From contig NZ_CP085081.1 in assembly GCF_023243115.1 (NCBI RefSeq), positions 2,914,001-2,978,000 of the forward strand: a DNA stretch of 64,000 nt, given 5' to 3'. Source of the DNA: Sediminicoccus sp. KRV36 (GTDB lineage: Bacteria; Pseudomonadota; Alphaproteobacteria; Acetobacterales; Acetobacteraceae). Under the pieces are notes generated by a model. The model worked only from the letters and a program-made list of their open reading frames with translations. It had not been told where the DNA came from and searched no databases. Both the position numbers and the translations under genes were made by a program. Positions 1 through 64,000 of this stretch are shown piece after piece (positions within the stretch are counted from its first letter, which is position 1; every line of letters starts with the position of its first letter).

Positions 1-1409
1 CCGCTGAAGCGGGCGCCGCCTTCCCCGCAGCGTGTCTCCAGCCCTTCGGGCAGGCTGCGCACGAATTCCGCGACCCCGGCCTTGGCCAGCGCCCGCCACA
101 GCGCGGCATCCGGCGCCTCGGGGGCGGCCAGGCGCAGGTTTTCCGCGATACTCACATCAAACAGCCGCGCCTGCTGCGAGAGGCAGATGATCCGCTGGCG
201 CAATTCGGGGCTGGCGAGTTGGCCGATCTCGGTGCCGCCCAGGGTGATCGTGCCGGATTGCGGGGCGGCGAATTTCAGCAGCAGCGCGGTCAGGCTGGAC
301 TTGCCCGCCCCAGAGGGGCCCAGGATGGCCACGCGCTCCCCCGCGCGCAGGGTGAAATCCAGCTGTTCCAGCACGGGCGGCGCATCAGGCCGCCAGCCGA
401 AGGTGACGTTGCGCAGCACGAGGTCATTGCCGGCGGGAAGTGGCGCGGGGCTGGCGGGTTCCGCCACCGGGGGTGCGGTATCCGCCGCCTCGAACAGCCG
501 CCGCGCACTGGCCGCCGCCGCCGCCAGCAGGGCGCCGGCACGCGGCATCAGCCCCAGCGACTCGGCCGCCGCGATGGCCAGGAACAGCGCCAGCACGGCC
601 AGCGCAGCCCCGGCCGAGCCGGTCGCGAGCCCCCAGCCCAGGGCGGCCAGCACCGCGACCTGCGTGAGGAAGCTGCCCGCCGTGCCCGCCGTGGAGGAGC
701 GCCAGGACAATTCCCGCTGCGCCGCCATCAGCGTCGCATCCGCCTCGCGCAATCGCGCCAGGGCCCGGGCCTCCCCATTGGCGGCCAGCGTATCCTCCAG
801 CCCGGCGATGGGGTCCACCACGGCGGCCCGCAGCGCGCCGCGCTCCTCGGCCGCGCGCTGCGCCGCCCGCGCGGCGGCGGGTGCGAGCAGCAGCGGCAGC
901 AGCAAGGCAAGGCTGAGCGGCCCGACCAGCAGCACCATCAACAAGGGCTCGGCCCCCAGCAAGACGGCGATGGCGGCCACCACGGCCATCGCCGCCGCCG
1001 CCGGAACCAGGCCCCCCAGATAGAGGCGGTCCAGCGCTTCGACATCGCTGATGACGCGCCCCAGAAGATCGCCCGAGCCGCGCAGGCCGATGCCGGCCGG
1101 CATGCGCTCCGCCAGGCGCCCGAAGAACCACACCCGCGTATCGGCCAGGGCCTGGAAGGCGCCGGCATGCGAGGCCATGCGCTCCCACCAGCGCAGGAAG
1201 GGCCGCAGCAGCACGAGCGGCCGCAGCCAGATCAGCGCGGCCACGCCGACCAGGCCCACCGCCCCGGCCCCGGCCGCGACACCCTTGCCGGCCAGCGCCA
1301 GCAGCGCGACGCCGCTCAGCGCCGAAAGCATGCCGATGATCAGGCCCAGGATCAGCGCATTCCGCCGCGGTGCCCAGAGCCGCAGGATGCGCGCAAGGTC
1401 AGCCCACAT
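1..1409 (-). CDS. cydC: CydC-type thiol/heme ABC exporter subunit, 3' truncated by window edge
   Basis: Half of the heterodimeric CydDC inner-membrane exporter, which sends cysteine/glutathione to the periplasm and is needed for cytochrome bd and c-type cytochrome assembly. The visible product starts MWADLARILR at 1409, has hydrophobic segments over roughly the first 300 residues, then an ATPase domain with Walker A (GPSGAGKSS). It runs off the left edge in a FSGG-like signature, so Walker B and the C terminus are missing. It overlaps the end of cydD by 11 bases, which implies translational coupling. The CydC assignment rests on pairing with the upstream CydD-like gene; another type I ABC exporter is possible. 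Confidence 0.85.
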   Translation of the reverse strand, partial: MWADLARILRLWAPRRNALILGLIIGMLSALSGVALLALAGKGVAAGAGAVGLVGVAALIWLRPLVLLRPFLRWWERMASHAGAFQALADTRVWFFGRLAERMPAGIGLRGSGDLLGRVISDVEALDRLYLGGLVPAAAAMAVVAAIAVLLGAEPLLMVLLVGPLSLALLLPLLLAPAAARAAQRAAEERGALRAAVVDPIAGLEDTLAANGEARALARLREADATLMAAQRELSWRSSTAGTAGSFLTQVAVLAALGWGLATGSAGAALAVLALFLAIAAAESLGLMPRAGALLAAAAASARRLFEAADTAPPVAEPASPAPLPAGNDLVLRNVTFGWRPDAPPVLEQLDFTLRAGERVAILGPSGAGKSSLTALLLKFAAPQSGTITLGGTEIGQLASPELRQRIICLSQQARLFDVSIAENLRLAAPEAPDAALWRALAKAGVAEFVRSLPEGLETRCGEGGARFS

Positions 1410-3063
1410 GCTGCGCCACCTGGCGCTTGCCGCCCAATTCGATCACCCGGCCGGACAGCCCCATGAGCTGGGCCGAATGCGTCGCGATGATCACGGTGCG
1501 GCCGGTGCAGAGCCGCGCGATGGCCTCCATCACCTCGGCCTCGGTGCCGGGGTCGAGGGAGGCGGTGGGCTCATCCAGCAGCACGAGCGGCGAGTCGCGC
1601 AGGAAGGCGCGGGCCAGCGCCACGCGCTGCGCCTGCCCGCCGGAGAGGCCAAAGCCCCCCTCGCCCACCAGCGTATCCAGGCCCTGCGGCAGATCCGCGG
1701 CGAAGGCCATGACGCGCGCGGCCTCGGCGGCGCGCAGCACATCCGCCTCGCTCGCCTCGGGCCGGGCCAGCAGGATGTTCGCGCGCAGGGTGCCGCCGAA
1801 CAGATGCGCCCGCTGGCCGATATAGGCGCTGAGCCGGCGCAATTCGGCGGGCTTGAGGCGCGTCGCATCCTGGCCATTGATGGCGATGCGCCCGGCACTG
1901 GGCCGCACGAAGCCCATCAGCAGCTTGAGCACGGAGGATTTGCCCGCCCCCGATGGCCCCACCAGCATCAGCGTCTCACCCGGGGCGAGGGCGAAGGTCA
2001 GCCGGGCCAGGGCCGGCTTGTCCATGCCCGGATAGCGCAGCTCCACCTCATTGAAGACGAGCGCGACGCGCGGCGGGATTTCCTCCAGCAGCAGCCCCTC
2101 GGCCGGCGGGGCTTCCAGCAGCGGCGCGATTTCGGCCGAGGCGCCGCGCGCCGACATCGCCTCATGATAGGCCTGGGAGAAATTGCGCAGCGGCACGAAG
2201 AACACCGGCACCACCAGGATGCAGAACAGCGCCAGCGTCGGGTCGGTGGATTGCGGCGCCAGCAGGATGCCGTGCCGCCAGGCGAGGTAGCCGAGCGTGA
2301 ATCCCGCCAGCAATTCCAGCGCCGCACTGGAGAGAAACGCCACCCGCAGCACGCGCATCGTACGCAGGCGGAATTCGCCGGCGGCAACGCCGAGGGCGCG
2401 TGCCTCATCCTCGGCGCGGTTGAATTGCACCAGGGTGGAAAGCCCGCGCAGCCGGTCCACGAAGCGGCCCGAGAGCCGGCCCAGCACATCCATCTGCTTG
2501 CGGCTCTCCACCGCCGCACCAATGCCGGTCAGCGCCATGGCGACCGGCACCATGAGGCCCATGACGGCCAGCACCAGCGCACTGGTGGCATCGGCCTGCG
2601 CCACGATGAGGATGATCAGGCTGGGCGCCAGCACGGCCAGCACCGCGGCCGGCACCCAGCGCGCGAAGAACCCGTCCAGCGCCTCGACCCGGTCCACCAG
2701 GAGCGTCGCCTTCTCACCCACGCCGCGCGGATCATCGGGGCCGAGTTCGAGCAGCCGGGCAAAGAGGGCCGCCCGGATTTCGGCCCGCGCCCGCTCCCCC
2801 GCCGCCTGCTGCGCGACCTCCTGCGCCATGCCGAGCCCGGAACCCAGCAGGGCCAGCGCGCCGGCCGCCGCCCATTCGCCCCAGCCGCCGCCCGGAAAGC
2901 CCAGGATCGTCGCCAGCAGCCGCGCGATGAGAAAGACCAGCGTCACCTGGCAGAGGATGCCGGCCAGGCCCAGGCCAACAGGCAAGGCCACGCGGCCACC
3001 CTGGGCGCGTGCCTGCCGCATGAGCCAGGCCGAACCTTGGCGACCGTTACGAGGCGATTCCAT
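1399..3063 (-). CDS. cydD: CydD-type thiol/heme ABC exporter subunit
   Basis: Partner subunit of CydC in the inner-membrane reductant exporter. The 554-residue product has an N-terminal transmembrane domain and a C-terminal ATPase with Walker A (GPSGAGKSS), signature LSGGQAQR and Walker B (VLLDEPTASLD). The segment LGRLSGRFVDRLRGL followed by FLSSAALELLAG is characteristic of CydD. I chose the ATG at 3063 (MESPRNG) because an earlier start would add unrelated residues and the divergent deacetylase gene lies close by. The Shine-Dalgarno is weak. The length is slightly below the roughly 590 residues of the E. coli protein. Confidence 0.87.
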   Translation of the reverse strand: MESPRNGRQGSAWLMRQARAQGGRVALPVGLGLAGILCQVTLVFLIARLLATILGFPGGGWGEWAAAGALALLGSGLGMAQEVAQQAAGERARAEIRAALFARLLELGPDDPRGVGEKATLLVDRVEALDGFFARWVPAAVLAVLAPSLIILIVAQADATSALVLAVMGLMVPVAMALTGIGAAVESRKQMDVLGRLSGRFVDRLRGLSTLVQFNRAEDEARALGVAAGEFRLRTMRVLRVAFLSSAALELLAGFTLGYLAWRHGILLAPQSTDPTLALFCILVVPVFFVPLRNFSQAYHEAMSARGASAEIAPLLEAPPAEGLLLEEIPPRVALVFNEVELRYPGMDKPALARLTFALAPGETLMLVGPSGAGKSSVLKLLMGFVRPSAGRIAINGQDATRLKPAELRRLSAYIGQRAHLFGGTLRANILLARPEASEADVLRAAEAARVMAFAADLPQGLDTLVGEGGFGLSGGQAQRVALARAFLRDSPLVLLDEPTASLDPGTEAEVMEAIARLCTGRTVIIATHSAQLMGLSGRVIELGGKRQVAQHVG

Positions 3064-3196
3064 TGCCGCCAAGATTAAGTGAGAATTTCGTGGAGCGCCA
3101 CGCCCCAACCCTATGCTCCGGGACCCAGGCGTCTGCCCCCGCATCTCGCCCCGCCACTTGCGCCTGCGTCTTGCCGGCCCGGCCCTGGGGGGCCAG

Positions 3197-4114
3197 ATGA
3201 GCGCCTCCTTCAGAGACGGGTTTCCCATGCTCCCCCATCACGGCCGCTTCCCCTATTCGCCCTGGACCGCCCGCACGCGGGAAAGCTGGCCCTTCGGCCG
3301 CAAGCTCGCGGTGTATCTGGGCGTGAACCTCGAACATTTCGCCTTTGGCGAGGGCCTGGGGGCCGAGCTCGCCCCCGGCGGCCCGCAACCGGATGTGCTC
3401 AACCATGCCTGGCGCGACTACGGCAACCGCGTCGGCGGTTTCCGCCTGATCCAGCTGCTGGACGAATTGAACCTGCCCGCCACCGTGCTGCTCAACAGCG
3501 CGATGTACCAGCACGCCCCCGAGCTGGTCGCCGCCCATCGCGCGCGCGGCGACGAGATGGCGGGCCATGGCCGCACCAACAGCGAGCGCCAGAGCACCCT
3601 GCCCGAGGCCGAGGAAGCCCGCCTCATCCTCGACAGCACCGCCGAAATCCTGCGCCAGGAAGGCCAGGCCCCGCGCGGCTGGCTCTCGCCCTGGATCGCG
3701 GAGAGCCGCGTCACTCCCGATCTGCTGGTCGAGATGGGTTACCGCTACACGCTGAACTGGTGCATGGATGACCAGCCCGTCTGGATGACGACGCGCGCGG
3801 GCCGCCTGCTCAGCATCCCCTACCCGCAGGAGGTGAACGACATCCCCGCCATCATCGCGCGCAAGGATGGCGCCCGCCACTTCGCCGACATGATCATCGA
3901 GGATTTCCACGAACGCCTGCGCCAGACGGCCGATGGCGTGCCCCAGGTGATGGGCATCGCGCTGCACCCCTATATCATCGGCCAGCCCTACCGGATGCGC
4001 GCCCTGCGCGAAGCGCTCTCGGTCATTGCGGCGCATCGGGATGCGGTCTGGATCACCACGGCGGGCGGCATCCATGACCATTGCCTGACCTGGCCCGAAG
4101 GCAGCATCGCCTGA
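3197..4114 (+). CDS. Polysaccharide deacetylase family protein (allantoinase PuuE-like)
   Basis: A 305-residue NodB-fold carbohydrate esterase-type protein. It begins close to the RESWPFGRKLAVYLGVNLE region seen in allantoinase-like deacetylases, continues through GDEMAGHGRTN (a conserved His-containing block) and RGWLSPWIAES, and ends with the ALHPYIIGQPYR block that carries another expected metal ligand. No signal peptide is seen, so it is probably cytoplasmic, as for the PuuE-like subgroup. Substrate is not known. The ATG at 3197 follows a G-rich stretch; ATG 3227 is an alternative. Its stop overlaps the lipocalin start (TGATG). Confidence 0.8.
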   Translation: MSASFRDGFPMLPHHGRFPYSPWTARTRESWPFGRKLAVYLGVNLEHFAFGEGLGAELAPGGPQPDVLNHAWRDYGNRVGGFRLIQLLDELNLPATVLLNSAMYQHAPELVAAHRARGDEMAGHGRTNSERQSTLPEAEEARLILDSTAEILRQEGQAPRGWLSPWIAESRVTPDLLVEMGYRYTLNWCMDDQPVWMTTRAGRLLSIPYPQEVNDIPAIIARKDGARHFADMIIEDFHERLRQTADGVPQVMGIALHPYIIGQPYRMRALREALSVIAAHRDAVWITTAGGIHDHCLTWPEGSIA

Positions 4115-4647
4115 TGCGCGCCCTCCTGCTCGCGGCGCTGCTGGGCCTTGCCGCCTGCGGCGCCACCCAGCCCACGGCCGAGACGCCGCGCACGGTGGAG
4201 AGCGTGGATGTCTCCCGCTATCTGGGCCTCTGGCATGAGGTGGCGCGGCTGCCGCAGCGCTTCCAGGACAGCGCCTCGCTGCGCTGCGAGGAGGTGACGG
4301 CCGAATACGCGCCCCTCGGCGCCGGGCGCATCAGCGTGGTGAATTCCTGCGTGAACGCGCTGGACCCGGCCCGGCCGACCCGTGTGGCCCGGGGCGAGGC
4401 CTATGTGGTGGAGGGCAGCAACAACACGCGGCTGCGCGTCAGCTTCTTCTGGCCCTTCCATGGCGATTACTGGGTGCTGGGCCTCGACCCCGACTATCGC
4501 TGGGCCCTCGTCGGCGCGCCCTCGCGCCGCTCCCTGTGGCTGCTCTCCCGCACACCTAGCCTGCCGCCGGCGGAGCTGGAGCGCGCCTTGGCGATTGCGC
4601 GGGCGCAGGGCTTCGACCTCGCGCCGCTGGTCCTGAGCGGGCGGTGA
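4114..4647 (+). CDS. Lipocalin family lipoprotein (Blc-like)
   Basis: A 177-residue outer-membrane-type lipoprotein. A hydrophobic signal ends in the lipobox LAAC, and the mature part carries the lipocalin GxW motif (YLGLWHEVARLP), the YAPLGAGRISVVNSC strand region and the DYWVLGLDPDYRWALVG block that defines Blc-type lipocalins. The family binds lipids or other small hydrophobic ligands and is often linked to envelope stress. The start ATG overlaps the stop of the upstream deacetylase by one base, so the two are probably co-transcribed. Confidence 0.9.
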   Translation: MRALLLAALLGLAACGATQPTAETPRTVESVDVSRYLGLWHEVARLPQRFQDSASLRCEEVTAEYAPLGAGRISVVNSCVNALDPARPTRVARGEAYVVEGSNNTRLRVSFFWPFHGDYWVLGLDPDYRWALVGAPSRRSLWLLSRTPSLPPAELERALAIARAQGFDLAPLVLSGR

Positions 4648-4786
4648 GATGGCGGCGGCCACGACGCCAGGGGGGCAGGCCAGGCCCGCCGCCGAACCCG
4701 TCCGGCCCGATGCGGTCATGATTCGGCCTTCGAAACGCCCGATGCGGTGCTAAGCTGAGCATCGAGGCAACAAGGCGTCACCCGTC

Positions 4787-5221
4787 ATGTCCGATCCATC
4801 CTCCAGCCGGCTCCGGCGGCGGCTTCTGATCCTCTCCGTCGGCGCGGCGGGGCTGGCCATCCCGCAACCCGCTCAGGCCGTGAGCGACAGTGACCCGCGT
4901 GACCCGGCGGGGCGCGGCAGGCCACAGACCGGCACCTCCGACAGCGACCCCAATGATCCGGCCGGCCGCGGCCGCGCGCGGACCGGCACCTCGGACAGCG
5001 ATCCGCGTGACGCTGCGGGACAAGGCCGCGCCCGCACCGGCCAATCCGACAGTGACCCGCGCGACCGGCCAGGCCAGGGCCGTGCCCGCACCGGGCAATC
5101 CGACAGCGATCCGAATGACCGCCCCGGCCAGGGCCGCGCCCGCACCGGGCAATCCGACAGTGACCCGCGGGACCGCGCGGGCTTTGGCGGCTATCGCTAT
5201 CGCCCGGAGGAGCGCCGCTGA
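4787..5221 (+). CDS. Secreted repeat protein with six SDSDP-type 18-residue repeats
   Basis: I do not recognise a named family. The 144-residue product has a signal sequence with a triple arginine (RLRRRLLILS, Tat-like) and a likely cleavage after PAQA at residue 31. The whole mature part is then built of tandem 18-residue units, the first being SDSDPRDPAGRGRPQTGT, alternating acidic DSD, prolines and Arg/Gly. It ends in a short tyrosine/arginine-rich tail. The composition suggests a disordered, possibly cation-binding periplasmic protein; that is inference. Its stop codon shares one base with the next start, so it is probably co-expressed with the NTF2-like gene. Confidence 0.72.
   Translation: MSDPSSSRLRRRLLILSVGAAGLAIPQPAQAVSDSDPRDPAGRGRPQTGTSDSDPNDPAGRGRARTGTSDSDPRDAAGQGRARTGQSDSDPRDRPGQGRARTGQSDSDPNDRPGQGRARTGQSDSDPRDRAGFGGYRYRPEERR
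4883..5188 (+). repeat. Tandem 54-bp coding repeat, five full copies plus a partial
   Basis: In-frame repeat units of 54 bases (18 codons) begin at codon 33 of the secreted protein. Copies 1-5 are full length and copy 6 keeps about 12 codons. Copies 3-5 are nearly identical, while copies 1-2 differ by PAGRGR in place of RPGQGR, which suggests recent expansion by duplication of the distal copies. Confidence 0.9.
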
Positions 5222-5658
5222 TGCGGGCCTGCCTGATCGCGCTCAGCCTGGCCTGCGGCTCCGCCCAGGCCAGCGCGCCCGACCCCGCCAGCCTGCTGCA
5301 AGCCTGGGCCGCCGCCTATGCCACGAATGACGGCGCGCAAGCCGCCGCGCGCTACACCGCCGACGCACGCCTCTGGGGCAGCGTCAGCCGTGAGCAGACG
5401 GTGGGCAGCGCCGCCATCGCCGCCTATTTCGCGCGGGTGCGGCCCGGCGCCACCGGCATTGATGTCCGCTTCGGGGAATTCGCGCTGCGCATGCTGGCAC
5501 CCGGCATCGCCGTCGCCTCCGGGCACTACACCTTCCTCCGCCGCCTGCCCGATGGCAGCGAGGGGCAGGAGCCGTCGCGATTCAGCATGGTGATGGTCCG
5601 CGGCACCGATGGGTTGTGGCGCATCGCGGATCACCACTCCTCACGCCTGCCGCGCTGA
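5221..5658 (+). CDS. Secreted NTF2-like (SnoaL/DUF4440-type) protein
   Basis: A 145-residue product with a cleavable signal (MRACLIALSLACGSAQASA) followed by one NTF2-like cone fold: LLQAWAAAYATNDGAQAAARY at the start, a central strand block around VASGHYTFLRRL, and the closing FSMVMVRGTDGLWRIADHHSS. The pattern is closest to SgcJ/EcaC or CaMKII-association-domain proteins. Function is unknown; such domains bind small ligands or act as enzymes. The start overlaps the stop of the repeat protein by one base. Confidence 0.72.
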   Translation: MRACLIALSLACGSAQASAPDPASLLQAWAAAYATNDGAQAAARYTADARLWGSVSREQTVGSAAIAAYFARVRPGATGIDVRFGEFALRMLAPGIAVASGHYTFLRRLPDGSEGQEPSRFSMVMVRGTDGLWRIADHHSSRLPR

Positions 5659-5873
5659 GATAGCTACTTCCTGGGCGCCTCGCTGGAAAAACCAAAGGCG
5701 TGAAGCAGCCCCGCCATCCATTCAACGGCGCGGTCCGGGAGGTCCGCCAAGCAGCGGCGCTGGGCACTGCTTAGCTCCACGCAGCGTCCATCGGCGCGGC
5801 CGTGCGCCGATGGGAAAGTCGGGTTGGACCGACCTGCTGGCCGCTGGGCCGATATCAGCTGCGCTCCCTGGCG

Positions 5874-6356
5874 TCAGCCGCCGACTGGCCGGCAATTCGT
5901 CAGGCGCACGGCGGCGGGGCTCCCTCGGGTGAGAGGCCCCGAGTCATAGCGATCGCCGACACCCGACCCGAGGCTAATTCGCGGGGTATTGATCGAAACC
6001 GTTCCGAACTGCGTCTCCTGCGAGCGCGAGCCGATGCCAGCCGGGACGGCTATTTCAAGCGAAAGGTTCGGGATCGTGATGGTGGCGGAGTGGTCGCGGG
6101 CCAATTGCGCGAAGTTCTCAAAGCTGACCGAGACGGTATAGCCCTGACGCGTGGGGTTCCTGTTCTGCAGTAACACCTCGTAGGTGTAGCCGCCGGGGAT
6201 GGGGAGCTTTGGGCGCACACTCTCCACCACCACCAGGCCCGCACAGAGGGCCGGCTGCGTCACCGGCGGCGGCCGCGTGAAGCCCTGTGGCTGCTGCTGG
6301 GCCAGGGCCGGGGAGGCGGAGAGCAAGGCTGCCACCAGGACTGTCTTGCGAAGCAT
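5874..6356 (-). CDS. Secreted hypothetical protein
   Basis: A 160-residue product of unknown function. The start at 6356 is supported by an AAGGAAG ribosome-binding site about ten bases upstream and gives a clean signal peptide (MLRKTVLVAALLSASPALAQ). The mature part begins with a Gln/Pro-rich stretch, then reads like a beta-rich domain (YEVLLQNRNPTRQGYTVSVSF). It has only two mature cysteines, far apart, that could form a disulfide. It stands alone, facing left, with its 3' end in a 215-base spacer (5659-5873) in which I see nothing else. Confidence 0.62.
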   Translation of the reverse strand: MLRKTVLVAALLSASPALAQQQPQGFTRPPPVTQPALCAGLVVVESVRPKLPIPGGYTYEVLLQNRNPTRQGYTVSVSFENFAQLARDHSATITIPNLSLEIAVPAGIGSRSQETQFGTVSINTPRISLGSGVGDRYDSGPLTRGSPAAVRLTNCRPVGG

Positions 6357-6401
6357 AGTCTCTGCTTCCTTTCTGTGTCGCGTGAGCCTAGACACCCCAG
6401 G

Positions 6402-6457
6402 ATCATGCGACACCATCACATGATAAATCCAATCGGCAATGGCGATTGTCGCCATTG
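6402..6457. promoter_or_regulatory. Two inverted repeats upstream of the secreted hypothetical gene
   Basis: A perfect 9-bp stem, CAATGGCGA (6437-6445) and TCGCCATTG (6449-6457), is separated by three bases. A second shorter palindrome, ATCATG-N11-CATGAT, lies at 6402-6424. Both are between the end of the DUF192 gene (6548) and the start at 6356, all on the minus strand. They could be operator sites for the downstream gene; the first could instead be a terminator for the upstream transcript, although no U-run follows. Confidence 0.4.
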
Positions 6458-6547
6458 GTGAAGCTGCGATGTGCCGCGCAAGCCAAATTCGCGGAAACCC
6501 CGCCTGGGTTCAGCGGCTCCGGCGCGGCCCCGCGAGCCAGGGCTGGC

Positions 6548-7029
<482 letters not shown>

Positions 7030-7033
<4 letters not shown>

Positions 7034-8124
7034 GCCACAGCTTCCAGCCCCTGGGCGAGAAGGGCCGCGACCTCGGGCCGGATTGGGCCTTCGCGCGGCG
7101 CATCGGCCAGGGTGGTGAACCAGTGCTCCGGCGGATTGCGGCCGGCGGCGCGGTGGAAGGTCAGGCCGCGCAGCACCGCCTCGGCGGCCGCGGGCAGGCG
7201 CGCGGGGACCGGGTGGTTGTTCAGCACGGCCCAGCCCCGCGCCCAGCAGCGCGCGACGGTCCAGGGGTTGTAGCCCCCGCCGCCCAGCAGGATGAAGCGC
7301 GGTGCCGCGTGCATCACAGCCGCGATGAATCCGGCATGGGCGTTGTTGGAGAGGCTGAGTTTTGCCAGCGGGTCCTCCTCCAGCGCATCGGCGCCGCATT
7401 GCAGCATGATGGCCTGGGGCCGCAGCTGGGCGATCAAGGGCAGCACGATCCCGTGCAGCAGGGCGCGCATCTCGCTGTCATTGAAGCCCGGCGGCACGGG
7501 CAGGTTGAGCGCATGGGGCGCGGCGTGGCACGCGCCGGTGAAGGGCCAGCGCCCGGCCTCATGGATGGAAAGCGTGGTGACGCGCGGCTCCTCCGCGAAG
7601 GCCATTTCCACGCCATCGCCGTGATGCGCGTCAATGTCGAGGTAGAGGATGCGCGTCAGGCCCTGGTCCAGCCATTCCATGACCCCGAGCACGGCGTCAT
7701 TCACGTAGCAAAACCCGCTGGCCCGCGCCCGCTGGCCATGATGCGTGCCCCCGCCCGGCACATGCACGATGCCCCCCATGCGCGCCGCCAGCAGCACGCC
7801 GCCCGCGCTGGTGGCGGGGCGGCGGAACACCTCGCGATAGACGGGGTTGCCATCGGCGCCGATGCGGTAGCGCTCACGATCCTCGGGCGGGATGGCTTGC
7901 CTGTCCTCGGCGCGTTGCAGGGCGGCGATATAGTCGGCGTCGTGAAAACGCGTGAGTTCGGCGACACTCGCCATCGGGCTGTCGCGATACTGCGCGGGCG
8001 GCAGCCAGCCCAGGGCGCGGATCAGATCAAGCGTGGTGGAGACGCGCGGAATGGCCAGCGGGTGCTTCGGGCCATAGGTGGAGCGGCGGTAGATCTCGGA
8101 GCTGATGAGGAGGGGTTGCGCCAA
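7030..8124 (-). CDS. Histone deacetylase family protein (AcuC/acetylpolyamine amidohydrolase type)
   Basis: A 364-residue zinc amidohydrolase of the arginase/deacetylase fold. Clear motifs are GGGTHHGQ (catalytic His pair near 128-129), GFCYVND, YLDIDAHHGDG (zinc ligands within residues 163-168), the LQCGADAL block and LGGGGYNP. Bacterial members deacetylate acetyl-lysine or acetylated small amines; the substrate here is not known. The start is a TTG at 8124 with no good Shine-Dalgarno, and a large inverted repeat begins only a few bases upstream, so the start is uncertain. It is translationally coupled to the DUF192 gene. Confidence 0.88.
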
Positions 8125-8132
8125 AGTGAAAG

Positions 8133-8270
8133 GGCCTCCGGCGGCTGGGGCCGAAAGGCCCCAGACCCCATGAATTTTTCATCTGATCCGTAAGTGGAGT
8201 TGGGTACGCACAAAGGAAAGGGGTCTGGGGCCGCCCATCCTTGACGACGGGGCCCCAGCCGCCGGAGGCC
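8133..8270. repeat. Compound inverted repeat filling an intergenic spacer
   Basis: A perfect 20-bp inverted repeat pairs 8133-8152 with 8251-8270. Inside it a perfect 13-bp repeat pairs 8157-8169 with 8220-8232. Adjacent arms can also pair locally: CTGGGGCC (8145-8152) with GGCCCCAG (8157-8164) around a GAAA loop. The structure spans almost the whole space between the isocitrate-lyase-family gene (its stop codon touches the right arm) and the deacetylase start. It may be a REP/MITE-like element or a transcript terminator/attenuator. I see no target-site duplication. Confidence 0.85.
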
Positions 8271-9187
8271 TATTGCGGCATCGCCGTCGGGATGATGGTC
8301 CGCACCAGGCTCGCATCCAACTCTTCATATTTATGATAGCCAATCGTCTCATACAGCTCCGCGCGGGTCTGCATGCGGTCCACCGCGTTCTGCGCCCCGC
8401 CCTCGGCGGCGATCTGCGCGTAAAGCTGGTCCCAGGCCTTGGCCGCGATGCGCAGATGCGTCACCGGCCAGATCACCATGTCATAGCCCAGCGCCTGGAA
8501 CTCCTCCTTCGTCAGGAAGGGCGTGCGGCCGAATTCGGTCATGTTGGCCAGCAGCTTCACGCCGGGCATCCGGGCACGGAACTCGCGGAACATCTCCACC
8601 GTGGTCAGCGCCTCGGGGAAGATCGCATCGGCGCCGGCATCGAGGTAGCGCTTGGCGCGCGTGACGGCGGCGTCCATCCCCTCAGCTGCCACGGCATCGG
8701 TGCGGGCGATGATGTAGAGGTGGCGGCGGGCGCGGTGCGCGGCGGCGATCTTCGCGCACATCTCATCGGGGCCGGCCAGCTTCTTGTCGTTCAGGTGGCC
8801 GCATTTCTTGGGCAGCAACTGGTCTTCCAGATGGACAGCCCCTGCCCCCGCATCCTCGAAGCTGCGGACCATGTGCATGACGTTCAGCGCCTCGCCATAG
8901 CCGGTATCGCCATCCACCAGCAGCGGCAGGCCGGTGGAGCGCGCCACCTGCCGGATGAAAAAACAAACATCCTCGATGGTGATCATGCCGAGATCCGGCA
9001 GGCCCATGCTGGCCGACATGGCGGCCCCCGAGAGATACAGCGCCTCAAACCCATGCTTCTTCGCGAGCAGCCCGGCGATGCCCAGATGCGCCCCCGGCAT
9101 GCCCAGGATCTCCGGGCGGTCCAGCAGGGCGCGGAAGCGCTCGCCGGCGGGTTCATGGGGCAGATCGGCGCCGATCACATAGGGCAT
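8270..9187 (-). CDS. prpB: Isocitrate lyase/PEP mutase family protein, probable methylisocitrate lyase
   Basis: A 305-residue TIM-barrel C-C lyase. It shows the metal-binding VDGDTGYG block, the catalytic KKCGH motif (residues 127-131), and ARTDAVAAEGMDAAVTRAKRY. KKCGH and the length of about 300 fit 2-methylisocitrate lyase of propionate catabolism (to pyruvate and succinate), but no prpC or prpD is adjacent, so a related oxaloacetate or carboxyPEP lyase role is possible. The downstream spacer is filled by a large inverted repeat. Confidence 0.75.
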   Translation of the reverse strand: MPYVIGADLPHEPAGERFRALLDRPEILGMPGAHLGIAGLLAKKHGFEALYLSGAAMSASMGLPDLGMITIEDVCFFIRQVARSTGLPLLVDGDTGYGEALNVMHMVRSFEDAGAGAVHLEDQLLPKKCGHLNDKKLAGPDEMCAKIAAAHRARRHLYIIARTDAVAAEGMDAAVTRAKRYLDAGADAIFPEALTTVEMFREFRARMPGVKLLANMTEFGRTPFLTKEEFQALGYDMVIWPVTHLRIAAKAWDQLYAQIAAEGGAQNAVDRMQTRAELYETIGYHKYEELDASLVRTIIPTAMPQ

Positions 9188-9236
9188 GGGCTTTGGCCTT
9201 CCTCTTGGATACCCCAGCTTTAGCCTGCCCCGTCGC

Positions 9237-10628
9237 TCAGAAGAAGATCAGGGTCACCAGCACAAAGAGCGGCACGAGGAAGATCAACGCCCAGGCGCAA
9301 TAGCCGAAGAAGGAGGGCATGCGCACGCCATTCTCCTCGACGATGGCCTTCACCATGAAATTGGGCGCATTCCCGATATAGGAGTTGGCCCCCATGAAGA
9401 CGGAGCCCGCCGAAATCGCCACCAGCGTGGCCGCCCCCTGCGTCATCAGGTAATTCGGATCGCCGCCGGCCAGGTTGAAGAAGACCAGATAGGTCGGCGC
9501 ATTGTCCAGGAAGCTAGAGAGCACGCCCGACATCCAGAAATACACCCAGGGGATGGGGGCGCCCGAGGCATCGGAGGTGAGCGCCACCAGCCCCGCCGCG
9601 GAGCCCTCGGCACCCGCCTTCAGGATGGCCAGCACCGGCCCCATGCAGAGGAAGATGGCGGCGAACAGCTTCGCGACCTCGGCCATCGCACCCCAGGCGA
9701 AGCCATTGGCCTCGCGCAGGGCGTTGGAGGTGATCAGCATGGACACCAGCGTGACGGCCAGGAAGATGCCGATGGCGACAATCCGCTCCAGCCCCAGGGT
9801 CTCGCTGAGGATTTGCACATCGCCCGGCTTCCAGACGCCCTGGATCAGCACGCCGAAGACCACCACGCCGATCAGCCCAACATTGGGCCAGCCCTCGATG
9901 CTGAGCTTCTCATGCGGGGTGGCATCGGCCGGGCGCTTGGGTTCGCGGGCATGGAGGATGCTGTCCAGCGCGTAGAAGATCGCCAGCAGGATCACGGCGC
10001 AGAACAGGAAAGGCAGGAACAGGTGCGTCGTCGGCCAGAAGAAGGAGACGCCTTTCAGGAAGCCCAGATATAGCGGCGGGTCGCCGATCGGCGTCAGGCT
10101 GCCGCCGATGTTGGACACCAGGAAGATGAAGAAGACGAAGATATGCACCTTGCGCGTGCGGTGCTGATTGGCCCGCAGCACTGGCCGGATCAACAGCATG
10201 GAGGCGCCCGTCGTGCCCATGACACTGGCCAGCACCGTGCCGATGGCCAGCAACGCCGTGTTGGTCAGCGGCGTGCCGACCAGCGTGCCGCGCAGCAGCA
10301 CCCCGCCCCCCGTGGTGTAGAGCGCCAGCAGCAGCACGATGAAGGGAATGTATTCCTGCACCAGCACGAAGGTCACTTCCTGCGCCGCCATCGCCGGGCC
10401 GAAGATGATCAGGAAAGGCAGCAGGAAGATCGCCCCCCAGAAGGCCGCCACCTTGCCGTAGTGATGATGCCAGAAGCCCGGCGTCAGGATCGGCATGAGC
10501 GCGATGGACAGCAGGATGCCCACAAAGGGCAGCGTCCAGACCAGGCCCAGTTGCCGCCCGTCAATCGCGGCGGCCTCCGCCGGCAGGGCGAGGCAGGCGA
10601 GGAGGAGGGCAAGGCTGGCAGCGCGCAA
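9237..10628 (-). CDS. Sodium:proton antiporter / citrate-transporter superfamily membrane protein
   Basis: A polytopic inner-membrane protein of about 463 residues with many hydrophobic segments. It has the half-helix motifs SNIGGSLTPIGDPPLYLGF and LDNAPTYLVFFN, and GANSYIGNAPNF near the end, typical of NhaD/CitMHS-like carriers. Ion and substrate cannot be named. The best start seems to be the TTG at 10628, because GGGAG lies seven bases upstream and it gives a signal-like N terminus (RAASLALLLACLALPAEAAA). An upstream ATG at 10727 would encroach on the divergent coxG promoter. Confidence 0.8.
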   Translation of the reverse strand: MRAASLALLLACLALPAEAAAIDGRQLGLVWTLPFVGILLSIALMPILTPGFWHHHYGKVAAFWGAIFLLPFLIIFGPAMAAQEVTFVLVQEYIPFIVLLLALYTTGGGVLLRGTLVGTPLTNTALLAIGTVLASVMGTTGASMLLIRPVLRANQHRTRKVHIFVFFIFLVSNIGGSLTPIGDPPLYLGFLKGVSFFWPTTHLFLPFLFCAVILLAIFYALDSILHAREPKRPADATPHEKLSIEGWPNVGLIGVVVFGVLIQGVWKPGDVQILSETLGLERIVAIGIFLAVTLVSMLITSNALREANGFAWGAMAEVAKLFAAIFLCMGPVLAILKAGAEGSAAGLVALTSDASGAPIPWVYFWMSGVLSSFLDNAPTYLVFFNLAGGDPNYLMTQGAATLVAISAGSVFMGANSYIGNAPNFMVKAIVEENGVRMPSFFGYCAWALIFLVPLFVLVTLIFF

Positions 10629-10762
10629 GATGAAGCTCCCGTCAGATGACTTGGCTTCCCCGGAAATCCCGCCCGCGTCAATGACCCACGGGGTGGCGCC
10701 CAGGGGGGTTTGCGCCGCGCCAGCCACGCCCCTAATAACGGTGCATCTGGCGGAGTACTCCC

Positions 10763-11362
10763 ATGGAAATGAACGGCGAACGGCATATTGCCGCCCCGCG
10801 TGAACTGGTCTGGCAAGCGCTGAACGACCCCGAGGCGCTGAAAGCCGCCATTCCCGGCTGCGAATCCATCGAAAAACTGTCCGACACCGACCTGACGGCC
10901 AAGCTGGCCATCAAGATCGGCCCGATGGCGGCCAAGTTCTCGGCCAAGGTGAAGCTGGAAAACCTCAACCCGCCCGCCAGCTACACCATCAGCGGCGAGG
11001 GCAATGGCGGGGCCATGGGCTTCGCCAAGGGCGGCGCCGATGTGGCGCTGGAGGAAGTCAGCCCCACCGAGACCATCCTGCGCTATTCCGTGAAGGCGCA
11101 GGTGGGCGGCAAGATGGCCCAGTTGGGTGCGCGGCTGATCGACAGCACGGCCAAGCAGATGGCCGACCAGTTCTTTGACCGTTTCGCCGCCGCCCTGGCG
11201 CCCAAGCTGGCCGGCGCACCCGCTGCCCCCGCCGCACCCGCGCCGGCCGCCATCTCGATCTTCTCCCTCATTCCCTCGGAGTTCCTGGGTATGCCTCTCT
11301 TCTTCTGGCTCGGCAGCGGCGCGATGCTCTGGGTGCTCTACCTGATCTTCCTCTCCTCGTGA
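10763..11362 (+). CDS. coxG: CoxG-like SRPBCC protein with C-terminal membrane anchor
   Basis: A 199-residue protein: START/SRPBCC fold in residues 1 to about 150 (EMNGERHIAAPRELVWQALN, then AAIPGCESIEKL, the CoxG signature), an Ala/Pro linker, and a hydrophobic tail (PLFFWLGSGAMLWVLYLIFL) that should anchor it. In carboxydotrophs CoxG is thought to recruit CO dehydrogenase to the membrane. First gene of a run in which every junction to 14421 overlaps by four bases, so a single operon with shared function is likely. Confidence 0.88.
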   Translation: MEMNGERHIAAPRELVWQALNDPEALKAAIPGCESIEKLSDTDLTAKLAIKIGPMAAKFSAKVKLENLNPPASYTISGEGNGGAMGFAKGGADVALEEVSPTETILRYSVKAQVGGKMAQLGARLIDSTAKQMADQFFDRFAAALAPKLAGAPAAPAAPAPAAISIFSLIPSEFLGMPLFFWLGSGAMLWVLYLIFLSS

Positions 11363-12249
11363 GCAAGCCGATGCCGGCGGATGTGGCCGCAACGGCCGGG
11401 ATGCTGGCGGCGGGCGGCTATGTCGCGGACACGGCCCTCGCCACCACCGTCCATCTGGCGCTGCGCATGGGCCGGCCGCTGTTTCTCGAAGGCGAGCCCG
11501 GCACCGGCAAGACCGAGATCGCCAAGGTCCTGGCGGCGCAGCTCCCGCGCAAGCTGGTGCGGCTGCAGTGCTATGACGGGCTGGATCTCTCGGCCGCGGC
11601 CTATGAGTGGAACCATGCGCGCCAGCTCATGGCCATTCGCCTGGCCGAAGTCGCCGGCAATGTCGCGGATATCGAGACCTCCATCTATGACCGCCGCTAC
11701 CTCGAATCCCGCCCTTTGCTCCAGGCGCTGGAGGGCGAGCCCGCCGTCCTGCTGATTGATGAGCTGGACCGCGCGGATGAGCCCTTCGAGGCCTTCCTGC
11801 TGGAGGTCCTGGCCGATTTCCAGATCACCGTGCCTGAGCTCGGCACGCTGAAGGCCGCAACGCCGCCGGTGGTCATCATCACCTCCAACCGCACGCGCGA
11901 GGTGCATGACGCCATTCGCCGCCGCTGTCTGTATCATTGGGTGGATTACCCCGATGCGGCGCGGGAGAAGGCCATCCTGGCGCTGCGCGCGCCCGCCGTC
12001 TCGGCCACTCTGTCCGCCCAGGTCGTCGCCTTCGTGCAGAAGCTGCGCGAGGGGGATTACTTCAAGCTGCCCGGTGTCGCCGAAACCATTGACTGGGCCA
12101 ATGCGCTGACCGCGCTGAATGCCCGCGAGCTGGAGCCGGCTTCAGTGGATGCCACCCTCGGCGTCCTGCTGAAATACCAGGATGACATCGCCAAGCTGAA
12201 GGGCGAGGAGGCCGCCCGCCTGGTGGCGGAAGCGCGCGACAGCGCGTGA
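11359..12249 (+). CDS. coxD: MoxR-family AAA+ ATPase, CoxD-like
   Basis: A 296-residue AAA+ chaperone with Walker A GEPGTGKT (residues 45-52), Walker B VLLIDELDRAD and the sensor region PPVVIITSNRTREVHDA. CoxD partners with the VWA protein CoxE to assemble the [CuSMoO2] site in CO dehydrogenase or to mature related molybdenum hydroxylases. It starts with GTG and overlaps the coxG stop (GTGA). Confidence 0.88.
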   Translation: MSKPMPADVAATAGMLAAGGYVADTALATTVHLALRMGRPLFLEGEPGTGKTEIAKVLAAQLPRKLVRLQCYDGLDLSAAAYEWNHARQLMAIRLAEVAGNVADIETSIYDRRYLESRPLLQALEGEPAVLLIDELDRADEPFEAFLLEVLADFQITVPELGTLKAATPPVVIITSNRTREVHDAIRRRCLYHWVDYPDAAREKAILALRAPAVSATLSAQVVAFVQKLREGDYFKLPGVAETIDWANALTALNARELEPASVDATLGVLLKYQDDIAKLKGEEAARLVAEARDSA

Positions 12250-13439
12250 TTCCGCCCCGGTCAGACCTGGCCTTTCCGTCCGAGCACGCCCTCGCACCCA
12301 ACCTGCTGGCCTTCGTGCGGCTGCTGCGCCGGGCGGGCATGCAGGTCGGCCCCGGTGATGCGCTGGGGGCGGCCGAGGCGCTGACGCTGGTGGAACTCGG
12401 TGACCGCCGCAGTGTGCGCGCGGCGCTGAAGGCCACGCTGCTGCGCCGCCACGAACAGACCGAAATCTTCGCCGCCGCCTTTGACCTCTTCTGGCGCGAC
12501 CCCGAGCGCGCGAATGCGGCCGCGGCCTTCGCCCTGATGGAGGCGCAAAAGCCCGAGGAAAAATCCAAGCCCGGCGGCCGCCGCATCGCCGAGGCCATGG
12601 CGGGCGACCGCCCCAAGCCCCCGCCGCCCACGCCGGAGGAACAGCCCCGCCAGCTCGACGCCGCCATGACGGTCTCCGAGCGCGAGCGGCTGCAGACCAT
12701 GGACTTCGAGGCGATGAGTGCGGCCGAAATCAACGCCGCCAAGCAGGAAATCCGCCGCCTCGTCCTGCCACTGGATGAGCGCCCGACGCGCCGCTTCCGC
12801 ACCGACCCCTTGGGCCCACGCGTGGACATGCGCGCCACGCTGCGGGCCACCACCCGCAATGGCGGGGATTTCCGTGCCATCCTGCGCCGCCGCCGCATCA
12901 CCCGCCCGCCGCCGCTGGTCGCCATCTGCGACATCTCCGGCAGCATGGCGCGCTATGCGCAGATCCTGCTGCATTTCCTGCATGCGGTGACCAATGACCG
13001 GGAGCGCGTGCACAGCTTCCTGTTCGGCACGCGCCTCTCCAACATCACCCGCCAGCTCAAGCACCGCGACCCCGAAATCGCCTTCGAGATGGTCTCCCAC
13101 ATGGTGCCAGACTGGTCCGGCGGCACCCGCATCGGCGAAGCGCTGGAGGATTTCAACCAGCATTGGGGCCGCCGCGTGCTGGGCCAGGGGGCCGTGGTGC
13201 TGCTCATCACGGATGGGCTGGACCGCGAGGGCGGGCGGGGCCTCGCCGAAGCGACGGACCGGCTGAAACGCTCCTGCCGGAAGCTGATATGGTTGAACCC
13301 CCTGTTGCGATACGCGGGCTTCCAACCCAAATCCCAGGGCATCAAGGCGATGCTGCCGCATGTCCATGAATTCCGCCCGGTCCATAACCTCGCCAGCCTG
13401 CGCGAGCTGATCGAGGCCCTAGGGGAAAAGCGCCGATGA
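12246..13439 (+). CDS. coxE: VWA-domain protein, CoxE-like
   Basis: A 397-residue protein with a C-terminal von Willebrand A domain. The metal-ion-dependent adhesion site reads DISGS (residues 229-233) and the later DWSGGTRIGEAL carries the conserved Thr. The N-terminal half is helical with a charged, proline-rich linker near residues 100-135. It is the standard partner of the MoxR ATPase encoded just upstream. It starts at GTG 12246, overlapping the previous stop by four bases. Confidence 0.88.
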   Translation: MIPPRSDLAFPSEHALAPNLLAFVRLLRRAGMQVGPGDALGAAEALTLVELGDRRSVRAALKATLLRRHEQTEIFAAAFDLFWRDPERANAAAAFALMEAQKPEEKSKPGGRRIAEAMAGDRPKPPPPTPEEQPRQLDAAMTVSERERLQTMDFEAMSAAEINAAKQEIRRLVLPLDERPTRRFRTDPLGPRVDMRATLRATTRNGGDFRAILRRRRITRPPPLVAICDISGSMARYAQILLHFLHAVTNDRERVHSFLFGTRLSNITRQLKHRDPEIAFEMVSHMVPDWSGGTRIGEALEDFNQHWGRRVLGQGAVVLLITDGLDREGGRGLAEATDRLKRSCRKLIWLNPLLRYAGFQPKSQGIKAMLPHVHEFRPVHNLASLRELIEALGEKRR

Positions 13440-13750
13440 CCGAGGATATTCTGGCGACCGCCGCCGCCTGGGCCGCCGAGGGCGAGCAGGTGGCGCTGGC
13501 CACCGTGGTCGAGACCTGGGGCAGCAGCCCGCGCCCGGCCGGCTCCATGCTCGCCATCACGGCGTCCGGCCGCATGGCGGGCTCGGTTTCGGGCGGCTGC
13601 ATCGAGGGTGCCGTGGCCGATGTGGCCAAGCAGGCCATGGCCGATGGCCGGCCGCAGCTGCTGGATTTCGGCATCTCGGATGAGCGGGCCTGGGAAGTGG
13701 GTCTCGCCTGTGGCGGCAAGCTCAAGGTCTTCGTGGAAAAACTCGGATGA
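13436..13750 (+). CDS. XdhC/CoxI N-terminal domain protein
   Basis: A 104-residue protein equal to the N-terminal domain of XdhC/CoxI: ATVVETWGSSPRPAGSML, then GSVSGGCIEGAV and a closing GLACGGKLKVFVE with the conserved Cys-Gly-Gly. XdhC-type proteins sulfurate the molybdenum cofactor and insert it into xanthine dehydrogenase-family enzymes. In many genomes this domain is fused to the Rossmann domain encoded next; here they are separate genes joined by an ATGA overlap. The split also occurs in natural cox clusters, so it does not have to be a frameshift. Confidence 0.87.
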   Translation: MTEDILATAAAWAAEGEQVALATVVETWGSSPRPAGSMLAITASGRMAGSVSGGCIEGAVADVAKQAMADGRPQLLDFGISDERAWEVGLACGGKLKVFVEKLG

Positions 13751-14421
13751 CGCCGGAACTTCTCGCCCGCCTCCAGGCCGCCCGCGCGGCACAGCGCCCC
13801 GTCGTGCTGCTGACACGCCTGAGCGATGGCGAACAGCATCTCTGGCCCGAGGATGCACTGCCGGGTGCCTTGGCCGATGCCGCGCAGCAGGCACTGAACT
13901 CGGACCGCACCGCGCAATTTCCGCTGGATGGGGAGGCCTGGTTCCTCCAGCCGCACAACCCGCCCTTGCGGCTGATCATCGTGGGCGCCGTGCATGCCGG
14001 CCAGGCCCTCGCCCCGCTGGGTGCCGCCATGGGCTTTGCCGTCACCGTGATTGACCCGCGCGGCAGCTTCGCCACCAGCGAGCGCTTCCCCGGTGTCACC
14101 CTCAACCATGACTGGCCGGATGAGGCGATGGCGGCACTCGCCCCCGATGCCCGTACCGCCATCGTGACGCTGACGCATGACCCCAAGCTGGATGACCCCG
14201 CGCTGGACGTGGCGCTGAAAAGCCCCGCCTTCTACATCGGGGCACTCGGCAGCAAGCGCACGCATGCGAAGCGCGTCGAGCGCCTCACGGAGCTCGGCCA
14301 TGACGCCACCGCCATCGCGCGCATCGCGGCCCCCGTGGGCCTCGATATCGGCGCGGTGACGGCGCCTGAGATTGCGCTCTCCATCGTTGCGCAGATCGTC
14401 GCGCGCAGGCGTGGCAAATGA
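13747..14421 (+). CDS. XdhC Rossmann-domain protein
   Basis: A 224-residue protein with the C-terminal XdhC Rossmann domain (LRLIIVGAVHAGQALAPLG, VIDPRGSFATSERFP, YIGALGSKRTHAKR, APVGLDIGAVTAPEIALS). It should work with the short XdhC protein immediately upstream in molybdenum-cofactor delivery and sulfuration. Residues 1 to about 70 are a poorly conserved lead-in. It overlaps both neighbours by four bases. Confidence 0.87.
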   Translation: MTPELLARLQAARAAQRPVVLLTRLSDGEQHLWPEDALPGALADAAQQALNSDRTAQFPLDGEAWFLQPHNPPLRLIIVGAVHAGQALAPLGAAMGFAVTVIDPRGSFATSERFPGVTLNHDWPDEAMAALAPDARTAIVTLTHDPKLDDPALDVALKSPAFYIGALGSKRTHAKRVERLTELGHDATAIARIAAPVGLDIGAVTAPEIALSIVAQIVARRRGK

Positions 14422-16064
14422 TTTTCGGCCCCACGCCGCTGGACGAAGCCGAGGGCGCCATCCTCGCCCACAGCGTTCGCCTCAAGGATCGCGCCATCAA
14501 GAAGGGCACGGTGCTGGATGCGGCCGCCATCACCGCCCTGCGCGCCAGCGGCATGGCCGAGGTGATCGCCGCCCGGCTCGGCCAGGGCGATGTGCCGGAG
14601 GATGAGGCGGCCAGCCGCATCGCCGATGCGCTGATGTCCCCCCTGCTCGCCCGCAGCCGCGCCGCAACCGGCCGCGTGAACCTGCTGGCCGAAACCGCCG
14701 GGCTCTTTGTCGTGGATGCTGGCATCATTGACCGGCTGAACGCGCTGGATGAGAGCCTGACGCTGGCCACCCTGCCCAATTTCAGTCTGGTGCAGCCGCG
14801 CGAAATGCTGGCCACCATCAAGGTCATCCCCTTCGCCGTGCCCGGTGGTGCGCTGGGCGTGGCGGAAGCCCTGCTCCGCCAGCACAAGGTGCTGACGCTG
14901 CACCCCTTCCGCCCGCTCAAGGTCGGTCTGGTGCTGACCGAATTGCCCGGCGTGAAGGAAAGCGTCATGGAAGGCGCGGTCGAGGTGACGCAGGCGCGCA
15001 TCGAGGCGCTGATGGGCAGCCTGCTGCCCGTCGAGCGCGTGCGCCACGAAACCGCCGCGACGGCCGAAGCACTGCGCCGCCTGCTGCGCCAGGGCGCCGA
15101 AATGCTGCTCATCGCGGGCGCCTCCGCCACGGTGGACCGCCGCGATGTCGGCCCCGCCGCCATCGTCAAGGCGGGCGGGCGGATCGAGCATTTCGGCATG
15201 CCGGTGGACCCGGGCAATCTGATCTGCCTTGGCGCCGTCGGGGAGATCCCGGCCCTGGTCCTGCCCGGCTGTGCCCGCAGCCCCAAGCTGAACGGCTTTG
15301 ACTGGGTGTTGCAGCGCCTCTTTGCCGGGCTCCCCGTCCATGCGCGGGATGTGATGGGCATGGGCGTCGGCGGCCTGCTCAAGGAGATCGAGACGCGGCC
15401 CCTGCCCCGCGCCAAGGCGCCGCAGACCGCTCCCCTCGCCTCCGCGCCGCGCAAGCCGCGCCAGGTGGCGGGCCTGGTGCTCGCCGCCGGCCGCTCCCGC
15501 CGCATGGCGCCGCTGAACAAGCTGCTGGTGGCCGACACCAAGGGGGTCGCCATGGTGACGCGCGTGGTGGACAACGTCATCGCCAGCGGCGTCCGCCCCG
15601 TGCTGGTCGTCACCGGCCATGAGCGCGAACGCGTGGAGGAGGCGCTCTCCGGCCGCCCCATCATCTTCGTCCATGCCGAGGATTACGCCGAAGGCCTCTC
15701 CGCCAGCCTGAAAGCCGGCCTCGCCGCCCTGCCGCCGGAGCCTGAGGGCGTCCTGATCGCCCTCGGTGACATGCCGCTGGTGGAACCGGGCGTGATGGCC
15801 CGCATCCTGGCCGGCTTCGACCCGGAGGAAGGCCGCGCCATCGTGCAGCCCACCTTCCGCGGCAAGCAGGGCAACCCGGTGCTCTGGGGCCGCGAATTCC
15901 TGCCCGAGATGATGACCATCACCGGCGATGTCGGCGCGCGGCAATTGGTCGGCAAGCATGCCGACCGGCTGATCGAGGTCGAAGTGGCCGATGACGGCGT
16001 GCTGCGCGATTTTGACACGGTGGATTCGCTGAAAGGCGCGCCCGGCTTCGGCGGCAAGAAATAG
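14418..16064 (+). CDS. Molybdopterin-binding / MocA-like nucleotidyltransferase fusion
   Basis: A 548-residue two-domain protein. The N-terminal part (about 1-340) is a MoeA/MogA-type molybdopterin-binding domain (AEGAILAHSVRLKDRAIKKG; IAGASATVDRRDVGP). The C-terminal part (about 352-548) is a MobA/MocA nucleotidyltransferase with the LVLAAGRSRRMAPLNKLL signature and the LGDMPLV metal-binding block. The fusion should make molybdopterin cytosine dinucleotide, the cofactor form used by CO dehydrogenase-type enzymes. It is the last gene of the cox accessory operon, overlapping the previous stop by four bases. Confidence 0.87.
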   Translation: MIFGPTPLDEAEGAILAHSVRLKDRAIKKGTVLDAAAITALRASGMAEVIAARLGQGDVPEDEAASRIADALMSPLLARSRAATGRVNLLAETAGLFVVDAGIIDRLNALDESLTLATLPNFSLVQPREMLATIKVIPFAVPGGALGVAEALLRQHKVLTLHPFRPLKVGLVLTELPGVKESVMEGAVEVTQARIEALMGSLLPVERVRHETAATAEALRRLLRQGAEMLLIAGASATVDRRDVGPAAIVKAGGRIEHFGMPVDPGNLICLGAVGEIPALVLPGCARSPKLNGFDWVLQRLFAGLPVHARDVMGMGVGGLLKEIETRPLPRAKAPQTAPLASAPRKPRQVAGLVLAAGRSRRMAPLNKLLVADTKGVAMVTRVVDNVIASGVRPVLVVTGHERERVEEALSGRPIIFVHAEDYAEGLSASLKAGLAALPPEPEGVLIALGDMPLVEPGVMARILAGFDPEEGRAIVQPTFRGKQGNPVLWGREFLPEMMTITGDVGARQLVGKHADRLIEVEVADDGVLRDFDTVDSLKGAPGFGGKK

Positions 16065-16121
16065 CGGCTTCTTGCCACGCCCGCCCCGCGCTACCTTGCC
16101 TCAGCCCAGGAGGATGCCCCG

Positions 16122-16403
16122 ATGACGCCGACCGAATTCGAAGCCGCCCTGCTGCGCGATGGTTTCAGCGCCGAAACCCGCGCGATCGAGCCTGACCGCG
16201 TCACACCCGAGCACAGCCACCCGTTTGACGTCCGCGCCCTGGTGCTGGAGGGCGAGATCACCCTCTCCAGTGCCGGGGGCAGCCGCACCTACCGCCCGGG
16301 CGAGGTCTTCACCATGGCGGCCGGCTGCCCGCATGCCGAGGCGGTGGGGCCAACTGGCGTGCGCAACCTGGTGGGCCGGCGGCATCAGGCGCCGGCAGGC
16401 TGA
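16122..16403 (+). CDS. Small cupin-domain protein
   Basis: A 93-residue single cupin: PDRVTPEHSHPFDVRALVLEGE holds the first motif (two His and the Glu), and YRPGEVFTMAAGCPHAEAVG the second (His). A metal is therefore likely bound, but no substrate can be named. Its 3' end overlaps the convergent zur gene by 19 bases. Confidence 0.8.
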   Translation: MTPTEFEAALLRDGFSAETRAIEPDRVTPEHSHPFDVRALVLEGEITLSSAGGSRTYRPGEVFTMAAGCPHAEAVGPTGVRNLVGRRHQAPAG

Positions 16404-16846
16404 GAGCAGCGCGCGCAGACGCCCTCCACCTCCACCGTCATCCGCCCCGGCTTGAAGCCGGCGCGCGCAGCCGCTGCCTCCAGCGCATGGGCCACGGCGT
16501 GGTCGGTCAGTTCCGTCGTGGCGCCACAGGTGCCGCAGATCAGGAATTGATGCTGGTGGTCATGCCCGGCATGGGCGTGCCCGGCCTCCACACAGGGCAG
16601 GAAGGCGTTCAGCCGCTCCAGCTTGTGGATCAGGCCCTGCTCCAGCAGGAAATCCAGCGCGCGATAGACGGTGGGCGGGGCAGCCACCCCGCGCTCCTCG
16701 CGCAGGCGGTCCAGCAGGGCATAGGCGCCCATCGGCTGCTCGGCCGCCAGCACCAGGCGCAGCACCTGGCGCCGGAGCGGGGTGAGTTGGGCGCCGCGCG
16801 CCGCGCATTGCCCGGCCGCACGGTCCAGCGTCGCTTCCATATCCAT
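16385..16846 (-). CDS. zur: Fur-family zinc uptake regulator
   Basis: A 153-residue Fur-fold repressor. The winged-helix part contains QLTPLRRQVLRLVL and APPTVYRALDFLLEQGLIHKLE; the dimer part has a His-rich stretch (HAHAGHDHQH) and two Cys-X2-Cys pairs (CGTC and CARC) that hold structural zinc. The APPTVYRALDFL block and Cys arrangement favour Zur over Fur. ATG 16846 is preferred because GTGAGG lies upstream. It is divergent from hisI and the GTPase gene across 45 bases; I could not make out a convincing Zur box there. Confidence 0.85.
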   Translation of the reverse strand: MDMEATLDRAAGQCAARGAQLTPLRRQVLRLVLAAEQPMGAYALLDRLREERGVAAPPTVYRALDFLLEQGLIHKLERLNAFLPCVEAGHAHAGHDHQHQFLICGTCGATTELTDHAVAHALEAAAARAGFKPGRMTVEVEGVCARCSQPAGA

Positions 16847-16891
16847 CGGGGGCCTCACTTGCGGTTGCTGGATGCCATATAGTGCTCCGAC

Positions 16892-17316
16892 ATGGCCAGC
16901 ACCCCTCCCCCCCTCATGATCCCGGATGAAGCGGCGCGCGCCCGCATCATCGCGGCCGTGCGCTTTGATGCGCGCGGCCTGGTTCCCGCCATCGCGCAGC
17001 AGCATGACACGGGCGAGGTGCTGATGATGGCCTGGATGAACGCCGAATCGCTCAGCGAAACTCTCGCCACCGGCCGCGCCTGCTATTTCAGCCGCAGCCG
17101 GGGCGGGCTCTGGCGCAAGGGCGAAAGCTCGGGCCAGGCGCAGGCCGTCATGGATCTGCGGCTGGATTGCGATGGCGATACGCTGCTGCTGCTGGTGGAC
17201 CAGACCGGCGTCGCCTGCCACACCGGGCGGCGCAACTGCTTCTATTTCGCGCCCCGCGCGGGAGAATTGGTGGAAATCGCCCAGCCCCTGGTCAGCCCCG
17301 AAAGCCTCTACGGCGC

Positions 17317-17320
<4 letters not shown>
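16892..17320 (+). CDS. hisI: Phosphoribosyl-AMP cyclohydrolase
   Basis: A 142-residue zinc enzyme that opens the purine ring of phosphoribosyl-AMP in histidine synthesis. Conserved blocks are [45 protein letters not shown] and [14 protein letters not shown]; Cys93, Cys109 and Cys116 are the expected zinc ligands. No other his gene is nearby. It lies between zur and a COG0523 GTPase, so it may be a zinc-limitation paralogue rather than the only HisI of the cell; that is inference. Confidence 0.92.
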
Positions 17321-18293
<973 letters not shown>

Positions 18294-18297
<4 letters not shown>

Positions 18298-18929
18298 AGG
18301 TCGAGACCGTCACTGGCCCCGCGCTGCTGCCGCATGTCTCAGCCCTCGCTCGGCTGCGCGGCGCGGTTTTCGCCGAATGGCCCTACCTCTATCAAAGCCC
18401 GCCCGGCGAGGAGGAGCGTTACCTCCGGCACTATATCGAGGGCGAAGGGGCGGCCATCATCCTGGCGCGCGACGGCGTGGAGATCGTGGGGGCCGCCACC
18501 TGCCAGCCCATGGCCGCGACGCACGGCCCGGTGCGCGCCTGCTTCGAGGCCGCCGGCCGTAACCCCACGGACTACGCCTATTTCGGCGAATCCGTGCTGC
18601 TGCCGGCCTATCGCGGCCAGGGCATCGGCGTCGCCTTTTTCGCGGCGCGGGAGGCGCATGCGGCGAGCCTCGGCCTACCCTGCTCCACCTTCTGCGCCGT
18701 GGTCCGCAACGTGAATGATCCACGCCGCCCGGCCAGCTACACGCCGCTCGATGGCTTCTGGGGCAAGCGCGGCTACACGCATCATCCGGAACTCTCCTGC
18801 GTCTTCGACTGGACCGAGATCGGCGACGGCAAGCCTTCGCCGCATGCGCTCTCCTTCTGGATCAAGCAGCTCGGCCGCGATCGCCCCGGCGCCCTTCCGC
18901 CGGGGCATCCATCGCAGGCCCCGACATGA
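18294..18929 (+). CDS. GNAT family N-acetyltransferase
   Basis: A 211-residue acetyl-CoA-dependent acyltransferase. The acetyl-CoA loop is visible as [16 protein letters not shown], after strands ending in the [17 protein letters not shown] region. The substrate is unknown. It overlaps the GTPase stop upstream and the nitrilase start downstream by four bases each. A GNAT domain next to a carbon-nitrogen hydrolase is a recurring pairing, and some organisms fuse the two. Confidence 0.82.
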
Positions 18930-19801
18930 TGCGCCTCGCCACCCTCGCCTGGCCGGTGGAACCCACGCCGGATGTGGCGGCCTATGCCGCGAAGCTCGAC
19001 CACTGGGCCGCTGAGGCGAAGCGCGCCGGCGCGGATCTGCTGCACATGCCCGAATATGCCTGCGTGGAACTGGGGGCCGCACTCGCCGGCGGCGCGCCGG
19101 ATGCCGCGACTGAGCTGCGCGCCATGGTGGATCAGGCCGGGCCCATCCTGGCGGCGATGCGCGAAGCCGCCCGCCGCCACGCCCTCTGGCTGCAACCCGG
19201 CACGCTTCCCATGCGGGATGGCGCGCGCATCGTGAATCGCGCGCCGCTGATTGCGCCGGATGGCAGCCTCGCCTTCCAGGAGAAGCGCCAGATGACGCGC
19301 TTTGAGGATGAGCGCTGGGGCATCTCGCCGGGTGCGCCGCCCAGCGTGTTCCAGACGCCCTGGGGCCTGATCGGCATCGCCATCTGCTATGACGCGGAAT
19401 TCCCCAAGCTGGTGCGCGCCCAGGTGGAAGCCGGCGCCTGGCTGATCCTGGTGCCGACCTGCACGGACACACTCCATGGCTTCCACCGCGTGCGCATCGG
19501 CGCCGCCGCCCGCGCCATGGAAAACCAGTGCTTCGTGGCCCTCGCCCCCACCGTGGGCGGCTTTGCGGCCTCGGTCGCACTCGATGAAAATCACGGCGCC
19601 GCCAGCGTGTTCGGCCCGGTGGATCGCGGCTTCGCCGAGGATGGCGTGGTGGCCGCCGCCGCCCTCGACGCACCCGGCCTGCTGATCACCGATCTCGATC
19701 CCGCGCGGCTGGAGGCCGTGCGCGCCGATGGCGCCGTGCGCAACCACCACGACTGGCCACGCGCGCCCATCCCCCGCCCCCTGCCGGCGGCCTTCGCATG
19801 A
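18926..19801 (+). CDS. Carbon-nitrogen hydrolase (nitrilase superfamily)
   Basis: A 291-residue amidase-type enzyme. The Glu-Lys-Cys triad is recognisable: Glu in HMPEYAC, Lys in AFQEKRQMTRFE and Cys in GIAICYDAEFPKL. The closing CTDTLHGFHRVRIGAAARAM is also typical. Expected to hydrolyse a linear amide or a damaged metabolite; the substrate is unknown. Translationally coupled to the GNAT gene (ATGA). Confidence 0.87.
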   Translation: MMRLATLAWPVEPTPDVAAYAAKLDHWAAEAKRAGADLLHMPEYACVELGAALAGGAPDAATELRAMVDQAGPILAAMREAARRHALWLQPGTLPMRDGARIVNRAPLIAPDGSLAFQEKRQMTRFEDERWGISPGAPPSVFQTPWGLIGIAICYDAEFPKLVRAQVEAGAWLILVPTCTDTLHGFHRVRIGAAARAMENQCFVALAPTVGGFAASVALDENHGAASVFGPVDRGFAEDGVVAAAALDAPGLLITDLDPARLEAVRADGAVRNHHDWPRAPIPRPLPAAFA

Positions 19802-19811
19802 TTCCCCGGGC

Positions 19812-20927
19812 ATGCTCCGCATGATGCTCTACCTCGCCGCCGGCGAAGCCTCGGGCGATATCCTGGGAGCGCGGTTGATCGCGGCCCTGCGCGCGCGCGA
19901 CTCCAGCCTGGAATTCGCCGGCATCGGCGGCGAGCGCATGGCCGAGCAGGGCTTCGCCTCGCTGTTCGACATCAGGCAATTGGCGCTGATGGGTGTGGCG
20001 GAGGTGCTGCCCAGCCTGTTTCGCCTCAAGCAGCGCATGGAGGAAGCGGTGGCCGACATCACTGCCCGCCGCCCGCGCCTGATCATCACGATTGACAGCC
20101 CCGGCTTCACCTTGCGCCTCGCCGCGCGGGTGAAGCATCTGGGCATTCCCGTCATCCATTACGTCGCCCCCCAGGTCTGGGCCTGGCGGCCGGGGCGGGT
20201 GAAGAAGATCGCGCAGTGCGTGGACCGCATCCTCGCCTTGCTGCCCTTCGAGGCGCCGATCTTCGAAGCCGCCGGCATTCCCGTGGATTTCGTCGGCCAC
20301 CCCATCCTGGAGAGTGAGGCCGCGCATGGCGTGGCCGAGCATGCGCCCGGTGATGGCCGCCGCCTCATCATCATGCCCGGCAGCCGGCGCGGCGAGGTTT
20401 CGCGCCTGCTGCCCATCTTCGCCGAGACGCTGAAGCGCCTGCCCGGCGATCTCCATCCCATCATCGGCCTGGCCGGCACGGTGGAGGAGATGGTCCGCGC
20501 ACGCACTGCCGAATGGGGACGCCCTGTCAGCCTGGTGCGCAGCCCGCAGGACAAGGCAGATGCCTTCGCCGCGGCACGGGCGGGGCTGATCAAATCGGGC
20601 ACCTCCTCGCTGGAAGCCGCCGTGGCCGGGCTGCCGCATGTGATCGGCTACACCTTCAACCCGATCTCCAACGCCATCATCCGGCAGTTGCATCTGGTGA
20701 AATATGCGAGCCTCGTGAACCTGCTGCTGGATGAACCGCTGGTGCCCGAATTCCTGCTGCACCAATGCAGGCCCGAAGGGCTTGCGGCCGCGCTGCGCCG
20801 CCTGATCGAGGATGACGAAGCGGTGGCGCGCCAGCGCGAGGGCTTCACCCGCGCGCTGGCGCGGCTGCACCCCGAACATGGCCTGCCCAGCGAAGCCGCG
20901 GCCGATGCCGTGCTGCGGCAGCTGTGA
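19812..20927 (+). CDS. lpxB: Lipid-A-disaccharide synthase
   Basis: A 371-residue glycosyltransferase of the inner-membrane face, joining UDP-diacylglucosamine and lipid X to form the lipid A disaccharide. Characteristic blocks are LAAGEASGDILGARLI, IGGERMAEQGF, YVAPQVWAWRPGRVKKIA, LPFEAPIFEAAGIPVDFVGHP, MPGSRRGEV and KSGTSSLEAAVAGLPHVIGY. ATG 19812 follows CCCGGG and a second ATG lies at 19821. The usual lpxA/fabZ neighbours are not in the window. The next gene starts after 123 bases in which I see no feature. Confidence 0.93.
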   Translation: MLRMMLYLAAGEASGDILGARLIAALRARDSSLEFAGIGGERMAEQGFASLFDIRQLALMGVAEVLPSLFRLKQRMEEAVADITARRPRLIITIDSPGFTLRLAARVKHLGIPVIHYVAPQVWAWRPGRVKKIAQCVDRILALLPFEAPIFEAAGIPVDFVGHPILESEAAHGVAEHAPGDGRRLIIMPGSRRGEVSRLLPIFAETLKRLPGDLHPIIGLAGTVEEMVRARTAEWGRPVSLVRSPQDKADAFAAARAGLIKSGTSSLEAAVAGLPHVIGYTFNPISNAIIRQLHLVKYASLVNLLLDEPLVPEFLLHQCRPEGLAAALRRLIEDDEAVARQREGFTRALARLHPEHGLPSEAAADAVLRQL

Positions 20928-21050
20928 GCCTGGCGCAACCCGGCCGCAGTGCCGCGCGGCCGCACCAGCGAAGCCGGAACCTGGCCGGAAATCGCAGCGG
21001 GGGCGGATTTCCCCCCTTCGCTTTCGATGAAACGGGCTTAGCCTTGTTCC

Positions 21051-21731
21051 ATGCTTGAGCTACGCGGCATCACCAGGCGATTCAAGATCGGCCCCACCGA
21101 GCGCACGGTGCTGCACGGCATTGACCTCGACCTCGCCGGGGGCGAGCTGGTGTCGCTGATGGGGGGCTCTGGCTCGGGCAAGACCACCTTCATGAACATC
21201 GTCGGGCTGCTGGACCGGCCCAGTTCGGGCAGTTATCGCATCCGGGGCGAGAATGTGCTGGCCGCCCAGGCGGATGCGCAATCGCTGATGCGCAACAAGA
21301 TGATCGGCTTCGTCTTCCAGCAATTCTTCCTGATGCCGCGCCTCAATGCCTGGCGCAACGTCGCACTCCCGCTGATGTATCGCGGCACGCCGGAGGGCGA
21401 GGCCCGCCGCCGCGCCGAAGCCATGCTGGAGCGCGTGGGGCTGGGCCAGCATCTCAACCATGTGCCCAACATGCTCTCGGGCGGGCAGAAGCAGCGCGTG
21501 GCCATCGCCCGCGCCCTGGTGGGCGAGCCCGCGGTGCTGCTGGCCGATGAGCCGACCGGCGCGCTGGACCCCATCGTCAGCCGCGAGATCATGGGCCTGT
21601 TTGAGGAGATGAACCGTGATCTGGGCGTGCTGGTGCTGATCATCACGCATGATCCGGGGGTTGCCGCGCGCTGCCGGCGCCGGCTGATGCTGACGCAGGG
21701 CCATCTGGCCGACCAGACGGTGCTGGCATGA
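21051..21731 (+). CDS. MacB/LolD-like ABC transporter ATPase
   Basis: A 226-residue ATPase of the MacB/LolD type: Walker A GGSGSGKT, the Q-loop FQQFFLMPRLNAWRNVALPL, signature LSGGQKQRVAIARAL and Walker B VLLADEPTGALD. It precedes a MacB-type permease, a TolC-like channel and an unusual adaptor, so it should drive the tripartite efflux system rather than lipoprotein release. The MacB ATPase and permease are separate genes here, whereas E. coli MacB is one polypeptide. Confidence 0.9.
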   Translation: MLELRGITRRFKIGPTERTVLHGIDLDLAGGELVSLMGGSGSGKTTFMNIVGLLDRPSSGSYRIRGENVLAAQADAQSLMRNKMIGFVFQQFFLMPRLNAWRNVALPLMYRGTPEGEARRRAEAMLERVGLGQHLNHVPNMLSGGQKQRVAIARALVGEPAVLLADEPTGALDPIVSREIMGLFEEMNRDLGVLVLIITHDPGVAARCRRRLMLTQGHLADQTVLA

Positions 21732-21786
21732 CCGCCCCCGATCGCTGGAGGGCGCTTGCCCGGAGGCGTGAATCGGTGGCGCAAAC

Positions 21787-22959
21787 ATGATCCGCCAGAC
21801 CCTCATGGAAGCGGCCGGCAATCTGCTGGCGGCCTGGCAGCGCAGCCTCCTCGCGCTCATCGGCATCGTGGTGGGCGCGGGGGCGGTGATCGCCATGCTG
21901 CATGCCGGCACGATGGCGCGGCAGGAGACCATTCGCCAGTTTCGCCAGATGGGGACGGATACGCTGATCCTGCGCGCCGACAGCCCGCAGGGCCTGGGCA
22001 ATTTCCGCCTGGGCGACATTGAATCCGTGCCCGCCATGGTGCCCACCGTGGGCGAGATCGCGCCCTTCATGATCGGCGGCGGGCCGGTGACCTATGAGGG
22101 GCAGACGCGCAATGCGGGCTTCATCGGCGCCACGGGCAGCTTCGCCGATGTGGCACGGCTGCCCATGGCGGCGGGGCGGTTCCTCTCCCCGCATGACCGG
22201 TTTGAGCTGCATGCCGTGCTCGGCTCCGACCTCGCGCAGCAATTATCCACCCCCTTCTCGGCGATCCGCGTCGGCTCGCAGATTCGCGTCAGCCGCTACA
22301 TCTTCACCGTGATCGGCGTGATCGAGCCCGTGCTGATGAACCCGATGCTGCCCATGGATGTGAACGGCACGCTGTTCATCTCCTTGCCCAATGCGCGCCG
22401 CGTCATGGCCGTGCCGCAACTCTCCATGGCGGTGGGCCGCCTGCGCGGTGAGGCCGATCCCGAAATCGCCACGCAGCAATTGCAGCAGCATCTGGGCCCC
22501 GGGCTGCGCGACGCGACGCTGAATGTGCTCTCCGCGCGGCAATTGATCGCCGGCATGAACAACCAGGTGCGGCTGGTGGCGCTGCTGCTGGGGGCCGTGG
22601 GCAGCATCGCGCTGGTGCTGGGCGGTGTCGGCGTGATGAACATCATGCTCATGTCCGTGACGGAACGGCGGCGGGAAATCGGCATCCGGCTGGCCATTGG
22701 CGCGCGGCGCCGCGATGTGCGGCGGCTGTTCCTCAGTGAGGCGCTGATCCTCTCGGTGCTGGGGGCGGCGCTTGGCGTGGCGCTGGGCTTTGCCGGCGGC
22801 GTCGGCTTTGCCTGGATGTCGGGCTGGCCCGTGCATTTCTCGCCCATGGCGGCCCCGCTGGGGGCGGGCGTCTCGCTCGCCGTCGGGGTGTTTTTCGGCT
22901 TCTACCCGGCGGTCATGGCCGCGCGGCTGGATCCGATCGAGGCGCTGCGATCGGAGTGA
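21787..22959 (+). CDS. MacB-type ABC transporter permease (FtsX family)
   Basis: A 390-residue inner-membrane protein with the mechanotransmission topology: one N-terminal membrane helix, a large periplasmic domain (about residues 45-265), then three helices with the conserved GGVGVMNIMLMSVTERRREI and GIRLAIGARRRDV coupling blocks. The ATPase gene ends 55 bases upstream. Substrate unknown. Confidence 0.9.
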   Translation: MIRQTLMEAAGNLLAAWQRSLLALIGIVVGAGAVIAMLHAGTMARQETIRQFRQMGTDTLILRADSPQGLGNFRLGDIESVPAMVPTVGEIAPFMIGGGPVTYEGQTRNAGFIGATGSFADVARLPMAAGRFLSPHDRFELHAVLGSDLAQQLSTPFSAIRVGSQIRVSRYIFTVIGVIEPVLMNPMLPMDVNGTLFISLPNARRVMAVPQLSMAVGRLRGEADPEIATQQLQQHLGPGLRDATLNVLSARQLIAGMNNQVRLVALLLGAVGSIALVLGGVGVMNIMLMSVTERRREIGIRLAIGARRRDVRRLFLSEALILSVLGAALGVALGFAGGVGFAWMSGWPVHFSPMAAPLGAGVSLAVGVFFGFYPAVMAARLDPIEALRSE

Positions 22960-23140
22960 AGCGGGAGGGCTCCGGCAGGGCGATCGGCGGATCGCCGGTG
23001 AGTTCCATGATGGCGGGCAAGGGCGGAAACTCGGCCTGGACCGGCGCGTAGCTGGCCCCCGTCACCTGCTGGCGCAGCGCGCCGGGCGGCGCGCAGGCGG
23101 GTGCCAGGAGGATGAGCAGCAGCGGGGCACAACGCATCAT
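22913..23140 (-). CDS. Possible small lipoprotein, antisense to the permease tail
   Basis: A reading frame of about 75 residues with a hydrophobic N terminus (CAPLLLILLAPACAPPG) containing a lipobox-like LAPAC, followed by a Pro-rich tail. It overlaps the last 47 bases of the permease gene on the opposite strand. No good Shine-Dalgarno is present. It could be a genuine small lipoprotein or only an open frame in GC-rich DNA. Confidence 0.3.
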   Translation of the reverse strand: MMRCAPLLLILLAPACAPPGALRQQVTGASYAPVQAEFPPLPAIMELTGDPPIALPEPSRFTPIAAPRSDPAARP

Positions 23141-23295
23141 GCTGGCAGCCAACACCATGCGGCGGGGTAGGTCGAGAGGGGCCGCCGCCGATCGGGCCGA
23201 TCGGTGCTACCCATCGGCGCGGAGCGGCGCATGGCTTGCGGTGCGGGTGCCCAGGGTGAGATAGTTGAGCGGTCACGAAAACGGAGCAGGCCAGG
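22960..23295. other. 336-base spacer between permease and TolC-like gene
   Basis: No forward gene is evident here. It holds most of the doubtful leftward small lipoprotein and, from about 23141, some 150 bases upstream of the TolC-like gene where its promoter would be expected; I could not pick out convincing -35/-10 boxes. Confidence 0.6.
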
Positions 23296-24792
23296 ATGAA
23301 GGGAGGTGTTGCGATCCTTGCCGCGATGCTGGCCCTTGGCGCTGGCCCGGCCCTCGCGCAGCGTGAAGCGGCCGCACCGCGCGAGCGCCCGGCGCCGCGC
23401 GCCAACACCACCATGCCCTCGACCCATATGCCCGAGGGCAGCATCCCGCTGACCCTGCCCGAGGCCGTGTTTCTCGCGCTGCGCAGCAACCGCGCCATCC
23501 GCAGCCAGTATCTGCAGCGCGTGGCGGACCGGTTTTCGCTGCGCGTGACCGAGGCCACCTTTGATCCGCGCTTCGGCGTCAGTGGCGGCATCACGCGCTC
23601 ACGCACGGGCAACACCAACCTCACGCAGACCACGCTGGGCCCCGTGGTGAACATCGCGACGCCCACGGGCGCGCAATTCCAGTTCGGCTGGCTCGGCGTG
23701 CAGAGCAATGCGCGGGGTGCGTCCCCCAGCGGCCAGGCGCGCGCGACCTTCCAGGTGATCCAGCCGCTGCTGGCCGGCGGCGGCATCGATTACGCCATGG
23801 CCCCCATCCGCATCGGCCGCATCCAGGAGGTGAACAGCCAGCTCCAGCTGAAATCCCTGGTGATTGACCAGATCAGCCAGACCATCGCGGGCTATCGCAC
23901 GCTGCTCCAGGCGCAGGAGCAGCTGCGCATCTCGATCGAGGCGCTGCGCCGCGCACGCGAACTGGCCAGCGTGAACCAGGCGCTCTTCGCCGCGGGGCGC
24001 CTCGCACAGGTCGAACTCATCCAGGCCGAGACCAGCATCGCGCAGCAGGAGCTGGCGCTGCTCGGCGCGCGCAACCAGCATGCGGCAGCGCGGCTGGCCT
24101 TGCTGACGCTGCTGGCGGTGAACCAGAACCAGATGATCTGGGCGGTGGAACGCCCGGCCGCCCAATCCGCCCGCGTGGACCCCGCGCGCGCCCTGGCCAC
24201 CGCCGCCGCCAACCAGCCCGAATATCTGCGCACGCTGCTGGCGGTGGAGGTGAACCGCATCAACCTCGATGTCGCGCGCAATCAGCGGCTTTGGGATGTC
24301 TCGGTGGTGGCGGGCACGGGGCTGGCGGCGCAGCGGGCCGAGATCGCACGCACGCTCGGCGCCCTGGCCGAGGTGCGCAATGATTTCAACATCGGGCTGC
24401 AATTCAACATCCCCATCGGCCAGATCGCGCGCGAACAGCCCGAGGTGAATGCCACCATCGCGCTGCGCCAATCCGAACTCGCCATCGAACAGGCGCGCGA
24501 CCGGCTGCGCCAGTTGGTCGAGGATACGACGCGCAACATTGATACGCTGCGCCGCCAGGCCGAGCTCGCGCGCCGCGCGCGTGAACTTGCCGGGCTCCAG
24601 CTGGAGGCGGAGCTGATCAAGCTGCAGGCCGGGCGTTCCTCCAACTTCCAGGTGGTCTCCTTCCAGGGCTCGCTGCAATCGGCCGAGAGTGCTGAGCTGG
24701 CGGCCGTCATCGCCTATGCCAATGCGCTGACCCAGCTGGACCAGGTGCTGGGCACCACGCTGGACACCTGGCGGATCTCGCTGAATGACTGA
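23296..24792 (+). CDS. TolC family outer-membrane efflux protein
   Basis: A 498-residue outer-membrane channel. A signal peptide (MKGGVAILAAMLALGAGPALAQ) is followed by the two-fold OEP repeat: a first half with LTLPEAVFLALRSNRAIRSQ and a helical section LLQAQEQLRISIEALRRARELASVNQALFAAGR (positions about 200-235), and a second half from EYLRTLLAVEVNRINLDVARN to the helical C terminus. It should complete the tripartite pump with the neighbouring ABC and adaptor genes. It overlaps the adaptor gene by eight bases. Confidence 0.9.
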   Translation: MKGGVAILAAMLALGAGPALAQREAAAPRERPAPRANTTMPSTHMPEGSIPLTLPEAVFLALRSNRAIRSQYLQRVADRFSLRVTEATFDPRFGVSGGITRSRTGNTNLTQTTLGPVVNIATPTGAQFQFGWLGVQSNARGASPSGQARATFQVIQPLLAGGGIDYAMAPIRIGRIQEVNSQLQLKSLVIDQISQTIAGYRTLLQAQEQLRISIEALRRARELASVNQALFAAGRLAQVELIQAETSIAQQELALLGARNQHAAARLALLTLLAVNQNQMIWAVERPAAQSARVDPARALATAAANQPEYLRTLLAVEVNRINLDVARNQRLWDVSVVAGTGLAAQRAEIARTLGALAEVRNDFNIGLQFNIPIGQIAREQPEVNATIALRQSELAIEQARDRLRQLVEDTTRNIDTLRRQAELARRARELAGLQLEAELIKLQAGRSSNFQVVSFQGSLQSAESAELAAVIAYANALTQLDQVLGTTLDTWRISLND

Positions 24793-27034
24793 TCTTCGCG
24801 GGTTTTCGGCCGAGATGACGGCAGCCCCCGCCTTCCATGACCTGGCCCGGCTGGCCGCCATTCTCTGCGCGGCGCCGGCCGCCTATGTGGCGCTGCTGAA
24901 CACCACGCAGCAATGGATCATCGGCGCCGAGGGCATGCAGCCCGCCACGTTGAATTGCCCGCGCGAACACGCCTTCTGCGACGAGACCCTGGCGCGGGAC
25001 GCGCTGACCGAGATCGAGGATCTCTCGCAGCATCCGCGCTTCGCCAACCACCCCCTGGTGACGGGCGAGGAAGCGATCCGCTTCTATGCCGGCATGCCCA
25101 TCCGCAGCATGACGGGCGAGGCGCTCGGCACCATCTGCGTGCTGGACCATGTGCCGCGCCAGCTGACGGAAGCCCAGCGCGATGGCCTGGCCAGGCTCGC
25201 CACCCGCGCCACGGCGGAGCTGGAATTGCGCCGCCAGACGGCCGAGCTCCAGGGGATGAGTGCCAGGCTCGCCGAAAATGAAGCGGCGCTGCGCGGCCTG
25301 AATGAGAGCATCTCCCTCGATTACCGCCGCGCGCTTGATGTGATGACCGATGGCGTGCTGGCCATCGGCCCGGATGCGCGGGTGATGACGGTGAACCCCG
25401 CCGCCGCCCGCATGCTGGGCATTGATGCGCAGGAGGCGATCGGCCAGAGCATCGCCCTGCTGCTGAGCGAGCGTGACGGCACGGATGATTTCATTGACGC
25501 CGTGCTGGCACCCTTGCAGGCCGAGGGGCCGCAAGGCCGCCGCACGCTGGATTTTCCGGGCGAACGCCGGCTTTCCGTCGAAGCCAGCGCCTGGCGCGTG
25601 CAGAGCGGCCCCTTCGCCGGGCGCCCGGCCATCACCGCCGTCTTCGCCGATGTGACCGAGAATGAGCGCCTCCAGGCCGAGCTCGCATCGCAATACACGC
25701 AGTTGCAGGATGCCTTCCTGAAGCTGGAAAACTCGGCCACGCGCTCGGCCCTGATCACGCGGCGCATCGCGCTGTTGCGCATGGCGGCGGTGGTGGCGGC
25801 CTTCCTCGGCGTCTTCGGCGTTGCCGCCTGGACGTGGTTTTCGCCGGGTGAGCCGGATGCCTTCGCGGCGGGCGCGCCCGGCGGCGTGGTGACCATGACG
25901 GCCAGCGCGCAGCCGATCAGCGCGCGCATCGCGGTGGTGGGCGTGCTGGAACCCGGCGCCAATGTCAGCGTCGTCGCACCCTATGACGGCACCGTGCGTG
26001 AGCGGCTGTTCCGCTATGGCGGCGCGGTGACGCAGGGCGATGTGCTGCTGCGGATGGATCGCGGCGAGGTGGAAACCCGCCTGCGCGAGGCGCGCGCCGC
26101 CGAAATCCGCGCCCGCCAGCGCGTCGAGGAATTGCGCGGCTGGGCGACCGGCTTCGAGGCTTCCCGCGCGCGGCGCCAATTGGCCGGGGCCGAGCTGGAG
26201 ACCAGCAATCTGCGCGCCCGCGTGCAGCAGAGCGCGATGCTTCTGAGCCGCGGCATCATCCCGGCGGAGGAGCATCGCAACCTCATCCAGCAGCAGCGCA
26301 ATCAGGAGCTGCAATTCCAGGCGGCGCAGCAGGACCTCGCGGCCACGCTGGATCGTGGCAATGAGCTGCATCTGCGCACCGCCGAACTCGAACTCGCCAA
26401 TGCCGAGACGCGGCTGCGCGAGATCGAGAATGACCTCGGCAATTCCGAATTGCGGGCCCCCGTCTCGGGCGTCGTGCTCATGCCGCCGGAAAACCAGGGC
26501 GGCCAGCAAAGGCGGGAGACGATCGAAGTCGGCTCACGCGTCAGCCGCGGGCAGACCATGTTCGGCATCGGCGATCTGGCGAGCTTCCTGGTGCGCGGCC
26601 AGGTGGATGAGATTGACGTGAACCAGGTGCGCCCCGGCCAGAATGTGACCGTGACGGGCGATGCCTTCGCGGGCGAGGTGCTGACCGGACGCGTCGCATC
26701 CGTGGCCGCGCAGGCGAGCGCCGAGCAGGGGGGGATGGGGCGCGGCATGCCGAATTTCGCCGTCAGCATCGCCATCACCGACCTGACGGCCGAGCAGCGC
26801 GCGCGCCTGGCCGTCGGCATGTCCGCCAGCCTCGCCATCATCACGCATGAGCGCGATGACGCGGTGGTGATGCCGCCCAACGCCGTGCGCGATGAGGGCG
26901 GCACGCGCATCGTCCGCGTGCGGGAAGGCGGGCGGATCGTCTCTCGCCCCGTCACGCTCGGGATCAGCACGCCCGAGGGCGTGGAAATCCGCACCGGGCT
27001 CTCGCCCGGCGATGTGGTGGTGCTGCGCGAATAG
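24785..27034 (+). CDS. GAF-PAS sensor fused to HlyD-type periplasmic adaptor
   Basis: A 749-residue chimera. Residues 18-150 form a GAF domain (AFCDETLARDALTEIEDL; RFYAGMPIRSMTGEALGTIC). Residues about 183-290 form a PAS domain (ALDVMTDGVLAIGPDARVMT; ITAVFADVTENERLQAEL), with a short coiled coil behind it. A single membrane helix spans 328-352. From about 385 to the end the protein is a membrane-fusion adaptor: lipoyl half (VVAPYDGTVRERLFRYGGAV), a long alpha hairpin, second lipoyl half (LRAPVSGVVLMPPENQGGQ) and a beta-barrel/membrane-proximal part. The sensor would lie in the cytoplasm and the adaptor in the periplasm. No kinase, cyclase or DNA-binding output is present. It overlaps the TolC-like gene. 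Confidence 0.9.
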   Translation: MTDLRGFSAEMTAAPAFHDLARLAAILCAAPAAYVALLNTTQQWIIGAEGMQPATLNCPREHAFCDETLARDALTEIEDLSQHPRFANHPLVTGEEAIRFYAGMPIRSMTGEALGTICVLDHVPRQLTEAQRDGLARLATRATAELELRRQTAELQGMSARLAENEAALRGLNESISLDYRRALDVMTDGVLAIGPDARVMTVNPAAARMLGIDAQEAIGQSIALLLSERDGTDDFIDAVLAPLQAEGPQGRRTLDFPGERRLSVEASAWRVQSGPFAGRPAITAVFADVTENERLQAELASQYTQLQDAFLKLENSATRSALITRRIALLRMAAVVAAFLGVFGVAAWTWFSPGEPDAFAAGAPGGVVTMTASAQPISARIAVVGVLEPGANVSVVAPYDGTVRERLFRYGGAVTQGDVLLRMDRGEVETRLREARAAEIRARQRVEELRGWATGFEASRARRQLAGAELETSNLRARVQQSAMLLSRGIIPAEEHRNLIQQQRNQELQFQAAQQDLAATLDRGNELHLRTAELELANAETRLREIENDLGNSELRAPVSGVVLMPPENQGGQQRRETIEVGSRVSRGQTMFGIGDLASFLVRGQVDEIDVNQVRPGQNVTVTGDAFAGEVLTGRVASVAAQASAEQGGMGRGMPNFAVSIAITDLTAEQRARLAVGMSASLAIITHERDDAVVMPPNAVRDEGGTRIVRVREGGRIVSRPVTLGISTPEGVEIRTGLSPGDVVVLRE

Positions 27035-27083
27035 CCTGCGATCGTGTCAGGCGCACTTCAGCCTGAAACGTGAATCGTCGGCA

Positions 27084-27881
27084 TCAGTTCCGGAAGGATG
27101 GATCAATCCGGTCGAGCCGGCGGAGCAGCGCCGGCCATTCCATCACGCCATAGGGGCGGCGCGTCTGCGGCTGGTAGTTCATGTAGGTCTCGTCCAACAC
27201 CGCCTGCGGCACCTGGATGATCTTGGCGTTGCAGGCGAGGGCCGCGAGCTGCGCGCGGCAGGACAGCTCCAGCCGATGCATGGCGTTGAACGCCTCGGCG
27301 ATGGTGCGGCCCACCGTCAGCAGCCCGTGGTTGCGCAGGATCAGCGCGTTGTTGCTGCCCAGGTCGGCCACCAGCTTGGCCTGCATCGCCGTATCGAGCA
27401 CGACGCCCGCATAGTCGTGATAGCCAATTTTGAGAAAGCGCATCGCCGTCTGGTTCATCGGCAGCAGGCCGCATTCCAGCGAGGAAACGGCCATGCCGGG
27501 CCAGGTGTGCGTGTGGATCACGCAGTCAATCTCGTGGCTCGCCTCGTGGATGGCGCCATGGATGACGAAGCCCGCGCGGTTCACGCCGTAGTTGAGATCC
27601 CCGAAATCGGGCTTGTGCAGGACATTGCCCTTCACATCGATCTTGATGAGGGAGGAGGCGGTGATCTCCTCATAGAGCAGCCCATAGGCGTTGATGAGGA
27701 AGGCCCCCTCCTCGCCCGGCACGCGGCAGGAGATATGGTTCGCGATCATGTCGCTCATCCCGTAGAGCGCGATGAGGCGATAGCAGGCGGCGAGGTTCAC
27801 GCGGGCCTGCCACTCGGCGGGCGAGACCTTGTCGCGCAGCGAGGGGATGTCCAGGACCGGCATGGGGGATTGTTCGAGCAT
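27084..27881 (-). CDS. Class II aldolase/adducin family protein
   Basis: A 265-residue metal-dependent aldolase-fold protein. The zinc His pair lies in VIHTHTWPGMAV, the third His in LILRNHGLLTVG, and the fold start is visible as LIALYGMSDMIANHISCRVPG. Substrate cannot be told; the group includes decarboxylases and sugar aldolases. The start ATG 27881 is supported by GGAGGAA upstream. It lies 29 bases downstream of crtC on the same strand, so read-through from the crtC promoter is possible. Confidence 0.87.
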   Translation of the reverse strand: MLEQSPMPVLDIPSLRDKVSPAEWQARVNLAACYRLIALYGMSDMIANHISCRVPGEEGAFLINAYGLLYEEITASSLIKIDVKGNVLHKPDFGDLNYGVNRAGFVIHGAIHEASHEIDCVIHTHTWPGMAVSSLECGLLPMNQTAMRFLKIGYHDYAGVVLDTAMQAKLVADLGSNNALILRNHGLLTVGRTIAEAFNAMHRLELSCRAQLAALACNAKIIQVPQAVLDETYMNYQPQTRRPYGVMEWPALLRRLDRIDPSFRN

Positions 27882-27910
27882 GGTCGTTCCTCCGAAGGAT
27901 TGGCGTGATC

Positions 27911-28873
27911 CTAGAACCAACGCCGCGGAACCCGAAACGGCAGAATCATCTGAATGGGCAGGGCGGCGAATCGGTCGCAATCCAGGCTTTCATGCACGCC
28001 CATCGCCGTCTCGCCGCAGAGCGTGGTTTCCAGCACGCTGCGGGCATAGAAGGGCGTGTCCAGCAGTGTCTTCACGATGCGCGCCGTGCCTTCGCTCTGC
28101 GTCGCGCGGCGGATGCCCCAGAGCGAGCGGCGCATCGTCACATCGGGCGGCACGGGCATCTCCTCGATGCGGCCATCGGCATGGAAGCGCAGGGCGAGTT
28201 GCTGGCGCGTCCCGTCTCGGCGCCTTGCATCATACAGGATGGCCGCCCCCTCCTTCAGCGGCACGCGGCACCAATCCCATTCCTGGAAATCGCGCTCCAG
28301 CGGGGCCGAGCCCCAGTTGCTGTCGAAATAGCCATGCCCCTGCCAGGAGAGGCCGGGCTTCTCCAGCTCGACCTCGACATGGGCTGCCGCACTCATGGGC
28401 CGCCAATGATGGTGGCCCGCGGCATCCAGGGTGAAGACGCGCTCATTCATCGGGCCCGGCGTCAGGCGCACCTGGCCGCGAATGCCGCGCGGCAGCGGGA
28501 CGGCCACCTCGTTCAGGTCCAGCGTCAGCACCTTGCCATCCCAGCGCATCGCCGAGGGGCCGATGGTGATGCTGGTGGCGTCGCGCTTCAGCGCCTGGGC
28601 CGGGCGGTCCGTCATGGCGAAGCGGGCCGGGCTGCCATAGAGCGCCACATTGATGCAGCAATGGTTCATCGGGTCCGCCGGCCCCTGGCGGCGCGCGAGC
28701 GCGTAATAGGGTGAGAAGACCGAGCCCAGGAAGACGATGATGGTCAGCCCATGCTGCTGATCCTCGCTGAGGGCATCGAGATACCACCAGGCATAGCCGT
28801 CGCGCGGCGGCGTGTGGTGGAAGCCGGGGCCCAGCACGGGACCCAGCACGGGGCCAGCCTCATCAAGTGGCAA
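27911..28873 (-). CDS. crtC: Carotenoid 1,2-hydratase
   Basis: Adds water to the terminal double bond of acyclic carotenoids in the spheroidene/spirilloxanthin pathway. The roughly 320-residue product carries YAWWYLDALSEDQQHGLTII, NVALYGSPARFAMTDR, the HHHWRPMS core and GYFDSNWGSAPLERDF, all typical of CrtC. Only TTG starts are available: TTG 28873 has AGGAG eight bases upstream, while TTG 28879 lies too close to it. It is transcribed divergently from crtE and sits at the left border of the photosynthesis cluster. Confidence 0.92.
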   Translation of the reverse strand: MPLDEAGPVLGPVLGPGFHHTPPRDGYAWWYLDALSEDQQHGLTIIVFLGSVFSPYYALARRQGPADPMNHCCINVALYGSPARFAMTDRPAQALKRDATSITIGPSAMRWDGKVLTLDLNEVAVPLPRGIRGQVRLTPGPMNERVFTLDAAGHHHWRPMSAAAHVEVELEKPGLSWQGHGYFDSNWGSAPLERDFQEWDWCRVPLKEGAAILYDARRRDGTRQQLALRFHADGRIEEMPVPPDVTMRRSLWGIRRATQSEGTARIVKTLLDTPFYARSVLETTLCGETAMGVHESLDCDRFAALPIQMILPFRVPRRWF

Positions 28874-28931
28874 GGGCAAATCTCCTGCAAAGACAACGCG
28901 TAGGCGGGCCGCCGCGACGCCGCGCCGGGAA

Positions 28932-28994
28932 AGTCAGGCGTGGTTGACAGTTTTTTCGTCTGAGCGGCCAGAATGGTGTCAATTGCGCGTGACA
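28932..28994. promoter_or_regulatory. PpsR/CrtJ binding sites between crtC and crtE
   Basis: A perfect TGT-N12-ACA palindrome occupies 28977-28994. A one-mismatch copy (AGT-N12-ACA) occupies 28932-28949, centred 45 bases away. The second copy ends in TTGACA (28944-28949), which could double as a -35 box for crtE. A paired arrangement is what PpsR/CrtJ requires in Rhodobacter, and the cluster encodes its own PpsR. Confidence 0.75.
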
Positions 28995-29041
28995 GTCAAT
29001 CAGGAGAGTGCCATCCTCCCGACTTCGAAGGGAGCACTTCC

Positions 29042-29908
29042 ATGGACGCGAACCGCCGCATCGAACGGCAATTGACCGAGGCCCTGGCGCCCGGGGCCAC
29101 GCCGCCCTTGCTGTCACTCGCCATGCATCATGCCGTTTTCCCCGGTGGGGCGCGGGTTCGCCCGCGGCTTTGCGTGGCCGCCGCCGCCGCCTGCGGCATG
29201 GATGACCCCGTGCTGGTGGACGCGACCGCCGCCGCGATCGAGATGCTGCACTGCGCCTCCCTCGTGCATGATGACATGCCCTGCTTCGATGATGCGGCGA
29301 CCCGGCGCGGCCGCCTGACCGTGCATCGCGCCTTCAGCGAGCCGCTGGCCCTGCTGGCCGGGGATGCGCTGATCGTCCTCGCCTTCCAGACCATCGCGCG
29401 CGCCTCGGCCCATTGCGCCCATCCCGAGCGGCTGGGTGCGGTGATGCGAATCGTGGGCGATGCGGTCGGCACGCCGCTCGGCATCGTCGCCGGCCAGGCC
29501 TGGGAATGTGAGACCCGTGTGGATGTGGCCGCCTATCACCGCGCCAAGACCGCGGCCCTCTTTGCCGGCGCCACCATGGCGGGTGCCGCCGCCGCCGGCG
29601 GCCCGGTCGAAGCCTGGAGCCATGTCGGCATGCGCCTGGGCGAGGCCTATCAGGTGGCCGACGATATTGGCGATGCGATTTCGGATGCCGAGCAGCTCGG
29701 CAAGCCGGTCGGCCAGGATGCCGCGCATGACAGGCCGAGCGCGGTGCGCGAACTTGGCCTCAAGGGGGCGGTCAAGCGCCTGGAGGAACTGGCGGATCTG
29801 GCGGTGGAGGCGATTCCCCCCTGCCCCGGCCGCGCCGAATTGGGCGCCTTGATGCGGCATGAGGCGCGGCGCCTCGTGCCCAAGACCCTGCCCGCGCACG
29901 CCTACTGA
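29042..29908 (+). CDS. crtE: Geranylgeranyl diphosphate synthase
   Basis: A 288-residue trans-prenyltransferase that makes the C20 precursor of carotenoids and of the bacteriochlorophyll tail. The first Asp-rich motif is DDMPCFDD (residues 77-84) and the second reads DDIGD, with GGARVRPRLC near the N terminus. ATG 29042 is chosen because GGGAG lies about eight bases upstream. The two PpsR-type sites lie directly upstream. crtF follows two bases after its stop. Confidence 0.93.
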   Translation: MDANRRIERQLTEALAPGATPPLLSLAMHHAVFPGGARVRPRLCVAAAAACGMDDPVLVDATAAAIEMLHCASLVHDDMPCFDDAATRRGRLTVHRAFSEPLALLAGDALIVLAFQTIARASAHCAHPERLGAVMRIVGDAVGTPLGIVAGQAWECETRVDVAAYHRAKTAALFAGATMAGAAAAGGPVEAWSHVGMRLGEAYQVADDIGDAISDAEQLGKPVGQDAAHDRPSAVRELGLKGAVKRLEELADLAVEAIPPCPGRAELGALMRHEARRLVPKTLPAHAY

Positions 29909-29910
29909 GT

Positions 29911-31038
29911 ATGGTGGCCCTGACCTTACCCCTCACCTGGCGGGACCGCTTTGCCGCCTGGCATGACCGGCTGGTGGCCAGCGCCGATTTCCGCCGCTGG
30001 GCCGGCCGCTTTCCGCTGACGCGCGGCATGGCGCGGCGCCGGGCGCGTTCGCTCTTCGATCTGGCGGCGGGGTTTGTCTATTCGCAGGTGCTCTATGCCT
30101 GTGTGCGGCTCGATCTCTTCACCATCCTCGCCGAGGGTCCGCAGGAGGAGCGAGCGCTGGCGCACCGGCTGGGCCTGCCCGCCGATGCGGCCGGGCAATT
30201 GCTGGAAGCGGCCGAGTCGCTCGGCCTGACCAAGCGCCGCAACGGGCGCTGGGCGCTGGGGCAGCTGGGTGCCGTGATGGTGGGCAATACGGCCATCGAA
30301 TCCATGGTGGAGCATCACGCCATGCTCTACGCCGACCTGACGGACCCCGTGGCGCTGCTGCGCGGCGGGCGCGGTGGCGGCCAGCTGGCGGCCTATTGGC
30401 CCTATGCCGGCGTGGCGAAGCCCGAGGCGCTGGGGGATGCGGAAATAGCCCCCTACACGGCGCTGATGGCGGCGTCCCAGCCGATGATCTCCTCAGAAGT
30501 TATTGATACCTATGATTTCTCCAAGCATCGCTGCCTGCTGGATGTGGGCGGTGGCGATGGCAGTTTCCTGCGCGCCGTGGCCGCGGCCACGCCCAGCCTG
30601 AACGTCATCCTGTTCGACCTTCCGGCCGTTGCCGCCCGCGCCGAGTCGCGCTTCGCGGCCGCCGGCCTTGGCGCCCGGGCGCGCGCCGTGGGCGGGGATT
30701 TCCATGCGGGGATCCTGCCCGAGGGGGCTGACATCATCAGCTTCGTCCGTGTCCTGCATGATCATGACGAGTCGGATGTGGAGCGCATGCTGCGCGCCGC
30801 CCACGCCGCCCTGCCGCCCGGCGGCACGCTTCTGGTGGCCGAGCCCATGGCCGAAACCCGAGGCGCCGAAGCCATGGGGGCCGCCTATTTCGGCTTCTAT
30901 CTGCGTGCCATGGGCACCGGCCGGCCGCGCAGCCCGGCCAGGCTCTCTGGCCTGCTGGAGGCAGCGGGTTTCCGCCAGCCGCGCCTTCTGCCGACCGCGA
31001 CCCCGCTGCTCACCCGCGTCCTGGTGGCGACGGCATGA
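29911..31038 (+). CDS. crtF: Hydroxyneurosporene O-methyltransferase
   Basis: A 375-residue SAM-dependent O-methyltransferase that methylates the tertiary hydroxyl made by CrtC. An N-terminal winged-helix dimer domain (FVYSQVLYACVRLDLFTILA) precedes the SAM site LLDVGGGDGSFLRAV and the catalytic-region FVRVLHDHDESDV. The closing block GTGRPRSPARLSGLLEAAGF is typical of carotenoid and acceptor-type methyltransferases. It starts two bases after the crtE stop. Confidence 0.93.
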   Translation: MVALTLPLTWRDRFAAWHDRLVASADFRRWAGRFPLTRGMARRRARSLFDLAAGFVYSQVLYACVRLDLFTILAEGPQEERALAHRLGLPADAAGQLLEAAESLGLTKRRNGRWALGQLGAVMVGNTAIESMVEHHAMLYADLTDPVALLRGGRGGGQLAAYWPYAGVAKPEALGDAEIAPYTALMAASQPMISSEVIDTYDFSKHRCLLDVGGGDGSFLRAVAAATPSLNVILFDLPAVAARAESRFAAAGLGARARAVGGDFHAGILPEGADIISFVRVLHDHDESDVERMLRAAHAALPPGGTLLVAEPMAETRGAEAMGAAYFGFYLRAMGTGRPRSPARLSGLLEAAGFRQPRLLPTATPLLTRVLVATA

Positions 31039-31065
31039 CCCGCTTTTGCTTTAGATCAAATGAAA

Positions 31066-31109
31066 TGTCCATTTTGCTTGACACTCTGCTTTGTCCTTCT
31101 AGATTGACA
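31066..31109 (+). promoter_or_regulatory. Paired perfect PpsR/CrtJ sites upstream of bchC
   Basis: Two perfect TGT-N12-ACA palindromes, 31066-31083 and 31092-31109, are separated by eight bases. They lie between the crtF stop and the GTG of bchC in an unusually AT-rich stretch. The spacing matches the tandem PpsR/CrtJ arrangement known upstream of bchC in Rhodobacter, where it represses under oxygen. Confidence 0.85.
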
Positions 31110-31140
31110 CTTCAATCAAACGGGGGAGGCCTCTAGACCG

Positions 31141-32070
31141 GTGGACACCATTGCAGTCCTCATGACCAAGCCGGAGCAACTCATGCTCCAGCGCGTTGAC
31201 CTTCTCCCCCCGGGCGAGGCGGACGTGGTGGTTCATGTCGAGTGGTCGGGCATCAGCACCGGCACCGAGAAGCTGCTTTGGCTGGGCAAGATGCCGAATT
31301 TCCCCGGCATGGGTTACCCGCTGGTCCCCGGTTACGAGAGCGTCGGCCGCATCGTCGAGGCCGGGCCAAGTTCGGGCCAGACCATCGGAAGCCGCGTCTT
31401 CATCCCTGGCTCACGCGGGTTTCGCGATGTGCGCGGCCTGTTCGGCGGCGCCGCTGGCTGCCTCGTCACACCAGGCGCCCGCGTCATCCCCGTGGATGAA
31501 GCCCTGGGTGACAAGGCCATCCTGCTGGCGCTGGCCGCCACCGCCTATCACGCCATCGTGGACCACCCGCCGGAGCTGATCATCGGCCATGGCGTGCTGG
31601 GCCGCCTGCTGGCGCGCATCACCATCGCCATGGGCCATCCGGCGCCGAATGTCTGGGAACTCAGCGCCGAACGCGCCGAGGGTGCCGAGGGCTACACCGT
31701 GCTGACGCCGGAGAGCGACACCCGCCGCGACTATGCGCGCATCTGCGACGCAAGTGGCGACTCGAACATTCTCGACTCCCTGGTCAGCCGCCTGCGGGCG
31801 GGCGGCGAGATCACGCTGGCGGGCTTCTATGACCGCCTCTCCTTCGCCTTCGCCCCCGCCTTCATGCGCGAGGCCAGCCTGCGCATCGCCGCCGAATGGC
31901 AGGCGCAGGACATGGCTTCGCTCAATGCGCTGATCACGGCGGGCAAGCTCTCGCTCGACCATCTGATCACGCATCGTCAATCGGCCGGTGATGCACCGGA
32001 TGCCTACCGCACCGCCTTCGGCGATGCGCGCTGCCTCAAAATGGTCCTCGACTGGAGAACACAAGCATGA
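31141..32070 (+). CDS. bchC: 3-hydroxyethyl bacteriochlorophyllide a dehydrogenase
   Basis: A 309-residue MDR-type dehydrogenase that oxidises the C3 hydroxyethyl group to acetyl. Landmarks are VEWSGISTGTEKLLW, GYPLVPGYESVGRIVEAG and the short Rossmann region IIGHGVLGRLLARI. GTG start at 31141, behind GGGGGAGG. It overlaps bchX by four bases and heads the bchCXYZ-puf run, a superoperon typical of purple bacteria. Confidence 0.95.
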   Translation: MDTIAVLMTKPEQLMLQRVDLLPPGEADVVVHVEWSGISTGTEKLLWLGKMPNFPGMGYPLVPGYESVGRIVEAGPSSGQTIGSRVFIPGSRGFRDVRGLFGGAAGCLVTPGARVIPVDEALGDKAILLALAATAYHAIVDHPPELIIGHGVLGRLLARITIAMGHPAPNVWELSAERAEGAEGYTVLTPESDTRRDYARICDASGDSNILDSLVSRLRAGGEITLAGFYDRLSFAFAPAFMREASLRIAAEWQAQDMASLNALITAGKLSLDHLITHRQSAGDAPDAYRTAFGDARCLKMVLDWRTQA

Positions 32071-33041
32071 ATGCCGTGACCGGGAATGTTCAGCCTTCCG
32101 ATGAGTCCGCCTCCATGGAAGTGCCGCCGGCCAAGAAGGAGACGCAGATCATCGCGATCTACGGGAAGGGCGGCATCGGCAAGTCCTTCACCCTGGCCAA
32201 TCTCAGCTACATGATGGCGGCGCAGGGCAAGCGCGTGCTGCTCATCGGCTGCGATCCCAAGAGCGACACGACCTCCCTGCTGTTTGGCGGGCGCTCCTGC
32301 CCCACCATCATCGAGACCTCGTCGCGCAAGAAGGCCGCCGGTGAGCAGGTGCAGATCGGCGATGTCTGCTTCAAGCGCGATGGCGTCTTCGCCATGGAGC
32401 TCGGTGGCCCGGAAGTCGGCCGTGGCTGCGGCGGGCGCGGCATCATCCATGGCTTCGAATTGCTGGAGAAGCTGGGCTTCCACCAATGGGATTTCGACTA
32501 CGTCCTGCTCGACTTCCTGGGCGATGTGGTCTGCGGCGGCTTCGGCCTGCCGATCGCCCGCGACATGTGCCAGAAGGTCATCGTCGTCGGCTCGAATGAC
32601 CTGCAGTCGCTGTATGTGGCGAATAATGTGTGCTCGGCGGTGGATTACTTCCGCAAGCTGGGTGGCAATGTCGGTGTCGCCGGTCTCGTCATCAACAAGG
32701 ATGACGGCACGGGTGAGGCGCAGGCCTTCGCGGACGCCGTGGGCATTCCCGTGCTGGCCGCCATTCCGGCCGATGACGACATCCGCCGCAAAAGCGCCAA
32801 TTACGAGATCGTCGGAACACCTGGCGGCCAATGGGCCGGGCTGTTCGAAGCCCTCGGCGTGCAGGTGGCCGAAGCGCCGCCGCTGCGGCCCAACCCGCTG
32901 ACGCATGACGCGCTGCTGAACCTGTTCAAGGGCGATGCGGTCGGCCGTGGCGTGGTGCTGAACCCGGCGACGATGGAAGACATGTGCGGCAGTGAAGTGC
33001 TGAACAAGCCCTCCCTCGAAGTGGTTTACGAGGGCGTCTGA
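32067..33041 (+). CDS. bchX: Chlorophyllide a reductase iron protein BchX
   Basis: ATP-dependent electron donor of chlorophyllide oxidoreductase, a nitrogenase Fe-protein homologue. The 324-residue product has P-loop [24 protein letters not shown] and cluster-ligand segments ELGGPEVGRGCGGRG and [12 protein letters not shown]. It reduces ring B with BchYZ, encoded next. bchY begins three bases after its stop. Confidence 0.96.
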   Translation: MNAVTGNVQPSDESASMEVPPAKKETQIIAIYGKGGIGKSFTLANLSYMMAAQGKRVLLIGCDPKSDTTSLLFGGRSCPTIIETSSRKKAAGEQVQIGDVCFKRDGVFAMELGGPEVGRGCGGRGIIHGFELLEKLGFHQWDFDYVLLDFLGDVVCGGFGLPIARDMCQKVIVVGSNDLQSLYVANNVCSAVDYFRKLGGNVGVAGLVINKDDGTGEAQAFADAVGIPVLAAIPADDDIRRKSANYEIVGTPGGQWAGLFEALGVQVAEAPPLRPNPLTHDALLNLFKGDAVGRGVVLNPATMEDMCGSEVLNKPSLEVVYEGV

Positions 33042-33044
33042 CGC

Positions 33045-34544
33045 ATGGATGTCGCCCCCCCTCCCTCGCCCGATGGTTCGCCCTGCCACGCAGGGCGCGA
33101 GACCTTCGATGCCGCGGCCCGCGCCGCCGGCAAGACGGAGGTCATGGACCAGCTGATGAAGGACTATCCGCGCGGTCCGCATGACCAGCCGCAAAGCATG
33201 TGCCCGGCCTTCGGGTCCTTGCGTGTGGGGCTGCGCATGCGCCGCGTGGCGACCATCCTCTCGGGCTCGGCCTGCTGCGTGTATGGGCTGACCTTCACCT
33301 CGCATTTCTATGGCGCCAAGCGGACGGTGGGCTACGTGCCCTTCAACTCCGAGACGCTCGTCACCGGCAAGCTCTTCGAGGATATCCGCGACGCGGTGAT
33401 CGAGACGGCGAAGCCCGAGGATTATGACGCCGTCATCATCACCAATCTTTGCGTGCCCACGGCCTCCGGCGTGCCGCTGGAACTCCTGCCCAAGGAGATC
33501 AACGGCGTGCGCATCATCGGCATTGACGTGCCGGGCTTTGGCGTGCCGACGCATGCGGAAGCGAAGGACGTGCTGACCGGCGCCATGCTGCGCTATGCCC
33601 GCAACGAGGCCGAGCAAGGCCCCGTGGCGCGTCCGCGCAACCACAAGGAAGCCCGCAACATCTGCCTGATCGGCGAGTTGTTCCCGGCTGATCCGGTGGG
33701 CATCGGCCAGATCCTGGCGCCGATGGGCCTCGCCGCCGGCGCGCAGGCGCCCTGCCGCGAGTGGCGGGATCTCTATTCGGCCCTGGACTCCGTGGCCGTT
33801 GCCGCGCTGCATCCCTTCTACACGGCGAGTGTCCGCGAATTCCGCGCCGCCGGCCGCAACGTGGTCGGCTCCGGCCCGGTCGGCGTGGATGGCACGGCCG
33901 CCTGGATCGAGGCCATCGGTATCGCCGCCGGCGTCCCGGAATCCGAGCGCGAAGCCGCCCGCCAGGCCGTGCTGCCGGCGATCCGCGCGGCCCTGGCCGC
34001 CAACCCCATCAAGGCGCGCATCACCGTCTCCGGCTATGAAGGCTCCGAACTTCTGGTCGCCCGCCTGCTGATCGAAGCCGGCGCGGAAGTGCCCTATGTC
34101 GGTACCGCCTGCCCGCGCACCGAATGGAGTGCGGCCGACGCCGAATGGCTCAAGGCCCAGGGCTGCCACGTCCAGTATCGCGCCTCGCTCGAGCAGGACA
34201 TGGCGGCGATGAAGGAAGCCAAGCCCGACCTCGCACTCGGCACCACGCCGCTGGTGCAGAAGGCGAAGGAGATGGGCATCCCCGCCCTCTACTTCACGAA
34301 CATGGTCAGCGCGCGGCCGCTGTTTTCCATCGCGGGTGCGGCCTCCATGGCCGGCATCGTCGCGGCGCAGACGCAAGGGCGCGAGCGCTTCGGCCGCATG
34401 GTCAGCTTCTTCGAAGGTGTCGGCACGCCCGATGGCGCGGGCTACGGCTTCCGCGAGAAGCCGGTGGACCCGCCAGGTTTCCGCGACCGCCAGCGCAAGC
34501 TGCGCGCGGCCAAGGCGAAATCCGAAGAAGCGGTGGGCACCTGA
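33045..34544 (+). CDS. bchY: Chlorophyllide a reductase subunit Y
   Basis: A 499-residue catalytic subunit of chlorophyllide oxidoreductase, related to nitrogenase NifD. The N-terminal [18 protein letters not shown] and [19 protein letters not shown] carry the expected cysteine ligands, followed by [19 protein letters not shown] and [14 protein letters not shown]. It pairs with BchZ, whose ATG overlaps the bchY stop by one base. Confidence 0.96.
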
Positions 34545-36001
34545 TGCTCGTCCTCGATCACGATCGCGCCGGTGGATATTGGGGCGCCATCTATGCCTTC
34601 TCGGCGGTGCGCGGCATGCGCGTCGTCATTGATGGCCCGGTGGGCTGCGAGAATCTGCCCGTCACCGCCGTGCTGCACTACACGGACGGCCTGCCGCCGC
34701 ATGAGCTGCCCATCGTCGTCACCGGCCTCGATGAGGAAAGCCTGAGCCAGAACGGCACCGAGCCCAATATGCGCCGCGCCTCCGCGACGCAGGACCCGGA
34801 CCTCCCCGCGGTCGTCGTCACCGGCTCCATCGCCGAGATGATCGGTGGTGGTGTCACGCCCCAGGGCTCGAACCTGCAGCGCTTCATCTGCCGCACGATC
34901 GACGAGGATCAGTGGCAAGCCGCGGACCGCGCCATCAACTGGCTCTGGACCGAATTCGGCGCCAAGGGCCGCAAGATGAAGCCACGCGTCCGCAAGGAAG
35001 GCGAGGTGCCGCGCGTCAACATCATCGGCCCCATCTACGGCACCTTCAACATGCCGTCCGACCTGCATGAGATCCGCCGCCTGGTCGAAGGCATCGGCTG
35101 CGAGATCAACCTGGTCTTTCCGCTGGGCAGCCACGTCGAGGATATCGGCAAGCTGCCGAACGCCGATGTGAACATCTGCATGTACCGCGAATTCGGCCGC
35201 AAGCTCTGCGAGGAGCTGGAGCGCCCCTACCTCCAGGCGCCGATCGGCATGTTCGCCACGACGAATTTCCTGCGCAAGCTGGGTGAGCTGACGGGCCTCG
35301 ACCCCGAGCCCTTCATCGAGCGTGAGAAGCACACGACGCTGAAGCCCATGTGGGATCTCTGGCGTTCGGTGACGCAGGATTTCTTCGCCTCCGCCCCCTA
35401 TTCCGTGGTGGCGACGCATACCTACACGCATGGGCTCACGCAATTCCTCACCGAGGAAATGGGCATTCCCTGCGCCTATGCGGCCGAACGCCGCGCCGGC
35501 CAGAAGCCCGACAATGCCGCCACGCGTGAGGCGATGAAGAAGCCCGGCCTCGTGGTCTTCGGCAGCTTCAACGAGCGCATGTACATGGCCGAGGCCGGCA
35601 CGCGTGCCGCCTATATCCCGGCAAGCTTCCCGGGTGCCATCATCCGCCGCGCCACCGGCACGCCCTATATGGGCTTCGCGGGTGCGACGTACATCATCCA
35701 GGAATACTGCAACGCGCTGTTCGACGCGCTGTTCCACATCCTCCCGCTGGGCACGGAGATGGACAAGATCCCCGCAACCCCCGCCCGCCCCTCCGATGTG
35801 TGGGACGAGGATGCGCAGGCGCTCTTGGATGCGCTGGTCGAGCGCGAGCCCTTCCTGATCCGCATCTCGGCCGCCAAGCGCATGCGCGAGCAGGTCGAGC
35901 AGGCGGCACGCGATGCGGGCGAGGCGCGCGTGACGCGCGCGCGCGCCGCGCGGACGCTCGGCGTCGAAGATTCCCTTTCGGTGGAAAGGATGCCCGCATG
36001 A
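34544..36001 (+). CDS. bchZ: Chlorophyllide a reductase subunit Z
   Basis: A 485-residue partner of BchY (NifK-like). It begins [19 protein letters not shown] and contains [19 protein letters not shown] (cluster cysteine), [16 protein letters not shown] and [19 protein letters not shown]. The usual length of the family is close to 480. The spacer to pufB is only 140 bases and holds a short hairpin (36033-36049); no pufQ is found there. Confidence 0.96.
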
Positions 36002-36141
36002 GCCGGCACCTTTGCACCGCACCCTCCTGCCAGCCTGGTTCTTCCAGGCCGTCAGTCGTGCGTGACGCGCAAGCGCCACGTACATCCTTGCCGCGCGGGA
36101 AGTGCGCGGTAATGGCCGCAAGGTCAGTTGGAGGTCATTAA

Positions 36142-36327
36142 ATGGCCGAAATGAGCACAAGGTCCGGAATTACGGAGCCTGAAGCGCGTGAAATTCACCG
36201 CTTGGTGATGCAGGGGTGGATCTTCTCCGTTTTCGCCTCGATGGGAGCACACATCCTCGTCTGGCTGTGGCGCCCGCTCGTCTACGGGACGCAGGTTGTT
36301 CCGCCGGATTGGCGGATGTTCCTGTGA
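36142..36327 (+). CDS. pufB: LH1 antenna beta subunit, with extended C terminus
   Basis: A single-helix antenna peptide binding bacteriochlorophyll a in the LH1 ring. The 61 residues hold the expected ITEPEAREIHRLVMQGW amphipathic start, the membrane helix and the ligand His37 in GAHILVWLWRP; His19 is the second conserved histidine. Usual LH1 beta peptides end soon after the RPW-type motif at about 47-50 residues; here about 15 more residues follow (VYGTQVVPPDWRMFL). Start is supported by GGAGGT. Translationally it leads the pufBALMC set. Confidence 0.94.
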   Translation: MAEMSTRSGITEPEAREIHRLVMQGWIFSVFASMGAHILVWLWRPLVYGTQVVPPDWRMFL

Positions 36328-36333
36328 TCCGCG

Positions 36334-36366
36334 GCCGGGCATTCCGGTCCTGACCGGCAGCCCGGC
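36334..36366 (+). other. Intercistronic hairpin between pufB and pufA
   Basis: A 7-bp outer stem (36334-36340 with 36360-36366) encloses an inner CCGGT/ACCGG hairpin (36344-36357). It lies in the 66-base gap between the two antenna genes, just before the AGGAGA of pufA. It might tune pufA translation or mRNA half-life. Confidence 0.55.
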
Positions 36367-36393
36367 TTTCTGAAACTGAGAGGAGATAACTCA

Positions 36394-36573
36394 ATGCATA
36401 AGATCTGGATGGTGGTTAACCCACTCCGTCTTGGTGTCCTTGGCGCTGCTGGCGTCGTGGCCATCTCGGCAATCCTTCACCTCGTCGTCCTCAGCTCGCC
36501 CCGCTACTGCGATCACTGGGGCTGGTGCGCGACCACGCCGACCTTCACCCCCGGGCAGCCGGTCGGCCGCTGA
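36394..36573 (+). CDS. pufA: LH1 antenna alpha subunit
   Basis: A 59-residue antenna peptide. It starts MHKIWMVVNPLRLGVLGAAG, the conserved N-terminal and helix start, with the bacteriochlorophyll ligand at His29 in AILHLVVLSS. The C-terminal tail contains two cysteines in YCDHWGWC, which I do not know from common LH1 alpha peptides, then a Pro-rich end. A strong AGGAGA lies eight bases before the ATG. The gene is immediately followed by hairpins expected to stabilise the pufBA transcript segment. Confidence 0.94.
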   Translation: MHKIWMVVNPLRLGVLGAAGVVAISAILHLVVLSSPRYCDHWGWCATTPTFTPGQPVGR

Positions 36574-36580
36574 TCCACGA

Positions 36581-36600
36581 GCATTTCCTTCGGGAAGTGC
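36581..36600 (+). other. UUCG-tetraloop hairpin after pufA
   Basis: GCATTTCC (36581-36588) pairs with GGAAGTGC (36593-36600), with one G-U pair, around a TTCG loop. UUCG loops are unusually stable and often cap 3'-protecting RNA hairpins. It starts seven bases after the pufA stop. Confidence 0.75.
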
Positions 36601-36636
36601 CCGCGGACCTCGTAGCTCGATCTGGCGACGGACATA

Positions 36637-36663
36637 CGGATCACGCCAACCAGGCGTGATCCG
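36637..36663 (+). other. 11-bp perfect hairpin in pufA-pufL spacer
   Basis: CGGATCACGCC (36637-36647) and GGCGTGATCCG (36653-36663) form a perfect stem with a five-base loop. No U-run follows, so it is a candidate 3' stabiliser or processing stop rather than a full terminator, as in the Rhodobacter puf operon, where such structures raise antenna over reaction-centre mRNA. Confidence 0.8.
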
Positions 36664-36718
36664 ATCCTTCCCCAGGCCGGGCGAAACGTGTCGCTCCACG
36701 GCAGTGGGCGAGGCATGA

Positions 36719-36739
36719 GCAGCGGGCGTCGCCCGCTGC
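36719..36739 (+). other. 9-bp perfect hairpin ahead of pufL
   Basis: GCAGCGGGC (36719-36727) pairs with GCCCGCTGC (36731-36739) around a three-base loop, about 58 bases before the pufL start. It is the third hairpin in this 224-base spacer, which holds no gene. Confidence 0.72.
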
Positions 36740-36797
36740 CAAGGATGACGACACACCCGGGCAGGCCGTTGCACTGCCCTCACAGGAGCATCAAGCG

Positions 36798-37622
36798 ATG
36801 GCGATGCTGAGTTTTGAACAAAAATACCGTGTCCGCGGTGGAACACTGGTGGGAGGGGACCTCTTTGACTTCTGGGTCGGACCCTTCTTCGTCGGCTTCT
36901 TCGGCGTCACGACGATCTTCTTCACCCTGATCGGTGTGAGCCTGATCATGGTGGGCGCCGCGCAAGGCGGCACCTGGAACCCCTGGCTGATCAACATCGC
37001 GCCACCCGACATCAAATACGGCCTCGGCCTCGCGCCGATGTATGAGGGCGGGCTCTGGCAGGCGATCACCATCTGCGCGATCGGCGCCTTCGTCTCCTGG
37101 GCGCTGCGCCAGGCCGAGATCGCCCGCAAGCTGGGCATGGGGATGCACATCCCCTGGGCCTACAGCATGGCGATCTTCGCCTATGTCACGCTCGTCGTGA
37201 TCCGCCCCGTGCTGATGGGCGCCTGGGGGCACGCCTTCCCCTATGGCATTTTCAGCCACCTCGATTGGGTGTCGAATGTCGGGTACCAGTACCTGCACTT
37301 CCACTACAATCCGGCGCACATGATCGCGGTGAGCTTCTTCTTCACCACGACGCTGGCCCTCGGCCTGCACGCCTCGCTGGTTCTCGCGGCCATCAACCCC
37401 GCCAAGGGCGAGCCGGTGAAGACCCCCGAGCATGAGAACACCTTCTACCGCGACTTCATCGGCTATTCGATCGGCACACTCGGCATCCACCGGCTGGGCC
37501 TGTTCATAGCCCTATCGGCCGGCTTCTGGAGCGCGGTCTGCATTGTCATCAGCGGCCCGTTCTGGACCCGCGGTTGGCCGGAATGGTGGAATTGGTGGCT
37601 TCAGCTGCCGATCTGGAATTGA
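36798..37622 (+). CDS. pufL: Photosynthetic reaction centre L subunit
   Basis: A 274-residue, five-helix core subunit of the type II reaction centre. It begins [20 protein letters not shown] and has the [19 protein letters not shown] region with the special-pair and iron-ligand surroundings, then [15 protein letters not shown] with another His ligand. GGAG lies upstream of ATG 36798. pufM follows after 17 bases. Confidence 0.97.
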
Positions 37623-37639
37623 GAGGAAGGGAAGCCACA

Positions 37640-38596
37640 ATGGAATACCAATACCTCTTCACGCGGCTGCAGCCGACAGGGCCGCACTACCCCGGCGTGA
37701 AGCTCCCACCGGGCAACGGTGCCCGCGTCGGACACCCCAAGACCAGCCGCTTGCTGGGTTACTTCGCGGATGCGCAGATCGGGCCGTTCTACCTCGGCAC
37801 GCTCGGTGTGCTCTCGATCCTCTGCGGCTTCATCGCCTTCGAGATCATCGGCCTGAACATGCTGGCCTCGGTGAACTGGAATGTGGTGCAGTTCATCAAG
37901 CTGCTGCCGTGGCTCGCGCTGGAGGCCCCGCTGCCCAAGCATGGCCTGCGCATTCCACCGCTGGCCGAAGGTGGCTGGTGGCTGATGGCAGGCTTCTTCC
38001 TGACCGCCGCCATCTTCCTGTGGCTGGCGCGCATCTGGCGCCGTGCGGCCGCACTCGGCCTCGGGCAGCACACCTTCTACGCCTATTGCGGCGCGGTCTG
38101 GCTCTACCTGGTGCTGGGCTTCATCCGCCCGATCCTGATGGGCTCCTGGTCCGAGGCGGTGCCCTTCGGCATCTTCCCGCACCTGGATTGGACGGCGGCC
38201 TTCTCCATCCGCTACGGCAACCTCTTCTACAACCCGTTCCACGCGCTCTCGATCGTCTTCCTCTACGGCTCCACGCTGCTCTTTGCGATGCATGGCGCCA
38301 CGATCCTCGCGGTGGGCCGCTTCGGCGGCGAGCGTGAAGTGGAACAGGCGATTGACCGCGGCACCGCGGCCGAGCGCGCAGGCCTGTTCTGGCGCTGGAC
38401 CATGGGCTTCAACGCCAGCTACGAGAGCATCCATCGCTGGGCCTGGTGGTTCGCCATCCTGACCGGCATCACCGGCGGCATCGGCATCCTGCTGACCGGC
38501 ACCGTGGTGGATAACTGGTATCTCTGGGCGGTGGATAAGCGCTTCGCACCTGCCTATCCGTCGGTATGGGGTGTCATCCCCGTGCCGGGCCGCTGA
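37640..38596 (+). CDS. pufM: Photosynthetic reaction centre M subunit
   Basis: A 318-residue companion of PufL. Conserved segments include [48 protein letters not shown] (special-pair His region) and [16 protein letters not shown] (quinone and iron-ligand region). GAGAGGAAGG precedes ATG 37640. pufC begins 14 bases after the stop. Confidence 0.97.
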
Positions 38597-38610
38597 GAGG
38601 AGAACCGGAC

Positions 38611-39672
38611 ATGAAGTTCAATCTCATCTTCGGCGGACTTGTCGCCGCAGTGGCTGGCCTCGCCTTCGTGGTGGTCACTTTCGAGCGACCATCCCCGGTG
38701 ACGGAGCAGGGCGGCTTCCGCGGTACCTCCATGGGGCGGGTGGACAACCCCCGCACCGTGGCGGCGCTCACGGCACGCAACCAGGCCCCGCCCGCCATCG
38801 AGGCGGCGGAGGATGATCCGACCAGCCCGCGCGCCTCCGAGATCTACGAGAACGTCCGCGTCCTCGGCCATCTCAGCGTCGAGCAGTTCGGCCGCATCAT
38901 GCAGGCGATGACCGAGTGGGTGTATCCCGGCGAAGGTCCGAACCAGGGCTGCAATGGTTGCCATGTCGAAGGCAATTTCGCGGCCGAGGGCAAGTACCAG
39001 AAGACCGTGGCGCGGCGGATGCTGCAGATGGTGCAGACGATCAACACCACCTACTCCAGCCACGTCAACGCAGGCGCGGAGCCGGTGGGCGTGACCTGCT
39101 ACACCTGCCACCGCGGCAACGCGATCCCGGCAGCCGTGTGGTCCAGCGCACCGCCGAATGCCCGCATGCACCGCCTGCTTTCGACGGCGCCCGAGCAGAA
39201 CCGCCCGGTGGCGGCCACGGCCTACAGCACGCTGCCGACCGATCCGTTCACGCCCTATCTGCTGCGTGACAATCCCATCGGCGTGCAGTCCGGCGCCGCG
39301 CGCCAGGCGGACAACAATGCGAGCATCCTTCAGACCGAGTGGACCTACTCGCTGATGATGCACATGTCCTCCTCGCTCGGCGTGAACTGCACCTTCTGCC
39401 ACAACAGCCGCAACTTCTCGGGCTGGCAGGACAGCACGCCGCAACGTGTCACGGCCTGGCATGGCATTCGCATGGTGCGGGCCATCAACAATGACTACAT
39501 CGAGCCGCTGCGGCCTGAATTCCCGCCGCATCGCCTCGGCCCGCTGGGCGATACGCTCAAGGTCAACTGCACCACCTGCCACCAGGGCGTGAATGAGCCC
39601 CTGCGTGGTGCCCGGATGCTGCGGGACTATCCGGAGCTCAACCCGCCGCCGCGCCGGGCCAGCCTCGAGTAG
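38611..39672 (+). CDS. pufC: Reaction-centre tetraheme cytochrome c subunit
   Basis: A 353-residue periplasmic cytochrome that re-reduces the special pair. Four heme-binding motifs are present: CNGCH (114-118), CYTCH (163-167), CTFCH (260-264) and CTTCH (320-324). The N terminus has a membrane segment (residues about 4-23) but no lipobox cysteine, so it is likely held by an uncleaved helix. It is the last gene of the puf operon and is followed by a terminator. Confidence 0.96.
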   Translation: MKFNLIFGGLVAAVAGLAFVVVTFERPSPVTEQGGFRGTSMGRVDNPRTVAALTARNQAPPAIEAAEDDPTSPRASEIYENVRVLGHLSVEQFGRIMQAMTEWVYPGEGPNQGCNGCHVEGNFAAEGKYQKTVARRMLQMVQTINTTYSSHVNAGAEPVGVTCYTCHRGNAIPAAVWSSAPPNARMHRLLSTAPEQNRPVAATAYSTLPTDPFTPYLLRDNPIGVQSGAARQADNNASILQTEWTYSLMMHMSSSLGVNCTFCHNSRNFSGWQDSTPQRVTAWHGIRMVRAINNDYIEPLRPEFPPHRLGPLGDTLKVNCTTCHQGVNEPLRGARMLRDYPELNPPPRRASLE

Positions 39673-39708
39673 CCTCGGCCGAACGGGGCGCAAGCACCCC
39701 TTCCCAGC

Positions 39709-39741
39709 AACGCGGGCGGCGCAAGCTTCCCGCGTTTTTTT
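39709..39741 (+). terminator. Rho-independent terminator after pufC
   Basis: AACGCGGG (39709-39716) pairs with CCCGCGTT (39729-39736) around a 12-base loop, and the stem runs into seven consecutive T residues (39735-39741). It ends the crtE-to-pufC run. Confidence 0.85.
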
Positions 39742-39848
39742 GTGCCCGGCGCGGGGCGCCTGGGTGTAGCCTGACACTTGGTCGGGGTTTCCGCCCCGGC
39801 CGCCGCCCAGCGGCCTCGGCTTCGCAGTGCCGCCAAGGAGCCACGCAG

Positions 39849-40637
39849 ATGGCAAGCACATGGGATGAAACCCTCGGCATGGCCGAGGCCCCGGCACAGA
39901 TCCGGCGCATCGGCCTGCAGGACCTCGGCATCGCGCTGCGCCTGGGCTGGGCGGATTTCGTGGCCGCCCCGACGCAGATCGTCTTTCTCTGCCTGATCTA
40001 CCCCATCATCGGCTTTGTGCTGGGCAGCGCCGCCGCCGGGGGCGCCCTGCTGCCGCTCATCTATCCGCTGCTGGCCGGCTTCGCGCTGATGGGGCCCCTC
40101 GCCGCCCTGGGCATCTATGAGATCAGCCGGCGTCGCGAGGCGGGGCTGAGTGCCGGCTGGACCGCCATGTTCGGCGTGCTCCGCTCCCCCGCCATCTTCT
40201 CGATCGCGGCACTGGGCCTCGGGCTGCTCGCCATCTTCGCGCTCTGGCTGATGACGGCGCGCGGGCTCTACCTCGTCACACTCGGCACCGCGATGCCCGC
40301 CAGCCCGATGGCCATGCTGGACGCGGTGATGGGAACCACGCGCGGCGTCTGGCTCATTGCCCTTGGCAACCTGGTCGGCGCGGGTTTCGCCGTGCTGGTG
40401 CTGGCACTCAGCATCGTCTCCTTCCCCATGCTGCTGGACCGCAACGTCACCCCGGGCGAGGCGGTGCGCTGCTCATGGGTGGCATTCCAGACGAATTGGC
40501 TGGTGCTGCTGGCCTGGGGCGCCATCGTGGCGGTGCTTCTGGCGCTGGGCATGGCGCTACTGTTCGTGGGCCTGGCGGTGGTGCTGCCGCTGCTCGGGCA
40601 CGCCACCTGGCATCTCTACCGGCGGCTGATCGCCTGA
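39849..40637 (+). CDS. DUF2189 family inner-membrane protein
   Basis: A 262-residue protein with about six hydrophobic segments and the DUF2189 pattern: IRRIGLQDLGIALRLGWADF, then QIVFLCLIYPIIGFVLG and FPMLLDRNVTPGEAV. The family has no assigned function. It lies between the pufC terminator and the convergent crtB gene, so it interrupts the photosynthesis cluster. Its stop and the crtB stop abut as TGA-TCA (40635-40640). No photosynthetic role can be claimed. Confidence 0.82.
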   Translation: MASTWDETLGMAEAPAQIRRIGLQDLGIALRLGWADFVAAPTQIVFLCLIYPIIGFVLGSAAAGGALLPLIYPLLAGFALMGPLAALGIYEISRRREAGLSAGWTAMFGVLRSPAIFSIAALGLGLLAIFALWLMTARGLYLVTLGTAMPASPMAMLDAVMGTTRGVWLIALGNLVGAGFAVLVLALSIVSFPMLLDRNVTPGEAVRCSWVAFQTNWLVLLAWGAIVAVLLALGMALLFVGLAVVLPLLGHATWHLYRRLIA

Positions 40638-41678
40638 TCAGCCGGCATTGGGGGCGATATCGCGCTCGGCCAGCCGCTGGCGCTCCTCGAGCTGGGCGAA
40701 AAGCTCGATCGCCCAGCCGATGCGATCGCCCAGGCTCTGCGCACCAATGGCCAGTTCCGTCGCCGGGACGGCATGGACCAGATAGGCATTGGCGGCCAGC
40801 GGCGGCTCATGCGGCACGGCGCGGCGCGGCATGCCCGGCAACCAGGCCTGGGCCAGCAAGGCGATCTTGCGCTTGGAGGTGACGACGGCGCGGCGTGAGA
40901 CGCTGTCATAGCCCGCCCGCACCACCTCGGCGCCGATTTCCGCATAGATGCTGTGCGCGGCCCGGATCGCCGGCCGGCAATCGCGCGGCAGCATGGCGAT
41001 GCCGGCTTCGGCGCGCGCATAAAGGCGCGTGGCCTCGGCGAGCAGGCGGGCCGTGACGCTGGCGACGCCGGCGGAAAACCTGGGTGCGGCCAGGAAGGCA
41101 TCGGGGTCGATATCCGCCTCGCGCAGCCACTGGCGGGGCAGATAGAGGCGGCCATTGCGCGCATCCTCCCCCACATCCCGCGCGATGTTCGTGAGCTGCA
41201 TGGCGGTGCCCAGATCCGTGGCGCGCGCCAGGGCGGCGTGACGGCGCACGCCCATCAGCAGCGTCATCATGGCCCCCACCGTGCCGGCCACGCGGGCGGC
41301 ATAGCCGTACACATCCTCCAGCGTTTCATAGCGGCGGCCGGAGGCATCCCAGGCGAAGCCATCCAGCAGCGCCTCGGGCAATTCGCGCGGCATGGCGTGC
41401 TGCGCCACCACATGCGCGAAGGCGCGATCCGCCGGGTGGTCGATCGGCTCACCGCGATAGGCCGCATCCAGCCGCGCGCGCATTTCCGCAAGGCCGAGGG
41501 CCGCGTCCTGCGCCTCATCCACCGCGTCATCGCCCAGGCGGCAAAAGGCGTAGAGTGCCGTCGCCGGGTCCCGCACGCGGCGCGGCAGCAGCAGGGAGGC
41601 GGCGTGGAAGCTCTTGGAGCCGACGCGCAGCAGGTCACGGCAGGCGGCCAGGTCGGCCTGGAACTGATCCGTCATCAT
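40638..41678 (-). CDS. crtB: Phytoene synthase
   Basis: A 346-residue squalene/phytoene synthase joining two GGPP molecules. The first Asp-rich motif is LGDDAVDEAQD; the second is NIARDVGEDARNGRLYLP. The length is usual for CrtB. It is the last gene of the long leftward bch run and overlaps bchO by four bases. The desaturase crtI, its normal partner, is not next to it nor elsewhere in the window. Confidence 0.93.
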   Translation of the reverse strand: MMTDQFQADLAACRDLLRVGSKSFHAASLLLPRRVRDPATALYAFCRLGDDAVDEAQDAALGLAEMRARLDAAYRGEPIDHPADRAFAHVVAQHAMPRELPEALLDGFAWDASGRRYETLEDVYGYAARVAGTVGAMMTLLMGVRRHAALARATDLGTAMQLTNIARDVGEDARNGRLYLPRQWLREADIDPDAFLAAPRFSAGVASVTARLLAEATRLYARAEAGIAMLPRDCRPAIRAAHSIYAEIGAEVVRAGYDSVSRRAVVTSKRKIALLAQAWLPGMPRRAVPHEPPLAANAYLVHAVPATELAIGAQSLGDRIGWAIELFAQLEERQRLAERDIAPNAG

Positions 41679-42562
41679 ACGTCCTCCAGAATGGCATGCA
41701 GGACGCTCTCCGGCGCCTCTTCATGGGCCAGGTGGCCAAGTCCAGGCAGGGCGAGAATGCGCGCCTGCGGCAGCATCCGATGCAGGCGCCGGGCCTCCGT
41801 CGGGCGAATGGTGCGGTCCTGCTTGCCGATGATCAGCAGCAGCGGCGTGGCGAGCTTCGGCAGGTCCCGCGCCAGGGCGTGCAGGTCCCAGGCCGCCATC
41901 ATGCCGAGGGTCGCGGCGATGTGCCCGGGCCGCCGGAACAGCCGCGCATAGAGCTCGACGCCGGCCTCATCCAGCCGGGAGCCCGTATCATCCAGCAGGC
42001 GCCGCACCACGGCGGCATCGGCCGCGCGCCAGGCAAAGAGGCGCGGCATGCCGGGCAGCCGCACCATGAGGCGCGCCAGGGGCGAAAACACCTGGCCGGC
42101 CCAGCCGCCAAGCGGCAGCAAGGCACCATTGATGGAGACCAGCCGGTCCGGCGCCACCAGCCCATCGAGGCACATGCGCGCCCCCAGCGCCGCACCCGCC
42201 GAATGGCCGATGATCTGCGCCGGCCGCGCATCCAGGGCGGCCAGCAGGGCGGCCATGGCCTGGGACATGGCCACCATGGAGAGTGCCGCGGCCGGCGCCT
42301 CGCCCGAGAAGCCCTGCCCCGGCAGATCGGGCGCGATCACCGTGAAGCGCTGAGCGAGGAGCGGCATCAGCTCCCGCCAGGAATGGGTGGAAGCGCCCGT
42401 GCCGTGCAGCAGCAGCACGACCGGCCCCTCACCCATCACCTGCACATGCCAGCGCACCCCGCCCGCATGGACGAAGCGGCTCGCCGCGCGATGCGGCCAA
42501 TCCTGCGCCTGCGTCCAATCCTGGCTCGCCGCATCGGGTAACAGGGCCAAGGCGAGGCTCAT
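41675..42562 (-). CDS. bchO: Alpha/beta hydrolase BchO (Mg-chelatase-associated)
   Basis: A 295-residue alpha/beta hydrolase with HGTGASTHSWRELMPLL, the nucleophile elbow GHSAGAA and the terminal His in LPGLGHLAHEEAP. BchO is regularly found beside bchD/bchI in photosynthesis clusters, but its substrate is not established. Its ATG overlaps the bchD stop and its stop overlaps the crtB start, four bases each. Confidence 0.9.
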   Translation of the reverse strand: MSLALALLPDAASQDWTQAQDWPHRAASRFVHAGGVRWHVQVMGEGPVVLLLHGTGASTHSWRELMPLLAQRFTVIAPDLPGQGFSGEAPAAALSMVAMSQAMAALLAALDARPAQIIGHSAGAALGARMCLDGLVAPDRLVSINGALLPLGGWAGQVFSPLARLMVRLPGMPRLFAWRAADAAVVRRLLDDTGSRLDEAGVELYARLFRRPGHIAATLGMMAAWDLHALARDLPKLATPLLLIIGKQDRTIRPTEARRLHRMLPQARILALPGLGHLAHEEAPESVLHAILEDV

Positions 42563-44232
42563 GCCGCCATCATCCCGAGGCGCACCGCACCCGCCAGCGC
42601 CTGGGCGCCGGCCTGGGGCAGTGGAAGGCAGCGCCCGCCCGCCGCCGTGGCCAGCGTGGTGGAAAAGGGCTGTGGCCGGGGCGCCGTATCCACGATGAGG
42701 GTGGTGTGGTTCTCGGCCCGCAGCAGCTTGGCGACGGCCAGCGCGTCTTCCTCGGCGATGGGGCGGCCGGTGCGGCCGTCGCGCGCCATATTCGCGCGGC
42801 CATCGGTCAGCACGACGATGAGCGGCGTGCGCCCGGCGCGGCGCTCCAGCCGGGCCATGGTCAAGGCCACATCCAGCCCCGAAGCCAGCGGGCTGGCCCC
42901 GCCGCCCGGCAGGCCCGCCAGGGCGCGCTTGGCACGCACCAGGGATTGCGTCGGCGGCAGCAGCATCTCGGCCGCCTTGCCGCGAAAGGCGATGACGGCC
43001 ACGCGATCCCGCCGCGAATAGCATTCGGCCAGCAGAAGCTCGACCGCGCCCTTCGCCTCGGCCAGGCGATTCAGCGCGGCGGAGCCCGAGGCATCCACCA
43101 CGAAGATCGCCGTGCTCTCGCTGTTTTCGCGGAAGCGCTTGATACGGAAATCCTCACGCCGGACGGCGATCACCGCATGCTCGGCGCGCGGGCGCAGCTT
43201 TTGCCAGGGGGCCGCGGCGCGCAAGGTTTCCAGCAAGGCGATGCGGGCGCCGTTGCGCGGCTCACCCGGGCGGGTGCCGATGGGGCGGCCGCGCTTGAGC
43301 GAAATGCGCTCCGCCCCTTCGCGCCCGGCGGTGGGGGCGCGGGCACGCAGCCCGGCCTCGGCCAGCGATGCGAGGAGCTGGGCGGGCAGCAGCGCGCGCT
43401 CTGCCGCCAGCACCACATCCTCCAGCTTGTCGGAGGTCTTGGGCTCCTGCTCGGTCTTGGCTTCCGGCTCGGGCGGGGTTTCCGGGGGCTGTTCGGGCGG
43501 GGGCTGATCCGCCGGCGCGGGCAGCATGGTGGCGCGCGGGCCCAGCACCAGGCGCACCGCCAATTGCGCGTCGGACGCATCGGGCGCGGTGCGGCCATGC
43601 AGCGCGGCCGAAGCCCGCGCCGCCCGCAAGGCCAGGGCCGGCGCGCGCAGCGAGGCGATGCCCGCCGCCATGGCCGTGCCCAGGATGGCCTCGATCAGCG
43701 CGTCATCGCTTTCGACCTTCGCCAGCCGCGCGCGGGCGGCGGCGACCTGGCCGCCGTTGAAGAGGCTGACGGCCGGCGGCTCGCTCAGATCGGGCTGGAA
43801 GGCCAGGCGGTCCGCCAGGGCGGGCGGCGGGGCCTCATCCTCCAGCCCTTCATCGAGGGCCACCATGGCGTAGCGATGCGCCTCCTGCCCCAGGGTCAGG
43901 CGGGCGGCGGTGGCGCGGGAGAGGCGTTCCGCCATGGGCATCACCAGGATGCCCTCGGCGGTGGCTTCCAGCAGGCCGGGGCGCTGCACCGGGCGGCCCT
44001 TGGCCAGGGTCGCCGTCAGATCGAGGCCGCCCAGCAGCGCGTCATCGCCAATGCCGGGCGGCAGGCGGCGCTGCGGCATGTCCTGCGGCAACAGCGCACG
44101 CAGCGTGGCCAGCCAGCGATCCCGCTCGAAACCGGGGCGGCAGCGCAGCACCGCCCCCCCGAGCCCGACGGGGTCCACCGCCAGGAGGCAGGCAGCCATG
44201 GCCGCATCCTCGCCTGGCGAGGGCTCGCTCAC
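42559..44232 (-). CDS. bchD: Magnesium chelatase subunit D
   Basis: A 557-residue subunit with a degenerate AAA-like N-terminal half, a Pro/Glu-rich acidic linker (about 245-270, [20 protein letters not shown]) and a C-terminal von Willebrand A domain with the metal site DASGS and [11 protein letters not shown]. It assembles with BchI and BchH to insert Mg2+ into protoporphyrin IX. It overlaps bchI and bchO by four bases each. Confidence 0.94.
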
Positions 44233-45326
44233 GGCCCAAAGACCTCCTGCACGGCGCGCGCCACGCGGGTTGTCGCCACCGCATCATCCAGCGGGTTGCG
44301 GCGCAGACGGTGCCGGAGGGCCAGCGGCGCCAGGCGGCGCAGATGCTCCAGCGTCGCGGCCTGCTCGCCCTCGAAGGCGGCGAGGGCGCGCGCGGTGCGC
44401 ATCAGAGTCAGCTCGCCTCGCAACCCATCCGTGCCGGCATGGATGCAGAGCTTCGCCGCCATCTCCAGCACGGCATCGTCCATCGTCACCTGGGGCAGCA
44501 ATTCCCGCCCGGCGAGGATGCGCGCGCGCAAGGCTTCCTCCTCGGGCTGCCACTTCGCGCAAAATGCCGGCGGATCGCGCTCGAAGGCATCGCGGCGCTT
44601 GATGACCTCGATGCGCATCGGCAGGTCGGTCGGCGTCATCACCTCGACGGAGAGGCCGAAGCGATCGAGCAGTTGCGGCCGCAGCTCGCCCTCTTCAGGG
44701 TTGCCGCTGCCCACCAGGACGAAACGCGCGGGGTGGCGGATGCTCAGGCCATCACGCTCCACCACATTCTCGCCGGAGGCCGCGACATCGAGCAGGAGGT
44801 CCACAAGGTGGTCCTCCAGCAAATTCACCTCATCAATGTAGAGAAAGCCGCGATGGGCGCGGGCCAGCAGGCCAGGCTCGAAGGCCTTCTGCCCCTGGGT
44901 CAGCGCCTTTTCCAGATCGAGCGCGCCGACCACGCGATCCTCGGAGGCGCCGAGCGGCAGGTCCACCACCGGGACACTGACCGAGATCGCTTCCGCCCGG
45001 CGGCGCGCGCAGATGTCGCAGCCCGGCGTGGGCTTGCCCGGTTCGCAATTATAGGCGCAGCCGCGAATGGCGCGCATGGGCGGCAGCAGCGCCGCAAGCG
45101 CCCGGATGGCGGTTGATTTGCCGGTGCCCCGATCGCCCAGGGCGAGGACGCCGCCGATGCTGGGATCCACGGCACAAAGGCTGAGTGAAAGGCGAAGCTC
45201 CTCCTGGCCGACAATGGCCGAGAAGGGGAAGACCAGCCGTGGCGCCGGCGGCGTGGCGCCCTTGCGCCCCGCCTTCCTCACGCCACGACCCTCAGATGAC
45301 CTGGTTCCGATAATCGAACCATCCAT
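44229..45326 (-). CDS. bchI: Magnesium chelatase ATPase subunit I
   Basis: A 365-residue AAA+ motor of Mg chelatase. Walker A is GDRGTGKS (residues 64-71), the BchI-specific Cys segment CAYNCEP lies near 90, and the Walker B region reads [14 protein letters not shown]. The start at 45326 is two bases after the hemA stop; a GTG at 45281 would give a shorter, more typical N terminus, and no strong Shine-Dalgarno decides between them. Confidence 0.94.
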
Positions 45327-45328
45327 GC

Positions 45329-46540
45329 TCAGGCGACCCGCCGCGGCTGGAACCGCGCCCAGACCTGCTGCAGGGCCGACATCAGGTGGTCAATATCCGC
45401 ATCCGTATGCGCGGGCGAAGGCGTGAAGCGCAGCCGCTCCGTGCCGCGCGGCACGGTCGGGAAATTGATGGGCTGCACATAGATGCCGTGCTCCTCCAGC
45501 AGCAGATCGCTGATCTGCTTGCAGAGGACGGCGTCATACACCATCACCGGGACGATATGGCTCGGATTGTCGAGATGCGGGATCTGCAGCTCATCCAGCC
45601 GCGCCCGCACCTTGGCCACGCGCTCATGCATCCGGTCCCGCTCGACGGCGCTCTCCTTGAGGTGGCGGATGCTGGCGGCGGCACCAGCGGCCACGGCCGG
45701 CGGCAGCGAGGTCGAGAAGATGAAGCCCGAGGCGAAGCTGCGCACGAAATCCACCATATCGGCGGAACCCGCGATGTAGCCGCCGATCACGCCATAGGCC
45801 TTGGCCAGCGTGCCCTCGATCACGGTCAGGCGTGCCTGCACGCCATCGCGCTCCGAAATGCCGCCGCCGCGCTTGCCGTAGAGACCGACCGCATGCACCT
45901 CGTCAAGATAGGTCATCGCGCCGAATTCATCCGCGAGATCGCAGATCTCGGCGATGGGGGCGACGTCGCCATCCATGGAATAGACGCTCTCGAAGGCGAT
46001 GAGCTTGGGCGTCTCGGCCGGGATCGCGGCCAGCTTGGCGCGCAGGTCATCCAGGTCATTATGCTTCCAGACCACACATTCGGCGCGGCTGTGGCGAATG
46101 CCCTCGATCATCGAGGCGTGATTCAACTCATCGGAGAGCACGATGCAGCCCGGCAGGCGCGAGGCCAGCGTGCTCAGCGTCGCCCAGTTGGACATATAGC
46201 CGGAGTTGAACAGCAGCGCCGCTTCCTTGCCGTGCAGATCCGCGAGCTCACGCTCCAGCATGATGTGCTCATGGTTGGTGCCGCCGATGTTGCGCGTGCC
46301 GCCGGCGCCAGCGCCGCTGCGGTCCAGCGCCTCATGCATGGCGCTCAACACCTTGGGGTTCTGGCCCATGCAGAGATAGTCATTGGAGCACCAGACCGTC
46401 ACCTCGCCCACGCCACTCGCGCCGTGGTGCTTGGCGCGCGGGAAGGCGCCGGCCTGGCGTTCGAGATCGGCGAAGACGCGGTAGCGGCCTTCCTTGCGAA
46501 GGCCATCAAGCTGTGTGCGGAAAAGGGTATCGTAATTCAT
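45329..46540 (-). CDS. hemA: 5-aminolevulinate synthase
   Basis: A 403-residue PLP enzyme condensing glycine with succinyl-CoA, the first step of tetrapyrrole synthesis by the Shemin route used in alphaproteobacteria. Visible are [40 protein letters not shown] and the PLP lysine in [21 protein letters not shown] precedes ATG 46540. Its position inside the PGC, between puhE and bchI, should couple precursor supply with pigment demand. Confidence 0.96.
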
Positions 46541-46563
46541 GTTTTTCTGGCCTTCCTCTTTGT

Positions 46564-47379
46564 TCATGGCCGCGACGGCAGCCGAGCCGTTTCCACATGC
46601 TGCGGGCATGGGGCCGTATTCGCGGGCGCCTGCCCCGGCCTGCCCCAGGTCCAGAGACCATCCAGCGGCAGGGGCAGCATCAGGAACCAATGCTCAATCA
46701 CGGCCAGCGCCATCAGCGCCGCCACCAGCGTGCTGGACGCCGCTTCGAAATCACCAGCACCCAGGCCGCGCTGCACCAGCACCGCGACCGCAACCGTGCC
46801 GGCCGTAATGGAGACCGGGAACAGCGCATTCATCGTGCGGCGGCGAAAATAGCTCGCCAGATGGGCCAGATGCGGCGGCAGCATGCTTTCGCCCAGATTG
46901 CGCGCGCCGAGATAGATGTTGATCTTGGCACTCTGCCGCATCACCCACAGCACGAGGTAGGTGTGCAGCGCCACCTGGTTCGGCGCATCCCAGAGCAGTG
47001 CGACCAACAACAGCCCCAGCGCCAGGATGGCGAGCTCATGATGCAGGATGGTGCGCAGCGCCGCGATGAAACGCACCCAGCCCTCCGCACCCGGCGGGCA
47101 GGGCTTGCGGCTTGGCCCGGTGACCAGGCCGGTGAGGAAGCCGATCTCCCCCCAGGCCCAGACCAGGACGCCGCAGGCAAAACCCAGATAAGCGGCCGAG
47201 ACACTGACATCATCCGCCAGCGCCACGACACCATAGAGCGCCCCGCCCAAGGCCGCAGTCGCCCCCGCCATCGTCCAGCGGAAGCTGCGCCGCGGCAACT
47301 GATCCAGCAGGAACACGAGCGCGGTCCCGAACCACCAGACGAAGACCGCGAAGAGGACGGGGAGGATGTGCTGCAGCAC
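46564..47379 (-). CDS. puhE: Photosynthetic complex assembly membrane protein PuhE (DUF3623)
   Basis: A 271-residue polytopic membrane protein. The block [20 protein letters not shown] with [17 protein letters not shown] is typical of PuhE/DUF3623, which in Rhodobacter affects RC-LH1 formation. It lies between acsF and hemA in the leftward operon; spacing on either side is short (12 and 23 bases). Confidence 0.9.
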
Positions 47380-47391
47380 GCGGGGCTCCTC

Positions 47392-48465
47392 TTACCAGGC
47401 GGGGCTGAGGCGGATCTGCTGCGGCAGTTCCGACTTGCGGCCAGGCAGGAAATACAGGCGGGCGAAGACAGCGCCCGCGGCAAGGCCGAGGCCCAACCGC
47501 TTCACGCTGGACAGCACGCCAGGCTTGCGCCGCGTCTCGCCCATCGCGGTGGAAATCGCGAGCATGCGGTCCAGGTTGCGGCGGAAGGCGGGGGTATCCG
47601 TCTCCAGCGTCACCGGGAAGACCTGGCGGCAGATTTCGGCGGTGATGCGGAACACTTCCATGTCGTAATCGGTCGGCGTCATGCCGAGCGCCTTGTGGAA
47701 TTCAGGCCGGGCGTGGTCGCGCACATACATGGTGGCGAAGACCGCGAGCTGGAAGAATTTGCACCACAGCAGGTTCACGCCGCTGGTCAGCTTGGGGTTC
47801 GCACGCATCAGCAGCGCGAAGGCCTCACCATGGCGGAACTCGTCGTTGCACCATTCCTTGAACCAATTGAAAATCGGGTGGAAGCGCAATTCCGGATGCC
47901 GCTCGAACTGGCGGTAGATGGTGATGTAGCGCGCATAGCCGATCTTCTCGCTCAGATAGGTCGCGTAGAAGATGAATTTCGGCTGGAAGTAGTGATACTT
48001 CTTGGCCTTGGTCAGGAAGCCCAGATCCACCCCGACGCCGAGATCCTTCAGGCTGTCATTGATGAAGCCGGCATGCCGCGCCTCATCCCGGCTCATCACC
48101 GCGAACAGCTCCTTGATGTCGGGATTCTTGATGCGCTTCTTGATCTCGGCATAGAGCACGCAGCCGGAGAATTCGGCCGTGACGGAACTCACCAGGAAAT
48201 CGAGCAGTTCCTTTTGCAGCGGCTCCGGCAGGTCGCCCAGGCGGAACTCGTCGAAGACGGCGCTGCGGACGAAGTGGCCCCGGTTCGGGTCCCGGCGGAA
48301 TTCCGCCATGAGCTCATCCCACTCGCGGCGCACGGAGCTGACGTCGAGCGCGTCCATCGCCGCGAAATCGGTGGTGTAGAAGCGCGGCGAGAGCACGGTA
48401 TCCGTCGTCGCCATCCGCGTGGTCTCGTTCAACTCGCGAACGGGGTTGGGTTCGATCGGAATCAT
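47392..48465 (-). CDS. acsF: Aerobic Mg-protoporphyrin IX monomethyl ester cyclase
   Basis: A 357-residue di-iron oxygenase that forms ring E of the pigment using O2. Iron ligands are recognisable: EARH (residues 128-131), a Glu near 98 in VTAEFSG and EFRH (209-212). Also typical are PRFYTTDF and [16 protein letters not shown]. As no bchE is present in the window, the route appears oxygen-dependent, fitting an aerobic phototroph. The start overlaps the preceding orf112 stop by four bases. Confidence 0.95.
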
Positions 48466-48800
48466 GCCGTGTACTCCTTCGGCTCAAAACCGCAGTGATA
48501 AAGCTCAGTCAATTCAGCAAAGGCGGAAATCTCCGTCCACAGGCGGGTCAGGGGGCCGGCGCGGTAGATGGTGGCCGTCGTTTCATAGGACGTGCTCTGG
48601 CCATAGGCGATGCCGGCCGGCGCGGCATTCACCACGACGCGGTCACCAGGGCGCAGCATGATACCTTCAGGAACGGCGTGGGCGTGCAGGCTGTCAAAGC
48701 TCTGCTCGATCTCCACCGTGCAGGGAACCGTGATGGTGCGTGGGCCAGTGACACCTTCCCACAAACCAGCCCAAAGGCCAGCAACCACCTTCCTCATCAA
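48462..48800 (-). CDS. Conserved hypothetical protein of the photosynthesis cluster
   Basis: A 112-residue soluble protein, with no named domain that I recognise. It begins [20 protein letters not shown] and includes [20 protein letters not shown] and the end [19 protein letters not shown]. It overlaps puhC and acsF by four bases each, so it must be co-translated with them. A small unnamed gene often sits at this place in alphaproteobacterial PGCs. A role in RC assembly or cyclase support is only a guess. Confidence 0.82.
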
Positions 48801-49240
48801 TCTTCTCCTTGCGCGGTCAGCAACCGCGAAAAGACCCCGGCATTGGTCGCGCCGAAGGCCGTCAGGTCGATCCGGCGTCCCGTCGCCGAATCATCGAGCG
48901 TGAGCTGGCCGTCGGACCAGACAGCGAGGCGAAACGGTGCCTCCCTGCCCTGGCCTTCCTGCCGGCGTTCACGCGCCAATGCCCGAATGCTACCACGCAC
49001 AAAGCCGCCTTCCGCTACCGGAAACCGCGCCAGAACCTGCATATTTTGCGCATCACGGATGACAACGGAGCCATCCGAAGCGTCCTCGAAACGAACCATC
49101 CGCTCGGAGGCCGGTTGTTCCGCCCCCCGAACATCGACGGAGCGCGGCTGCCGCCCGCCCACGACGAAAAGCACGCCGCAGATGATGGCAAGGCCGGTCA
49201 TCATGGGCAGGAAATTGCCGCGATCCGTGATGGTGAACAT
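48797..49240 (-). CDS. puhC: Photosynthetic complex assembly protein PuhC
   Basis: A 147-residue protein with one N-terminal membrane helix (GNFLPMMTGLAIICGVLFVV) and a periplasmic domain containing VRFEDASDGSVVIRDA and the end TNAGVFSRLL. PuhC aids RC-LH1 assembly in Rhodobacter. ATG 49240 shares one base with the puhB stop. Confidence 0.88.
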   Translation of the reverse strand: MFTITDRGNFLPMMTGLAIICGVLFVVGGRQPRSVDVRGAEQPASERMVRFEDASDGSVVIRDAQNMQVLARFPVAEGGFVRGSIRALARERRQEGQGREAPFRLAVWSDGQLTLDDSATGRRIDLTAFGATNAGVFSRLLTAQGED

Positions 49241-49890
49241 CAGACGGCCACCGCGCCACGCATGCGCGGCCGCTCGGCCACGATGCCCTCGGGGCGTGGC
49301 GCCACCGCCACGGAGGCGCTGGCGGCCAGGGCGCGCGCCAGGGCCTGTGCGGCACCGGAGGTGACCGGCACGGCGCGCAGCATCGGCTCGGCGCGGCCAA
49401 CGCGCCAGGGGCGCGCATGCGGCCACAGCGCCAGCCAGGCCACCTTGTGGTCGGGCGAGAGCGTGAGGACGATATCCTCCGTGCCATCCGCATGCTGCTT
49501 CACCGCGGCCGATTCAATTGCGGAGAAGGGAATGTTGATGGTCATGGGCAGCGCCACCCCAACCCGCAGCACGATGCGCCGGTTGGTGATGGTGTAGAGC
49601 GCGGCATGGGACAGGGCCCGCCCGATCGCCACCAGGACGCCCAGGCACAACACCGCGAGGCCGAGGGATGTGGCCGAGGCCAGCGCCGCCTCGCCGAATG
49701 TGCCGCCCGAGGTCGCGGCACTCGCGACACTCCAGGCCACCATCAGCGCGAAGTAGATCGCAAGGCCGCGCAGATGCAGGGCGCGGGTGGTCAGCGACCA
49801 CCAGCGGGGGCTGCCCTGCCAGAGAATGCCCTCGCCTTCCGGCAGCTTCTCCGGCAGGCCGGGGACCGGCTCGATCTCATGCTCCCTCAC
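49240..49890 (-). CDS. puhB: Photosynthetic complex assembly protein PuhB
   Basis: A 216-residue membrane protein: short soluble start (EHEIEPVPGLPEKLPEGEGI), about three membrane helices, and a PH-like domain marked by ALYTITNRRIVLRVGVALPM. PuhB assists reaction-centre assembly. It starts at GTG 49890, which overlaps the puhA stop (GTGA). Confidence 0.91.
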   Translation of the reverse strand: MREHEIEPVPGLPEKLPEGEGILWQGSPRWWSLTTRALHLRGLAIYFALMVAWSVASAATSGGTFGEAALASATSLGLAVLCLGVLVAIGRALSHAALYTITNRRIVLRVGVALPMTINIPFSAIESAAVKQHADGTEDIVLTLSPDHKVAWLALWPHARPWRVGRAEPMLRAVPVTSGAAQALARALAASASVAVAPRPEGIVAERPRMRGAVAV

Positions 49891-50666
49891 AGGAAGGGCT
49901 CCGAGCGCTCGGGCTTGGCGTAGAGCTGGCCGCCGGCGCAATAGGCCGAGACCATGTCCTCTTCGCGCAGCGTGATCGAATCCCGGTAGCTGAGCGTGGG
50001 CGCGTTCATGAAGTGCTTGGCGAGCAGGGTGCGCACCTTCACCACACGGCGATCACCATCCACGCGGATCAGCGGCACGGGGATCATCATCGTCCGCGTC
50101 CAGCCGCCCTGGCCGACCGCAACCTCGATGTAGCGGAAGATCATCTCCGACTTGTCGAGCCAGACATCCACGCATTTGCCGGCCACCACGCCATCGGCGT
50201 CCAGCACGTCATAGCCGCGCGGGTCGGGGTCCTTGCCGTCCACGTTGAACTCGGGGGCGAGGCGCAGCGGCACGATGGAGGGCGTGCCGTCATCATGCAG
50301 CACGGCGGGGTGCATGCCGCGCATCACATAGGCCGCGGGGCCCACGCCATCCACCATGGGATCGCCCGTCGGGATCATCGGCGAGCCGGGCCAGGGGTCC
50401 ATCGGCACCATGGCGATCTGGCGCTCCACCTCGGGCTTGGGCGCCTGGACCGTCGTGCCATTCGCCAGCAGGAAGGTCTTGGGCTCCGGCATGCCGGGGA
50501 TGAAGCCGACATTGGTCTGCAAGGGCTTGCCCGGCGTGATGAGCGGATAGCCCTCACGCTTGCTTTCACGGTTCAGGTACAGGACGAGGCCCGCGAAGAA
50601 TATCCAGAACGAGTAGATCGCGACCGTGGCGTAATCGATGTTGGTCAGATAGGTGCCGGCCTGCAT
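49887..50666 (-). CDS. puhA: Photosynthetic reaction centre H subunit
   Basis: A 259-residue subunit with a single membrane helix (residues about 11-31) and a cytoplasmic beta-barrel domain (NVDGKDPDPRGYDVLDADG; VVAGKCVDVWLDKSE). It caps PufL/PufM and guides protons to QB. The start is set by a perfect AGGAGGT eight bases before ATG 50666. Confidence 0.96.
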   Translation of the reverse strand: MQAGTYLTNIDYATVAIYSFWIFFAGLVLYLNRESKREGYPLITPGKPLQTNVGFIPGMPEPKTFLLANGTTVQAPKPEVERQIAMVPMDPWPGSPMIPTGDPMVDGVGPAAYVMRGMHPAVLHDDGTPSIVPLRLAPEFNVDGKDPDPRGYDVLDADGVVAGKCVDVWLDKSEMIFRYIEVAVGQGGWTRTMMIPVPLIRVDGDRRVVKVRTLLAKHFMNAPTLSYRDSITLREEDMVSAYCAGGQLYAKPERSEPFL

Positions 50667-50686
50667 GGCGGACCTCCTTTTTGGCT

Positions 50687-52120
50687 TCAGGTTGCAGTTT
50701 GCGGCTCGGAAAGCCCGAGCGGTGAGGCATAGCGCGATGGAGCGCGGACCAGAGGCCCGATCACCACCAATGTCGCGAAGAGCAGCGCGATTTCGACGAG
50801 GTAGACGGCGCAATAGCCCACCGCCGGCCCCGTCAGCACGGGACCGAGCAGGCCGTTGGCGGCCAGCTCAGCCAATGTGTCCCGCAGGAGGCCGCCCGAG
50901 GCGATGGCAAGCCCCGCTGCCGTCGCCTGCACCGCACCCCAGCTGCCAAGAGCCAGGCCGACCTTGTCCGTCGGCGCGGCCTGCATGCAGCTCGTCAATG
51001 TGCCATGGCCGAACAGGCCAGCGCCAAAGCCGATGACCGCGATGCCGCAGGCGAACAGCCCCGCACTGCCGAAAGGCGCCGCCAGCATGACGCCAGCGAA
51101 GCCGAGCGTGCCGAACATGGCGCCAAAGCCCGCGATCCGGTTGGCGTCAGAGCCATCGCCGATCCGCTTGGCCGCCAGCCAGAAACCCAGGATGCCGCCC
51201 GAGGCAAAGAGCGCCGTCAGCAGCGTCGTCGTGCCGACCGAGAGGCCGAGGATCTGCCCCCCGTAAGGCTCCAGCAGAATGTCCTGCATGGAGAAGGCAT
51301 AGGTGCCCAGGCCCGTCGCCAGCAGCCGCCGCCCCCAGGGCCCCGTCGCGCGCAATTCGCGCCAGGCCTCCATGAAGCTCGGCTCCACGACGCGGTCCAT
51401 GTTGCGGTTCGGAACCCGCGGCTCCTGCTTCCACACGGCGATGAAGTTCAGCACCATGGTGATGGCGGCCGCACCCTGGATCACCTGGATCAGCTTGAGC
51501 TGGGTGAAGGGCGTCAGCAGCGCGCCGAAGACGATGGAACTCAGCAGCATCCCCAGCAGGAACATCACCGAGAGCAGCGCCACCACCTTGGCCTGCACCT
51601 TGGGCGGCGCAATATCGGTGGCCAGCGCGAGACCGGCCGTCTGCACCATGTGCATGCCCGCACCCACCAGCAGGAAGGAGATGGCGGCCGCCACCTGCCC
51701 CGCCCACATCGGGCCCGTGGTATCGCCCGAGAGCAGGATCAGCGCAAAGGGCATCATCGCGAAGCCGCTGAACTGGAAGATGGTGCCGAACCAGATATAG
51801 GGCACGCGCCGCCAGCCCAACGCCGAGGCATAATTATCCGAGCGGAAGCCGATCAGCGCGCGCAGCGGCGCGAAGACCAGCGGCAGCGCCACCATCACCG
51901 CGACCAGCCCCGCCGGGACCTGCAATTCCACGATCATCACGCGGTTCAGCGTGCCGATCAGCAGCACGGCCGCCATGCCGACGGAAATCTGAAACAGCGA
52001 AAGCCGCAACAGTCGCGAGAGCGGCAATTCATCCGTCGCCGCATCGGCGAAGGGCAGCATCGAAGGCGAGAGCTTCATCCACTGCCTGGCGACGCTGAAA
52101 CCCTTCATGCGCGCACCCAT
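50687..52120 (-). CDS. lhaA: Light-harvesting assembly protein LhaA (PucC family)
   Basis: A 477-residue membrane protein of the bacteriochlorophyll delivery branch of the MFS superfamily, with about 12 helices. Conserved are LSLFQISVGMAAVLLIGTLN, PLRALIGFRSDN and GTYAFSMQDILLEPYGGQ. Needed for LH1 assembly in relatives. ATG 52120 overlaps bchM; ATG 52108 is an alternative. puhA begins 20 bases downstream. Confidence 0.93.
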   Translation of the reverse strand: MGARMKGFSVARQWMKLSPSMLPFADAATDELPLSRLLRLSLFQISVGMAAVLLIGTLNRVMIVELQVPAGLVAVMVALPLVFAPLRALIGFRSDNYASALGWRRVPYIWFGTIFQFSGFAMMPFALILLSGDTTGPMWAGQVAAAISFLLVGAGMHMVQTAGLALATDIAPPKVQAKVVALLSVMFLLGMLLSSIVFGALLTPFTQLKLIQVIQGAAAITMVLNFIAVWKQEPRVPNRNMDRVVEPSFMEAWRELRATGPWGRRLLATGLGTYAFSMQDILLEPYGGQILGLSVGTTTLLTALFASGGILGFWLAAKRIGDGSDANRIAGFGAMFGTLGFAGVMLAAPFGSAGLFACGIAVIGFGAGLFGHGTLTSCMQAAPTDKVGLALGSWGAVQATAAGLAIASGGLLRDTLAELAANGLLGPVLTGPAVGYCAVYLVEIALLFATLVVIGPLVRAPSRYASPLGLSEPQTAT

Positions 52121-52802
52121 TCATAGGCCTGGCTGGTGTAGAAGCCGCGCTGCACCTTCCTGTGCCGGCCGGCGGTGAAGCCCCGCAGCGCGGGCTCCGC
52201 CGCGATCAACCGGCGCAGCTTGGATTCGGCCAGCGGCGCGATGAAGGGTGCCCGGTCGCCGCGCGGAAACAGCCGGCCCACGGTGATCATGGCGCTCAGC
52301 ATGGGCGAGTTGGGCGCCACGGTGAACAGCATCGAGCGGCGGCAACGCTTCGCCGCACGCGCCAGGGCCGCCACGATGTCGGGCGCGTCGTAATGGATCA
52401 GGCTGTCCATCGCGACGATGTGGTCGAATTCGCCATGCTCCTCTCCCAGCATGTCGCCGGCGTGGAATTCAGGCTGCGGGCCGCCAATCTCCAGCGCACG
52501 CTCCCGCGCGCAGGCGACGAGTGTGGGCGAGAGGTCCACGGCCACCACTTCGGCCCCGCGCATCGCGGCCTCGCTCGCCAGGGCGCCCGTGCCACAGCCC
52601 GCATCCAGGACGCGCAGGCCGGTCATGTCCGCGGGCAGCCAGGAGAGCAGCGTATTGCGCATCTCCTCCCGCCCGGCGCGGACCGTGGCGCGGATGCCAC
52701 TGACCGGCGCGTCCGAAGTGAGGCGCTGCCAAGCCACAGCGGCCGTCCGGTCGAAATAGGCTTCGAGCTTGCCGCGGCGCTCGGTGTAGCTGGCGTTCTG
52801 CA

Positions 52803-52803
<1 letters not shown>
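52105..52803 (-). CDS. bchM: Mg-protoporphyrin IX methyltransferase
   Basis: A 232-residue SAM-dependent methyltransferase acting after Mg insertion. The SAM site is LRVLDAGCGTGALASEAA, followed by VAVDLSPTLVACAR, and MDSLIHYDAPDIV is a BchM/ChlM hallmark. Its ATG shares one base with the bchL stop; it overlaps lhaA by 16 bases. Confidence 0.95.
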
Positions 52804-57305
<4,502 letters not shown>

Positions 57306-57334
<29 letters not shown>

Positions 57335-58871
57335 ACAGGGTCTCTACCGTGATGGTACGGATGCCGTTCATCTCAGCGAAGCGCTCCGTGTTGCGCTTCG
57401 CCTTGCCGCGGACAAAGAAGGGAATTTTCTTCAATTCCTTCTCACCGTCAGCGCTCCAGACCGTCTCGGCCGGAAGCTCCACAGCAAGGCTTGGCACGGC
57501 GGAAAGCTCCGCCGGGGCAGGCTCCTGAACCCTCTCGGGGATCGCGGTCGCGGCATGGCCGAGATGCGAGGGAGCAGCCTCATGGTGAAATTCAAAATCT
57601 TCGCGGAACATCCCGATGAGATGTTCCTCCAGGCCCATCATCAGCGGATGGACCCAGGTGTCGAACAGGACGTTCGCACCCTCAAATCCCATTTGCGGAG
57701 AGTTGCGCGCGGGGAAATCCTGCACATGCACCGGCGCTGAAATCACGGCGCAAGGCACGCCGAGGCGCTTGGCGACATGGCGCTCCATCTGCGTGCCGAG
57801 CACGAGTTCGGGCTGGGCGGCGGCGATGGCGGCCTCAACCTCCAGATAGTCATCGGTGATCAGCGCCTCGAGGCCGTGGCGCTTGGCCGCTTCGCGCACA
57901 TCCCGCGCCTGTTCGCGCGAATAGGTGCCCAGCCCGACCACCTGGAAGCCCAGCTCCTCGGCCGCGACACGCGCTGCCGCCACGGCATGCGTCGCATCGG
58001 CGAAGATGAAGACGCGCTTGCCGGTCAGATAGGTGCTGTCCACGCTGCGCGAATACCAGGGCAGGCGCGACGTCTCCTCGGCCAGGAACTCACTGGCATC
58101 AATGCCAGCAAGGCCCGCCACCTCCGTGATGAAATCGCGCGTGGCGCCGACGCCGATGGGAATGCAGCGGGTGAATTCCTGGCCGAGATTCCGCTGCATC
58201 CAGGACGCCGCCTGGCCCGCGATCTCGGGGTAGAGCACCACGTTGAAATCCGCATCGCCCAGCCGCGCCAGATCCGAAGGGCGCGCGCCCAAGGGGGCGA
58301 CCACATTCACCTCGACGCCAAGGCGCGCGAGCAGGCCGCGCACCTCCTTGATGTCATCGCGGTGGCGGAAACCAAGGGCGGTCGGCCCCAGGATATTGCA
58401 GCGCGGTGCCGCACCCGGCGCGCGCTCCATCTTCACCGCGAAGCGCCGGATCACCTGGTAGAGCGTCTCCGCCGCACCCCAGTTTTCCTTCTTCTGGTAG
58501 GCGGGCAATTCCACCGCGATGACGGGAATCGGCAGGCCCGATGTCGCGGCCAGGCCACCCGGATCATCCTGGATCAGCTCCGCCGTGCAGGAAGAGCCCA
58601 CCAGCATCGCTTCGGGCTGGAACCGCGCATAGGCATCGCGCAGCGAGGTCTTGAACAATTCCGCCGTGTCGCCGCCCAGGTCACGCGCCTGGAAGGTGGT
58701 GTAGGTCACGGGCGGGCGGGTATTGCGCCGCTCGATCATGGTGAACAGCAGATCCGCATAGGTATCGCCCTGCGGGGCGTGCAGCACGTAATGCAGGCCT
58801 TCCATCGCGGCGGCGATTCGCATCGCGCCGACATGCGGCGGGCCTTCATAGGTCCAGAGGGTGAGTTGCAT
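57306..58871 (-). CDS. bchB: Light-independent protochlorophyllide reductase subunit B
   Basis: A 521-residue catalytic subunit with BchN. It begins [20 protein letters not shown], has [18 protein letters not shown] (cluster Cys) and [21 protein letters not shown]-terminal BchB-specific helical domain ends with [20 protein letters not shown]. It begins four bases after the bchN stop. Confidence 0.96.
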
Positions 58872-58875
58872 GGCG

Positions 58876-60752
<1,877 letters not shown>

Positions 60753-60888
60753 CTTTGGACTACCCCTCCGCTGCGGGAGCGCGATGCCTGGGCTGCTTTT
60801 CGGGTCAGAACTTGTCCGAACCACTCGCATCTCCCGGCCGTCTCGGCTCCCTTTGGATATCCGAAGGCTAGGAGAGGCCCCTCCCTGG

Positions 60889-60922
60889 TGTCAAGCAAGA
60901 TTGACGTAAAGATCAATTGACA
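60889..60922. promoter_or_regulatory. Degenerate paired PpsR/CrtJ sites between bchF and aerR
   Basis: TGT-N12-ACG at 60889-60906 and CGT-N12-ACA at 60905-60922 each match the PpsR consensus except for one base, and they share two bases. They sit between the divergent bchF and aerR genes; the second ends exactly at the first possible ATG of aerR. Confidence 0.6.
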
Positions 60923-61810
60923 ATGTTCGACGCGCCGGACGATGATCCGACCAGACGGGTGTTTGAGGAAGCCGATTACATGATGCAAAGCTCGGTGAGG
61001 CACGCGGCCCCAATCACCCGGATCAGAACCATGGAACGACCGCTCGCCAAAGCCATTTATGGCCGTCGCCTCGAGGTCATCTCTCGGCAAATCGAGCGCG
61101 CGGTGGGCCAGGAGGTCCTCCCCCTGCTCACCGAATTGCGCCAGGCCGTGGATGTCGGAGAGATCGAGCGCCTGACCGGTTCCGTCAGCCGCGGCGAGAG
61201 TGAGGCGCTGGCCACGGTCATCGCCCGCCGCCGTGCGTCTGGCCAATCCTCGGAGACCCTTTGTCTGACTTTGTTGACACTGATCGCCCGCCGCCTGGGC
61301 GAATGGTGGGAGGAAGACCGCTGCACCTTCGTCGAGGTGACACTCGGCATGATCATCCTGCACCAGCAGCTGCGCGCGCTGGCCCCGGGCCTGGTTACGG
61401 CCAGCACCATCGGTGGTGGGCGCTCCGCCCTGATGATGACCGCCATCGGCAGCCAGCACAGCCTGGGCATCGCCATGGTGGCGGAATTCTTCCGCGCCGG
61501 CGGCTGGGCCATCGTGGATGACAGCATTGACAGCATGGAGACGCTGATCGCCCTCGTCTCCTCGCAATGGTTCGGCGTGGTGGCGATCTCCGCCGGTTCC
61601 TCGGAGAACCTGCCGGGCCTGGCCGGGCAGATCGCCGCGATCCGCAAGCATTCCCGCAACCCCGAGGTGGCTGTCATGCTGGGCGGGCCGGCCTTGCTGG
61701 CGCATCCCGAAATCGCGGCCGCCGCCGGCGCCGATGCCACCGCGTCCGACGCGGCCGAGGCGCTGAGCCGGGCCGAAGCCCTGGTGGCGCTCATGGCTGG
61801 CGCGCGATGA
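60923..61810 (+). CDS. aerR: AerR/PpaA-like cobalamin-binding photosynthesis regulator
   Basis: A 295-residue protein (276 from the internal start). A helical segment with LGEWWEEDRCTFVEVTLG (tryptophans near 127-128) precedes a B12-binding fold with GSQHSLG (His179, the expected cobalt ligand) and AGGWAIVDDSID. In Rhodobacter AerR binds cobalamin in a light-dependent way and modulates CrtJ/PpsR. Position beside ppsR supports this. ATG 60923 has no Shine-Dalgarno and touches a PpsR-like site; ATG 60980 has GAGGAAG eight bases upstream and may be the main start. Confidence 0.88.
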   Translation: MFDAPDDDPTRRVFEEADYMMQSSVRHAAPITRIRTMERPLAKAIYGRRLEVISRQIERAVGQEVLPLLTELRQAVDVGEIERLTGSVSRGESEALATVIARRRASGQSSETLCLTLLTLIARRLGEWWEEDRCTFVEVTLGMIILHQQLRALAPGLVTASTIGGGRSALMMTAIGSQHSLGIAMVAEFFRAGGWAIVDDSIDSMETLIALVSSQWFGVVAISAGSSENLPGLAGQIAAIRKHSRNPEVAVMLGGPALLAHPEIAAAAGADATASDAAEALSRAEALVALMAGAR

Positions 61811-61859
61811 GCCGCGCGAACCCGCTTTCAACCCTGACCCCGTAAGGATCGCACATCGC

Positions 61860-63263
61860 GTGTTGGGATTTGGCACCCCGGGCCAGTCGCTTGGAGACAT
61901 GGATGCGGAAGCCGCATCGCGCCTGATTGCCGCCGCCGCCGACGCGACGCTGGTGATTGATGGTGAAGGTGTGATCCGCGACATGGCCTTCGGCAATGCC
62001 GACCTTGCCGCCGCATTGGGTGGGCGCAAGGCGTGGGTGGGCCGTGTCCTCTCCGATTCCGTGGCCGAGGACAGCCGCGGCAAGGTGCATGACATGCTGA
62101 CCGGCGCCGCCGCACAGGAGATGCCGCGCTGGCGTCACCTGAATCTGCGCGGCCTGGACGGCCTCAGCCTGCCGCTGCTGTGCGCGGCCAATCACGTCAC
62201 GGGGTCTGACCGCAGCATCGTTTTCGCGCGGGATCTGCGGCTGCTCGCCTCCCTGCAGCAACGCCTGGTCGAGGCGCAGCAGGCTATGGAGCGGGAATAT
62301 GGCCGCCTGCGCCAGGCCGAGACACGCTACCGCCTGCTATTCCAGATGTCGGGCGAGCCCGTTCTGGTGCTGGATGCCGCCAATCTGCGCGTGCTGGAGG
62401 CCAATCTGGCGGCTGATCGCCTGTTCGGCGCCGAGCCCAGCTTCCTCGACGCCTTCGCCACCGAGGAGCGGCCGCGAATCGAGGCCCTGCTCGCGGCCGT
62501 CCGCGCCGCCGGCACGGCGGAAGAGCGCCGCGTCACCCTCGCCGACTCGGCGCGGGAGGTGCTGCTCTCCGCCTCGTTGCTGCGGCATGAGCGCAGCTCG
62601 CTCTTTCTGGTCCGCCTCGCTTTCATGGGCGCTGAGCGCCAGCCGCTCGCCGCGCCGCAGGCCAGCACCCGTCTGGCCGATTTCGTCGAGAGCACGCCCG
62701 ATGCCTTCGTGCTGATCAGCGCCGATGGGCGGATCATCACCGCCAATCCGGCCTTCCTTGAACTCGCCGAATTGCCGAATGAGGCGCAGGCGCGCGGCGA
62801 GGAACTCTCCCGCTTCCTGGGCCGCCAATCCATCGAGCTCGATGTGCTGCTGGCCCAGGTGCGCGGCCGCGGCCCGGTGCGCATGTTCCGCACCATCCTG
62901 CGCGGCGACCAGGGTTCGCAGGCAGATGTCGAAGTCTCGGCCGTCTCGGTGCTGGATGGCGGGCAGACCTGCTTTGGCTTCACCATCCGCGATATCGGCA
63001 CCCGCCCCGCCAGCAACACGGATACGGGCCCCGCCCTGCCGCCGGCCGGCCAGCTCACCGACCTCGTCGGCCGGGTGCCGCTCAAGGAGCTGGTCCGCGA
63101 AGCGACCGACGTGATCGAAAAGCTGGCCATCGAGGCGGCCCTCGATCTCACCGGCAACAACCGCGCCTCGGCGGCCGAGATGCTCGGCCTCTCCCGCCAG
63201 TCGCTCTACGTGAAGCTGCGGCGCTATGGCATCGGCGAAGCCGATGCGGATGAGGAGGTATAG
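61860..63263 (+). CDS. ppsR: Photosynthesis transcriptional repressor PpsR/CrtJ
   Basis: A 467-residue regulator. N-terminal PAS (about 17-130), a Q-linker coiled coil (about 130-155), two more PAS domains (about 155-255 and 270-380) and a Fis-type helix-turn-helix at the end (NNRASAAEMLGLSRQSLYVK). It binds TGT-N12-ACA pairs and represses bch, crt and puc genes under oxygen in relatives. Cysteines occur only at 108 and 371; none in the HTH. GTG start at 61860; its coding end carries the ribosome site of bchG. Confidence 0.93.
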   Translation: MLGFGTPGQSLGDMDAEAASRLIAAAADATLVIDGEGVIRDMAFGNADLAAALGGRKAWVGRVLSDSVAEDSRGKVHDMLTGAAAQEMPRWRHLNLRGLDGLSLPLLCAANHVTGSDRSIVFARDLRLLASLQQRLVEAQQAMEREYGRLRQAETRYRLLFQMSGEPVLVLDAANLRVLEANLAADRLFGAEPSFLDAFATEERPRIEALLAAVRAAGTAEERRVTLADSAREVLLSASLLRHERSSLFLVRLAFMGAERQPLAAPQASTRLADFVESTPDAFVLISADGRIITANPAFLELAELPNEAQARGEELSRFLGRQSIELDVLLAQVRGRGPVRMFRTILRGDQGSQADVEVSAVSVLDGGQTCFGFTIRDIGTRPASNTDTGPALPPAGQLTDLVGRVPLKELVREATDVIEKLAIEAALDLTGNNRASAAEMLGLSRQSLYVKLRRYGIGEADADEEV

Positions 63264-63267
63264 CCGC

Positions 63268-64000
63268 ATGTCCGGTACCACCCTCACCCGTCCGGACTGG
63301 TCCGCCGTGCTGGAATTGTTCAAGCCGGTCACCTGGTTCCCGCCGGTCTGGGCGTTTCTCTGCGGCGTCGTCGCCTCGGGTGCGCCGATGCAGGGGCGCT
63401 GGGGCTATGCGGCACTCGGCCTCTTGCTGGCCGGGCCCATGGTCTGCGCCACCAGCCAGGCGGTGAATGACTGGTTCGACCGCCATGTGGACGCCATCAA
63501 CGAGCCCAACCGCCCGATTCCCTCGGGCCGGATTCCCGGCCGCATGGGCCTGCACATCGCGATCTTCTGGAGCGGCGTTTCGCTGCTGATCGGCGCCACG
63601 CTCGGCCTTTGGGGCTTTGCCGCCACAGTGGTCGCGCTGCTCCTCGCCTGGGCCTATTCGGCCCCGCCGCTGCGGCTGAAGCTGAATGGCTGGTACGGCA
63701 ACCTCGCCTGCGGCCTGAGCTACGAGTCGCTGCCCTGGATCACCGCCGCCGCCGTGATCTCGGGCGGGGCGCCGGCCATGCCGGTGGTCATCCTGGCGCT
63801 GCTCTATGGCCTGGGTGCCCACGGCATCATGACGCTGAATGATTTCAAATCCATCGAAGGCGATACCCGCACCGGCGTGCGCAGCCTGCCCGTGCAGCTG
63901 GGCGCCGAGCGCGCGGCGCTGGTGGCCTGCTGGGTCATGGCGATCCCGCAGGTGGCGGTGATCGGCCTGCTCTTCGTGTGGGGCGAGCCGATCTACGCGC
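63268..64000 (+). CDS. bchG: Bacteriochlorophyll synthase, 3' truncated by window edge
   Basis: UbiA-type prenyltransferase that attaches the geranylgeranyl/phytyl tail to bacteriochlorophyllide a. The visible 244 residues contain the diphosphate site NDWFDRHVDAINEPNRPIPS (from residue 67) and the second Asp motif around TLNDFKSIEGDTRTGVRSLP. GAGGAGGT lies ten bases before ATG 63268, inside the end of ppsR. It runs off the right edge; bchP is often next but cannot be seen. Confidence 0.95.
   Translation, partial: MSGTTLTRPDWSAVLELFKPVTWFPPVWAFLCGVVASGAPMQGRWGYAALGLLLAGPMVCATSQAVNDWFDRHVDAINEPNRPIPSGRIPGRMGLHIAIFWSGVSLLIGATLGLWGFAATVVALLLAWAYSAPPLRLKLNGWYGNLACGLSYESLPWITAAAVISGGAPAMPVVILALLYGLGAHGIMTLNDFKSIEGDTRTGVRSLPVQLGAERAALVACWVMAIPQVAVIGLLFVWGEPIYA

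Follow-up and report, generated by a model that had tools for sequence, protein, structure and literature searches.

The 64,000-nucleotide stretch of the Sediminicoccus sp. KRV36 genome analysed here (the window) encodes a single polypeptide in which a GAF domain, a PAS domain, a coiled coil and one membrane helix are followed by a MacA/HlyD-type adaptor. Its gene lies with those of an ABC ATPase, a permease and an outer-membrane channel, and the set is best read from the sequence as a tripartite ABC exporter of the MacAB-TolC type in which MacB is split. The fusion recurs in a large family of relatives, in which the helices leading from the sensor domains to the membrane anchor differ in length by heptads, and we consider it somewhat probable that the pump is controlled from the inside, post-translationally, by the adaptor's own cytoplasmic input module.

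The sensor-adaptor fusion and its neighbours

The features of the locus are as follows.
21051..21731, plus strand: ABC ATPase of the MacB/LolD type, 226 aa (Pfam ABC_tran, PDB match, motifs)
21787..22959, plus strand: ABC permease, MacB_PCD and FtsX, 390 aa (Pfam, PDB match)
22913..23137, minus strand: small lipoprotein-like open reading frame, 74 aa, antisense, between the permease and channel genes
23296..24792, plus strand: TolC-type outer-membrane channel, 498 aa (Pfam OEP, E = 1.9e-32)
24785..27034, plus strand: sensor-adaptor fusion, 749 aa (open reading frame call, Pfam, relatives, AlphaFold2 model)
24833..25216, plus strand: GAF domain, residues 17-144 (Pfam)
25169..25342, plus strand: continuous helix linking GAF to PAS, residues 129-186 (AlphaFold2 model, GAF-PAS spacing)
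25319..25666, plus strand: PAS domain, residues 179-294 (Pfam; DVTE motif at 289-292)
25655..25828, plus strand: helix, residues 291-348, coiled coil and then membrane helix 328-346 (model, hydropathy, spacing, conservation)
25874..27031, plus strand: MacA-type adaptor body, periplasmic, residues 364-749

The open reading frame of the fusion (24785-27034, plus strand) contains no internal stop, and its Pfam matches lie above cut-off for GAF (residues 17-144, E = 4.6e-11), PAS (179-250, E = 2.4e-10), PAS_4 (184-294, E = 1.8e-6), HlyD_D23 (511-645, E = 6.4e-14) and HlyD_3 (556-678, E = 3.1e-16). The protein also matches TIGR01730 (100.4 bits against a cut-off of 94.9) and has the HlyD/lipoyl/hairpin/beta-barrel body after one membrane helix that marks an adaptor. 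Hydropathy places the membrane helix at residues 328-346, a further hydrophobic segment (20-38) falling within the GAF domain, and the cytoplasmic portion, made up of GAF, PAS and coiled coil, comprises about 327 residues. In the AlphaFold2 model residues 291-347 form one unbroken helix (mean pLDDT 86.5); the pTM of 0.42 makes the placement of the domains in this model unreliable. The coiled-coil core shows 4-3 spacing (L296, L300, Q303, L307, A310, L314). No kinase, cyclase or HTH family was found above its cut-off in Pfam or NCBIfam, and Pfam gave no HisKA/HATPase, GGDEF/EAL or PilZ match at E <= 1e-3; the NCBIfam whole-kinase models AtoS and WalK matched weakly through the PAS region, far below their cut-offs. 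The first-pass annotation, which had described one polypeptide combining GAF-PAS, a single membrane helix and an HlyD-type adaptor with no such output domain, was thus confirmed by the intact frame, Pfam, hydropathy and the relatives.

Its assignment of the adjacent genes to a MacB-like ATPase, a permease and a TolC-like channel also agreed with the Pfam and PDB matches. The ATPase has Walker A, LSGGQ, Walker B and H-loop motifs, and its best PDB match is 5xu1 (E = 1.3e-61), which we take to be Spr0694-0695, followed by MacB 5lj9. The permease, with four predicted membrane helices and MacB_PCD (E = 1.1e-26) and FtsX (E = 3.8e-20) domains in Pfam, matches MacB 5nik (E = 2e-40), 5xu1 ranking fourth (E = 5.1e-31). 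The channel matches TIGR01844 below cut-off, its N-terminus resembles by eye a signal sequence without lipobox, and the 3' end of its gene overlaps the start of the adaptor gene by 8 bases. A MacB-type permease, a MacA-type adaptor and a TolC-type channel are therefore present, and a single-chain ATPase-permease is not; since ATPase and permease are separate genes, the pump would work in a MacAB-like manner with a split MacB and was not filed as MacB. The four pump genes are neighbours in 22 of 30 loci and in all 12 fetched regions (two of these being repeat contigs), sensor present or not, so the expected company of a MacB-type ABC pair and a TolC-type channel was found beside the fusion family at most loci, not at every one.

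The small antisense open reading frame overlaps the 3' end of the permease gene, and one with the same motif was found at the same place in all 14 relatives examined. Its dN/dS was 0.14-0.59 in 28 of 28 pairs (8 sequences), and searches of NCBIfam (E <= 1e-3) and the PDB (E <= 10) yielded nothing for it; it is possibly an accessory of the pump. Genes resembling crtE, crtF, bchC and bchX adjoin the operon. A link to photosynthesis was rejected, because in a survey of loci L015-L044, several of which end too early to tell, the crtE-to-bchX run follows only in L019 and L021, so that the neighbourhood appears to be a lineage-level one that gives no hint to signal or substrate. A defence link was likewise rejected, the PADLOC matches to ATPase and permease looking like generic ABC/LolE similarity.

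Relatives, helix spacing and selection

The collected family comprises at least 148 relatives, told apart by their adaptor halves alone and including stop-to-stop frames from loci; 128 of them have PAS and 56 of these at least a remnant GAF. In the protein searches, the 8000 candidates sharing most words were scored and the best 120 reported; two members, P0125 and P0129, are start-truncated. About 15 of the 148 are sensorless pumps of the same family, with no more than 107 residues preceding the adaptor body. Of the eighteen members labelled as having no sensor, three are doubtful: P0131 is probably truncated, P0159 is composite, and L095 has a GAF according to Pfam. P0159, in which an EEP domain follows the adaptor and which seems to run through degraded frames, was excluded from the tree, as were adaptor halves shorter than 300 residues; 144 of the 148 were kept and clustered at 85% into 66.

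The GAF domain is optional: among 71 aligned members Pfam finds GAF_2 in 24 and GAF in 15, against PAS_4 in 70. It is degenerate in the sister lineage, and L095 has a different, canonical GAF at the same place (Pfam). P0138 and L038, GAF-only by the family model, are probably remnants, since Pfam finds no GAF in L038. No separate PAS/GAF open reading frame was found near the adaptors in 15 loci, mostly sensorless, searched with the family models at E <= 0.01; the matches were the adaptors themselves and one PAS match (0.005) in L036. These models missed the GAFs of L095 and of the GAF-HlyD protein L126 (see below), so that an unlike GAF gene nearby could escape too. With that reservation, the sensor was not seen as a routinely separate protein, an outcome that had been named beforehand as one that would count against the fusion.

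Helix lengths proved to be quantised. The distance from PAS to coiled coil (D289-L307) is 18 in 55 rows and 25 in 73, and all 128 PAS-bearing relatives accordingly have one of two PAS-to-membrane helix lengths exactly seven residues apart (a regex finds 123 of the 128, the alignment covers all). From coiled coil to membrane (E315-R332) the distance is 17 in 128 of 128. The 18/25 state changes six times on the 52-row tree, at least five changes being forced. GAF-PAS spacing is 30, 37, 44 or 51 in 56 of the 59 rows in which it was measurable (3 of them not labelled GAF; 69 rows lack the anchor); among clustered rows 11 of 15 have 51, which means that close relatives supply most of the evidence for its heptad steps. 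Steps of seven were absent from the periplasmic linker R332-V384 (50-59, 66) and from the PAS loops N204-G275 (68-76, 84, 94) and N204-G220 (12-18, 38). The conserved helix residues of the family show 4-3 spacing, and linker lengths in steps of seven are the mark of coiled-coil signalling-helix receptors. Such conservation of register points to a continuous coiled coil rather than to signalling, as a structural strut would be expected to keep heptads too.

Selection on the PAS domain was like that on the adaptor in 12 of 13 pairs (dN/dS 0.05-0.30, and 0.47 against L022; adaptor 0.09-0.24). For GAF, dN/dS was 0.10-0.27 in all 5 pairs among the window, L015, L016 and L018, and 0.47-0.70 for L017-L021, for L019-L020 and for the window against L017, L019, L020, L021, L022 and L045. 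Noisy values were obtained for the coiled coil (32 codons, 0.07-0.53) and for the membrane helix (24 codons, 0-0.51). The PAS invariants N204, D289 and T291 are generic, without cofactor signature; within the DVT(E) motif, D289 and E292 are each retained in 52 of 52 clustered rows. In GAF, C65 is generic, being present in all 32 outside GAFs, and position 58 is cysteine in 30 of 56 family rows against 2 of 32 outside GAFs (the alignment is gapped there in 9). A C58-C65 redox pair is suggestive only, and redox as the sensed signal is a guess.

Precedents for sensor-bearing adaptors

The tie between sensor and pump is thus borne by a real, conserved fusion, heptad-quantised helices and purifying selection linking the sensor to the membrane anchor; the further claim that this is not a described kind of system is not supported. 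Among the titles and abstract starts listed in searches of an open-access collection, most subscription journals lying outside it, none names a GAF- or PAS-bearing MacA-type adaptor, yet sensor-bearing adaptors have precedents, namely Alg44 and the GAF-HlyD proteins of SecA_DEAD loci. Alg44 of the Pseudomonas alginate machinery has, like the window protein, a cytoplasmic sensor, a membrane region and a periplasmic MFP-like domain, and its control through c-di-GMP-binding PilZ is post-translational (PMC3815931), as is that proposed for the window pump; in contrast, its sensor is PilZ instead of GAF/PAS, and it works for a polysaccharide polymerase and not for an ABC pump. A 2015 study described GAF fused to HlyD/biotin_lipoyl in secondary SecA_DEAD loci, with a suggested sensory role; these proteins share GAF and HlyD with the window, but their loci as described there have no ABC transporter (PMC4452313). 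The window's genome has a SecA_DEAD locus of its own (L130: GAF-HlyD of 613 aa, SecA_DEAD, Peptidase_M50). Among the five longest other HlyD_3-bearing frames of the genome, one has GAF (L126, 613 aa, E = 1e-4, just above cut-off) and four do not (Pfam). In the 613-aa GAF-HlyD Pfam finds no PAS, and its alignment with P0001 is limited to about 115 adaptor residues (30% identity); L126, beside SecA_DEAD and Peptidase_M50, is of the kind outlined in PMC4452313. The window locus is not a SecA_DEAD locus, its neighbours being ABC ATPase, permease and OEP.

MacAB-TolC and its split relatives Spr0693-0695 and YknWXYZ resemble the window in their MacB-type ATPase/permease and a MacA-type adaptor with one N-terminal membrane helix, and MacAB-TolC also in its TolC-type channel. 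MacA, however, is described as having no cytoplasmic domain (PMC13328181), against the roughly 327 cytoplasmic residues of the window adaptor. A 2021 review holds that the adaptors of ABC and MFS transporters usually possess a cytoplasmic part of considerable size whose structure is unknown, and it names no sensors in that part (PMC8277102). In HlyD of type I secretion, an N-terminal cytoplasmic part is reported to be required for TolC recruitment and ATPase activation (PMC4446572); the deleted part, without a sensor domain, is a helix of 45 residues described as binding the substrate signal (PMC13328181). LapD passes a cytoplasmic messenger to a periplasmic output by inside-out signalling, as proposed for the window, but that output is described as controlling a periplasmic protease, not transport (PMC3032545). 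GAF/PAS sensor kinases and diguanylate cyclases (e.g. 4zmu) share the GAF subtype, PAS and coiled-coil linkers varying in heptads; unlike them, the window fusion has no kinase or cyclase, and its helix ends in a membrane anchor.

Candidate control of the pump from inside

The inside-out reading has as its basis, computed here, the domain order, the four-gene unit, the family, the heptad-quantised linkers and purifying selection. A cytoplasmic signal would be read by PAS, and in the window's lineage by GAF too, presumably by ligand binding or a redox response; it would alter the twist or packing of the continuous coiled coil, probably through helix movement, and the change would enter the adaptor membrane helix, which would touch the transporter and set the ATPase activity, the presumed target, or the assembly state of the pump. 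The MacA transmembrane segment is described as essential for MacB ATPase, and the membrane anchor of MacA-type adaptors is reported to switch the ATPase; this helix is described as unresolved in recent structures (PMC8062640). In a LOV-sensor kinase, activity is reported to track linker length in heptads, one added residue inverting the response (PMC6798134), and with a sensor attached in helical register to the adaptor membrane helix, the lever could be pulled by ligand or by linker length. One difficulty is that a dimeric coiled coil does not fit in any simple way with the hexamer of a MacA-type adaptor.

PAS domains often dimerise, and it is conceivable, if rather unlikely, that PAS and GAF only dimerise the adaptor or dock it to itself or to the ATPase, sensing nothing, with the coiled coil as a strut. 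Invariant PAS positions without cofactor signature, heptads that a strut would conserve too, sensorless relatives and GAF decay in the sister lineage all agree with this; a strut, however, need not retain a PAS with its DVT(E) motif or a constrained GAF in one lineage, nor would it call for a different canonical GAF at the same place in L095. The same helix could transmit either way, and in a form of flux sensing the adaptor might report pump load or periplasmic substrate to a separate cytoplasmic regulator that meets PAS and GAF; the lack of a fused output domain agrees with this, since a partner would then be needed. PAS and GAF are, however, usually input modules, and we regard such outside-in sensing as improbable. 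The effect of MacA on MacB has been ascribed to the reporting of periplasmic substrate, but the same source reports no link of substrate to MacB ATPase (PMC8062640).

A further reading, that the GAF-PAS part was fused long ago, is now only loosely held by selection and no longer has a function, fits the higher GAF dN/dS values (0.47-0.70) and the L038 remnant that Pfam does not recognise. It is at odds with the constraint on PAS, which matches the adaptor's, with the low GAF values in the window, L015, L016 and L018, and with a helix register retained in 128 of 128 relatives; we hold it very improbable, and for PAS it is disfavoured already. The possibility that two genes were joined artificially, by a frameshift, in assembly or through a wrongly called start, was rejected as next to impossible; the first-pass annotation had named a sequencing or frameshift artefact as an outcome that would count against it. 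Long spurious frames are common in the window owing to its high G+C, but independent sources supply relatives that match over the full length at 75-86% identity, so that the fusion is no frameshift or assembly join, the frame has no internal stop, and the 15 loci searched gave no separate PAS/GAF frame of the family type.

Direct sensing by adaptors is otherwise described as periplasmic, as for CusB and metal ions (PMC13328181). Here, a pump that would move substances out through both membranes has, as part of one of its own components, sensing modules that are usual in signalling enzymes, suggesting direct switching from inside, not only via genes. We are evenly divided on a broader proposal that cytoplasmic ligands directly switch this family of tripartite ABC pumps by way of a rigid coiled coil, locked in register and ending in the adaptor membrane helix, the signalling helix of kinases being reused for transport with exchangeable inputs (PAS, GAF-PAS, the other GAF of L095). 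In environmental bacteria the family offers a natural series in which pumps of one kind come without a sensor, with PAS, with GAF-PAS or with another GAF and, if the proposal is true, pump activity in these organisms would respond without new gene expression.

A sensor-adaptor fusion in a MacAB-TolC-like gene cluster

The first-pass annotation had described one polypeptide joining a GAF and a PAS domain through a membrane helix to an HlyD-type adaptor, and this architecture held: the 749 residues are encoded in a single frame with no internal stop, the domains scored above their Pfam cut-offs, and hydropathy placed the top membrane segment at residues 328-346, between sensor and adaptor.

24785-27034, + strand: sensor-adaptor fusion (P0001), 749 residues
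residues 17-144: GAF domain (Pfam)
residues 179-294: PAS domain (two Pfam models)
residues 511-678: HlyD adaptor modules (Pfam)
22913-23137, - strand: lipoprotein-like ORF, 74 residues, antisense between the permease and channel genes

A second hydrophobic stretch (residues 20-38) lies inside the GAF domain. Since Arg326 and Arg327 stand just N-terminal of the membrane helix, the N-terminal sensor part should be cytoplasmic. In an AlphaFold2 model built from 71 sequences, whose domains are trustworthy but whose relative domain placement is not (mean pLDDT 86.5, pTM 0.42), an unbroken helix (129-186) connects GAF to PAS and another (291-347) leaves the PAS domain, forms the coiled coil and continues uninterrupted as the membrane segment.

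Upstream of the adaptor gene, on the same strand, are genes coding for an ABC ATPase with its motifs (Pfam, motif check), a MacB_PCD/FtsX permease (Pfam) and an OEP/TolC-type channel, the 3' end of which overlaps the adaptor gene start. The top solved-structure match was 5xu1 for the ATPase and three MacB entries, with 5xu1 next, for the permease; the adaptor was closest to MacA (4dk0 by profile, 9qgy_G first by fold) and the GAF domain to 4zmu, a diguanylate cyclase. The four genes resemble a MacAB-TolC system whose MacB is split. The expected MacB-type ABC pair and TolC neighbours were found in 22 of 30 loci from one genome-contig scan; in seven of the other eight the sequence before the channel or adaptor match runs out within ~150 bases, at the contig end, and at L026 the ABC pair was absent from the ~2.4 kb upstream of the channel. 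All four genes were present in 12 of 12 further fetched regions (L122 and L123 are the same contigs as L038 and L043), and in the loci examined they stay together despite varying gene order, with or without a sensor. Photosynthesis-type genes follow the operon (28973-34544; polyprenyl synthase and O-methyltransferase by Pfam), which by order and look we take to be crtE, crtF, bchC, bchX and bchY; among relatives this adjacency was observed only at L019 and L021.

The small ORF had a match in all 14 relatives examined (L015-L017, L019-L021, L023, L025, L029, L030, L033, L034, L037, L042), with ~74-100 residues, a lipobox and then A.P..L and PPI.LP-like motifs, and its dN/dS was 0.14-0.59 in 28/28 pairs of eight sequences. 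A further search, which also gave chance-level matches elsewhere, revealed sequence similar to the ORF, in divergent orientation, beside the channel gene of L026 (E 2e-24) and, weakly, of L024 (3e-7) and L043 (1e-4). E. coli TolC is without a lipid anchor; a distinct lipoprotein, YbjP, acts as its partner and has been observed on MacAB-TolC, though it is dispensable for efflux under standard conditions (PMC13082787). One might speculate that the small ORF encodes a channel partner parallel to YbjP; on a relation to YbjP, a PDB sequence search with the small ORF gave no match.

Helix register between the sensor and the membrane

In all 128 PAS-bearing relatives of the alignment, D289-L307 was 18 (55 rows) or 25 (73 rows), L307-E315 was 8 and E315-R332 was 17. 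Of the 59 rows in which the spacing from GAF (A139) to PAS (G190) could be measured, 56 had 51, 44, 37 or 30 (25, 12, 14 and 5 rows); P0014 and L017 (40) and P0029 (33) departed from this. L017 belongs to the lineage with a relaxed GAF. Control spacings in the same alignment were 50 to 59 and also 66 (R332-V384), 68 to 76, 84 and 94 (N204-G275), and 12, 14, 16, 18 and 38 (N204-G220). With clustering at 85%, D289-L307 was 18 in 12 rows and 25 in 40, and the GAF-PAS spacing was 51 in 11 of 15 rows (others: 44, 37, 30, 30). The 18/25 state requires six changes on a 52-row tree, at least five changes being forced by well-supported branches; the chance that all six are multiples of seven would be ~1e-5, a rough estimate that lets each change fall in any of seven classes and from which the real indel spectrum may differ. 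Residues L296, L300, Q303, L307, A310 and L314 follow a 4-3 spacing. A LOV kinase depends on linker length in heptads, and one added residue inverts its response (PMC6798134). On the side against signalling through the helix, the kept register demonstrates that the coiled coil is continuous but not that it moves, and MacA-type adaptors are hexameric (PMC8062640), a symmetry to which a dimeric coiled coil would have to be fitted.

Distribution and constraint of the sensor domains

Relatives were gathered by protein searches, one genome-contig scan and four genome-group searches, and counted as members when the adaptor half exceeded 200 bits in the family model. Among the matches listed were 148 distinct relatives: 72 with PAS, 56 with GAF and PAS, two with GAF only (probably GAF remnants) and 18 with neither, 15 of these labels being safe. 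L095 (also L118; genome G997), "none" by the family models, yet has a canonical GAF (Pfam E 3.3e-12); this distant phylum member of the same adaptor family has GAF, helix and membrane segment without PAS. P0138 and L038/L122 lack PAS and retain what looks like a GAF remnant, picked up by the family model but not by Pfam; on the tree P0138 is sister to the sensorless L013. In a Rubritepida MAG (L032/L065) the adaptor gene is broken across two reading frames of a single contig, which may reflect a frameshift or an error in sequencing. Against the possibility that GAF-PAS is routinely a separate protein, no separate family-type PAS or GAF gene was found beside sensorless adaptors by family-model search of 15 loci, a search that missed the canonical GAF of L095.

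Among 71 aligned members, Pfam recognised PAS_4 in 70, PAS in 65, GAF_2 in 24 and GAF in 15, so many of the 56 family GAFs have diverged. Matches occurred in 11 of 299 genomes of the window's taxonomic family, its own included (E <= 1e-30), in 14 of 385 of the class (E <= 1e-25), six of which also cover PAS (the window's and five from other families), and in 25 of 398 of the phylum, where matches above 200 bits, the window's excepted, were without PAS by the family models. Named sources include Roseococcus, Sediminicoccus, Rubritepida, Sabulicella, Falsiroseomonas, Roseomonas, Humitalea, Rhodovarius and Stella. The architecture needs 12 changes on a 66-row adaptor-half tree, the base of which is left unsure by long branches; on it PAS is deep and mostly retained and GAF patchy. 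Also counting against control by the sensor, the pump family as a whole can do without one, and its PAS-bearing part without GAF.

By rough Nei-Gojobori counts (13 pairs), dN/dS was 0.05-0.30 for PAS in 12 pairs (0.47 against L022), 0.09-0.24 for the adaptor, 0.07-0.53 for the coiled coil and 0-0.51 for the membrane helix (few codons each of the last two). PAS is thus under constraint throughout, and GAF in the window's own lineage (0.10-0.27 in five pairs among the window, L015, L016 and L018), its constraint being relaxed in the sister lineage (0.47-0.70 in the other eight).

Known systems and a possible inside-out control

The first-pass annotation recognised no described system. The available text of two adaptor reviews mentions no GAF or PAS domain, and one of them describes MacA as without a cytoplasmic domain (PMC13328181); a third review ascribes to adaptors of ABC and MFS transporters cytoplasmic domains that are usually sizable and of unknown structure (PMC8277102). 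Alg44, a PilZ fused to an MFP-like domain (PMC3815931), and GAF-HlyD proteins noted in SecA_DEAD loci (PMC4452313) precede the present case. The window's own genome holds a locus of the SecA_DEAD/Peptidase_M50/GAF-HlyD type of PMC4452313 (L130, C1:817500-833500):

3909-5750, - strand: GAF-HlyD
5754-7898, - strand: SecA_DEAD
7754-9925, - strand: Peptidase_M50

Its GAF-HlyD matches P0001 significantly only over ~115 adaptor residues (30%), so one cell has two unlike GAF-HlyD fusions.

The PAS domain has generic invariants only, and the GAF domain belongs to the common FYAG group. C58 and C65 of P0001, seven residues apart, are a candidate redox pair and a weak lead: C65 is generic to the GAF subtype, and C58 is mostly confined to the family (30 of 56 family GAF rows vs 2 of 32 outside GAFs).

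These comparisons suggest a system working like MacAB-TolC with a kinase-type input. In the AlphaFold2 model the sensor helix continues into the adaptor's membrane helix, which for MacA-type adaptors is reported to be the lever on ATPase activity. From this we infer inside-out control, in which the cytoplasmic sensor would set ATPase activity or pump assembly.
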